From assembly GCA_947625125.1 (NCBI GenBank), contig CANQNF010000027.1, positions 1 to 36,716 of the forward strand: 36,716 nucleotides of DNA, in the 5' to 3' direction. Below the pieces are notes generated by a model. The model was not told the DNA's origin. It ran no database searches and saw only the letters and a program-made list of their open reading frames with translations. This DNA is from an uncultured Clostridia bacterium. Its GTDB lineage: Bacteria > Bacillota > Clostridia > Oscillospirales > Ruminococcaceae. Position 1 is the first letter of the stretch; every line of letters starts with the position of its first letter. Of this stretch, positions 1 to 36,716 are shown piece after piece. A program made the position numbers and the translations under genes.

Positions 1-495
1 CGCGCATTAGAGGAGCTTTACAAGGACGGGCGAATCCGCGCAATCGGCGTTTGCAACTTCTACCCGCACGTTCTGGCGGATTTCTGCGAGACGGTGGAGG
101 TTCTGCCGATGGTGAATCAGGTGGAGCTTCACCCGTTCTTCCAACAGGAGAATGCGTTAAAAATCATGCGCGATTACGAGGTCACGCCCGAGGCTTGGGG
201 GCCGTTCGCCGAGGGCAAGCACGGCATTTTCAGCCACCCCATTCTCACCGAAATCGGCGCGAAATACGGCAAGACTGCGGCTCAGGTCGCCCTGCGCTGG
301 AACATTCAGCGCGGCGTGGTCGTGATACCGAAATCCACCCACCGCGAGAGAATGGAGCAGAATTTCGACGTCTGGAACTTCGAGCTGACAGATGAGGATA
401 TGTCAAAAATCGCGCCGCTCGACATCGGCCGCAGCGAGATCGTCAACCACTTTGACCCGAACTTTGTCAGGGCGCTGCACGGAAGGAAATTATAA
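1..495 (+). CDS. Aldo/keto reductase, C-terminal part (cut by window edge)
   Basis: The reading frame is open from base 1 and gives 164 residues with no start inside the window, so the 5' half lies to the left. It reads as the C-terminal half of an NADPH-dependent aldo/keto reductase of the (alpha/beta)8 barrel family: GRIRAIGVCNF near the edge, then VNQVELHPF, PEAWGPFAEG, and VVIPKSTHRERMEQN, which is the usual cofactor-phosphate-binding segment. The catalytic Asp/Tyr/Lys/His set would mostly lie upstream. The stop overlaps the start of the next dehydrogenase by one base (TAATG), so the two are probably co-transcribed. The physiological substrate cannot be told from the sequence. Family assignment is firm. 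Confidence 0.9.
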   Translation, partial: RALEELYKDGRIRAIGVCNFYPHVLADFCETVEVLPMVNQVELHPFFQQENALKIMRDYEVTPEAWGPFAEGKHGIFSHPILTEIGAKYGKTAAQVALRWNIQRGVVVIPKSTHRERMEQNFDVWNFELTDEDMSKIAPLDIGRSEIVNHFDPNFVRALHGRKL

Positions 496-1232
496 TGAAA
501 GGAATAGAAAATAAAGTTATCGTTATTACCGGCGCGTCATCCGGTATCGGAGAGGCAACCGCAAAAAAACTCGCGGAGGGCGGTGCGAAGGTCGTACTCT
601 CCGCACGGCGTGAGGACAGGCTGAAAAAGCTGGCCCTTGAGATTGGCGATAACGCGGCGTATTTCAAATCTGACGTATCCAGTGCCGAAGATATGAAGGC
701 TTTGATTGCCATGGCAAAAGAGAAGTTCGGACGAGTGGACGTTCTCTTTGCCAACGCCGGAGTTATGCCGGGCAGCAATATGTCAGAACTCAAGACCCGC
801 GACTGGATGAGCATGGTGAACATCAACATTGTGGGCGTTCTCAATTCCATAGCGGCGGTGCTGCCGGAGTTTACAGCACAAAAAAGCGGACATATCCTTG
901 TCACATCTTCGGTTGCCGGTACGAGATCCGTTCCCGGCAATGCGGTTTATTCCGGCACGAAACACTTTGTCCGGGCTATGCTGGATTCCTTCCGTGCCGA
1001 GTCCGTCATGGAGGGAACAAATATCCGCACCACCGTCATTTACCCCGGAGCGATCAAAACGGAGCTTTTGAATACGATTGCACCGTCGGAGACAAAGAAG
1101 ATGGTGGAAAAATTTTATGAGGAGGTCGGCCTGGAGCCGGATGTGATCGCGAACGCCGTCCTCTATGCGATTTCCCAGCCCGATCATGTGGACGTTTCGG
1201 ATATCATCGTGCGTCCGAGCCGCGAGAGCTGA
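495..1232 (+). CDS. Short-chain dehydrogenase/reductase (SDR)
   Basis: This 245-residue protein is a classical cytosolic SDR. It has the Rossmann glycine motif TGASSGIG at residues 12-19, NAGV at 87-90, and the catalytic Ser139, Tyr152 and Lys156 (YSGTK). The length matches the family. It should oxidise or reduce an alcohol/carbonyl with NAD(P). Arg38-Arg39 after the second strand suggests NADP preference (inference). The gene overlaps the upstream aldo/keto reductase by one base and is followed 18 bases later by an alcohol dehydrogenase, so a three-enzyme redox operon is likely. The substrate is unknown. Confidence 0.93.
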   Translation: MKGIENKVIVITGASSGIGEATAKKLAEGGAKVVLSARREDRLKKLALEIGDNAAYFKSDVSSAEDMKALIAMAKEKFGRVDVLFANAGVMPGSNMSELKTRDWMSMVNINIVGVLNSIAAVLPEFTAQKSGHILVTSSVAGTRSVPGNAVYSGTKHFVRAMLDSFRAESVMEGTNIRTTVIYPGAIKTELLNTIAPSETKKMVEKFYEEVGLEPDVIANAVLYAISQPDHVDVSDIIVRPSRES

Positions 1233-1250
1233 TTATAGAAGGAGAAATAT

Positions 1251-2408
1251 ATGAACGCATTTACCTATTCCTATCCCATAACGGTTCATTTTGGGGAGAA
1301 AGCCGCTGCGAAAAATCTCCCCGCCGAGCTTGCAAAAGTCGGCAAAAACGTCCTGCTCGCCTACGGCGGCGGGTCGATAAAGCATAACGGGATTTATAAT
1401 GAACTTATTGAAATTTTGCAGGCTGCCGGCAAGACCGTCACCGAGTTTTCGGGGATAATGTCGAACCCGACCTACGCCAAGGTTCAGGAGGGCGCGCGGC
1501 TTGCAAAGGATAATCACATTGACTTTATTTTGGCGGTCGGCGGCGGCAGCGTCATTGACTGCTGCAAGGTCGTGTCTGCTCAGGCGAAAATCGAGGCTGA
1601 TTTGTGGGAAATGGAGACCGTCGCGCACAAAAATCCGACCGAATTTATCCCGATGGGCGCGGTCGTCACGGCATTCGGCACGGGCGCAGAGATGAACAAC
1701 GGCGCAGTCATCACGAACACCGAAAAGCGGGTCAAAGGCGCGCTCTGGGGCGCGTATTACGACTTCGCGATTTTAGACCCCGCGTACACGATGACGATGC
1801 CGATGAGCCAGGTTATTTCGGGATCATTTGACGCGCTTTCGCACTGCATGGAGACCTATATGGGCAGCCCGCGAGAGCCCGATATTTCGGACTCTATCAA
1901 TGAAGCGGTGCAGCGGAGTATCATCAAAAATCTTCGCAAAACGCTTGAAAATCCGCAGGATATTAAGGCCCGCAGCGAGCTTTTATGGGCGGCGGCGATG
2001 GGCGAAAACGGCATCTTAAAAATCGGCAAAACGACCGATTTTCAGGCGCATATGTTAGAACATCAGTTAGGCGCGTACACCGACTGCAACCACGGGCAGG
2101 GGCTGGCGGTGATCCACCCGCACCTCTACCGCCACATGCTTCCCGAAGCGGCGGCGCAGTTTGCAAGACTTGCTCAAAATGTCTGGGGAATCAATCCCGC
2201 CGGCAAGACTGAAAATGAGCTTGCAAACGCCTTTGTCGACGCGCTCGCGGACTTCATCAAGGAGGTCGGACTGCCGACGAATTTCGCCGAAATGGGCATA
2301 AAAGAAGCCGACTTCAAGGCGATCGCGGGCAGCACCGTTCTGACCGCAGGCTGCTGCAAAAAATTCACGAAAGAGGAGCTTCGCGAGGTACTCGAGGAGT
2401 GCAGATGA
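1251..2408 (+). CDS. Iron-containing alcohol dehydrogenase (YqhD/butanol dehydrogenase-like)
   Basis: The 385-residue product belongs to the group III metal-dependent alcohol dehydrogenases. It shows GGGSVID (97-103) for nucleotide binding, TAFGTGAEM, and a metal site built from Asp194, His198 (ALSHCME), His267 (AHMLEH) and His281 (NHGQG). Family members interconvert aldehydes and alcohols with NAD(P)H. Resemblance is closest to the YqhD/BDH group, judged by eye from the N-terminus (YSYPITVHFGE) and length. A ribosome binding site (aaggag) precedes the ATG. The stop overlaps the start of the downstream membrane protein (ATGA), which points to translational coupling. Confidence 0.93.
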   Translation: MNAFTYSYPITVHFGEKAAAKNLPAELAKVGKNVLLAYGGGSIKHNGIYNELIEILQAAGKTVTEFSGIMSNPTYAKVQEGARLAKDNHIDFILAVGGGSVIDCCKVVSAQAKIEADLWEMETVAHKNPTEFIPMGAVVTAFGTGAEMNNGAVITNTEKRVKGALWGAYYDFAILDPAYTMTMPMSQVISGSFDALSHCMETYMGSPREPDISDSINEAVQRSIIKNLRKTLENPQDIKARSELLWAAAMGENGILKIGKTTDFQAHMLEHQLGAYTDCNHGQGLAVIHPHLYRHMLPEAAAQFARLAQNVWGINPAGKTENELANAFVDALADFIKEVGLPTNFAEMGIKEADFKAIAGSTVLTAGCCKKFTKEELREVLEECR

Positions 2409-3094
2409 CCCCGAAGCAGCTTCTCAAAATCGCCGTCGACCTGCTCATGACCGCCATGCTGCTCCTTTTGATGGCGTATTCGCTCGTCGGCGAGGCGGCG
2501 CATGAGTGGCTCGGCGTGGGAATTTTCCTGCTTTTTTTGCTGCACCATTTTTTGAATAAAAATTGGTACGAGTCCCTCTTTCGCGGGAAATATCCGCCGA
2601 TTCGCATACTTCAAACGGTGATTGATTTGCTCGTGCTTCTATGCATGACAGGCTCGATGATTAGCGGGATTTTGCTGTCGCGATATGTGTTTCGGCTGGA
2701 CATTCACCGCTTCAGCACCGCCCTCCAAACGGTTCATATGCTCTCGGCGTACTGGGGATTTGCGCTCCTGTCGCTGCACCTCGGGCTGCACTGGGGCGGC
2801 ATAATGGGAATGGCAAAAAGTCTCGCGAAGAAGTCGTCGAAAATTCGGAAACAGGCGCTTCGAGGCGTGGCGTTTTTGATCGCCGCATATGGCGCGTATG
2901 CGTTTGTGAAGCGCGATTTCGGGAATTATATGCTGCTGCGGTATCATTTCGTTTTCTTCGGCGACGAGCCGCTCGCCCTGTTCCTGCTCGACTATGCTGC
3001 AATCATGGGGCTGTTCGTCTGGGCGGGGTATTATCTTGCCAAGGCAATGCGAAAAAGCAAGGCAAGGCAACCCGAAAATAATTTTAAGAGGTAA
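2405..3094 (+). CDS. Polytopic membrane protein, DUF4405-like
   Basis: The 229-residue protein has four or five hydrophobic helices (about residues 8-27, 35-49, 68-90, 105-125 and near the C-terminus) and conserved-looking histidines inside them (LLHHFLNKNW, VHMLSAYWGFALLSLHLGLHW). This is the pattern of the DUF4405 / cytochrome-b-like membrane family, which may bind haem or take part in electron transfer (inference). An upstream in-frame GTG at 2399 is possible, but the GAGGAG site places the ATG at 2405 as the better start, overlapping the dehydrogenase stop. It is the last host gene before the mobile DNA. Confidence 0.75.
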   Translation: MTPKQLLKIAVDLLMTAMLLLLMAYSLVGEAAHEWLGVGIFLLFLLHHFLNKNWYESLFRGKYPPIRILQTVIDLLVLLCMTGSMISGILLSRYVFRLDIHRFSTALQTVHMLSAYWGFALLSLHLGLHWGGIMGMAKSLAKKSSKIRKQALRGVAFLIAAYGAYAFVKRDFGNYMLLRYHFVFFGDEPLALFLLDYAAIMGLFVWAGYYLAKAMRKSKARQPENNFKR

Positions 3095-3173
3095 AAATAC
3101 AGCGCACTGCCGAAAAGCGGCGCGCGGTTTTTGTGAAACATCGCCCTGTCCGCTCTTGCAGGTGGGATCATTT

Positions 3174-3506
3174 TTAACATTTTGGAGTTTCCACGGCTTT
3201 GAAAAGCAGCTTCCACACCTCGTCCATTCTCTTTCGCAGCTCCGCAACATCTTCGGAATAAACGCGGTCGGTGGTGTTGATTCGCTTGCAAATCTGATTG
3301 ATGTTGACCCCAATTTTGTTGACTTCGGCAGCAAGTTTCCGCTGCTCCGAGTAGTCAACTTTTATGATATAACCGTCAATCAGCATCTTCCTTACATACG
3401 CTCCGAAGTTGCGAGTTCCGAGGATTTTCATCTTCTATTCTATGAGGTTTTTCTTATTTTCATCGACCCATAGCTTAAGCTGAATTGCTCTTTTTCTCTC
3501 TGCCAT
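3174..3506 (-). pseudogene. mobC: MobC mobilisation protein, interrupted by an in-frame amber stop
   Basis: Reading leftward from an ATG at 3506 with a good upstream site (AAAGGAAAA), the frame encodes 23 residues starting MAERKRAIQLKLW, then TAG at 3435-3437, then continues in the same frame with LGTRNFGAYVRKMLIDGY and VNKIGVNINQICKRIN to the stop at 3174. This is the whole 110-codon layout of a MobC relaxosome accessory protein, including the N-I-NQI helix. A single C-to-T change (CAG to TAG) explains the break. The ATG at 3431, just after the stop, could restart translation. No relaxase gene follows on the left, so the mobilisation module is truncated as well as broken. Confidence 0.8.
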
Positions 3507-3795
3507 TCTGTTTTCCTTTTTCAAATTTAGAGGGTTTGGGATTCGTCACAACAAGCAAAAATTCGCAAGTGGGTACTCACTTGCTGTGCTTGCTCCGAAA
3601 CATTAAACTCAGTTTTTTGAAATTACAGAATTTTACTTTTGAAATTCTGTAAAATTCAGAAAGCTGATTTTTTTATTTTTCGGGAAATCTTCATCTTCAA
3701 TTTTACAACATTATCTGTCCAAGTGTACGGACTTGAAAATGAAATTTTCGTTTTTGGCTTGAAGCAGGTTTTCTGCATTTCTTCTCATTGAAAAA
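3507..3795. other. Non-coding region upstream of mobC, possible oriT
   Basis: No gene is supported here. The stretch lies directly upstream of mobC, where relaxosome genes usually face their transfer origin. It contains a hairpin with 7-bp arms GCAAGTG/CACTTGC (3565-3571 and 3578-3584) followed by TGTGCTTGCTCCG. It also contains a perfect 11-bp inverted repeat TTACAGAATTT/AAATTCTGTAA (3623-3633 and 3642-3652). Calling it oriT is an inference from position and hairpin only. No nick site can be identified by eye. Confidence 0.35.
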
Positions 3796-4551
3796 TTCAC
3801 AGAAACTTTACAAATGGGGTGTCACCATTCTGCGAAAAAATGTACGTTGTATTCTGAAGAAGCATAAAAATCATGCGGTCAAAGCGAATCTTCACAGAAG
3901 ATTTAAATCTACTGTGTCACTGTCTGTCGAAAAATATTTTTGAGCAGATACCTGCTTTTTGGCAAAAAAATGTACGTTGTAATATGAGAGGCATATTTTC
4001 ATTCACAAAAAGTTTACAAAACTGCATATGGTCATTCGATGAAAATTTGTCCGTTTATGGTGAGGGGGATCCAAAACTTGGACGTTGCGATTTATCCGGC
4101 AGTGAGATTTTACAGAAAATTTACATTTGCTACCCCGAAATTTACGAAAAAAATGTACGTTGTATTGTGAAAGGGAAAAATTCGCGATGAAAATTCACAA
4201 AAAATTTACATCTGATACCCCATATTTTTTCAAGAAACTGTCCGTTGTAAGGTGAGAGGAATCATCAAAGCTTTGATTGACTTTTCAGAGAATGAAAAAT
4301 TAACAAAAAGTTTACATTCGCATACCCGATCATTAGCCAAAATTTTGTCCGTTTAGGGTGAGGGGAATACAAAACTTGGACTTTGCGATTTACCCGAAGG
4401 TGAGAATTTACAGAAAATTTACATTTGCCACCCAGAAATTTACGAAAAAAATGTACGTTGTATTGTGAGAGGGAAAAATAGAAAAATTCATAGAAAATTT
4501 ACATCTGATACCCCATATTTTCTCAGAAAAATGTCCGTTTAGAGTGAAAGA
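3796..4551 (+). repeat. Array of about eight degenerate ~65-bp direct repeats
   Basis: Eight related units start near 3796, 3890, 4001, 4107, 4192, 4298, 4406 and 4485. Each begins with an ATTCACARAAARTTTACA-like block, then a GATACCCCAT-like block, an A-rich run, TGTACGTTGTA or TGTCCGTTTA, and ends with GTGAGAGGGA. Units recur every 80-110 bp. A higher-order duplication is also present: units 3-5 (4001-4261) are closely copied by units 6-8 (4298-4551) at a period of about 300 bp. An ORF at 3873-4190 runs through the repeats but has no ribosome binding site and looks fortuitous. The function is unknown. The layout recalls iterons or repeated protein-binding sites. Confidence 0.75.
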
Positions 4552-4555
4552 AACC

Positions 4556-4586
4556 TCTCGGGAGTTAGTAGACAGCTCTCCCGAGA
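4556..4586 (+). other. Stem-loop with 9-bp perfect arms
   Basis: TCTCGGGAG (4556-4564) is the exact reverse complement of CTCCCGAGA (4578-4586), with a 13-base loop. It sits immediately after the last repeat unit. No T-run follows, so it is not a standard terminator. Confidence 0.5.
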
Positions 4587-4932
4587 CGTCCGAAATAAAT
4601 CAGAGGGAATCGCCCTCACTGTAGCTTGACAACTGAATATCGATGCTGTGAAACTTTCCGTTTTTGTCGGAGCGACCTGTTTTCTGCCGCCAAGACCTCA
4701 AACATTTTTGAGCGAGCGATCAACAGAGAAACTTAAAAAGCGCGTGGTGCGCTTTATTGCCAAGATGATAAAAACTATATAATGATACTTCCGCACGCGG
4801 CCCCCGGAGTACCCTCAAGGGGTGAGATTCCCATGAAACTGTTACCGGCAGTTATTCACGGCATGATAACGGATATGTTATAACAAAAACTTTAGCGCAG
4901 GCTAATAAAATAAACAGATTGGAGGAAACAAA
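4587..4932. other. Non-coding leader region before the small ORF at 4933
   Basis: No gene is supported. The stretch contains short inverted repeats (ATAAC...GTTAT around 4867-4882, and a CCCTCAAGGGG turn near 4812) and ends in a strong ribosome binding site (TTGGAGGAAACAAATTG) for the following ORF. The compact, structured look from about 4780 to 4900 could be a leader RNA, but I cannot match it to a known riboswitch family. Confidence 0.3.
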
Positions 4933-5076
4933 TTGAAAGAAGACAAGAGAACATCAAAAGTAAAAATTTACGGCGATGAGTTCTTCGCCGAGAACGGCAA
5001 GGATATCAAGGAAATTTTGAAAGACTTGATCAAAAGAGAAGCGCAGAATGTCAGAATATCTAAGCCTGCGGCTTGA
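4933..5076 (+). CDS. Small hypothetical protein, 47 residues
   Basis: A TTG start is preceded at good spacing by GGAGGAAAC and opens a 47-residue frame (MKEDKRTSKVKIYGDEFFAEN...KEILKDLIKREAQ). It is charged and predicted helical in its second half, with no recognisable domain. Small ORFs of this kind often precede the recombinase or excision genes of clostridial mobile elements. The next gene of such an element is missing because phage DNA begins just downstream. The strong RBS and the tight fit with the following promoter make it likely to be a real gene. Confidence 0.6.
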   Translation: MKEDKRTSKVKIYGDEFFAENGKDIKEILKDLIKREAQNVRISKPAA

Positions 5077-5101
5077 CTGAGTGCTGCACCTATGTTATAA
5101 T
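5073..5101 (+). promoter_or_regulatory. Near-consensus sigma-70/SigA promoter
   Basis: TTGACT (5073-5078), a 17-base spacer and TATAAT (5096-5101) are essentially consensus. The -35 box overlaps the stop codon of the small ORF. The predicted start near 5108 is only a few bases before the hairpin at 5110-5150, so it would give a very short transcript in this arrangement. Confidence 0.75.
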
Positions 5102-5109
5102 ATCAACAA

Positions 5110-5155
5110 AATAGCGGTGGAGTGCTTATAATAAGCGCTTCACCGCTATTTTTGT
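5110..5155 (+). terminator. Long hairpin plus T-run (terminator or short hairpin RNA; near the likely attL)
   Basis: Bases 5110-5127 pair with 5133-5150 to give an 18-bp stem with two G-U pairs and an ATAAT loop, followed by TTTTTG. The G-U pairs form only in plus-strand RNA; in the minus-strand RNA they would be A-C mismatches. The folding therefore favours a plus-strand transcript, although the element could also terminate the integrase mRNA arriving from the right. The integrase stop is at 5158, so the phage-host junction (attL) probably lies in or next to this element. That is an inference from position. Confidence 0.65.
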
Positions 5156-5157
5156 TA

Positions 5158-6159
5158 CTAATTTGTTATCAGTTCAATGTTCAATCTTAATTCTTCTATT
5201 GTTTTATGAGTATATACCCGTTCGCCCGTTCCGGCTGATTTATGCCCCATAAGCCTATCAATACAAACCTTATTCGCCCCGGCTGAATCAAGCCGTGATC
5301 TGAACGTGTGGCGGCATTCGTGCGGGGTATGGTGCATATTTAATTTCTTCATGAGGTCAGCCCAAATTATTCTGTATTGAGCTTGGGAAAGCTTCTTTCC
5401 TTGATACTCAAACAAATATCCATTTTTTGATTTTTCAAACCGCCTTTGAACAATTTCAAAAATCTTTGAGTGTATCGGAACTATTCGATTTTTTCCCGCC
5501 GCTGTTTTTGTACCGCCCGTTATTGTCTTTGCGTTCAAATCCACATCGGATATTTTCAAATCAAGCATTTCAGAAATTCTGAATCCGGTATACAAGAAGA
5601 ACAAAAGAGAATCAGCCCATTCTAATTTTTGATTTTCCCAAATAAGCCTTATTTCTTCATCGGTAAAAACTTCTTTGGTCGTTTCCGGTATTGGATCGGA
5701 CGTTAGCAGCGTCGAACATTGTTTTGAAATTATATCCAATTCAAGGGCGAAACGGTCAAGATGCCCCCATAAATTTTTAATCGCCCCTTGCGTGGAATAT
5801 CCGCATCCGCAGCTATCAATACAATCTTGCATTTGATAAGGCTTAATTTGATTGTATTTGACAGAAGATAGATGTTTACAATGACGATAAGCAGCTTTCA
5901 AAGAAGAACGGTTCGACTTTCCCAATTTTGAAGCGCGTTTTTCTTCCCAAAGATCGAATAATTCTTGTAGTGTTATTTTGTCCGTTTCAATATCCCACGG
6001 CTTTTTGTTGTATTGTGCAAGAAGAATAAGCCCTTCTTCTTTAGTCGCGGTATATCCTATAGGCTTTTGCCGCCCGGAAAGCCCTTCTTTGACGATCCAC
6101 GGTCTACGCCTTTTGCCGGATAGTTTTGTAACAGTACCGTATTTATTTGGATTTCTCAT
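5158..6159 (-). CDS. int: Phage tyrosine-recombinase integrase
   Basis: The 333-residue protein has the standard three parts of a phage integrase: a basic arm-binding N-terminus (residues 1-55, with GTVTKLSGKRRRPWIV), a SAM-like core-binding domain (about 60-150) and a catalytic domain (about 160-330). Catalytic residues are Arg194 (YTGFRISE), Lys218 or Lys223, His280 and Arg283 (HECRH), His306 (LMGHKS) and the nucleophile Tyr316 (RVYTH). It should catalyse integration and excision between attP and attB. The ATG is preceded by AAGGCGG. The gene sits at the left end of the prophage, reading outward, with its stop next to the probable att site. The chromosomal target appears to have been inside another mobile element. 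Confidence 0.95.
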   Translation of the reverse strand: MRNPNKYGTVTKLSGKRRRPWIVKEGLSGRQKPIGYTATKEEGLILLAQYNKKPWDIETDKITLQELFDLWEEKRASKLGKSNRSSLKAAYRHCKHLSSVKYNQIKPYQMQDCIDSCGCGYSTQGAIKNLWGHLDRFALELDIISKQCSTLLTSDPIPETTKEVFTDEEIRLIWENQKLEWADSLLFFLYTGFRISEMLDLKISDVDLNAKTITGGTKTAAGKNRIVPIHSKIFEIVQRRFEKSKNGYLFEYQGKKLSQAQYRIIWADLMKKLNMHHTPHECRHTFRSRLDSAGANKVCIDRLMGHKSAGTGERVYTHKTIEELRLNIELITN

Positions 6160-6170
6160 GTAACACCGCC

Positions 6171-6199
6171 TTGCATTTTACGAATAAAGGTGGTATAAT
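6171..6199 (+). promoter_or_regulatory. Rightward promoter opposite to the integrase start
   Basis: TTGCAT (6171-6176), a 17-base spacer and TATAAT (6194-6199) lie on the plus strand, 12 bases from the integrase start codon and pointing away from it. The only thing downstream is a hairpin and a terminator (6206-6286), which suggests a small RNA gene. The same bases also form the 5' leader of the integrase mRNA. Confidence 0.6.
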
Positions 6200-6205
6200 C
6201 AAATT

Positions 6206-6286
6206 AACCGCTGATATTCGTTCATCCTTAATTAGTGGTTGTTTTCCCCGTTGACGTTGCCGCGTCGCGGGGATTTTCTTTTTATA
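6206..6286 (+). ncRNA. Candidate small RNA with intrinsic terminator
   Basis: Downstream of the promoter at 6171-6199 the predicted RNA starts near 6206 with AACCGCT, which pairs with AGTGGTT (6234-6240; one G-U pair). It ends with a CCCCG...CGGGG hairpin (6246-6272) followed by ATTTTCTTTTT. That is about 80 nt with two stems and a U-rich 3' end, typical of a trans-acting or antisense sRNA. It is antisense to the leader of the int mRNA and to the 3' end of the upstream minus-strand transcript. Existence is inferred from signals only. Confidence 0.45.
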
Positions 6287-6722
6287 AATTGATTTTGGAT
6301 TGTGGAAGAAAAGAATTCACATAATCTAAAAATTTCTTTTGTGTAGAATATAGTTCGCCGGAGCAATCCAATACAATTTGATTTCCGGGGTAGTCAATAA
6401 GTAAAATTTGCTTTAATTCTTTCCGTTCTTTTGTCTGAATCCTTCCCCCGATCATCGCGCCAATAACACCGAAAGCAGCCGCGCCGATTATCATTCCGGG
6501 AACAGATTGTTCTATTGTGGATTTGATTTCTTGTTCGTTCAGAATCCGAACAGAAGTTATTTTTTCAACTGGAAGATTAAATTCTTGCTTTTGAGCGCCA
6601 ACAATGGCAGCTATCGACAAATTTTCCGGTGAAGCGTTGATCTGAATAAAAGAATTTTCTGAAATCGGCAATCCGGAAATCAGTGATCCCCCAATGCCTA
6701 TTGATTTTTTCTTGCCAAACAT
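6282..6722 (-). CDS. Hypothetical protein with glycine-zipper segment
   Basis: The 146-residue product starts MFGKKKSIGIGG. I chose the ATG at 6722 because AGAAAGGG lies eight bases before it; a GTG at 6731 is too close to that site. Residues about 76-96 form a glycine-zipper-like hydrophobic stretch (MIIGAAAFGVIGAMIGGR), preceded by a beta-rich region and followed by a KERKELKQILLIDY beta segment. It may be a small membrane-associated or superinfection-related protein. I do not recognise a family. It lies between the repressor and the integrase on the same strand, so it is probably expressed from the prophage. Confidence 0.6.
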   Translation of the reverse strand: MFGKKKSIGIGGSLISGLPISENSFIQINASPENLSIAAIVGAQKQEFNLPVEKITSVRILNEQEIKSTIEQSVPGMIIGAAAFGVIGAMIGGRIQTKERKELKQILLIDYPGNQIVLDCSGELYSTQKKFLDYVNSFLPQSKINL

Positions 6723-6762
6723 AATATACACCCTTTCTAATTTTGAAATTACTTTTCAATGC

Positions 6763-6951
6763 GGTTCAAGTAGTACAAGTTCAAGATGCGATTTTTACTC
6801 TTATTTATTTCTTTCTAATACACTTTTTCACGATATGAATTAGAACAACTATTCAAAACTTCATTTTAACTTGAACCATCTTGAACCGTTCCCAATAATA
6901 CGGGGTTTGAAGTTGAACCGCGATCTTGAACCATCTTGTACTAACTTGAAC
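6763..6951. repeat. Cluster of GGTTCAAG/CTTGAACC motifs (left copy)
   Basis: Between the repressor stop and the glycine-zipper gene the 8-mer GGTTCAAG, or close variants, occurs at 6763, 6778, 6870, 6880, 6912, 6925, 6935 and 6945 in both orientations. The cluster includes one arm of a perfect 34-bp inverted repeat (6855-6888) whose partner is at 22736-22769. The sequence is AT-rich otherwise and holds no ORF. It looks like a multi-site protein-binding region that serves as the leader of the minus-strand gene. Confidence 0.75.
6855..6888 (-). repeat. 34-bp perfect inverted repeat, left arm
   Basis: These 34 bases are the exact reverse complement of 22736-22769. Read on the minus strand the arm begins CGGTTCAAGATGGTTCAAG and ends GAAGTTTT. 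It lies about 130 bases upstream of the minus-strand gene at 6722. The right arm lies about 155 bases upstream of the plus-strand gene at 22924. Both copies therefore point toward the gene they precede. Confidence 0.9.
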
Positions 6952-6957
6952 TAACGA

Positions 6958-7386
6958 TTAGTTGTCCCGATACTTTTCTGATTTTAACATTTGCTTCATT
7001 TCGCCGCGAATCTCGCACAAATCTGATTCGTCAAGAGATAGAAGCATTGTAACGGTATCGGTAAGAGATTTGCCAAAACTCGCTTGAAATACTTCAAGCG
7101 CAGAAACTTTTGATTGAATTGATTCGGTATCAAGCTTCTGATCGAATTCTTCCCATCCCATAAGCCTTCCGACTGGCACACAAAGAGCGTCGGCAAGCGC
7201 TGAAATTTTTGAAGCAGGAAGATCGCTTTTACCCGCTTCGATTTTGTTAATCGAAGAACGGGCATATTCAGACGTATAACCAACAAGGTTGGCTAATTCT
7301 TCTTGCGACATTCCCCTTTCGGTTCTGTATTGCCTTACTCTTGCGCCCAATTCCTTCAAAAAGTCTGTTTTGTTGGCTGAACTCAT
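6958..7386 (-). CDS. XRE-family phage repressor
   Basis: The 142-residue protein begins with a Cro/CI-type helix-turn-helix (about residues 10-66: LGARVRQYRTERGMSQEEL... INKIEAGKSDLPASKISALADAL). It ends in a helical, acidic tail (about 85-142) that may mediate dimerisation. No peptidase (LexA-like) domain is visible, so it is not a self-cleaving CI; inactivation must come from elsewhere. The ATG is preceded by AAAGGGGGTGAAC. It is transcribed leftward from a promoter at 7412-7440, opposite to the early operon, which is the usual position of the lysogeny repressor. Confidence 0.88.
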   Translation of the reverse strand: MSSANKTDFLKELGARVRQYRTERGMSQEELANLVGYTSEYARSSINKIEAGKSDLPASKISALADALCVPVGRLMGWEEFDQKLDTESIQSKVSALEVFQASFGKSLTDTVTMLLSLDESDLCEIRGEMKQMLKSEKYRDN

Positions 7387-7411
7387 ACAAGTTCACCCCC
7401 TTTCAAGAGCT

Positions 7412-7440
7412 ATTATAACACACGGTGGAAAGAAAATCAA
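7412..7440 (-). promoter_or_regulatory. Leftward (repressor) promoter with operator
   Basis: On the minus strand TTGATT (7440-7435), a 17-base spacer and TATAAT (7417-7412) form a clear promoter for the repressor. Its spacer contains TTCCACCGTGTG, almost the same as TTCCACAGTGTG in the spacer of the opposing promoter at 7471-7499. The whole unit is nearly mirror-symmetric with that promoter, so one protein probably controls both. Confidence 0.75.
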
Positions 7441-7470
7441 CTTTTTTGTAAAATTTTTTTCAAAAAAGTG

Positions 7471-7499
7471 TTGACTTTTATTCCACAGTGTGATATAAT
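7471..7499 (+). promoter_or_regulatory. Rightward early promoter with operator
   Basis: TTGACT (7471-7476), a 17-base spacer and TATAAT (7494-7499) drive the early operon that starts at 7568. The spacer holds TTCCACAGTGTG, which matches the operator in the repressor promoter. A third site, the palindrome TGTGGA...TCCACA at 7506-7524, lies just downstream of the start point. This is a standard CI/Cro-type switch, seen directly in the bases. Confidence 0.8.
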
Positions 7500-7505
7500 C
7501 TTGAA

Positions 7506-7524
7506 TGTGGAAAGGAAATCCACA
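7506..7524. promoter_or_regulatory. Third operator-like palindrome
   Basis: TGTGGA and TCCACA form a 6-bp inverted repeat around AAGGAAA, sharing the TCCACA core with the operators inside the two divergent promoters. It lies at about the +1 to +20 region of the early transcript, suited to a roadblock or cooperative repressor site. Confidence 0.55.
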
Positions 7525-7567
7525 AAACAACGCTACGGCAATAGCGATTTTGAAAGGATGAAGCGAC

Positions 7568-7864
7568 ATGGAAAACAAGGGTTACACGGTAGAATGTTTC
7601 AGTCACAATTACATCACACTTGAGTGGAACGGTGAATTTATTTTTTGCTTGGATAATTGCACAATGTACGCGGAAGAAATAATACACCGTATCGAAGCAA
7701 GAACACACATGAAATTCCGGGATATTCCGATTAAAGGGCGCAAGGACGATTTCAGCGGATTAACCTTCTTTACAGGTGGTTGGAAGCGTGACTTCTGGAA
7801 TGAATTCCCCGATGAAGAAGAAATCAAAAGCTATATGAACTTGAAGAAGGGGATAGTAAAATGA
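7568..7864 (+). CDS. Hypothetical early protein, 98 residues
   Basis: First gene of the early operon, with TTGAAAGGATGAAG before the ATG. The 98-residue product (MENKGYTVECFSHNYITLEWNGEF...) looks like a small alpha/beta protein with no recognisable motif. Its stop overlaps the start of the SprT-like gene (ATGA), so the two are coupled. As the gene nearest the operator it could be an anti-repressor or early regulator, but nothing in the sequence proves this. Confidence 0.7.
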   Translation: MENKGYTVECFSHNYITLEWNGEFIFCLDNCTMYAEEIIHRIEARTHMKFRDIPIKGRKDDFSGLTFFTGGWKRDFWNEFPDEEEIKSYMNLKKGIVK

Positions 7865-8523
7865 ATGAACAAAGCTTAAAACCCGTGATTGAACAGCTTG
7901 AAAAATTATTTTCAACATTCAATAGCAAGTTCTTCAACGATGAACTTCAAAAGCCGGTTATCACAGTAAGCCCGGACACTACAAAAGGCGCTTATGGGTG
8001 GTGTACTGCATGGCGTAGTTGGAGTAACCACGAACCAAAAGATTTCGTCAATATGACACCGGAAGAAGTTGAAGCGGCGAAGAATGAAGGATTCTACGAA
8101 ATAAATCTTTGCGCTGAACATCTTGCAAGACCTTTTAACGAAATATGCGAAACGTTGATTCACGAAATGGTTCATCTTCTGAACATTCAGAACGGGGTAC
8201 AAGATACAAGCCGATCCGGAAGCTATCACAATAAGAAATACAAAGAGATCGCCGAACAACATGGTTTGATTGCAGAGAAAACCCCGAAATACGGATATAG
8301 CAAGACAACATTAAACGAAGCGGCTAAAATCTTCGTTGAAAGCTTACAGGAAAAGAAATATGAGCTTTACAGGCGCAAGGAATTCAAGGGCGTTGGAAGT
8401 AAAAAGTCAAGTTCTTCAAGCCGAAAATACGTTTGCCCGATGTGCGGTTGCATTATCCGGGCAACCAAAGAAGTTCACGTCATTTGTGGCGATTGTGAAG
8501 TTGAATTTGAAGAAGAAAAGTAA
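7861..8523 (+). CDS. SprT-like zinc metalloprotein
   Basis: The 220-residue protein carries the SprT/SprT-like zinc-peptidase motif: HEMVH (His101, Glu102, His105) in LIHEMVHLLN, with a downstream His123 in SGSYHNKKY as the probable third ligand. It also has a C-terminal zinc ribbon (CPMCG 192-196, CGDC 209-212). In eukaryotes the related SPRTN cuts DNA-protein crosslinks. Phage members are common near early genes and may process proteins on DNA (inference). The four bases shared with the previous gene indicate coupled translation. All catalytic residues are present, so it is probably active. Confidence 0.88.
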   Translation: MNEQSLKPVIEQLEKLFSTFNSKFFNDELQKPVITVSPDTTKGAYGWCTAWRSWSNHEPKDFVNMTPEEVEAAKNEGFYEINLCAEHLARPFNEICETLIHEMVHLLNIQNGVQDTSRSGSYHNKKYKEIAEQHGLIAEKTPKYGYSKTTLNEAAKIFVESLQEKKYELYRRKEFKGVGSKKSSSSSRKYVCPMCGCIIRATKEVHVICGDCEVEFEEEK

Positions 8524-8524
8524 A

Positions 8525-8556
8525 TAAGCGGCTGACCTATCGGCGCGACGGGGAGA
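8525..8556 (+). repeat. Repeated leader element, copy 1
   Basis: TAAGCGGCTGACCTATCGGC and the following GACGGGGAGAAA are repeated almost exactly at 8854-8888. Both copies start right after a stop codon and end in or next to a ribosome binding site for the next small gene. This may be a duplicated translation-control element or a trace of gene-cassette duplication. Confidence 0.6.
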
Positions 8557-8570
8557 AAAGAGGAAATACA

Positions 8571-8852
8571 ATGAAAATTTGTGAAATCATGAATAAAGAC
8601 ATTACGATGACTTGGAGCATGGAAAGCGTTCGGGCGGCGTGTATCTTTTATGATCTGTATACTTCGGGGGATTGTGAAGAATATGACAGAATGCTGACAT
8701 ACGTCGGCGAACACGAATTCCCGACAACAAAAGATATTGAATGGGTTTGTAATGACATTTATTTTCATTCTAACAAATCCGTTGTTGAATCGGTTGAATC
8801 GGTGCTTTGGTGCATTTTAAGACGTGGAATAACATTACAACCCAAAGATTAA
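8571..8852 (+). CDS. Hypothetical early protein, 93 residues
   Basis: The ATG at 8571 follows AGAGGAAATACA. The 93-residue product (MKICEIMNKDITMTWSMESVRAACIFYDLYTSGDCEEYDRML...) is acidic and predicted mostly helical. No domain is recognised. It is flanked on both sides by copies of the same 30-base leader element (8525 and 8854), so it may be a mobile or duplicated early-gene cassette. Confidence 0.7.
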   Translation: MKICEIMNKDITMTWSMESVRAACIFYDLYTSGDCEEYDRMLTYVGEHEFPTTKDIEWVCNDIYFHSNKSVVESVESVLWCILRRGITLQPKD

Positions 8853-8853
8853 A

Positions 8854-8888
8854 TAAAGCGGCTGTCCTATCGGCAAGACGGGGAGAAA
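8854..8888 (+). repeat. Repeated leader element, copy 2
   Basis: Second copy of the element at 8525-8556, with four or five differences. It again sits between a stop codon and the ribosome binding site of the next gene. Confidence 0.6.
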
Positions 8889-8900
8889 GTGAGAAATGAT

Positions 8901-9083
8901 ATGACGTTCGCAGAATTCAAAAGAACACACGATGGGGGTATACACGGGGTTGCAACAGAGAACATACACGGCTTTTGTAAAAAAGGTGATAGAATATGGA
9001 AAAACTGCGATAACTTTATAGTTGTTGAAGTTTTATATCAGCCGTTGAATGGAATTTACACTGTATTTTTGAAAGCACACTGA
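8901..9083 (+). CDS. Hypothetical early protein, 60 residues
   Basis: MTFAEFKRTHDGGIHGVATENIHGFCKKGDRIWKN... is a small beta-rich protein that resembles no family I know. A GTG at 8889 would add four residues, but it is only three bases after GGGGAGAAA, so I prefer the ATG at 8901. It is part of the early operon. Confidence 0.6.
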   Translation: MTFAEFKRTHDGGIHGVATENIHGFCKKGDRIWKNCDNFIVVEVLYQPLNGIYTVFLKAH

Positions 9084-9104
9084 ATATAAAGGAGATTGAC
9101 CACA

Positions 9105-9380
9105 ATGATTAAGTTTTACAAGACCATCAACCCGCACACCGAACAGGTTGCAGACCCCGAAGATATTGTCAGCGTTCGGAATGTAGAAACCAAAGAAACA
9201 CTTGGCTTTGTCACCTTTTCCGAATTCGCGATTGCAAACAACCTTGTCACCGTCGAAGGCAACAGAAGCGGCGTTCCGTGTGGGTGCTATCTGGTTATCG
9301 AAAAATCGGGCGATTGCAAATCTTTCCCCGATAGGGAAACCGCAAAACAGTATTGCGAAAAGAGGTGGGCGAAATGCTGA
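9105..9380 (+). CDS. Hypothetical early protein, 91 residues
   Basis: The start is the ATG at 9105, ten bases after AAGGAG; a TTG at 9096 is too close to that site. The product (MIKFYKTINPHTEQVADPEDIVSVRNVETKE...) is a small beta-rich protein ending in a cysteine-containing tail (CGCYLVIEKSGDC, YCEKRWAKC). No family is recognised. Its stop codon overlaps the start of the next gene (ATGCTGA), so they are coupled. Confidence 0.65.
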   Translation: MIKFYKTINPHTEQVADPEDIVSVRNVETKETLGFVTFSEFAIANNLVTVEGNRSGVPCGCYLVIEKSGDCKSFPDRETAKQYCEKRWAKC

Positions 9381-9604
9381 ATAACGAACAGAATATTCAA
9401 TTCATGAATGATAAACGACGCATTGGAGCGCAAAATCGTCTTAATACCGCTGTAAAACAAATTCAAGAAAGCGTGAAATCCGATGGAAGCGCCGAATATT
9501 ATTTAACAGTTCTTCCATGGTATTTGAAAGAATTAGAAAGAGCGTATGAAAATCTTTCTCTTGTAGAAGCAAGAGTTGAAGCTGAAATTTTGGGGAGAAT
9601 TTAA
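9374..9604 (+). CDS. Hypothetical early protein, helical, 76 residues
   Basis: Starts at the ATG at 9374, overlapping the previous stop and preceded by AGAGGTGGG. The 76-residue product (MLNNEQNIQFMNDKRRIGAQNRL...) is predicted almost entirely helical, with a heptad-like C-terminal half. It may be a small coiled-coil adaptor. Function unknown. Confidence 0.65.
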   Translation: MLNNEQNIQFMNDKRRIGAQNRLNTAVKQIQESVKSDGSAEYYLTVLPWYLKELERAYENLSLVEARVEAEILGRI

Positions 9605-9607
9605 AAG

Positions 9608-9811
9608 ATGAACAAACTTGAACAAGAAATTGCAAGAACTTATAACGTTTTAGATGTTGAACGGGCAAGCTTGCAGAATCATACAGACATAGAAGCTTGG
9701 TACAAAGGCGGATTTATAAACGGCGAAGAAAAGAATCTTTTGCACGTTTACAACATTCGATTATACAGAAAATTCAGCGCTGATCGGGGCGATTGCCCCG
9801 CCTTAATGTAG
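9608..9811 (+). CDS. Hypothetical early protein, 67 residues
   Basis: Four bases after the previous gene, with GGGGAG upstream. MNKLEQEIARTYNVLDVERASLQNHTDIEAW... is helical and unassigned. The 3' end of the coding sequence contains a perfect CGGGGC-GATT-GCCCCG hairpin (9785-9800), which could slow degradation of the upstream mRNA or reduce read-through. No T-run follows it. Confidence 0.6.
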   Translation: MNKLEQEIARTYNVLDVERASLQNHTDIEAWYKGGFINGEEKNLLHVYNIRLYRKFSADRGDCPALM

Positions 9812-9872
9812 CCGAAGACGGTCACAAGCCCGTTAAATACAGAGTGAGGTAAAAACGAAAGGGGGTCATAAA

Positions 9873-10088
9873 ATGACGAATGTTGAACTGCTTAAGAAGA
9901 AAATCGCGGATTCTGGGCTTAAAATCGCCTACATTACCGAAAACCTTGGGATCAGCTATCAGGGATTTTCAAGGAAGGCGAACGGCGAAACTGAGTTCAA
10001 GGCATCTGAAATTTCAATTATGCGGCGGTTGTTGAATTTGACAGCCGAAGAAACAGAAGAAATTTTTTTTGCCGGGAATGTGGATTGA
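9873..10088 (+). CDS. Small DNA-binding protein, Cro/DUF739-like
   Basis: The 71-residue protein (MTNVELLKKKIADSGLKIAYITENLGISYQGFSRKANGE...) is a single lambda-repressor-type helix-turn-helix, as in the DUF739/Cro-like phage proteins. AAAGGGGGTC precedes the ATG. It probably binds operators in the lysogeny switch or an early promoter, acting as the lytic counterpart of the repressor at 6958-7386. That role is inferred from fold and position. Confidence 0.72.
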   Translation: MTNVELLKKKIADSGLKIAYITENLGISYQGFSRKANGETEFKASEISIMRRLLNLTAEETEEIFFAGNVD

Positions 10089-10117
10089 TATTCCACTTTA
10101 TGAAAGGAGCTGATATT

Positions 10118-10318
10118 TTGAAAAAGGTGATCGAAACTTGCATTGATCGTGTGCTTGAATTTGATTCTGGCGATGAAGCAGCCGCGTACATTGAAGGACT
10201 TCGGAACAAGAAGAAAAGCTTCAATGTTCTATGGCGAACGAAAGAGGAAAACGGCAAATTTCTTCTTCGTATTCAAGAGCAATACAACACTTCGCCGATG
10301 ATCTCAAACAGGGGGTGA
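10118..10318 (+). CDS. Hypothetical early protein, 66 residues
   Basis: The frame is open from 10085, but the good site GAAAGGAGC lies at 10102-10110, so the TTG at 10118 is the likely start. The product ([32 protein letters not shown]...) has a helical first half and a beta-rich second half. No family is recognised. It is followed four bases later by the zinc-ribbon gene. Confidence 0.6.
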
Positions 10319-10322
10319 ATTA

Positions 10323-10499
10323 TTGAATTGTCCGTTTTGCGGATTCAATAACACGCGGGTGATTGATTCCCGACACGAACACGGAACAACGCGCCGTCGC
10401 CGACAATGCGAAAAATGCGGAAAGAGATTTTCAACCCGCGAAGAAGTCATTGAGGAAAAAAGAAAGGATGAACGAAAATGGATTTTTGTAAAAAATTAG
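10323..10499 (+). CDS. Free-standing NrdR-type zinc ribbon, 58 residues
   Basis: A TTG at 10323 preceded by GGGGGTGAATTA opens a 58-residue frame. Residues 1-45 match the N-terminal zinc ribbon of NrdR: CPFCG (3-7), VIDSR (13-17), [17 protein letters not shown] (24-40), with Cys3, Cys6, Cys29 and Cys32 as ligands. Full-length NrdR (about 150 residues) represses ribonucleotide reductase genes and has an ATP-cone after the ribbon. Here the ATP-cone is missing and the protein stops after a charged helix. It may bind NrdR boxes without responding to nucleotides, or serve as a general DNA-binding protein. It overlaps the next gene by 22 bases. Confidence 0.75.
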
Positions 10500-10909
10500 T
10501 TGGGTTGATGCAGTCAACAGGAATATCCCAAACAAAGCTACATCAATTAACCGGAATCGGCAAATCTTCAATCAGTCAGTATCTTTCGGGAAAAAACGAA
10601 CCTTCGGAAGACAGGAAGCGCGAAATTGCGCGGGCGTTGGGTGTGGCAGAAGACTACTTTTCCAAATTCGATCCCGTTCTGACTATTCAGCGCAACAACG
10701 TTTTTAATTTACCCGTTCCGGAAGCGGCGAAATTGATGGGGAAATCAAAGGAATTTGTGGCGCAAGGTTTACGCGATGGCGTGTTCCCGTTCGGATATGC
10801 CGTTAAAATGACCGAATGGAGCTACTATATTTCATCGGTCAAATTCACCGAATACACCGGGATTCAGATCCCCGGAACGGAAGGAGTGATAGCGAATGGC
10901 GCGATATAA
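10478..10909 (+). CDS. XRE-type DNA-binding protein with second C-terminal DNA-binding-like region
   Basis: Residues 1-62 form a clear helix-turn-helix of the XRE family ([22 protein letters not shown]). Residues about 75-125 ([32 protein letters not shown]) resemble the excisionase/MerR-like winged helix. The 143-residue protein is thus a two-headed DNA-binding protein. It lies in the early operon and may regulate replication genes or excision. AAAGGATG precedes the ATG. Confidence 0.78.
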
Positions 10910-11114
10910 AGAATTTGAAGCCCCGGCGTATTTACTTAGTAAGTATGTTGAAAATGTTCAAAAGCCGAAAGAGGATCAAGACGATATACCAACTTTTCTT
11001 AAAGATGTGCTTAGAGAATATTACGACATGAGAGTGATTGAAGATGAAGAATGGTTTATCGCTCGTAATGATTACCGCGGGTGTGAGGTCAGAATCAAGA
11101 AAAAGAAAGTATAG
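10896..11114 (+). CDS. Hypothetical early protein, 72 residues
   Basis: Overlaps the previous gene by 14 bases and is preceded by GGAAGGAG. The product ([24 protein letters not shown]...) is acidic in the middle and basic at the end. It shares the pattern AYLLxKYVxN with TYLLEKYIKL of the next gene, so the two may be diverged duplicates. Function unknown. Confidence 0.65.
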   Translation: MARYKEFEAPAYLLSKYVENVQKPKEDQDDIPTFLKDVLREYYDMRVIEDEEWFIARNDYRGCEVRIKKKKV

Positions 11115-11130
11115 ATAAGGGGGTATATAC

Positions 11131-11334
11131 TTGAACGAACTCGGAACTGCTACATACTTGTTAGAAAAATATATCAAGTTATGTGATTCAGATTCGCCCG
11201 ATTCCGAAAGCAAAAAAGAGCTTATAAAAGAGATTCTGAAAGAGCGTTTCGGGCTGAACTTCGCGGAATCCGCGACAGAATACCGCATTTTCAATAGCGT
11301 AACCGGAATAACCATACCAAAACAGAGGAAGTAA
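11131..11334 (+). CDS. Hypothetical early protein, 67 residues
   Basis: TTG start after GATAAGGGGGTATATAC. The product (MNELGTATYLLEKYIKLCDSDSPD...) is acidic and helical and weakly resembles its upstream neighbour. No domain is recognised. It is the last small gene before the replication module. Confidence 0.6.
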   Translation: MNELGTATYLLEKYIKLCDSDSPDSESKKELIKEILKERFGLNFAESATEYRIFNSVTGITIPKQRK

Positions 11335-11364
11335 AAAATAAGTGTAGAAAGTGAGTGTATAAAA

Positions 11365-11922
11365 ATGAAAATAACTTTATATGCGGCTGATTTTGACGCA
11401 ATTATGAAAGCTTGCAAAAATTCTATCATTCAGAACAATTCAAGGGAAATTCTTAAAAGAATTCAGTTTTACAGCGACGGTAAAAGGTGCTGGGCTACAG
11501 CATTAAACGGTATGACTTCTATCACGTTGTCCGTTCCGGTCGCGGCGCAGGACGAAGAAGCGACGATCTGCATTCCCGTCATGAAGGTTGTTGGGCGTAA
11601 GGCTAAAGTGGTTGTTATTGAAAAGGACGGCGGCAAAATAACGGTAACAGCCGGATTTGAAAGTACCGTTTTCCCGGAAATTTCCGACAGTGACAGAGAT
11701 TTCCCGGATCATCGCCAGTTCTATCCCCGCGGAAGCGCACAAGCCGAAATGTATTTTAATTCGGATCGGCTTCGTGACATTTTCGCGAATCTTCCGGCGA
11801 ACATTACGTTAAAGCTTTCATTCCGTGGCGGGAAAATACCGCTTGTAATTGAAAGCAGCCCCGAATCCCAAAACACTTTGAAGGCGTTGATAATGCCGGT
11901 AAGACCGAAAAACGAATGGTAA
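11365..11922 (+). CDS. DnaN-like sliding clamp, short form
   Basis: The 185-residue protein follows the beta-clamp pattern. Residues 1-117 read like one whole clamp domain: a helix, then REILKRIQFYSDGKRCWATALNGM, matching the DnaN 'RPIL...L.ATDGHRLA' block, ending FPDHRQFYP, like FPDYxRVIP. Residues about 124-185 read like a shortened last domain ending LIMPVRP, like the DnaN end. Bacterial DnaN is about 370 residues with three domains, so this is half size. It probably tethers the phage polymerase at 17277 to DNA. The oligomeric state would have to differ from the bacterial dimer. Assignment is by eye. Confidence 0.6.
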   Translation: MKITLYAADFDAIMKACKNSIIQNNSREILKRIQFYSDGKRCWATALNGMTSITLSVPVAAQDEEATICIPVMKVVGRKAKVVVIEKDGGKITVTAGFESTVFPEISDSDRDFPDHRQFYPRGSAQAEMYFNSDRLRDIFANLPANITLKLSFRGGKIPLVIESSPESQNTLKALIMPVRPKNEW

Positions 11923-13196
11923 AACTGTATCAGCATCAAAAAACCGCGCTTGAAAAAACCAAAGACCGAAACCGGGTAGCATATTATCTTGATATGGGCT
12001 TGGGGAAAACGTTTGTAGGCTCGGAGAAAATCAAAGCACTACACGCAAAAACAAATCTTTTGATTTGCCAAAAGTCGAAAATTCAAGATTGGATTGAACA
12101 CTTCAATACATACTATCCCGAATATACGATTATAAATTTGCGCGGAAAAGGCGCGGTTGATGCCTTTGTAGATTCGCAAGGTAAGCAGGAAGCGATTGGA
12201 ATTATCAATTACGATTTGGTGTATATCAGACCGACGCTTCTAAATCTGAAAGATTTCACGCTGATTCTCGATGAATCTTCAATAATTCAAAACGAAACTA
12301 CAAAACGCGCTAAATTTGTTCTAAAGCTGAATCCGCTGAACGTTATTCTTCTATCCGGTACGCCTACGGCGGGTAAATACGAAAAATTGTGGTCGCAGCT
12401 TCATCTTCTGGGGTGGACGATAAGCAAAGATTTGTATTGGAAACAGTATGTAGATGAACAATGGTACGAAGATAAAGAAAGCGGATTCAGAAGATCGTTC
12501 GTAGCAGGATATAAAAACGTTGACAGGCTCAAATACAAGCTTGCGGCGCACGGTGCAATATTCATGAAGTCAGAAGAAGCGCTTGACCTTCCCGAACAGA
12601 ACATAGTCAAGATCAGATCGCCCGTAACCAAAGAATACCGGTCGTTTATGAGAAATTCCATCGTTGAATACAACGGAAAAGAATATATCGGCGATACGGT
12701 TCTGGCAAAACGGTTATATGCTCGTATGCTATGCAGCTATCTGAATCCCGACAAAGTGGCAGCATTCCGGGATCTGGTTGAATCCACAGAAGATCGGCTA
12801 ATTGTGTTCTACAACTTCAACGAAGAACTGAATGTTTTGAAAGATTCGATCTTGGAACTTGAAAGACCGTTGTCTTTCGTGAATGGCAAAGACAAAGATT
12901 TGACAGCTTATGAGGAACACGAAGATTCGATAACATTTGTTCAGTATCAAGCAGGTGCGATGGGCTTAAATCTTCAAAAAGCAAACAAAGTAATATACTT
13001 TTCGCTTACTGATAAAAGTGAATTGTTTGAACAATCAAAAAAGAGGATTCACAGGATCGGGCAAGAAAAGCCGTGTTTCTATTACTATATGATTTGCCCC
13101 GGTTCTATCGAAGAAGCGATCCTTGAAACCTTACAAATGAGAAAGGACTATACCGATGAACTATTCAAAGAATATCAAAAGAACTTCTATGGTTAG
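11916..13196 (+). CDS. SNF2-family DNA helicase/translocase
   Basis: The 426-residue protein is a compact superfamily 2 ATPase of the SNF2 group. Motif I is DMGLGKT (residues 26-32), motif II is DESS (119-122), motif III is SGTP (147-150), and motif VI lies in QSKKRIHRIGQ (373-383). These small phage SNF2 proteins usually sit between clamp/nuclease genes and the polymerase, and probably remodel DNA or strip proteins during replication. The start overlaps the clamp-like gene by seven bases. No DNA-binding extra domain is visible. Confidence 0.92.
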   Translation: MVKLYQHQKTALEKTKDRNRVAYYLDMGLGKTFVGSEKIKALHAKTNLLICQKSKIQDWIEHFNTYYPEYTIINLRGKGAVDAFVDSQGKQEAIGIINYDLVYIRPTLLNLKDFTLILDESSIIQNETTKRAKFVLKLNPLNVILLSGTPTAGKYEKLWSQLHLLGWTISKDLYWKQYVDEQWYEDKESGFRRSFVAGYKNVDRLKYKLAAHGAIFMKSEEALDLPEQNIVKIRSPVTKEYRSFMRNSIVEYNGKEYIGDTVLAKRLYARMLCSYLNPDKVAAFRDLVESTEDRLIVFYNFNEELNVLKDSILELERPLSFVNGKDKDLTAYEEHEDSITFVQYQAGAMGLNLQKANKVIYFSLTDKSELFEQSKKRIHRIGQEKPCFYYYMICPGSIEEAILETLQMRKDYTDELFKEYQKNFYG

Positions 13197-13890
13197 AAGA
13201 ATTTTAATTTCGTGGCTTGCGATCGCGATTCTATTTACCGCTATCGGCTTCGGGTGCGGATTTGGGATCAAGGCGATTCAGGCGAAGAAATCCGTTGAAA
13301 CGATCGTTCCGGAAGACCCAACGCCGATCCCGGAAGTGGAAACGCCCACGGAAACGCCCACGGAAACGATCATATATGGCAAGCTCGACGGGCGAATTTT
13401 TGAAGCGGAATTACCCGAAGAATACGCCGGAAACGTTGCCGAATTTGTTCCGCTCGATCTACCGATTGATTCAGACTTGCAAGAATTTATTTATTATCTT
13501 TCCGAAGCTTACGATATTGATTATTCGTTGGTTCTGGCGATTATCCGCAAAGAAAGCAATTTCAAAATCGACGTGATGAGCGATACCGAAGGTTACGGGC
13601 TAATGCAGGTAAATGAAATCAATCACGAAAAACTTGCCGAACAGCTTGGGATTACTGATTTTCTTGAACCTTATGACAATATCCGCGCCGGAATGTTTCT
13701 TCTTCGGAAGCTGTTTGAAAAGTACAAAACCCCGGATAAGGTTTTAATGGCGTATCACTTGGGCGAAACAGGCGCAAGAAAATTGTGGGATCAGGGCGTT
13801 TTTGAAATTAACTATTCAAAATGTATATTTGAATTTCAAGCGGAATATACCGCTGAAATAGAAAGGAGCAAAAATAATGATCAAATGTAA
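13156..13890 (+). CDS. Membrane-anchored lytic transglycosylase (SLT family)
   Basis: The 244-residue protein has a basic N-terminus and one transmembrane helix (about residues 15-37), a Pro/Thr/Glu-rich linker (50-72, with TPTETPTET repeats) and an SLT domain (about 105-240). The catalytic Glu133 lies in RKESNF, followed by GLMQ (148-151) and AYHLGE (199-204). It would cleave peptidoglycan glycan strands outside the membrane. I chose the ATG at 13156 because GAAAGGA lies eight bases upstream, even though it overlaps the helicase by 41 bases. A cell-wall enzyme inside a replication operon is unusual. Confidence 0.88.
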   Translation: MNYSKNIKRTSMVRRILISWLAIAILFTAIGFGCGFGIKAIQAKKSVETIVPEDPTPIPEVETPTETPTETIIYGKLDGRIFEAELPEEYAGNVAEFVPLDLPIDSDLQEFIYYLSEAYDIDYSLVLAIIRKESNFKIDVMSDTEGYGLMQVNEINHEKLAEQLGITDFLEPYDNIRAGMFLLRKLFEKYKTPDKVLMAYHLGETGARKLWDQGVFEINYSKCIFEFQAEYTAEIERSKNNDQM

Positions 13891-14314
13891 ACAAGCAATC
13901 GAAGGAACGGAGTGCGGAAGAACTTGTTGCTGTTTGGATTGTGAACAGTTTGACACTTGTAAAATCAAGTGCAGCGATCCGAAAGAAGCTTGCGAATACG
14001 CTTTCAGCGAAGAAAACGCGCTTGCGCTCATGCAGTCGGACGCGAAAGAGATTATCAACGCTATATCTGATCTCACAGTCGCGAAAAAGCAAATCGAAGA
14101 CCGGGAAAAGGAAATGCGAAGTAAACTTGTTGAAGCGATGGAGCATTACGGCGTTAAATCGTTTGAAAACGAAGTCGTAAAGTTTACATACATCGCGCCG
14201 ACAACCCGAACCACGATTGACAGCGCGAAGTTGAAAAAGGATTTGCCGGACGTTGCCGCGAAGTATTCCAAAACAAGCGCCGTTTCTGCTTCCGTGAAAA
14301 TCACGGTGAAGTGA
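13877..14314 (+). CDS. Gp157-like protein with cysteine-rich N-terminus
   Basis: Residues about 45-145 (ALMQSDAKEIINAISDLTVAKKQIEDREKEMRSKL... YGVKSFENEVVKFTYIAPTTR) match the Siphovirus Gp157 pattern: a helical coil followed by a small beta domain. This family often sits beside recombination genes. The first 40 residues hold eight cysteines (CKQAIEGTECGRTCCCLDC... CKIKC), probably binding zinc or iron. Overlaps the transglycosylase by 14 bases and has a strong AAAGGAG site. Confidence 0.78.
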   Translation: MIKCKQAIEGTECGRTCCCLDCEQFDTCKIKCSDPKEACEYAFSEENALALMQSDAKEIINAISDLTVAKKQIEDREKEMRSKLVEAMEHYGVKSFENEVVKFTYIAPTTRTTIDSAKLKKDLPDVAAKYSKTSAVSASVKITVK

Positions 14315-14330
14315 CAAGGGGGTGCAAATA

Positions 14331-14525
14331 ATGGCAAAAGAACAGGAACGCGCAGCTTATACTAACGAGATTTCAGATGTTATTGTTAATGTGGTTAATA
14401 AAGTGATTAGAATTGCGGATAAATACAGTGTTGACCGTGATAGTGCTATGCAATATTTTTCAATGTTATTTTCGGTGATGGTAGAAACTGGAACGTTTGA
14501 ACATTTCGGAGAAAGTGGGGGGTGA
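14331..14525 (+). CDS. Hypothetical protein, 64 residues
   Basis: ATG at 14331 after AAGGGGGTGCAAATA; a GTG at 14322 sits inside the ribosome binding site and is less likely. The product (MAKEQERAAYTNEISDVIVNVVNKVIRIADKY...) is helical with no known domain. It may be a small partner of the nucleases that follow. Confidence 0.6.
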   Translation: MAKEQERAAYTNEISDVIVNVVNKVIRIADKYSVDRDSAMQYFSMLFSVMVETGTFEHFGESGG

Positions 14526-14529
14526 AGTA

Positions 14530-14943
14530 GTGGCAGAAGAAAAACTTTTTGAAGGACGAATCAAGAAATTCTTTCATTCAGTCGGCATTTATCCGGCAGG
14601 ATTCCCAAAAGACAAAATGACGGTCGAAGCGGTCGGTTGGTACGTTAAAATCTGGGGCGGTGGTTATCAGAAGTCGGGAATCCCCGATCTGATATGTTGC
14701 GTGAACGGATATATGTTGGCGATTGAGGTCAAAGCAACCCACGGCAGACCGTCAGAACTGCAAAAGCTGAATGTCAGCCGAATCAACAAATCAAACGGAA
14801 TTGGACTATTTCTTTATCCGGAAGGATTTGAACAGTTCAAAAACCTTATGAAAGGGGTGATCGGGTGCAATTCTCACACTCAAGAATTGAAGTCTTTGAA
14901 AGATGCAAATTCAAATACAAAATGCGTTATCTGGACGGAATAA
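14530..14943 (+). CDS. VRR-NUC domain nuclease
   Basis: The 137-residue protein starts at a GTG (14530) after GGGGGTGAAG. It is a stand-alone VRR-NUC (PD-(D/E)XK) nuclease: an N-terminal Glu in EKLFEGRIKKFF, GIPDLICCVNGYMLAIEVKATHG carrying the catalytic Asp and Glu-x-Lys, and a Gln in RPSELQ. Such phage proteins are structure-specific nucleases thought to process replication or recombination intermediates. The 3' end overlaps the next gene by 79 bases, so the last 25 or so residues may be poorly conserved. Confidence 0.88.
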   Translation: MAEEKLFEGRIKKFFHSVGIYPAGFPKDKMTVEAVGWYVKIWGGGYQKSGIPDLICCVNGYMLAIEVKATHGRPSELQKLNVSRINKSNGIGLFLYPEGFEQFKNLMKGVIGCNSHTQELKSLKDANSNTKCVIWTE

Positions 14944-16721
14944 GCGCGATCCCGCTTATGGAAGCGGATAATCCGCTGATCGTCGGTCAAGCTTTACACA
15001 CCGGAATTGAACAAGGGCTTGAAGCCGGAATTCAAGAATATTATTTCAGCTTCCCAATAATCACAGATGAGCATATCAACGAAGCTATGAAATTAGAAAC
15101 GGTGATTCCAAAAGCGCAAGCGGCGATCCCGCCCGGTGGAGAATTTGAAGTTGAAATTTCGGACAAAGATTTTCACGGATTTATTGATTACCTTGTACCG
15201 GTAGAACAAAGAAAAGTTTGGCATGATGCCGGGGGCGTAAATTCTGTAACAGGTGAAAGTTTTGAATATTATACAATGGAAGGAACTAACGAATTTGATC
15301 TATACGATTTCAAGTATTCAAACAACATTACCGGCTACAAAGAATCAAAACAGCTTCATCTTTACAAATACTTCTTTGAAAGAAACAACCCCGGAAAACA
15401 TATAAGAAATATGTATTTCGTTTTCGTTCCGAAAGTCGCAATCCAACAGAAAAAAACCGAAACGCTTCAAGACTTCCGGAATCGCTTGACTTCTGAACTT
15501 GACGGATTAGAAGTCAAAACCGTTCAAATACAATTCGACGCCGAAAAGGTGATTGAATTTGTGTTAAAAATCAAGGCGGCAAACGAAGAAACCGAATTTA
15601 CCGCCGCAAATAATTTTTTATGCAGACGTTGTGAAATGCAAGAGTTCTGCGAGAAAGGAAGAACCTATATGTTAAAACTACCCGAAAACAAAAGACGAAA
15701 CATCGAACAGGTCAAAAAGCGTGTGATTTGGATTTACGGAGCGCCGTTTTGCGGAAAGACAACTTTCGCCAACAGCTTTCCCGATCCGCTCATGCTGAAC
15801 ACGGACGGCAACATTAAATTTGTCGATGCGCCTTATATCCGCATTCGCGACGAAGTTAAGGTTGAGGGCAGACAGACAAAAAGAACATTCGCTTGGGAAG
15901 TGTTCAAAGATGCGGTTGATGAGTTGGAAAAGAAGGAAAACACCTTCAAAACCATTGTGGTTGATCTTCTTGAAGACACCTACGAATATTGCCGCTTGTA
16001 TATGTATAACAAGCTGAACATTACCCATGAATCAGATGATTCTTTCCGGGCGTGGGATAAGGTACGCGGCGAATTCTTGAACACCTTAAAACGCCTTGTA
16101 AATCTGGATTATGAAAACATAATTCTGATTTCACATGAAGATACAACCAAAGACATTACGAAACGCGGCGGCGATAAAATCACGGCTATCAAGCCGAATT
16201 TACAGGATAAAGTCGCGGTCAAAGTCGCGGGTATGGTCGATGTTGTTGCCCGTATTGTAGCAGACGGCGATTCCCGTTCCTTCTGCTTCAAAGCCGATGA
16301 AGTGACGTTCGGCGGTGGTCGCCTTAAAGTTGTCGCCAAAGATATTCCTTTGGACGTAAACGCATTATTCGCGGTTTACGACGAAGCAAATCAGAGATAC
16401 GCAAGCGGTGACGTTGCAGCGCCTACAGCTTCAAAGTCAACCCGCCGCAGCGCAAGGCGCGAAGAATCCCCCGCCACAGCTTCATATACGCCGCAGGACA
16501 AGCCCGAAGACACCGCCGAAGAAATTATACCCCCCGAAGCGGAAGCCCCGCAGAACGCAGCAGAAAGCGAATCAGAAGCAACCAATCCGCCGCGGCAGGA
16601 AGGCATTCCGGAAGACTTCAAAGAAGCTTTGAACAATTCTGAAAAAGCTAACGAAGAACCCGTCGCTGAAAAGTCAGAACAGACCGAAACCCCGCGCCGC
16701 AGACGTAAGGCAAGGGAATAA
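14865..16721 (+). CDS. Fusion of RecB/Cas4-like nuclease and RecA-like (AAA_24/Sak4-type) ATPase
   Basis: The 618-residue protein has two enzymatic halves. Residues 1-270 are a RecB/Cas4-type PD-(D/E)XK nuclease: His45, Asp108, Asp148-Phe-Lys150 and Gln163, with Cys14, Cys253, Cys256 and Cys262 placed like the four ligands of a 4Fe-4S cluster. Residues about 285-500 are a RecA-fold ATPase of the AAA_24 type with Walker A GAPFCGKT (292-299) and a Walker B (TIVVDLLED). Residues 515-618 are a disordered Pro/Glu/Ala-rich tail ending in RRRRKARE. The pairing suggests an end-resection plus strand-annealing/exchange machine in one chain. GTG start at 14865. Confidence 0.85.
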   Translation: MQFSHSRIEVFERCKFKYKMRYLDGISAIPLMEADNPLIVGQALHTGIEQGLEAGIQEYYFSFPIITDEHINEAMKLETVIPKAQAAIPPGGEFEVEISDKDFHGFIDYLVPVEQRKVWHDAGGVNSVTGESFEYYTMEGTNEFDLYDFKYSNNITGYKESKQLHLYKYFFERNNPGKHIRNMYFVFVPKVAIQQKKTETLQDFRNRLTSELDGLEVKTVQIQFDAEKVIEFVLKIKAANEETEFTAANNFLCRRCEMQEFCEKGRTYMLKLPENKRRNIEQVKKRVIWIYGAPFCGKTTFANSFPDPLMLNTDGNIKFVDAPYIRIRDEVKVEGRQTKRTFAWEVFKDAVDELEKKENTFKTIVVDLLEDTYEYCRLYMYNKLNITHESDDSFRAWDKVRGEFLNTLKRLVNLDYENIILISHEDTTKDITKRGGDKITAIKPNLQDKVAVKVAGMVDVVARIVADGDSRSFCFKADEVTFGGGRLKVVAKDIPLDVNALFAVYDEANQRYASGDVAAPTASKSTRRSARREESPATASYTPQDKPEDTAEEIIPPEAEAPQNAAESESEATNPPRQEGIPEDFKEALNNSEKANEEPVAEKSEQTETPRRRRKARE

Positions 16722-16749
16722 TTGAAATAAAGAAAGGAAGTAAATCACT

Positions 16750-17217
16750 ATGGCAAACAACATTTGGGATGAATTCGATAAGAGCTTTGACACCGAAGCA
16801 CTGGCGCACGACGTTGAGGAAGTCGCGGCTAACGGCGGTACATACAAAGAAGTACCCCATGACACTTATGAAGTCAAGATTGAAAAGCTTGAACTTATTA
16901 AGTCAAAGAGTAAAGGCGATCCGATGGTTACTTGTTGGATGAAGATTCTTGAAGGCGAATACAAGGGAAGCAGAATCTTCATGAATCAAGTTATCACGAA
17001 AGATTTTCAGATCCATATCGTCAATGAATTTCTTCGTTCTTTGGTCGCCGAAATGGACGAACCCATCGACATTCGCTTCAAGACCTATTCGCAGTACGGC
17101 AATCTTTTGATGGACGTTGCAGAAGCTATTGATGATAACTTTGAATACGCCGTCAGATATTACGACAAAAACGGCTATAACGCTTTTGAGGTCGAAGAAG
17201 TTTATATTCTCGAATGA
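16750..17217 (+). CDS. DUF669-family protein, probable ssDNA-binding role
   Basis: The 155-residue protein (MANNIWDEFDKSFDTEALAHDVEEVA... YEVKIEKLELIKSKSKGDPMVTCWMKIL) matches the DUF669 pattern. This family is found next to Sak4-type recombinases and phage polymerases and is thought to act as a single-strand DNA-binding or annealing partner. The core is beta-rich. It has a good AAAGGAAG site and is followed by a strong GC hairpin (17228-17252), so its mRNA may be more abundant or more stable than that of the polymerase. Confidence 0.78.
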   Translation: MANNIWDEFDKSFDTEALAHDVEEVAANGGTYKEVPHDTYEVKIEKLELIKSKSKGDPMVTCWMKILEGEYKGSRIFMNQVITKDFQIHIVNEFLRSLVAEMDEPIDIRFKTYSQYGNLLMDVAEAIDDNFEYAVRYYDKNGYNAFEVEEVYILE

Positions 17218-17227
17218 TACACGGACA

Positions 17228-17252
17228 CCGGGCGGCGAAAACCGCCGCCCGG
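17228..17252 (+). terminator. GC-rich hairpin, attenuator-like
   Basis: CCGGGCGGC (17228-17236) pairs with GCCGCCCGG (17244-17252) around GAAAACC, followed by ATTATTCTTT. The stem is very stable but the T-run is poor, so partial termination or mRNA 3'-end protection between the DUF669 gene and the polymerase is more likely than complete termination. Confidence 0.6.
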
Positions 17253-17276
17253 ATTATTCTTTAAGGCGGTGATTAA

Positions 17277-18986
17277 ATGCTGTTCTATGATTTTGAGGTT
17301 TTCAAATTTGATTGGTTGGTCGTAATAATAGATATGATAAACCATCAGATTTACGAAATCGTTAATTCGCCGGAAGAACTTGAAAGCGTTTATCAGGCGA
17401 ACAAAGATAAAATTTGGTGCGGATTCAATAACGTTCATTACGATCAATACATACTGAAAGGTTTGCTTTGCGGTTTTGATCCGAAAAAAATCAACGATTA
17501 TATTATAGTGAAAGATCAACCGGGGTGGAAATATTCTTCTATGTTCAAATCTATCCCGATGTTTAATTACGATATTATGTTGAAAACCGATAGAGGATTA
17601 AAAACCTTTGAGGGCTTCATGGGAAACGATATAAAAGAAACAAGTGTTCCGTTTAATATCAACCGCCCATTAACCGAAAGTGAGATAAAAGAAACATTCA
17701 AGTATTGTAGACACGATGTTGAACAATCAATTCAAGTTTTTCTTAGACGAAAAGAAGAATTTGAAACCAAAATGTACTTTATTAAGCACTTCAAATTACC
17801 GTTGGACAGTATTTCAAAGACAAAAGCGCAGCTTGCCGCTGATATTTTGGGCGGCAATAGAAGGGGCGCAAGCTTTAATGATGAATTTGATTTTCCGATT
17901 CTCGACTGTATCAAGCTGAATAAATATCGGTATATCGCAGATTGGTACAGAAATCCCGATAACCATAACTACAAAAAATCACAAAATAAAGTTATGGTCG
18001 CGGGAGTTGAGCACACGTTTTCATGGGGCGGCGGTCACGGGGCAAGACGAAAATTTCATGCTTCCGGCGTTTTCTTGATTATAGATGTCACAGCCTACTA
18101 CCCTTCTTTACAGAAGCAATATAAATTTGGTTATCGCGTTATGGATCACCCGGAAAACTTTGAATTTATCCATAACAGCAATATCGAATTTAAGCGCAAG
18201 GGCGATAAAAAAGCCCGTCAGCCGTTCAAGATCATGGATAACGCGATTTCCGGGCAAATGAAGCAACCGACTTCGGCTTTGTTCGATCCGATGAGTAATA
18301 ACAGCATTTGCATAAACGGACAGTTGCTTCTGCTTGATCTGGTTGAACACATCGAACCGTATTGTACGCTGATTCAGAATAATACAGACGGTATTATAGT
18401 AAAAATCGACGATTACGAAAGAGATTTTGACAAACTCGACGATATTGTTTTTGAGTGGGAAACCCGAACCGGAATGAAAATGGATTTTGATACGTTTATA
18501 GGCGATATATACCAAAAAGACGTGAACAATTATCTTCTTATTGACCGGGAAACAGGCGCGGTAAAAGCAAAAGGCGGGTACGTCATGAAGCTGAATGATC
18601 TTAGCTATGATTTACCGATTATCAACAAAGCACTTACAAATTATATGATATATGGAATCCCGGTGGAATCAACCATAAATAGCTGTTCCGATTTAAGAGA
18701 ATTTCAGCTTGTATCTAAAATAAGCAGCAAATACACCCATATTCTTTATGGCGCAAAATCCGTTAAAGAAACTTGTATTCGCGTATTTGCTTCAAAATAC
18801 ACTTCTGATCCGGGAGTGAAAAAAGTAAAAGCGACTACCGGGAAAGCGGAGAAAATAACAAATTCCCCCGAACATTGTTTCATCTGGAATGATGCCGTTA
18901 AAGGTGTGCCAATTCCGGACAAGCTCGATCGGCGTTGGTACATTCAGTTTGCACATAAGAGATTGGAAGATTTCGGAGTAAAATAA
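17277..18986 (+). CDS. Family-B-like DNA polymerase with proofreading exonuclease
   Basis: At 569 residues this is small for a replicative polymerase. The N-terminus has all three exonuclease motifs: Asp5-x-Glu7 (YDFEVF), NNVHYD (51-56) and YCRHD (143-147). The polymerase part has motif A IDVTAYYPSL (269-278), a motif B-like KIMDNAISGQMKQP (318-331) and motif C as NNTDG (368-372) in place of the usual DTD. It should be the phage replicase, working with the clamp-like protein and the primase/helicase. AAGGCGGTGATTAA precedes the ATG. The degenerate motifs B and C leave some doubt about the exact subfamily. Confidence 0.85.
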   Translation: MLFYDFEVFKFDWLVVIIDMINHQIYEIVNSPEELESVYQANKDKIWCGFNNVHYDQYILKGLLCGFDPKKINDYIIVKDQPGWKYSSMFKSIPMFNYDIMLKTDRGLKTFEGFMGNDIKETSVPFNINRPLTESEIKETFKYCRHDVEQSIQVFLRRKEEFETKMYFIKHFKLPLDSISKTKAQLAADILGGNRRGASFNDEFDFPILDCIKLNKYRYIADWYRNPDNHNYKKSQNKVMVAGVEHTFSWGGGHGARRKFHASGVFLIIDVTAYYPSLQKQYKFGYRVMDHPENFEFIHNSNIEFKRKGDKKARQPFKIMDNAISGQMKQPTSALFDPMSNNSICINGQLLLLDLVEHIEPYCTLIQNNTDGIIVKIDDYERDFDKLDDIVFEWETRTGMKMDFDTFIGDIYQKDVNNYLLIDRETGAVKAKGGYVMKLNDLSYDLPIINKALTNYMIYGIPVESTINSCSDLREFQLVSKISSKYTHILYGAKSVKETCIRVFASKYTSDPGVKKVKATTGKAEKITNSPEHCFIWNDAVKGVPIPDKLDRRWYIQFAHKRLEDFGVK

Positions 18987-19026
18987 AATTGAAATTAACT
19001 TTTCAAAAATAAGGCGGGTGAACATC

Positions 19027-20910
19027 TTGTTCTTCAAGGGATATGTTGAAACCAAAAACAAAGAATCGGTCGAAAAGATAAAAGGTCGAACAGACTTCAA
19101 AACATTTGAACAAGTTCAATCTTTGCCGGAATACGCCGGAATCTTGGACGCTGAAACCATTTTGATTGACATCGACGATTACGAAAGCTCAGAAATATTA
19201 TACAAGATTGTTACAGAAAAATTATTAAAATGCCGCGTGTATAAGACCCGTCGCGGAAAACATTTCTTATTCAAAAATAGCGGGGTAACGTCAAATAAAA
19301 CAGGCTGTTCGCTTGCGGTTGGGTTGAAAGCGGATATAAAGCTTGGTACAAGAAATTCTTATGAAGTTTTGAAGTATGATGGTAAGAACCGTGAAATTTT
19401 GTACGACGTTCCCGAAGGTGAAGAAGCTGATCTTCTTCCGCGTTGGCTATATCCCATAAAGTACAACATGGAATTTTTGAATATGGAGATAGGCGACGGA
19501 AGAAATCAAGCGCTGTTCAATTATATTCTTACTTTGCAAAGTAATGATTTCAGCGTCGAAGAAGCCCGCGAAACTATAAGGTTGATAAATACTTTTGTAC
19601 TCAAAACCCCGTTGGAAGATTCAGAAATTGAAACGATTCTTCGCGACGATGCTTTCAAAAAGCCTATATTCTTTTCCGGCGCTTCATTCTTGTTTGATAA
19701 ATTCGCGGCGTTTCTAAAGAATAACGCACATATCATAAAAATCAACAACCAACTTCATATTTACCGAAACGGAATATACATTTCCGGCGATGAGGAAATA
19801 GAAAACGAAATGATTAAGCATATTCCGCAGCTTAACCGCGCAAAACGCGCCGAAGTTATTGCGTATTTGAATGTTTTAATTAGAGATAGCACATCGCCGG
19901 AAGACGCGAATCTAATCGCGTTTCAAAATGGGCTGTTCAATATACTTGATAATTCCTTTATGCCCTTTACACCGGAACACATCATCACGAATAAAATCAT
20001 GTGGGATTATAACCCGTGTGCTTATTCAGAGCTTGCCGACGATGTTCTGAACCGGCTATCTTGCAACGATCCGCAAATCCGCGCTTTACTTGAAGAAGCT
20101 ATCGGATATTGTTTCTATCGCCGAAACGAATTGGGAAAAGCCTTTATTCTGATAGGCGATAAAAGCAACGGCAAAAGTACGTTTCTATCAATGGTTCAGA
20201 ATCTACTTGGAGATCAAAATATTTCTTCGCTTGATCTCAAAGAGCTTGGGGAAAGATTCAAAACGGCTGAACTGTTCGGGAAGCTTGCAAATGTGGGTGA
20301 CGATATAGGCGATGAATTTATTGCCAATGCGTCAATCTTCCGAAAGTTAGTCACGGGCGACAGGGTAACGGCTGAACATAAAGGGTGTAACCCGTTTGAA
20401 TTCAATAACTACGCGAAATTCCTTTTTTCCGCGAACAACATCCCGCGAATTAAGGACAAAACCGGAGCGGTTCAGCGCCGATTGGTTATTATTCCGTTCA
20501 ACGCAAATTTTTCAGTTAATACAACCGGATTCGATCCGTACATAAAATATAAGCTGAAAAACAGTGAAGTAATGGAATATCTAATCAAAATCGGCATCGA
20601 AGGGCTTCAACGGGTGCTTACTTATCGAAAGTTCACACATTCGGATCGCGTTCAGAAAGAAATGGACGAATACGAAGAAAGCAATAATCCGATCTTGGGC
20701 TTCTTCCGGGAATGCGACGCGGAAGAATTTCAGATCGAAAATGAACCGACAAACAAAGTGTATAAACGTTATCTTGAATTTTGTTTGTCCAACAGTCTAC
20801 AGCCGATGAGTAATATCGAATTTTCAAAACAGGTTAATCGAATTCTGAATTTAACGATTATAGATAAGAAGATAAACGGAAAGAAATATAGAATTTTTGT
20901 AAAAGCATAA
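19027..20910 (+). CDS. Primase/SF3 helicase (P4/D5-like)
   Basis: The 627-residue protein combines a probable primase domain with a hexameric helicase. The N-terminus has an IDIDD acidic motif (about 45-49) and RGKHFLFK (about 76-83), as in AEP/Prim-Pol primases. The C-terminal half carries a D5 N-like region and the SF3 helicase core with Walker A GDKSNGKST (377-385) and GDDIGDE (about 424-430), then FSANNIPRIKD. It should unwind and prime the phage origin. I take the TTG at 19027 as the start because AAGGCGG sits eight to nine bases upstream; the GTG at 19018 overlaps that site. Confidence 0.88.
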   Translation: MFFKGYVETKNKESVEKIKGRTDFKTFEQVQSLPEYAGILDAETILIDIDDYESSEILYKIVTEKLLKCRVYKTRRGKHFLFKNSGVTSNKTGCSLAVGLKADIKLGTRNSYEVLKYDGKNREILYDVPEGEEADLLPRWLYPIKYNMEFLNMEIGDGRNQALFNYILTLQSNDFSVEEARETIRLINTFVLKTPLEDSEIETILRDDAFKKPIFFSGASFLFDKFAAFLKNNAHIIKINNQLHIYRNGIYISGDEEIENEMIKHIPQLNRAKRAEVIAYLNVLIRDSTSPEDANLIAFQNGLFNILDNSFMPFTPEHIITNKIMWDYNPCAYSELADDVLNRLSCNDPQIRALLEEAIGYCFYRRNELGKAFILIGDKSNGKSTFLSMVQNLLGDQNISSLDLKELGERFKTAELFGKLANVGDDIGDEFIANASIFRKLVTGDRVTAEHKGCNPFEFNNYAKFLFSANNIPRIKDKTGAVQRRLVIIPFNANFSVNTTGFDPYIKYKLKNSEVMEYLIKIGIEGLQRVLTYRKFTHSDRVQKEMDEYEESNNPILGFFRECDAEEFQIENEPTNKVYKRYLEFCLSNSLQPMSNIEFSKQVNRILNLTIIDKKINGKKYRIFVKA

Positions 20911-20924
20911 AGGCGGTGAACATT

Positions 20925-21547
20925 TTGAATGAGCAGAGAGAGAGAGAAACAAAGATTGGATCGGTAATTCAAAAAGCGTTTACACATCGTTAGGCGCTTC
21001 CAATCACAGCGAAAAACAGCGCGATAATCACGATTATTACGCGACTGATCCGAAGGCTATGGAATTATTACTTGCCGAAGAACAATTTGCCCCGGTTGTT
21101 TGGGAATGCGCTTGCGGCGAAGGTCATTTATCAAAAGTTCTTGAAGCCCACGGATATGAAGTAATAAGCACTGATATTATATATCGCGGGTATGGAGATT
21201 CTGAACCGCTCGACTTCTTGAAAGAAACGCTTGAAGATTTTGAAGGCGATATAATCACGAATCCCCCGTATAAATTTGCGCTTGAATTTGTCCAACAGGC
21301 TTTGAACAGCGTTAAGCCGGGTCGCAAAGTGGCGATGTTCCTTAAACTTCAATTTTTGGAAGGGAAAGCCCGAAGAAAATTCTTTGAAGAAAACCCGCCA
21401 AAAGTTGTATATGTCAGTTCGTCGCGGCTTAATTGCGCTATGAATGGAGATTTTGAAGCCTATCCCACAAATACAGCAATTTGTTACGCTTGGTTTGTGT
21501 GGGAAAAAGGCTATAAGGGCGATCCAATAATTAAATGGATAAACTGA
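20925..21547 (+). pseudogene. DNA (adenine?) methyltransferase, out of frame at an (AG)6 tract; candidate phase-variable gene
   Basis: A TTG at 20925 has a proper site (AAGGCGGTGAACAT) and starts M-N-E-Q, but the frame ends after 22 residues at a TAG (20991-20993). The rest of the protein lies in another frame, open from 20933 to 21547: DWIGNSKSVYTSLGASNHSEK, YYATDPKAMELLL, WECACGEGHL (motif I, SAM binding) and ITNPPYKF (motif IV, NPPY). The two frames meet at AGAGAGAGAGAG (20935-20946). Removing one AG unit gives a continuous 206-residue enzyme. Its target is unknown; NPPY indicates amino methylation of adenine or cytosine. The ATG at 21059 inside motif-less sequence is not a credible start. 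Confidence 0.8.
20935..20946 (+). repeat. (AG)6 dinucleotide tract in methyltransferase 5' end
   Basis: Six AG units, followed by AAAC, lie four codons after the TTG start. Five or eight units would put the gene in frame; six units leave it off. Slipped-strand mispairing in short tandem repeats is a well-known way of switching methyltransferase genes. Confidence 0.8.
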
Positions 21548-21558
21548 AGGGAAAATAC

Positions 21559-21768
21559 ATGGATAGAAATTCATTTTACAATAGTGAAGGCTATCCCGAT
21601 CCAACGGCTTATTACGGTACGAAAGAGATAATTAAAGAAGAAACCGAAGCAGAGAAAAGAGCCGGTGAGCTGATACGGGTATTAAAATTCATTATTCGTT
21701 CATGCGGGTTTGAACTGATTGAACGAATAGCAATCAAAGATAAAAAGACAGGAAGGGAATTCAGATGA
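21559..21768 (+). CDS. Hypothetical protein, 69 residues
   Basis: The ATG at 21559 follows TGAAGGGAAAATAC. The product (MDRNSFYNSEGYPDPTAYYGTKEIIKEETEAEKRAGELIRVLKFIIRSCGF...) is helical and unassigned. Its stop overlaps the start of the ADP-ribosylglycohydrolase gene (ATGA), so the two proteins are likely made in equal amounts and may act together. Confidence 0.65.
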   Translation: MDRNSFYNSEGYPDPTAYYGTKEIIKEETEAEKRAGELIRVLKFIIRSCGFELIERIAIKDKKTGREFR

Positions 21769-22682
21769 AAGATAAATTATACAGTGGAATCATGGGTTTG
21801 GTGTGCGGCGACGCGCTCGGTGTACCGTTTGAATTTTCGGAAAGATCGCCGAAAAGCGTATATCCGTTGATTGATATGACGGGGTACGGCGCACACAATC
21901 AGCCGCTTGGTACATGGTCGGACGATAGCGCGCTTACTCTTGCGACAATTCAGAGTATCGTTGATAAAGAAAGAATCGACTGTAACGATATTATGAAGAA
22001 TTTCTTTGAGTGGTTCAGGTTCGGGAGATTCAGCGCCAACGGGGAAGTTTTTGATATTGGCGCTACTACTTTTCGGGCGATAGATAATTATATTCACGGG
22101 TGTGATGCGCTTGATTGCGGCGGTACAGACGTAAACGACAACGGGAACGGTTCTTTGATGCGGATTCTTCCGCTTGCTTATGTTGATTGTACCGAACAGG
22201 ACATAATCAATGTTTCGTCGGTAACTCATGCACACGAAATATCAACAACCGCTTGCCGAATTTATGTGGCTTTTGCGAAAAAACTGTTAAATGACGTTCA
22301 TCCGAACCGGGCGTTACTGGAAATCAAGAACGAACTTAAATACAATGAAGCGATCTTCAGTCAGCTTTTCAATGTTCCGTATTTCAAACGTGCGGCGATT
22401 AAGTCAACCGGTTATGTTGTCGCCACATTGGAAGCGGCGATCTGGTGCTTCATGCGTACATCTTCCTACAGAAAATGCGTTTCGGCGGCGGTACGTCTGG
22501 GCGGTGATACTGATACAATAGCCGCAATCGCGGGCGGGCTTGCCGGAATATATTACGGGGTAGACGGTGAAGCCGGAATCCCTTCGGAATGGATTAAGCT
22601 TGTTGACCGATATTCAATAGTAGATAAACTTTGTAAACGGTTCAAGTTAAGCCCGTTAGTTCAAGATAAGTTCAAGTTGTAA
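21765..22682 (+). CDS. ADP-ribosylglycohydrolase (DraG/ARH family)
   Basis: The 305-residue protein is a clear member of the ADP-ribosyl-glycohydrolase family, with GLVCGDALGVPFE (11-23), WSDDS (51-55), NGNGSLMRI (126-134), THAHE (154-158) and GGDTDT (246-251). The aspartates in SDDS and DTD bind two metal ions. Known relatives remove ADP-ribose from arginine (DraG, ARH1) or from other sites. The C-terminal 15 residues are encoded by GGTTCAAG-type repeats that continue into the intergenic region. The gene lies just before the late genes, one of which (26770-29295) has an ADP-ribosyltransferase domain, so an erase partner is a reasonable idea. Confidence 0.92.
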   Translation: MKDKLYSGIMGLVCGDALGVPFEFSERSPKSVYPLIDMTGYGAHNQPLGTWSDDSALTLATIQSIVDKERIDCNDIMKNFFEWFRFGRFSANGEVFDIGATTFRAIDNYIHGCDALDCGGTDVNDNGNGSLMRILPLAYVDCTEQDIINVSSVTHAHEISTTACRIYVAFAKKLLNDVHPNRALLEIKNELKYNEAIFSQLFNVPYFKRAAIKSTGYVVATLEAAIWCFMRTSSYRKCVSAAVRLGGDTDTIAAIAGGLAGIYYGVDGEAGIPSEWIKLVDRYSIVDKLCKRFKLSPLVQDKFKL

Positions 22683-22905
22683 CAGTTAAAACTTGAACCG
22701 TTATAAATCGTTTATTTATGCGGATTTGTGAAGTGCGGTTCAAGATGGTTCAAGTTAAAATGAAGTTTTTAAGAAATCATAAAAACAAAATACTGTAAAA
22801 TTCTTTATTTTTGAAAAATTATATATAGAGAAATTACAAACTTGAACTTGAACCGATGTGATGAAAACCTTTTAAGTAAACGCATTTAGAGCGGTTCAAG
22901 TTAAA
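22655..22905. repeat. Cluster of GGTTCAAG/CTTGAACC motifs (right copy)
   Basis: The motif or a close variant occurs in the last codons of the hydrolase gene (about 22638-22680) and again at 22692, 22737, 22747, several sites around 22840-22855 and 22893. It includes the right arm of the 34-bp inverted repeat. The rest is AT-rich and non-coding. It resembles the left cluster at 6763-6951 in motif content and in having both orientations. Confidence 0.75.
22736..22769 (+). repeat. 34-bp perfect inverted repeat, right arm
   Basis: Exact reverse complement of 6855-6888, 15.8 kb away. It begins CGGTTCAAGATGGTTCAAG and ends GAAGTTTT. It lies between the last early gene and the sigma-like late regulator. 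Confidence 0.9.
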
Positions 22906-22923
22906 TGAAAGGAAGTTGTACCG

Positions 22924-23367
22924 GTGAAAGCAAAAGATTATTTGAAACAGTTAGAACTGATAGATTTGAAAATTTCACAAAAAATAAGCGAATTATCAGA
23001 TTTGCGTTCTAAAGCATATAGCATAAAAAGCGTGAATTTTAGTAGCGACGTTTCGCATTCTTCCGGAGCGAATGAAGCAAGCTTTGTTAAGCCCCTTAGT
23101 AATGCGCTGATTCTTGAAAATGAAATCAGTATAGAATTAAATGATTTTATTCAACTAAAACATAAAATAATCAATGAAATTCAAGCGCTGAAAGACACGC
23201 GCTATATCAATATTCTATATAAGAGATATGTTCAATTCATGAAGCTTGAAGATATTGCTTCCGCTATGAATTATACATATCAGTACACGATTGAGCTTCA
23301 CGGTAAAGCTTTACAAGCTTTTCAAATTACCTATAAAAACCTATTGAAAACTTATATAGATTCGTGA
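22924..23367 (+). CDS. Sigma-70 region 4-like late regulator (ArpU/DUF1492-like)
   Basis: The 147-residue protein has a coiled-coil N-terminus (residues 1-40) and a helix-turn-helix at the end (LKDTRYINILYKRYVQFMKLEDIASAMNYTYQYTIELHGKALQAF), which is the pattern of sigma region 4 proteins such as ArpU and DUF1492, used by Gram-positive phages to switch on late genes. The GTG start follows AGGAAGTTGTACCG. It lies directly upstream of the terminase, as expected, and is separated from it by a terminator and a large hairpin. The GGTTCAAG cluster is its leader. Confidence 0.75.
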   Translation: MKAKDYLKQLELIDLKISQKISELSDLRSKAYSIKSVNFSSDVSHSSGANEASFVKPLSNALILENEISIELNDFIQLKHKIINEIQALKDTRYINILYKRYVQFMKLEDIASAMNYTYQYTIELHGKALQAFQITYKNLLKTYIDS

Positions 23368-23388
23368 TAAAATGTTACCATAAAATTT

Positions 23389-23416
23389 CGGCGCGGAATT
23401 CTACGCCGATTTTTTA
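23389..23416 (+). terminator. Intrinsic terminator after the late regulator
   Basis: TCGGCG (23389-23394) pairs with CGCCGA (23404-23409) around CGGAATTCTA, followed by TTTTTTA. It would end early transcription before the late operon, unless read through. Confidence 0.8.
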
Positions 23417-23427
23417 TTTCCTCTTTG

Positions 23428-23494
23428 CCCCCGGAAAGATGCTCATAGCCGTGTTACTTTCGTCTTAATGCGGTGAACTCCTGCTTTCCGGGGG
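23428..23494 (+). other. Long-range hairpin upstream of terS, 11-bp perfect arms
   Basis: CCCCCGGAAAG (23428-23438) is the exact reverse complement of CTTTCCGGGGG (23484-23494), enclosing 45 bases that may fold further (GCCG...CGGT). It sits between the early terminator and the terminase small subunit gene, where packaging sites (cos/pac) or late-transcript leaders are found. No tRNA shape fits. Function unknown. Confidence 0.6.
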
Positions 23495-23524
23495 TGTTAA
23501 AAACTATTGAAGGGCGGTGAAGTC

Positions 23525-23953
23525 ATGGGAAGATTGGGAACAGGTAAGTTCAGAAGCGCTAAACAAATGATTGACGCTTGGAATGAATATAAATCCGAAT
23601 GTGACAATAAGTTTGTTCTTACGCATGAGTTCAGCGCAAAGAACAGTGAATTTGTCAGCAAAGAACTTCGTCGTTCAGTCACATATACCAAAAAAGGATT
23701 TGCGCTTTTTTGCGGAATGACCGAACAGAATTTCTATGCGACTTATGGTAATAATCCAAAATTTGAGCCGGTTATCGCGCTCATAGGTGAAGAATGCGAA
23801 ATTGATGCCCGTGAAAAGTTTGAATTGGGCGTTATTGATCCGAAGCTTGCGGGATTATGGATGTCAAATTACGGGTATACAACAAAAACTGATTCAAATA
23901 TTTCCGGATCAGTACCCGTTGTAATATCCGGGGGCGATGCCCTTGAAGATTAA
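23525..23953 (+). CDS. terS: Terminase small subunit
   Basis: The 142-residue protein (MGRLGTGKFRSAKQMIDAWNEYKSECDN... GMTEQNFYATYGNNPKFEPVIALIGEECEIDAREKFELGVIDPKLAGLWMSNYGYTTK) reads as a small terminase subunit: a helix-turn-helix for packaging-site recognition, a helical oligomerisation core, then a C-terminal tail. The ATG at 23525 follows AAGGGCGGTGAAGTC. Its stop overlaps the large subunit start by 17 bases, typical of a terminase pair. Confidence 0.85.
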   Translation: MGRLGTGKFRSAKQMIDAWNEYKSECDNKFVLTHEFSAKNSEFVSKELRRSVTYTKKGFALFCGMTEQNFYATYGNNPKFEPVIALIGEECEIDAREKFELGVIDPKLAGLWMSNYGYTTKTDSNISGSVPVVISGGDALED

Positions 23954-25205
23954 ATCCGCGAATAATATATATCTTCCCGACTATGTCGGCAAGGGCTACG
24001 GGTCGTTTTGGCGTTGGCGCGGAAGATACCGCGTGTGTAAAGGCAGCCGCGCAAGTAAAAAATCCAAAACAACCGCTTTGTGGTATATCGTTAATATAAT
24101 AAACTACGAAGACGCGAATCTTTTGGTAGTGCGAAAGGTTTTCCGAACACTGAAAGATTCGTGTTTCACCGAACTTAAATGGGCGATCAACCGTCTGGGC
24201 GTTGCGGAATTTTGGGAAATCAAAGAATCCCCGCTTGAAATGACATATATTCCGACAGGGCAAAAAATCTATTTTCGCGGGCTTGATGATCCGCTGAAAG
24301 TTACTTCAATCACAGTTGAACACGGGTATTTGTGTTGGATGTGGATTGAAGAAGCCTACGAAATAGGCGACGAAAACGATTTTAATATGCTCGATGAATC
24401 CATACGCGGCGCGATCCCGCCCGGAACGGGCTTGTTCAAACAAATCACGCTTACATTCAACCCGTGGAATGAACGGCATTGGTTAAAGGCGCGGTTTTTC
24501 GATAATCCGGATTCTGAAACGTTGGCTATGACAACCAATTATCTTTGTAATGAATGGTTGGACGAAGCCGATTTGAAGGTTTTTGAAACGATGCGGATAA
24601 ACAACCCCCGGCGTTATCGCGTCGCCGGTCTGGGCGAATGGGGCGTTGTTGAAGGGCTTATTTTTGAAAATTGGGAAGAAAAAGCGTTTGATATTGAAGC
24701 GGTTCGCAAAATGTCAAGCGTCAGATCGGCGTTCGGGCTTGATTTCGGCTATACAAACGATCCTTCCGCTTTCTTTTGCGGCTTAATCGACGTTACCGCA
24801 AAAACGCTATGGGTATTTGATGAAATATACAAGCGCGGCATGAGTAACGAAGCGATTGCCGAAGAAATCACAAAAGCCGGCTACGCCAAAGAAAAAATAA
24901 GCGCCGATTCATCCGAACCGAAATCCATTGACCGCTTGCGTGATCTGGGATTAAATCGTATTCACCGGGCAAGAAAAGGCAAAGACAGCGTAAACAACGG
25001 AATTGATTATATTCAGGGTTATCATATAATCGTTCACCCGCGATGTGTGAACTTCCTTACAGAAATAAGTCAATATTCGTGGGAAAAGGACACTAAAACC
25101 GGCAAACCGCTGAATATTCCGGTAGATGATTTTAACCATCTTATGGACGCTATGAGATATGCGTTAGAAGATTTTAGCCGAAGTGCAGCGTTCAGTTTTG
25201 ACTAA
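23937..25205 (+). CDS. terL: Terminase large subunit (PBSX/SPP1 type)
   Basis: The 422-residue protein has the packaging ATPase and the headful nuclease. The Walker A is GSRASKKSKT (36-45), Walker B WMWIEEA (134-140), and the RNase H-like nuclease carries Asp269 (GLDFGYTNDP), Asp324 (SADSSEP) and Asp404 (HLMDAMRYA). The order of genes (TerS, TerL, portal, MuF) matches SPP1-like headful packagers. It pumps DNA into the procapsid through the portal. Confidence 0.95.
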   Translation: MPLKIKSANNIYLPDYVGKGYGSFWRWRGRYRVCKGSRASKKSKTTALWYIVNIINYEDANLLVVRKVFRTLKDSCFTELKWAINRLGVAEFWEIKESPLEMTYIPTGQKIYFRGLDDPLKVTSITVEHGYLCWMWIEEAYEIGDENDFNMLDESIRGAIPPGTGLFKQITLTFNPWNERHWLKARFFDNPDSETLAMTTNYLCNEWLDEADLKVFETMRINNPRRYRVAGLGEWGVVEGLIFENWEEKAFDIEAVRKMSSVRSAFGLDFGYTNDPSAFFCGLIDVTAKTLWVFDEIYKRGMSNEAIAEEITKAGYAKEKISADSSEPKSIDRLRDLGLNRIHRARKGKDSVNNGIDYIQGYHIIVHPRCVNFLTEISQYSWEKDTKTGKPLNIPVDDFNHLMDAMRYALEDFSRSAAFSFD

Positions 25206-25222
25206 ATAATAACACATTAGTA

Positions 25223-25261
25223 ACAAAACGCTTTGAAACGTCAATGTTTTGGGCGTTTTGT
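25223..25261 (+). other. Stem-loop between terL and portal
   Basis: ACAAAACGC (25223-25231) pairs perfectly with GCGTTTTGT (25253-25261), followed by GTTTATT. It may be a weak terminator or an RNA-processing site that sets relative levels of terminase and portal. Confidence 0.5.
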
Positions 25262-25294
25262 GTTTATTAAACAATAGAAAGGGGGCAGAAAAGT

Positions 25295-26773
25295 TTGAAT
25301 GTGCTTAACGGATTAGTGAATAAAATTTCTGATCTGATTCTTTACGGGGCAAAAGCCGACATGACTAACAAAGAATTTCTTGAACAGTCAATTCTTCGGT
25401 GGAAAGGTTCGCCGGAAAGGCTTATGCAGATAAAAGGTCAGCTTTATTATCAGAGCGAACACGATATTCTTTCCCGTAAGCGGACTATGATCGGCGAAGA
25501 CGGCAAACTTCAAGTTGTCGAAAACCTTCCAAACAACTTGATTATTGATAATCAGTATACGAAGATGGTAAATCAGAAAACGAATTATCTTCTGGGTCAG
25601 CCGTTTGTATTGGAAAGTGAAAACACACAATACGCCGAACTTCTGAAACAAGTATTCGATAAAAGATTTATGAAAATTTTGAAGAATACCGGTAAATCAG
25701 CGCTGAATCATGGTATAGCTTGGCTGTTCCCGTATTACGATAATGAAGGCGCTTTCCGCTTCCGATTATTCCCCGGCTATGAAATACTTCCGTTCTGGAG
25801 CGATAGCGAACACACCGCGTTGATGGGCGCTATTAGACTTTATCTCGTTGCCGGATATGAAGGAACAAAGCCCGTGATAGTTGAAAAAGTTGAAGTTTTT
25901 GACTTGAACGGCGTACACAAATATATTCTTGATGGAAACGTTCTTATTCCCGATCTGACCGGCGAAGAACAAGATAGCCCGTATGTTTACGCGGGCAAAC
26001 AACCGCTTAATTGGGCGCGGATTCCTCTTATTCCATTCAAATACAACGAACAGGAAATACCGCTTATTAAGCGTGTAAAGCCCTTGCAGGACGGAATCAA
26101 TGTCATGCTTTCGGACTTTGAAAACAATATGCAGGAAGATGCGCGAAATACCATTCTTGTTTTGAAAAATTATGACGGCGAAAATCTTGGGGAATTCCGC
26201 AAAAATCTCGCTACTTTTGGCGCGGTCAAAGTTCGCTATGACGGTGATACAAAAGGCGGCGTTGAAACGCTTGAAATTACCGTAAATTCCGACAATTACA
26301 AGGCTATTGTGGAAATCTTCAAAAAGGCGCTCATTGAAAATGCTATGGGATATGACGCTAAAGATGATCGGCTTTCCGGCAATCCAAACCAAATGAATAT
26401 TCAATCAATGTATTCTGATATTGATTTGGACGCTAACGACATGGAAACGGAATTTCAAGCGGCGTTTGAAGATGTTCTTTGGTTCGTCAATAAACATTTT
26501 GCGAATACCGGGCGCGGAAACTTTGAAAATGAAGACGTTACAATCATATTCAACCGCGATATTCTGATTAACGAAAGTGAAGCGATTGAAAATTGTAAAG
26601 CTTCCGTCGGCATTTTGTCAGATGAAACGATTATTGGTCAACATCCGTGGGTGGACGATCCGCAAAAAGAGCTTGACCGGGTGCAGAAGCAGCGCGAAAA
26701 GGAACAAGAAGCATCTCTTAAAGAATATGATCCGTTTTCTTCAACCCCTCCGAACGGGGGCGCGGGTGAATGA
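25295..26773 (+). CDS. Portal protein (SPP1 gp6-like)
   Basis: The 492-residue protein starts at a TTG after AAAGGGGGC. It has the SPP1/gp6 portal layout: N-terminal clip/wing (FLEQSILRWKGSPERLMQIKGQLYYQ), the TNYLLGQPF block, and the long helix near PLIKRVKPLQDGINVMLSDFENNMQE that lines the channel. The C-terminus ends in a charged coil (KELDRVQKQREKEQE). The 12-subunit ring is the entry gate for DNA. Its stop overlaps the next gene by four bases, so portal and MuF protein are coupled, as in SPP1. Confidence 0.92.
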   Translation: MNVLNGLVNKISDLILYGAKADMTNKEFLEQSILRWKGSPERLMQIKGQLYYQSEHDILSRKRTMIGEDGKLQVVENLPNNLIIDNQYTKMVNQKTNYLLGQPFVLESENTQYAELLKQVFDKRFMKILKNTGKSALNHGIAWLFPYYDNEGAFRFRLFPGYEILPFWSDSEHTALMGAIRLYLVAGYEGTKPVIVEKVEVFDLNGVHKYILDGNVLIPDLTGEEQDSPYVYAGKQPLNWARIPLIPFKYNEQEIPLIKRVKPLQDGINVMLSDFENNMQEDARNTILVLKNYDGENLGEFRKNLATFGAVKVRYDGDTKGGVETLEITVNSDNYKAIVEIFKKALIENAMGYDAKDDRLSGNPNQMNIQSMYSDIDLDANDMETEFQAAFEDVLWFVNKHFANTGRGNFENEDVTIIFNRDILINESEAIENCKASVGILSDETIIGQHPWVDDPQKELDRVQKQREKEQEASLKEYDPFSSTPPNGGAGE

Positions 26774-29295
26774 AAAATTCAGAATACTGGATTCAGCGCT
26801 TCGGTCAGCTTGAAAACGCACAGCATCAGTTAGGCGCGAAAGCCCAAAAGCAGATTGAAGCGATATACCGCGAAGCCCAAAAGCAGATTGAAGGGAAGAT
26901 TTCAACGTGGTATACTCGGTTCGCGAAGAATAACAATATTTCGCTTGCAGAAGCGCGTCAATGGCTTACCGGCAAGGATTTGAAGGAATTCAAGTGGGAT
27001 GTTCAAGAGTATATCAAATATGGCAGCGAACACGCCTTAACCGGTGCTTGGACAAAAGAGCTTGAAAACGCTTCGGCAAAATACCACATTTCAAAGCTTG
27101 AAGCGCTGAAAATCCAAACTCAACAAAGCCTTGAAAGTTTATTTTCAAAGCAAGGCGCGATTATGTCAAGCGCGATGGGGCAAATCTATACTTCCGGATA
27201 TTATCATACCGCGTATGAGCTTCAAAAAGGCTTTAATATCGGGTGGGATATTAGCGGCGTGGATCAGTCGCAGATCGAAAAACTTTTATCGAAGCCGTGG
27301 GCGGTCGATGAATATAATTTTTCTGAAAGGATTTGGCGAAACAAAAACAAGCTTATTTCCGAAGTTCATAATGAATTGACGCGGAATGTTATGCTTGGTG
27401 CTGATCCGCAAAAGGCTATAGACGCAATTGCCCAAAAGATGGGTACTTCAAAAAGTAACGCCGGGCGGCTCGTTATGACGGAAGAAGCGTATTTTAGTTC
27501 TTTATCACAGGGTGATTCATTTAAAGAACTCGGCGTTGAAAAATATGAAATTGTGGCAACTCTTGATTCTCATACTTCCGATATATGCCGAAATCTTGAC
27601 GGGCAACTGTTTGACATGAAAGATTATCAGCCGGGAACTACCGCGCCGCCCTTCCATGTTCGTTGCAGGTCAACCACTGTTCCCCATTTTGATGATAATT
27701 TCGGGCAGATCGGGGAACGTGCGGCAAGAGATGAGGAAACCGGAAAAACGTATTATATCCCGGACGATATGAAATATAAGGAATGGGAAGATACGTTCGT
27801 TAAAGGCGGCGACAAATCCGGCTTTACGGTTATTGATGATGGTTCAACGCTTCATTATAAACACGCTGAACAGGCTGAACCGGAAGCTGAACCGCCGAAA
27901 AAGGTTTATTTGACCGAAAAGAAGCTAAAATCCTTGATTGCTGATGCAGATGTGCAGCTTGAAGATCTGAACAATCAGTTCGGGGGTATAACGCAAGGGT
28001 GGGCGTATGACGAACTTATAAAAAGTTACGGTTCGTTAGATGATGCCTACAGCGGAGCAACCGGAAGCGATTTGGACGATCTGAAAAAGCTAAAAGCCCT
28101 TGAAGTTAAGATTCAAGAGATCGGGAAGCAAAAAGATGAATGGCAACAAAAGCTGAATGAAAAGCTTATTGCCAAACAGAAAAAGGAATTTGCCAAAAAG
28201 CAGCTTGAACTTGAAGCCCAAAAAGCAACGCTTCAACAACAGCTTGATGATTTTGAAATAAAGACTTATTCCGGAATCTGGTACGGCAAGGACGTGAAAA
28301 CGTCTGATTGGAGCGGGCTAAACATTGAAGGCAAGCTTAAATATTATGAAGGTAAGTTCATAACTGAAACCGATCCCGACAAATTGAAGGAATTTCAAGA
28401 ACTTTATCAGAAGGTCAAGGAGCTTGATGCCGAAGGTAAAGCGTACAATGACATTGAAAAAGAAGTCGCTAAAATCGAATCCGAAATTAAGCAGCTTCAA
28501 AAAGACTTGCAAAAGCTTGAAAGCGGTGATATAATTGATAGCGCCGAAGAAGCCTTTACGCAAGCCCGTAAAGATGCGGCTATGTGGGCGAAATCCACAA
28601 AGGAAGCCGATGATCGCTTGCGGCAAGTATGCGGTGATGTTTGGAAAGCAGCGCCGGGCGCGGAAAAAGACGCGATCTTTAACTATACTTCAAGCTACAG
28701 TAAGTTCAATGAACCTTTACGCGGAATTGAATACGGTACAAACGCCTTCAAGGGCGTTGGAAAGATTGATTTTGATACCATAGGCACAAGTTACAGCGGC
28801 TTTAAACGCGGGCAAGTGCGAAAGCAAATTAACGCTATGACTGATATTATCGAAAAATCAAGCTATGATTTTGATATGTGGTTACAGCGCGGTTGTGATT
28901 ATTCCGGCATGGATAAGTTCTTTGAAATCTCTATGTATGATTTACAGAACGCTTCACAAGCTGAATTAGAACAGCTTCTTTTGGGAAAAACCGTTACAGA
29001 TTACGGCTTTTTCAGTTGCGGTGTTTCAAAGGGAAAAGGCTTTTCGCACAAACCAATTATAATGAACGTGTATGCCCCAAAAGGTACAAAAATGATGTAC
29101 GCCGAACCGTTTTCCGCTTTTGGTAACGGTTCGGGGCGCTCATGGAATGGCGTTGATTCGCAATCGTCATTTGGCTATGAAGCCGAAATGATCTTACAGC
29201 AAGGTACAAGTTTTCGTATAACGAAGGTTGAAAAATCGGGCGGTAAACTGTATCTTGATATAGAAGTTATACTACAGAATACCCCGCAAAGGTAG
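26770..29295 (+). CDS. MuF minor capsid protein fused to an arginine-type ADP-ribosyltransferase
   Basis: The 841-residue protein has three parts. Residues 1-380 are the SPP1 gp7/MuF-like minor head protein, with GADPQKAIDAIAQKM, TLDSHTSDICR and the cysteine motif HVRCRSTTVPHF (about 296-307). Residues about 385-600 are a long coiled coil. Residues about 610-841 read as a mono-ADP-ribosyltransferase of the R-S-E class: Arg707 (QRGCDY), an S-rich FFSCGVS (747-753) and Glu804-x-Glu806 (YEAEM), followed by GTSFRITKV. MuF proteins of this type are packed inside the capsid and can be ejected with the DNA, so the enzyme would reach the host at infection. The target is unknown. Confidence 0.88.
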   Translation: MKNSEYWIQRFGQLENAQHQLGAKAQKQIEAIYREAQKQIEGKISTWYTRFAKNNNISLAEARQWLTGKDLKEFKWDVQEYIKYGSEHALTGAWTKELENASAKYHISKLEALKIQTQQSLESLFSKQGAIMSSAMGQIYTSGYYHTAYELQKGFNIGWDISGVDQSQIEKLLSKPWAVDEYNFSERIWRNKNKLISEVHNELTRNVMLGADPQKAIDAIAQKMGTSKSNAGRLVMTEEAYFSSLSQGDSFKELGVEKYEIVATLDSHTSDICRNLDGQLFDMKDYQPGTTAPPFHVRCRSTTVPHFDDNFGQIGERAARDEETGKTYYIPDDMKYKEWEDTFVKGGDKSGFTVIDDGSTLHYKHAEQAEPEAEPPKKVYLTEKKLKSLIADADVQLEDLNNQFGGITQGWAYDELIKSYGSLDDAYSGATGSDLDDLKKLKALEVKIQEIGKQKDEWQQKLNEKLIAKQKKEFAKKQLELEAQKATLQQQLDDFEIKTYSGIWYGKDVKTSDWSGLNIEGKLKYYEGKFITETDPDKLKEFQELYQKVKELDAEGKAYNDIEKEVAKIESEIKQLQKDLQKLESGDIIDSAEEAFTQARKDAAMWAKSTKEADDRLRQVCGDVWKAAPGAEKDAIFNYTSSYSKFNEPLRGIEYGTNAFKGVGKIDFDTIGTSYSGFKRGQVRKQINAMTDIIEKSSYDFDMWLQRGCDYSGMDKFFEISMYDLQNASQAELEQLLLGKTVTDYGFFSCGVSKGKGFSHKPIIMNVYAPKGTKMMYAEPFSAFGNGSGRSWNGVDSQSSFGYEAEMILQQGTSFRITKVEKSGGKLYLDIEVILQNTPQR

Positions 29296-29305
29296 GCGAT
29301 GGAGA

Positions 29306-29548
29306 ATGGATAAAAAGTCGTTGGAAGAACGTCTTGAAAAAGATATTCTTACCGATAATACAAAACTTCCGAAGTATGAACAGTGTAAAACTTGCCAATT
29401 CCGCAAAATGCAGATCGGCAATTCTTTGATTGACGATTACAGAAGAAGTAGTTGCATGATTTTCCGCTATCCTTCAATGAAGCCTATACAATTCTTCGAT
29501 GGTTCGGCTCGATGCGAATTTTACGAACAAGAAAAACGCAAGAAATAA
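29306..29548 (+). CDS. Small cysteine-containing protein, 80 residues
   Basis: The 80-residue protein (MDKKSLEERLEKDILTDNTKLPKYEQCKTCQFRKM...) has four cysteines in a CxxC...C...C arrangement (CKTC, SSCMIF, ARCEFY), suggesting a zinc-binding fold. It starts 10 bases after the MuF-ART gene and ends at a terminator. It could be an immunity or chaperone protein for the toxin-like ART, or an extra head protein. I do not recognise a family. Confidence 0.65.
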   Translation: MDKKSLEERLEKDILTDNTKLPKYEQCKTCQFRKMQIGNSLIDDYRRSSCMIFRYPSMKPIQFFDGSARCEFYEQEKRKK

Positions 29549-29585
29549 GCACTTTTGAAATTAACTTTTCAATGGTGCTTTTTTC
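29548..29585 (+). terminator. Intrinsic terminator before the scaffold gene
   Basis: AGCAC...GTGCT with an inner TTGAAA/TTTTCAA pairing (29548-29579), followed by TTTTTTC. It would let the capsid genes downstream be transcribed separately from the packaging genes. Confidence 0.7.
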
Positions 29586-29719
29586 ATGCTTATTTTTTCT
29601 TCCAACTATGGGTTAAATAGTGAAAACTCGTCTTTTTAGCATTGTAGACGGTAAAGAACAAGATTCATTCGTGGTTCGTCACCCACGGAAAACAACGTAA
29701 TGAAAGGATCGTGAACACT

Positions 29720-30346
29720 ATGACGAAAGAAGATTTAATCAAAATGGGGTTGAGTGAAGAACAGGCTAACAGCGTTATGACTTCTCTTAATGGGGATTTC
29801 GTAACCAAAACAAGGTTTAACGAACTCAATGAAGAACTGAAAACCGCCCGGCAATCAGTCAGCGATCGCGATAAGCAGCTTGAAGAACTGAAAAAGTCGG
29901 CGGGTGACAATCAGGCGCTTGCCACACAAATTACAACCCTACAACAGCAAAACGCCACGCAGAAAACAGAATTTGAAGCTAAATTGGCGGCGCTGAAACT
30001 CGATAACGCCGTTGAACTCGCGCTTACCGGTGCGAAAGCTAAAAATTCAAAGGCTGTAAAAGCTATGCTTGATTTGTCCAAAGTAAAACTTGGTGAAGAT
30101 GGTAAGCTTTCCGGGCTTGATGAACAGCTTGAAGCCTTGAAGAAATCCGATGGGTATATGTTTGAGGTGCAGGAACAGCAGAAACAACAGTTTACCGGAT
30201 TTCAGCCGGGCGCTTCCGGCGTTGTTCCTTCTTCTACACAAGCGGGATATGAAGCCCGCCTTGCGGATGCTCGTAAGAACAACAATCAGTTAGAGGTTAT
30301 CAAGATTAAGCAGGAAGCAGCAACCGAAGGCGTTATTCTTATGTAA
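29720..30346 (+). CDS. Scaffold protein (GP20-like)
   Basis: The 208-residue protein is a typical phage scaffold: a helical coiled-coil core (residues about 30-95: FNELNEELKTARQSVSDRDKQLEELKK), a flexible Gly/Ser/Pro-rich segment near FQPGASGVVPSSTQ and a charged C-terminus (AYEARLADARKNNNQLEVIKIKQEAATEG) that docks to the capsid protein. The ATG at 29720 has GAAAGGATC upstream; a GTG at 29711 is too close to it. It precedes the major capsid gene, as expected. Confidence 0.82.
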   Translation: MTKEDLIKMGLSEEQANSVMTSLNGDFVTKTRFNELNEELKTARQSVSDRDKQLEELKKSAGDNQALATQITTLQQQNATQKTEFEAKLAALKLDNAVELALTGAKAKNSKAVKAMLDLSKVKLGEDGKLSGLDEQLEALKKSDGYMFEVQEQQKQQFTGFQPGASGVVPSSTQAGYEARLADARKNNNQLEVIKIKQEAATEGVILM

Positions 30347-30375
30347 GATTTTAAGAAAGGTAAGGTAAAACAATT

Positions 30376-31716
30376 ATGCCACAGGTACAGGGTATAGGTA
30401 ACACTTGGAATTTACCCAACTATGCGGGTGAACTCTTTACGGCTGACCCCACGCAGACCCCGTTTCTTTCCATGATCGGCGGTTTAACCGGGGGCAGACA
30501 GACAAACAATTTTGAATTCCCTACAGCGGTTCTTTATGACTTCCCGCCCGCAGGACAGCCGGAAATTTCCGAAATGGATTCCGCAGTTGCCCCGAAAGCG
30601 GCTCATATCGCAAGGGAACAGGAAAAGAACGTTGTTCAGATTCATCAGGAAGTGATTGATCTGACATACGCGAAAATGTCCAACACGGGAAGAATGACCG
30701 GGCTGAATACAGCAGGACAGACGGCGAACCCCGGCGATGAAAAGGCTTGGCAGATTCAACAGAAGCTCGTTAAAATCGCCCGCGACGTTGAATATTCCTT
30801 CCTTCAGGGCAAGTATCAAATCGCGGATTCTGCTACAAAGGCAAATAAAACCCGCGGTATGATCGAACTTTGCACTTCGCCCGCGGGAAATCACATCGCG
30901 GCGGGCGGTGAAGTTCTGGATAAAGATATGCTTAAACAGCTTTTCCGTGATATGGCTGATAACGGCGCATATTTCGGGAAGATGGTTCTGTTTTGCGGCG
31001 CGTATCTTAAACAGGCTATTACCGATCTGTATGCCGAACAGTTCAGGGCGCAGATGCAGACTACACAGAACGTCGGTGGTATGAATATTACCGAAATCGA
31101 AACCGATTTCTTCAAGATGGGCGTTGCTTGGGATCGCTTCATGCCTTCCGACGCTATTCTGATCGCAGATATGGCGCATATCGCCCCCGTTTTTGAAGCC
31201 GTTCCCGGCAAGGGCGTTCTTTTTGAAGAACCGCTTGCAAAGGTCGGCGCATCTGACAGAATTCAGATTTACGGTCAGATCGGTTTAGCGCATGGACCGG
31301 CGTTCCTTCACGGTGCAATCACCGGGCTTAAAGCCGAAGGAACAAAACGTATATATGCGCTCGGCGGTATTCCTTCCGGTACAGTTCTTAATAAGCAGCC
31401 TTCTGATCTTGTTGAGAATATGAAGATAAATGCCGATTGTGAAGTTACCGGCGAATTCAAAAACATCAAAGAAGCGTGGACACAGTTTGGAAAAACCAAC
31501 AATACCGGATATTTCTTCCCGCTTACTTTGAAGCAGAAGGGCGAAAAGCTCACAATCAAGACCAACGGCGATATTCCCGAAAAGACCGTTGACTACCCGG
31601 ACGATCAGAACATCGTTGTCAGACTGACAAAGAAAGCTGATTCCGAAGTAGAAACTTTGGTTGACGGCATTTCGCAGGGCAAATTTACGTTCAGGGGCGC
31701 GAAGTTCGCAGAATAA
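30376..31716 (+). CDS. Major capsid protein with C-terminal extra domain
   Basis: The 446-residue protein reads as a DUF5309/SU10-like HK97-fold major capsid protein (TADPTQTPFLSMIGGL, RTFEFPT-like N-arm, SGNTGRMTG, PVFEAVPGKGVLFEEPLAKVGASDRIQIYGQIGLAHGPAFLHGAITGL). The fold seems to end near residue 330. About 110 residues follow (KQPSDLVENMKINADCEVTGEF... KFTFRGAKFAE), beta-rich, which may be an Ig-like decoration domain displayed on the capsid. The gene has AAAGGTAAGG before the ATG and no overlap with its neighbours. Confidence 0.85.
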   Translation: MPQVQGIGNTWNLPNYAGELFTADPTQTPFLSMIGGLTGGRQTNNFEFPTAVLYDFPPAGQPEISEMDSAVAPKAAHIAREQEKNVVQIHQEVIDLTYAKMSNTGRMTGLNTAGQTANPGDEKAWQIQQKLVKIARDVEYSFLQGKYQIADSATKANKTRGMIELCTSPAGNHIAAGGEVLDKDMLKQLFRDMADNGAYFGKMVLFCGAYLKQAITDLYAEQFRAQMQTTQNVGGMNITEIETDFFKMGVAWDRFMPSDAILIADMAHIAPVFEAVPGKGVLFEEPLAKVGASDRIQIYGQIGLAHGPAFLHGAITGLKAEGTKRIYALGGIPSGTVLNKQPSDLVENMKINADCEVTGEFKNIKEAWTQFGKTNNTGYFFPLTLKQKGEKLTIKTNGDIPEKTVDYPDDQNIVVRLTKKADSEVETLVDGISQGKFTFRGAKFAE

Positions 31717-31728
31717 GGCGGTGAAACC

Positions 31729-32118
31729 ATGCTTGAAAGAGTAAAAGAGCGCTTACAATCATTCGGGTATATATTTCAGCCCGGCGACGAAACAATTTTG
31801 TCATTTTGCGTTGAAAAGGTTCGGAACACGATCAAGAATGATTGTAACGTTCCCGATATTCCCGATGGCTTGGTATATATCGCGGTGGACATGGCGGTAG
31901 CTGAATTTTTGAGGGCTAAAAAGACGTTTGCGCCGGAAGATATTGCAGGGCTTGATCTTACAGCCGCCGTTAAACAGTTGCAGATGGGTGATACTTCAAC
32001 CACATTCGCAAGCGGCGACGGAAGTTTGACCGACGAACAAAGGCTTGATAATATTATCAATTACCTTTCGACTTACGGGCGCGACGAATTTTCGTGTTAT
32101 AGGCGGTTAAGATGGTAA
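31729..32118 (+). CDS. Head-tail connector protein
   Basis: The 129-residue protein (MLERVKERLQSFGYIFQPGDETILSFCVEKVRNTIKNDCNVPDIPDGLVYIAVDMAVAEFLRAKKTF) is the helical head-completion protein of SPP1 gp15/HK97 gp6 type that binds under the portal. AAGGCGGTGAAACC precedes the ATG. It overlaps the next gene by seven bases. Confidence 0.78.
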   Translation: MLERVKERLQSFGYIFQPGDETILSFCVEKVRNTIKNDCNVPDIPDGLVYIAVDMAVAEFLRAKKTFAPEDIAGLDLTAAVKQLQMGDTSTTFASGDGSLTDEQRLDNIINYLSTYGRDEFSCYRRLRW

Positions 32119-32498
32119 ACATTATCAATAAAGCTCGACAGGCGGCGCGGAAAGCGTATGAAGCTGTTTATTATGAAGGCTTATGTACGGTTACGGAACA
32201 CAAAGTTGTAACAGACGATGCGACTAAAATCAGCGGACACAAAGAAGTTGTCGTTTTGGAAAATCAGCCTTGCCGATTGTCCTTTGAAAAGATAACTTCA
32301 ACCAATCAGACTGATACCGCCGCGATTCAAACGCAAGGCGTTAAATTATTTTTAGCCCCCGAAATTGTGATTCAGCCGGGATCAAAGATAACCGTTACAC
32401 AAAATTCGGTTACAGCCGATTATACACGAAGCGGAGTACCCGCAATATACCCCACACATCAAGAAATTACACTTGAACTGTTTAAGGGGTGGGCGTAG
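32112..32498 (+). CDS. Head-closure/stopper-like protein
   Basis: The 128-residue, mostly beta protein (INKARQAARKAYEAVYYEGLCTVTEHK... ENQPCRLSFEKI... PGSKITVTQNSVTADYTRSGVPAIYPTHQEITLE) has the size and fold pattern of SPP1 gp16-like head-closure proteins. Position between connector and HK97 gp10-like protein supports this. Confidence 0.68.
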   Translation: MVNIINKARQAARKAYEAVYYEGLCTVTEHKVVTDDATKISGHKEVVVLENQPCRLSFEKITSTNQTDTAAIQTQGVKLFLAPEIVIQPGSKITVTQNSVTADYTRSGVPAIYPTHQEITLELFKGWA

Positions 32499-32500
32499 AT

Positions 32501-32989
32501 ATGCCAAAGATGGGGAAATTTTCGGCAAGCGATTTGAAAAAACTTCAAAACAAGTTGAACAAATTGAAAAAAGCTGATGTAGACGCTTTTGTAGAAGCTT
32601 GCGCCAAAGAACTTACCGCCCGGCTTTTGGCGAAAGTGATTAAACGAACCCCGGTGGGGCAATATCCCGCTGAATCCGGCAAAATGGGCGGTACTTTACG
32701 GCGCGGGTGGACTTCAAAATCACACACCGACGCGGCAAGTGGAAGCAGCGCAAGCGCGACGGCGTATGCTAATTCATTGACAATCAATCATGTTGGCAAT
32801 ATGCTGATTATTGAGGTTGTAAACCCGGTAGAATATGCTTCTTACGTCGAATACGGGCATCGAACCGCCAATCATGACGGTTGGGTGACAGGTCGATTTA
32901 TGCTTACTATTTCGGAACAGGAAATTCAAGATATTGCCCCCCATGTTCTTGAAGCAAAAATCAAAAAGTTTTTATCAGGGGTGACGTGA
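32501..32989 (+). CDS. HK97 gp10-like tail-completion protein
   Basis: The 162-residue protein has the gp10-type sequence ELTARLLAKVIKRTPVGQYPAESGKMGGTLRRGWT... VVNPVEYASYVEYGHRTANHDGWVTGRFML. This family joins the connector to the tail. The ATG at 32501 is preferred over a GTG at 32489, because AAGGGGTGGG lies upstream of it. Confidence 0.88.
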   Translation: MPKMGKFSASDLKKLQNKLNKLKKADVDAFVEACAKELTARLLAKVIKRTPVGQYPAESGKMGGTLRRGWTSKSHTDAASGSSASATAYANSLTINHVGNMLIIEVVNPVEYASYVEYGHRTANHDGWVTGRFMLTISEQEIQDIAPHVLEAKIKKFLSGVT

Positions 32990-33447
32990 TGATAGAATTC
33001 ATAATAAACGCTATCGCCCTTGCTATTAACAAAAAATTCGGCGATAGCTACAAAATTTATAAAGATGAAATTAAGCAGGGATTACAAGAACCTTGCTTTT
33101 TCATTTGTTGCTTAAATCCAACGAACGACTTATTCCGCGATAGGCGTTATTTTCGTAAGAATTCCTTTGTGATTCAATATTTCCCGCTCGACAAACTTTC
33201 CCCCAAAGCTGAATGTAACGCGGTTGCAGATGCGTTATATCTTTGCTTAGAGTGGATAACGGTAAACGGTGATCTTACAATGGGCACAAAGATGAATTAC
33301 GAAATCGTTGATGGAATATTAAACTTTTTCATAAATTATGATATGTTCATGATTGTGGAAAATGAAACTGTTCCTATGGAAATTTTATCTATACAAACAA
33401 CTGAAAAGGAAGTGAAGCAAAATGGCAACCAAAAAGGCATCGAATAA
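32989..33447 (+). CDS. Tail terminator-like protein
   Basis: The 152-residue protein (MIEFIINAIALAINKKFGDSYKIYKDEIKQGLQEPCFFICCLNPTNDLFRDRRYFRKNSFVIQYFPLD) resembles tail-terminator proteins found after gp10 in contractile phages (DUF6838-like). The TGATG overlap with the previous gene favours the ATG at 32989. Confidence 0.7.
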   Translation: MIEFIINAIALAINKKFGDSYKIYKDEIKQGLQEPCFFICCLNPTNDLFRDRRYFRKNSFVIQYFPLDKLSPKAECNAVADALYLCLEWITVNGDLTMGTKMNYEIVDGILNFFINYDMFMIVENETVPMEILSIQTTEKEVKQNGNQKGIE

Positions 33448-33634
33448 CGTTGTAGAGGTAGTAAGCGAAGTCGGCTATGAAAAGTCGCAGTTTGTTGTAA
33501 GCTCGCGTTATTCACGTCGAAAAGACTTGCTATCCGCACTTCTTGAAGATGGGAAGAAATACACCCCTTCACAGGTCGATGCGCTTATCAAGGAATTTGA
33601 CAAAAAAGATTTTACAGAAAGGAAAGGTGAATAA
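33422..33634 (+). CDS. Small structural or chaperone protein, 70 residues
   Basis: Overlaps the terminator-like gene by 26 bases. The product (MATKKASNNVVEVVSEVGYEKSQFVVSSRYSRRKDLLSALLEDGKKYTPSQVDALIKEFDKKDF) looks like the small YqbF-like proteins before sheath genes in PBSX-type phages. Function not known. Confidence 0.62.
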   Translation: MATKKASNNVVEVVSEVGYEKSQFVVSSRYSRRKDLLSALLEDGKKYTPSQVDALIKEFDKKDFTERKGE

Positions 33635-33637
33635 AAA

Positions 33638-34948
33638 ATGGCTCTTGGCGGTGGAACATTTATCACGCAGAATAAAGTTTTACCCGGCACTTATATCAAT
33701 TTTGTTTCAGTGGCAAAAGCTTCGGCGACGCTTTCGGATCGCGGCGTTGTTACCATGCCGCTTGAACTGGATTGGGGTGCAGACGGAGAAATTTTTGAAG
33801 TAACGAACGGCGATTTTGAAAAGAACAGCATGAAATACTTCGGTCACGCCTATACCGATCCCGAAATGAAGGGCTTGCGCGATCTTTTCAAAAATGCAAC
33901 GCTGTTATATGCTTATAAGCTTAACAGCGGCGGCAAAAAAGCAAGCTGTAACTTCGCAACGGCGAAGTATGCAGGGAAGCGCGGCAACGATTTGAAGATC
34001 GTCATTCAGGCGAATCTTGACGATCCCAAACAGTTTGATTGTTATACCTATCTCGGAACAGAAGTGGTTGATATGCAGACCGTATCTTCTGCTTCCGGCT
34101 TGGTAGACAATGATTATGTTGACTTCAAGCAGGACACTACGCTTCTTGTAACCGCGTCTACCCCTCTTACCGGGGGTGATAACGGAACGGTTGAGGGAAC
34201 AGCTTATCAGAAGTATCTCGATAAAGTTGAATCGTATTCCTTCAACGCTATGGGTGTTGTAACTACCGACAACACTATAAAATCACTTTTCGCTTCATTT
34301 TGCAAGAGATTACGCGATGAGGTGGGAATGAAATTTCAGCTTGTTCTATACGATTATACAAGCCCCGATTATATGGGCTGTATCAGCCTTAAAAACGCTG
34401 TTACTGATCCCGATTGCAGCCCGGCATCCGGTGTATATTGGGTGACTGGCGCACAGGGCGGTTGCGCGGTCAACAAATCGTTGCAGAACAAGAAGTATGA
34501 TGGTGAATACACCTTCAATCTCGATTACACACAAAGCGATCTAACAAAGGCTATTCAGGCGGGCGAATTCGTCTTCCACAGCGTCAGCGGCGTTCCGCGT
34601 GTACTCGACGATATAAACACTATGGTTACAACTACCGACACTTGCGGCGACGTTTTCAAAGACAATCAGACTATCCGCGTTTGCGATCAGATCGCTAACG
34701 ATGTTGCGGTTGTCTTCGCCACAAAGTATCTCGGTGTTGTTCCCAATGATGAAGCCGGCAGAATTGCGCTTTGGTCGGATATTTGCAAGCTTCATCAGAA
34801 ATTACAGACTATCCGCGCTATTCAGAAGTTTGAAGACACTGATATTACAGTTGCGGAAGGCGACACAAAGAAATCGGTCGTTGTTGAAGATGCTATCAAT
34901 GTTGTAAACGCGATGGGCAAGCTTTACATGACTGTTTCTGTATCATAA
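33638..34948 (+). CDS. Contractile tail sheath protein (XkdK-like)
   Basis: The 436-residue protein is a tail sheath of the PBSX/XkdK type: N-terminal KVLPGTYINFVSVAKASATLSDRGVVTMPLELDWG, a central beta domain, and a C-terminal block with VFHSVSGVPRVLDDINTMVTT and IRVCDQIANDVAVVFATKYLG. The sheath surrounds the tube and contracts at infection. It makes this phage a myovirus. AAAGGAAAGGTG precedes the ATG. Confidence 0.93.
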   Translation: MALGGGTFITQNKVLPGTYINFVSVAKASATLSDRGVVTMPLELDWGADGEIFEVTNGDFEKNSMKYFGHAYTDPEMKGLRDLFKNATLLYAYKLNSGGKKASCNFATAKYAGKRGNDLKIVIQANLDDPKQFDCYTYLGTEVVDMQTVSSASGLVDNDYVDFKQDTTLLVTASTPLTGGDNGTVEGTAYQKYLDKVESYSFNAMGVVTTDNTIKSLFASFCKRLRDEVGMKFQLVLYDYTSPDYMGCISLKNAVTDPDCSPASGVYWVTGAQGGCAVNKSLQNKKYDGEYTFNLDYTQSDLTKAIQAGEFVFHSVSGVPRVLDDINTMVTTTDTCGDVFKDNQTIRVCDQIANDVAVVFATKYLGVVPNDEAGRIALWSDICKLHQKLQTIRAIQKFEDTDITVAEGDTKKSVVVEDAINVVNAMGKLYMTVSVS

Positions 34949-34964
34949 TAAGGGGGTGTAAACA

Positions 34965-35453
34965 ATGCCGGAACCTATGAACAGGGTTGTAATGAAAAGT
35001 AAGGACACTATTTCTGCAAGGCTTGCAGAGTGTTTCATTACTATCAATGACCGTCGCTATAATTTCATGAACATCATTGATTTTGAAGCGACGATTGACA
35101 AAACAAAGGGCGCTGTTCCCCGCCTTGGTTCTATCATGGTAGGTCACAAATCTTACGCGATGGAAGGCACATTCAGCGGAACAATGCATTATATTCAGTC
35201 GGTGATGCGTGAGCTAATGAAGGATTTCAAGGAAACGGGTGTAGATACCTACTTTGAAATTCAGATAACCAACAACGATCCCGCTTCCGACGCAGGAAGA
35301 CAGACGGTTGTATTTTACGATTGTCTGACCGATGGCGGCGTTCTTTCCAAATTCGACGCGGACGGTGAATATCTCGATGAACCCATTGAAGGAACTTTCG
35401 ACGATTTCAGCATTCCCGAAGATTTTACCGAACTCGCCGGATTCGGAGCATAA
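34965..35453 (+). CDS. Tail tube protein (XkdM-like)
   Basis: The 162-residue protein (NRVVMKSKDTISARLAECFITINDRRYNFMNIIDFEATIDKTKGAVPRLGSIMVGHKSY... DCLTDGGVLSKFDADGEYLDEPIEGTFDDFSIPEDF) matches the XkdM inner tube of PBSX-type contractile tails. AAGGGGGTGTAAACA precedes the ATG. It is followed by a very stable stem-loop. Confidence 0.92.
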   Translation: MPEPMNRVVMKSKDTISARLAECFITINDRRYNFMNIIDFEATIDKTKGAVPRLGSIMVGHKSYAMEGTFSGTMHYIQSVMRELMKDFKETGVDTYFEIQITNNDPASDAGRQTVVFYDCLTDGGVLSKFDADGEYLDEPIEGTFDDFSIPEDFTELAGFGA

Positions 35454-35473
35454 TAATTAAGAGTTAAGCGGAA

Positions 35474-35514
35474 AGCCGTTCATATAGCGAAATATAAGCG
35501 TTATATGAACGGCT
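35474..35514 (+). other. Stem-loop with 13-bp perfect arms after the tube gene
   Basis: AGCCGTTCATATA (35474-35486) is the exact reverse complement of TATATGAACGGCT (35502-35514) around a 15-base loop. No T-run follows, so it is not a simple terminator. A stable hairpin here would protect the abundant sheath-tube mRNA from decay relative to the chaperone genes. Confidence 0.7.
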
Positions 35515-35550
35515 AACGCGCTCAAAATATGAAATAAAGGAGTAATAACA

Positions 35551-35982
35551 ATGTCTAACTTTTCGCAGTTTATGAAGGCTAACAAGCTTGTCAAGAGTAA
35601 CGAACAATATGCCGCTACAAAGTCTTTGTGTGACGAAAACGGCGTTCCGCTGAAATGGGAGTTCAGACACCTTTCTTCCAAAGAATACGATGCGGTTCGC
35701 GATTCTTGCACTAAAGAAGTACCGATTCCCGGCAAGGCTAATCTTTATCGTCAGAAGGTCAATCCTACTGAATTTTCCCTTAAAGTTGCGGTTGCCGCTA
35801 CGGTTTACCCCGATCTTTACAATGCCGAACTTCAAGATTCTTACGGCGTAAAAACGCCGGAAGAACTTCTTCTTGCTATGGTCGATGATCCCGGTGAATA
35901 CAATGAGCTTATAGCATACATTCAGCGCTTGCAGGGATTCAATATTTCCCTTGATGAGAAGGTCGAAGAAGCAAAAAACTAA
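35551..35982 (+). CDS. Tail assembly chaperone, short form (XkdN-like)
   Basis: The 143-residue protein (MSNFSQFMKANKLVKSNEQYAATKSLCDENGVPLKWEFRHLSSKEYDAVRDSCTKEV...) is the gpG-like tail assembly chaperone of XkdN type. It ends EEAKN-stop, right at an A-AAA-AAC slippery site. It is made by normal translation; a minority of ribosomes shift to give the long form. Confidence 0.9.
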   Translation: MSNFSQFMKANKLVKSNEQYAATKSLCDENGVPLKWEFRHLSSKEYDAVRDSCTKEVPIPGKANLYRQKVNPTEFSLKVAVAATVYPDLYNAELQDSYGVKTPEELLLAMVDDPGEYNELIAYIQRLQGFNISLDEKVEEAKN

Positions 35983-36188
35983 TCGAAGAAGGCGACGGAG
36001 AAGCGAATTACGCTTATTACGCCCTTCACAAATTGCATATTCTACCTTCTACTTTTCTTGAAATGGATATTCAAGAAAAGGCTTTTGTTATCGCGGCAAT
36101 CAAAATGAAGATAGAAAATGATAAAAAAGAAAATAGAAAATTGGAGAATAGCACACATAAGGCAAGAGTTCACAAAAAAAGAAGGTGA
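35551..36188 (+). CDS. Tail assembly chaperone, long form by -1 frameshift
   Basis: Zero-frame codons GCA AAA AAC TAA (35971-35982) contain the heptamer A-AAA-AAC at 35973-35979, the classical -1 slip site. After the shift, reading resumes at 35979 and continues for 69 residues (LIEEGDGEANYAYYALHKLHILPSTFLEMD...) to TGA at 36186-36188, giving 212 residues. The added segment matches the gpGT extension found in long-tailed phages, which contacts the tube and tape measure. Confidence 0.9.
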
Positions 36189-36195
36189 TTAAACA

Positions 36196-36716
36196 GTGGG
36201 TACAATCAAGTCAACGATTGCGTTATATGATTCATTTTCCGCGCCCCTTATGGGGATAACAAACGCGATGAACGCAAGTATGCCGATAATGGATCAGATG
36301 TATGATAAACTTAATCGCCCGATCGCAACAAATACTTATGGAGCGATTCAAGCCCAAATCGACGGTGTGGCAGCGTCGGCGCAAGCGTTGAACAATGAAT
36401 TGAATTCCGTTTCTTCACCTTCTATATCTTATAATCCGGAAACCGGCTTTTCGGGTATGGACGTTCCCGTTACACCCATTGTAACGGAACAGCCGCAAAT
36501 CGACGTTCCCGAACAGATAGATATTCCGGTAAATGCGACGGTAACTGAACAACCCACGTTGGACGTTCCGAACGGTGTTGATATTCCCGTTACGCCGATA
36601 GTTACAGAACAGCCGCAGATTGATGTTCCGGACGCGCTCGACGTTCCCGTTACACCCATTGTAACGGAACAGCCGCAAATCGACGTTCCCGAACAGATAG
36701 ATATTCCGGTAAATGC
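36196..36716 (+). CDS. Tape measure protein, N-terminal part with 20-residue repeats (cut by window edge)
   Basis: GTG start after AAGGTGATTAAACA, frame open to the window end (173 residues and running). The N-terminus (MGTIKSTIALYDSFSAPLMGITNAMNASMPIMDQMYDKLNRP) fits a tape measure just after the tail chaperones. From residue about 88 it becomes a repeat of 20 residues of the form DVPVTPIVTEQPQIDVPEQI, with four copies visible plus a partial fifth. Such Pro/Val/Thr-rich repeats are not usual for tape measures, which are mostly helical. Confidence 0.78.
   Translation, partial: MGTIKSTIALYDSFSAPLMGITNAMNASMPIMDQMYDKLNRPIATNTYGAIQAQIDGVAASAQALNNELNSVSSPSISYNPETGFSGMDVPVTPIVTEQPQIDVPEQIDIPVNATVTEQPTLDVPNGVDIPVTPIVTEQPQIDVPDALDVPVTPIVTEQPQIDVPEQIDIPVN
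36460..36716 (+). repeat. 60-bp tandem repeats in the tape measure gene
   Basis: A repeat of 60 bp (20 codons) runs from 36460 to the window edge. Bases 36460-36536 and 36640-36716 are identical over at least 77 bp at a period of 180 bp, which means the DNA itself, not just the protein, is repeated. Such arrays can change copy number by recombination. Confidence 0.85.

Follow-up and report, generated by a model that had tools for sequence, protein, structure and literature searches.

The prophage in the 36,716-nucleotide stretch of DNA analysed here (the window) most likely encodes a polymorphic toxin of the MuF type together with two partners of immunity type, one enzymatic (the hydrolase) and one probably structural (the small protein DS80); we put the probability of this reading at roughly 0.78. 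According to this interpretation the MuF half would place the protein in the phage head, and its C-terminal R-S-E ADP-ribosyltransferase (ART) would ADP-ribosylate proteins, probably on arginine, as the ExE motif suggests. Such a toxin would poison its own factory during phage production unless two safeguards act. A 305-aa ADP-ribosylhydrolase (ARH) would strip ADP-ribose from modified proteins, as enzymatic immunity, and DS80, whose gene comes right after that of the toxin, would provide structural immunity, probably by binding to the ART and blocking it, in analogy to the small partner Bsi of a related system. The genes concerned are arranged as follows.

5158..6159, − strand: integrase (temperate phage); phrog_1, E 9.8e-48
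6958..7386, − strand: repressor-like regulator; phrog_8, E 1.9e-15
21765..22682, + strand: ADP-ribosylhydrolase, DraG/ARH fold, Lmo0067/Tri1-like, 305 aa, candidate enzymatic immunity protein; PF03747, E 5.7e-64
22924..23367, + strand: transcriptional regulator, between hydrolase and packaging genes; phrog_36, E 1.1e-16
23507..23953, + strand: terminase small subunit; phrog_606, E 2.4e-12; PF16677
23937..25205, + strand: terminase large subunit; PF04466, E 5.1e-53
25295..26773, + strand: portal protein, immediately 5' of the MuF gene; PF05133, E 6.2e-87
26770..29295, + strand: MuF minor head protein with C-terminal R-S-E ADP-ribosyltransferase, 841 aa; PF04233, PF03496, phrog_115, phrog_16625
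27361..27678, + strand: MuF domain, residues 198-303; PF04233, E 2.1e-15
28654..29265, + strand: ART domain, residues 629-832, catalytic R707, S749, E804-x-E806; PF03496, E 3.8e-19
29306..29548, + strand: DS80, 80-aa four-cysteine protein (C27, C30, C50, C70), candidate structural immunity protein; 21-row alignment, profile matches
29711..30346, + strand: capsid scaffolding protein; PF06810, E 6.9e-52
30376..31716, + strand: major capsid protein; PF17236, E 8.2e-65

The MuF gene starts at 26770, the portal gene ending at 26773, and integrase and repressor lie in the same window. Judging from its place, the phrog_36 regulator would control the late genes.

By predicted fold and active-site residues the MuF protein of the window is an R-S-E ART (C3/VIP2-like), as the original prediction had proposed. 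Its matches to the MuF domain and to PF03496 (ADPrib_exo_Tox) are both above cut-off, and it is further matched by phrog_115, minor head protein (E 2.3e-155), and, at residues 519-837, by phrog_16625, 'Bxa ADP-ribosyl transferase' (E 1.3e-31). The active-site residues had been numbered correctly: R707, S749, E804 and E806 are invariant in all 28 aligned rows, window included (alignment A2 positions 129, 171, 226 and 228). The ExE form of the R-S-E active site denotes arginine specificity. In a Foldseek search of the PDB with the predicted model of the ART domain (mean pLDDT 91.5, pTM 0.89), C3-type ARTs occupied ranks 1-31 (best E 5.4e-15), followed at rank 32 by 8za7_B (TM 0.84 by target). 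A relative, L086, has a MuF part 74% identical to that of the window and a different C-terminus, which points to a variable toxin tail. The ART is rare, being found in one of 148 host-family genomes, the window's own, and in 2 of 199 genomes of the family of genome G185, where one copy has internal stops.

The gene at 21765-22682 encodes a complete ARH, again in agreement with what had been claimed. PF03747 spans residues 8-273 and has its sole match in the genome here, and no variation is seen at E23, D53, D54, H157, D248 and D250 across all 19 aligned rows, that of the window among them, the roles of catalytic Glu and metal-ligand Asp being assigned from the family and from the excerpted text of PMC11699363. 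The closest PDB match is Lmo0067 (8za7_A, 219 bits); the NCBIfam model for Tri1 (NF041672) matches with E 2e-49 and 168.3 bits, which is below its curated cut-off of 490. The gene lies 3' of primase and methyltransferase genes and 5' of the PHROG transcriptional regulator and terminase genes, and it shares 4 bp with the small ORF before it. Its label as an early gene is positional; promoter- and terminator-like sites around it are about as frequent as in shuffles (25 against 19.4, sd 4.7, and 10 against 10.9, respectively).

ART and ARH genes belong together, insofar that presence and absence agree on one backbone and that the pairing extends across three gene orders; the co-occurrence expected in the original prediction was thus found. 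Among relatives with the same MuF N-terminus, 6 of the 7 assessable ART carriers also have the ARH, against none of 19 non-carriers, or 4 of 5 against 0 of 19 when one 6-kb reading rule is applied to both sides. DS80 follows the same pattern (14/14 ART carriers, 0/43 non-carriers), with the reservation that all these association counts refer to records, among which there are many near-copies, and that these loci also supplied part of the material for the profiles. A whole-record search for PF03747 in 50 of 56 new MuF relatives gave two positives, exactly the two with an ART. On the tree there are only four independent ART changes, too few for a sign test to attain 0.05; of the three ARH pairs, two agree and one shows no difference. 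Co-occurrence at the genome level was discarded, since 51 of 148 host-family genomes have some PF03747, and linkage was counted at the contig level only.

Loci were collected with the ART domain as bait in place of the hydrolase; when viral contigs were scanned with the hydrolase as lone query, no matches were obtained. ARH lies on the contig of the ART in 28 of 53 loci (upstream in 7, directly downstream in 15, convergent in 6) and adjoins the ART gene in 21 of these 28. The remaining 25 loci have no ARH on that contig, many of these contigs being short. Among viral records, all six in which 9 kb or more upstream and 1.3 kb or more downstream can be read contain an ARH, these limits having been set post hoc. 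Two loci carry ART and DS80 with no ARH found, L011 (absent from 15.5 kb upstream, with just 169 bases readable downstream) and L056 (no PF03747 match in the genome), and because of these the hydrolase may be dispensable. Moreover, 11 records of the phages collection match the ART, and five of the six checked whole are without PF03747, which suggests that more distant ARTs of this kind do without a hydrolase.

In the clade of the window the ARH lies about 4 kb upstream of the ART, ahead of the regulator gene. The seven loci of this upstream type (the window, L003, L008, L021, L045, L087 and L089) all have the hydrolase before the same regulator gene; the hydrolase is preceded by a primase gene in three of them (the window, L008, L089) and by a methyltransferase gene in two (the window, L087), the other loci being cut or read no further. 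The ARHs accompanying this ART family form three clades, and on a midpoint-rooted tree, with one long branch in the set, the upstream type clusters with cellular ARHs of the host family and not directly with ARHs of downstream type (93/92, which does not earn the program's star). That the ARH partner arose only once was considered and, after this clustering, set aside; repeated recruitment appears likely. That the pairing is kept despite differing clades and locations argues for selection for it. One family of head-protein ARTs is accordingly found with an eraser enzyme in elements of Bacillota, Spirochaetota, Desulfovibrio and Bacteroides.

DS80, a third conserved part that the original prediction did not mention, is an unnamed small family that trails the ART in nearly all loci that are not of the Bacteroidales type. 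In 45 of 53 loci its profile has a match behind the ART, and the four cysteines and K59-P60 are invariant in the 21-row alignment; from the cysteines one could guess at metal binding. Searches with DS80 gave no Pfam match at E 0.01, nothing better than E 0.022 among PHROGs, nothing at E 1 in the PDB and no match of weight in the phages collection, and the predicted model (pLDDT 55) gives no confident fold. In five Desulfovibrio-type loci DS80 is fused to the ARH. The six Bacteroidales-type loci are without DS80 and have a different small ORF family instead, and the two never occur together in one locus. DS80-like orphans without an ART also occur, one of them outside any evident phage; another, with neither MuF nor ART found close by, adjoins an integrase in what looks like the remnant of a prophage, which fits the expectation for an immunity gene. 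DS80 is a cheap and direct candidate for neutralisation tests.

Tre1 and Tri1 combine an R-S-E ART toxin with an ADP-ribosyl glycohydrolase immunity protein. Tox-ART-RSE toxins with Imm-ADP-RGHD were described in the same terms, and the excerpted text of that report gives their delivery as T2SS, T6SS and T7SS, not MuF (PMC3482391). The window resembles both in having an R-S-E ART and a glycohydrolase-type partner, but differs from Tox-ART-RSE in that its ART sits on a MuF head protein. Among MuF polymorphic toxins, reported in 2017 as genes after the portal with a C-terminal toxin and a small ORF behind, putative ARTs make up 14% of 191 (PMC5576092, in excerpt). The window shares the MuF domain, the post-portal position, the variable C-terminal toxin domain and the small ORF (<150 aa) that follows the toxin, here DS80 with 80 aa; it differs insofar that no hydrolase partner is described, and the word 'glycohydrolase' is absent, in the excerpted text on those toxins.

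ART-hydrolase pairing in phage is already known. The Bxa/BAH/Bsi system of a Bacteroides stercoris prophage (2024) comprises a MuF-ART, an ADP-ribosylhydrolase that reverses its effect and a small non-enzymatic partner, and Bxa/BAH was demonstrated in E. coli to be toxin and enzymatic immunity (PMC11699363, in excerpt). An ART-ARG pair from Aeromonas phages has also been published (PMC9503650), and both an ART and an annotated ARH are present in Bacteroides phage Versailles, a deposited sequence; together with the Tox-ART-RSE report, these make the earlier view of the combination as little studied outdated. Like the Bxa system, the window has a MuF head protein with a Bxa-family C-terminal ART, a hydrolase and a small candidate partner. 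However, its hydrolase belongs to another clade (22-24% identical to the BAH-like rows from Bacteroidales-type loci and from L032) and lies 4 kb upstream of the ART, whereas BAH is adjacent to the toxin, and its small partner is DS80; the comparison was made via BAH-like rows and the Bacteroidales small ORF, not the BAH and Bsi sequences themselves. The profile of that small ORF matches six loci, the window not among them. Its identity with Bsi was considered and not established, the likeness consisting of a K-Y-x-E spacing in L185 only.

Both halves of the window pair also match the two partners of PDB entry 8za7, an 'ART-ARH type toxin effector-immunity protein pair of Listeria monocytogenes', Lmo0066 matching the window ART by sequence (E 4.3e-4) and by fold. 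In contrast to the window ART, the solved Lmo0066 chain has 180 residues, which may be a fragment, and is without a MuF part. The pairing of Lmo0066 and Lmo0067 is known here from the PDB title alone, and we found no paper on it in the literature.

Two readings of the pair had been offered in the original prediction, protection of the producing cell from freshly made ART and erasure of an injected mark. Protection is the better supported, both by the ARH genes beside the ART and by the Bxa/BAH precedent. Erasure, a switch by which injected ART marks host proteins at entry and an early hydrolase wipes the marks later in infection, seems doubtful to us. It would account for the place of the hydrolase before the same regulator in the seven upstream-type loci, with primase or methyltransferase genes before some, and the 4-bp overlap suggests that the window hydrolase is probably read with early genes; however, a hydrolase beside its ART, as in the 21 adjoining cases, has no obvious use for early erasure, and the injection of the ART which this switch presupposes is itself putative. 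It is very improbable that the hydrolase is a counter-defence enzyme against a host defence ART, unrelated to the phage's own: its absence from all 19 ART-less backbone-mates and the three ARH clades accompanying this ART family speak against this, even though 45 phage ARH records exist elsewhere (mostly in large Aeromonas, Erwinia, Salmonella and Cronobacter phages and in Streptomyces phages) and the nearest host-family cellular ARHs are in genomes without PF03496 (7 of 8 searched). Nor do we think it probable that the main target of the ART lies in the animal that harbours the bacterium, as has been reported for Bxa, with the partners just protecting the producer. The Bxa-family profile match, the C3-type ARTs as nearest solved folds and the origin of some relatives, according to their record titles, in gut samples (e.g. 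goat cecum for L045) are consistent with such a target, but likeness of fold does not give the target, and the head-protein context suggests bacteria.

For DS80, the position directly behind the toxin gene would also suit a protein that chaperones the MuF-ART or helps to package it into the head. We consider this role rather unlikely, since DS80 is absent with other MuF tails on the same backbone, is fused to the hydrolase in the five loci and has an orphan copy beside an integrase. Within the preferred reading, the hydrolase of the window's clade, encoded before the regulator and packaging genes, is likely made ahead of the switch-on of late genes, and could then be present early after infection as well; early timing is thus possible for this clade. 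A further, tentative proposal is that DS80 silences the ART stoichiometrically during head assembly while the early-region hydrolase limits injected ART to a short pulse per infection, the Desulfovibrio-type fusion being a bifunctional binder and eraser. If true, DS80 would be a new four-cysteine immunity family, and the capsid toxin would show a division of labour in time. The displaced hydrolase makes both the injection of a MuF toxin and the later undoing of its effect by the phage testable.

The window spans an entire contig (36,716 bases) of a genome totalling 3.17 Mb. The two ADP-ribosylation genes lie among those for portal, terminase, scaffold and major capsid proteins, and integrase, repressor, polymerase and primase genes are present together with a tail sheath gene, from which we conclude that the window is a temperate, probably contractile-tailed prophage. 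The G+C content of 52-54% at positions 1-3500, as against about 39-47% elsewhere in the window, suggests a host flank before the prophage. The features of interest are:

26770-29295, + strand: MuF-ART protein, 841 residues
Residues 198-303 of ORF 26770-29295: MuF domain (PF04233, E 2.1e-15)
Residues 629-832 of ORF 26770-29295: ADP-ribosyltransferase exoenzyme domain (PF03496, E 3.8e-19)
21765-22682, + strand: hydrolase, 305 residues (PF03747 ADP_ribosyl_GH, residues 8-273, E 5.7e-64)
29306-29548, + strand: DS80, an 80-aa four-cysteine protein, directly behind the toxin gene

The original prediction, that this phage pairs a capsid-borne ADP-ribosyltransferase (ART) with an ADP-ribosylhydrolase (ARH), is confirmed: both domains are present, and their association is real. 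The head protein does end in an R-S-E ART, since R707, S749, E804 and E806 are invariant in an alignment of 28 domains (window included), and the predicted structure of residues 579-841 (mean pLDDT 91.5) finds C3-type ARTs as its best solved matches (best E 5.4e-15). An ExE motif of this kind would point to arginine as the ADP-ribosylated residue. Rank 32 among the solved matches goes to 8za7_B, with 24% identity and a target-normalised TM-score of 0.84; this is the ART in the PDB entry 'ART-ARH type toxin effector-immunity protein pair of Listeria monocytogenes'. The best predicted viral protein match is 'VIP2 [Myoviridae sp. ctCop38]'. Assignment of the second gene to the DraG/ARH hydrolases also held, with E23, D53, D54, H157, D248 and D250 invariant in 19/19 aligned rows, the window among them. 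Its closest solved relative is Lmo0067 (8za7_A, 219 bits), the partner of the Listeria ART; our search of openly licensed PubMed Central papers found none on that pair. The NCBIfam Tri1 model gives the window hydrolase 168 bits, below the cut-off of 490, which makes it a relative and not a member. It is the sole PF03747 match in its genome.

Systems of this kind have been known since 2024. The MuF-ART Bxa, encoded by a B. stercoris prophage, was shown to be antibacterial in E. coli; the hydrolase BAH reverses its effect and the small protein Bsi blocks it (PMC11699363). MuF toxins were defined in PMC5576092, where 14% of 191 are putative ARTs and 89.4% have a small ORF behind them. MuF-ART fusions and an ART-ARG pair are reported from Aeromonas phages (PMC9503650), and ADP-ribosyl glycohydrolase is listed as immunity for R-S-E ART toxins (PMC3482391). 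What is new here is the DS80 family, the existence of DS80-hydrolase fusions, and a hydrolase gene displaced from the toxin. Neither a four-cysteine MuF partner nor a displaced hydrolase was the subject of any paper among the matches listed from openly licensed PubMed Central, as seen in titles and abstract beginnings.

A survey of MuF-ART and ARH co-occurrence, as the original prediction had proposed, placed the hydrolase on the ART contig in 28/53 ART loci (window, L087 and L089 counted), figures that count records and not lineages because many records are near-copies, and that use locus profiles built partly from the same loci. The hydrolase lies upstream, as in the window, in seven (window, L003, L008, L021, L045, L087 and L089; in L045 its tail only, at the contig start), directly downstream of the ART in 15, with both genes on one strand, and convergently behind it in six Bacteroidales-type loci. 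The ART-domain scans comprised 32 viral records and 18 genome loci. Whole-record search found PF03747 in 10 of the 32; the other 22 are all short of 9 kb upstream or 1.3 kb downstream, and the 6 that can be read for 9 kb or more upstream plus 1.3 kb or more downstream all contain the hydrolase. These limits were set after the hydrolase positions had been seen and do not cover the 18 genome loci. Whole-genome search found PF03747 in 15/18 ART genomes (absent from G180, G191 and G197), which means little by itself because 51/148 host-family genomes have some PF03747. Two loci are exceptions: in L011, 15.5 kb upstream of the ART contain no hydrolase, and L056, where 8.9 kb can be read upstream and a long stretch downstream, has none in its genome. 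Within the family of genome G184, 13/195 genomes carry the ART, followed by the hydrolase or part of it in 12 and accompanied by DS80 in 11; seven of the 13 overlap with the first set. In one genome of this family (L206:154-1095) the ART end and the hydrolase share, by coordinates, a single frame of 365 codons that lacks a DS80 match between the two, and this may be a decayed copy.

As a control on the phage backbone, the MuF N-terminus (residues 1-345) was used in a scan that returned 60 records, 56 of them new. Among these 56, some with MuF tails cut, the ART, the hydrolase and DS80 were found in L087 and L089 only, as was PF03747 in whole records of 50 of them. Across 69 N-termini placed on a quick tree, ART-selected loci included, ART and DS80 agree in 57/57 scorable rows (14 both, 43 neither; Fisher p 1.3e-13, relatedness ignored), and ART and hydrolase in 25/26 (6 both, 19 neither; p 3e-5), L011 being the exception. 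Two of the six hydrolase positives (L003 and L045) have less than 6 kb upstream of MuF and as negatives would not count; with the same reading rule for both, the hydrolase occurs in 4/5 ART carriers versus 0/19 non-carriers. Along this tree, DS80 follows 4/4 independent ART changes (sign test p 0.125, the lowest value that four pairs allow), and the hydrolase follows in 2/3 pairs, with no difference in one. In L086, closely related by backbone, with a 74% identical MuF and another tail, other ORFs occupy the stretch before the regulator gene. The C-terminal part of that MuF protein (L086:10001-11911) contains an HEYGH stretch which on visual inspection resembles a zinc metallopeptidase; the protein's Pfam matches are MuF only, and a 60-aa ORF lies behind its gene.

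In a midpoint-rooted tree of 51 ARHs, the upstream-type hydrolases form one clade (100/99; window, L021, L003, L087, L089 and L071, the last from L046's genome), the downstream type a separate clade with one further G189 row (98/94), and Bacteroidales-like hydrolases, L032 and one G189 row a third (100/100). The upstream clade groups with host-family genome ARHs (93/92; one on a long branch, under the midpoint root), and PF03496 was not found in 7/8 genomes searched around it, the eighth being L046's genome. Recruitment of an eraser by the ART family has thus probably happened repeatedly, which would argue for function.

In a 21-row alignment of the DS80 family, four cysteines and a K-P pair are invariant, and a profile built on this alignment detects DS80 behind the ART in 45/53 loci. 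The eight without a match are the six Bacteroidales-type loci, L008, whose contig breaks off within the ART, and L062, a copy with internal stops. Pfam, PHROGs, PDB and the phages collection gave no substantial match to DS80, and its structure model is poor (pLDDT 55). In Treponema-type loci, e.g. L047, L049 and L059, it is encoded separately, by a gene lying between those of the ART and the hydrolase. In five Desulfovibrio-type loci it is joined, as the N-terminal part, to a complete hydrolase in single ORFs of 386-395 aa:

L027:10667-11830
L050:4966-6126
L051:7039-8199
L053:10659-11816
L054:10651-11835

On the most likely reading, the MuF part would target the protein to the head, the ART would act on bacterial proteins, and DS80 and the hydrolase would protect the toxin-making cell. 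The fusion of the two in some phages suggests that DS80 and the eraser share both their place of action, one cell, and their purpose. Gene order adds a temporal aspect: the hydrolase precedes the regulator gene (phrog_36) in 7/7 loci of the window's clade, and upstream-type loci have a primase gene (window, L008, L089) or a methyltransferase gene (window, L087) before it, so that in this clade it is likely expressed before the toxin. Earlier expression would provide protection in advance, and would allow, hypothetically, erasure of marks left by injected toxin.

Carriers of the ART vary. Among ten ART proteins scanned, seven match PF04233 and that of L055 matches Bxa and head-morphogenesis PHROGs; for those of L016 and L032 neither Pfam nor PHROGs gave a head-protein match, and at L016:5001-6731 and L032:7133-10618 ART and DS80 accompany a carrier N-terminal part without a MuF match there. 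Bacteroides phage Versailles has a PF03496 match and no PF04233 match.

Unselected genome searches matched DS80 in 3/398 and 2/394 genomes: the window's own (both searches), one that is very probably L046's, judging by contig coordinates, and two with orphan copies. One orphan (L177:9325-9561, - strand; L177, L182) adjoins genes for an integrase (PF00589) and a CI-type HTH protein, with a tape measure gene roughly 11 kb away and the window MuF, portal and ART unmatched in the stretches read around it, and therefore looks like part of a prophage remnant. The other, DS80-like (L178:10485-10787), has a GNAT acetyltransferase gene next to it, close to the end of its contig, and its surroundings are not evidently those of a phage.

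The six Bacteroidales-type loci carry a different small ORF family on the opposite strand, whose five-row profile (L019, L029, L052, L055 and phage Versailles) matches none of the remaining loci surveyed; the scores of L026 and L033 are identical to that of L052. A K-Y-x-E stretch in the Versailles ORF resembles Bsi residues K89, Y90 and E92 as given in PMC11699363, a likeness that is suggestive only. In Microbacterium phages L186, L189 and L190, whose records contain no PF03747, the ART stands behind a head protein and is followed by three to five small reverse-strand ORFs, which may be other immunity genes.
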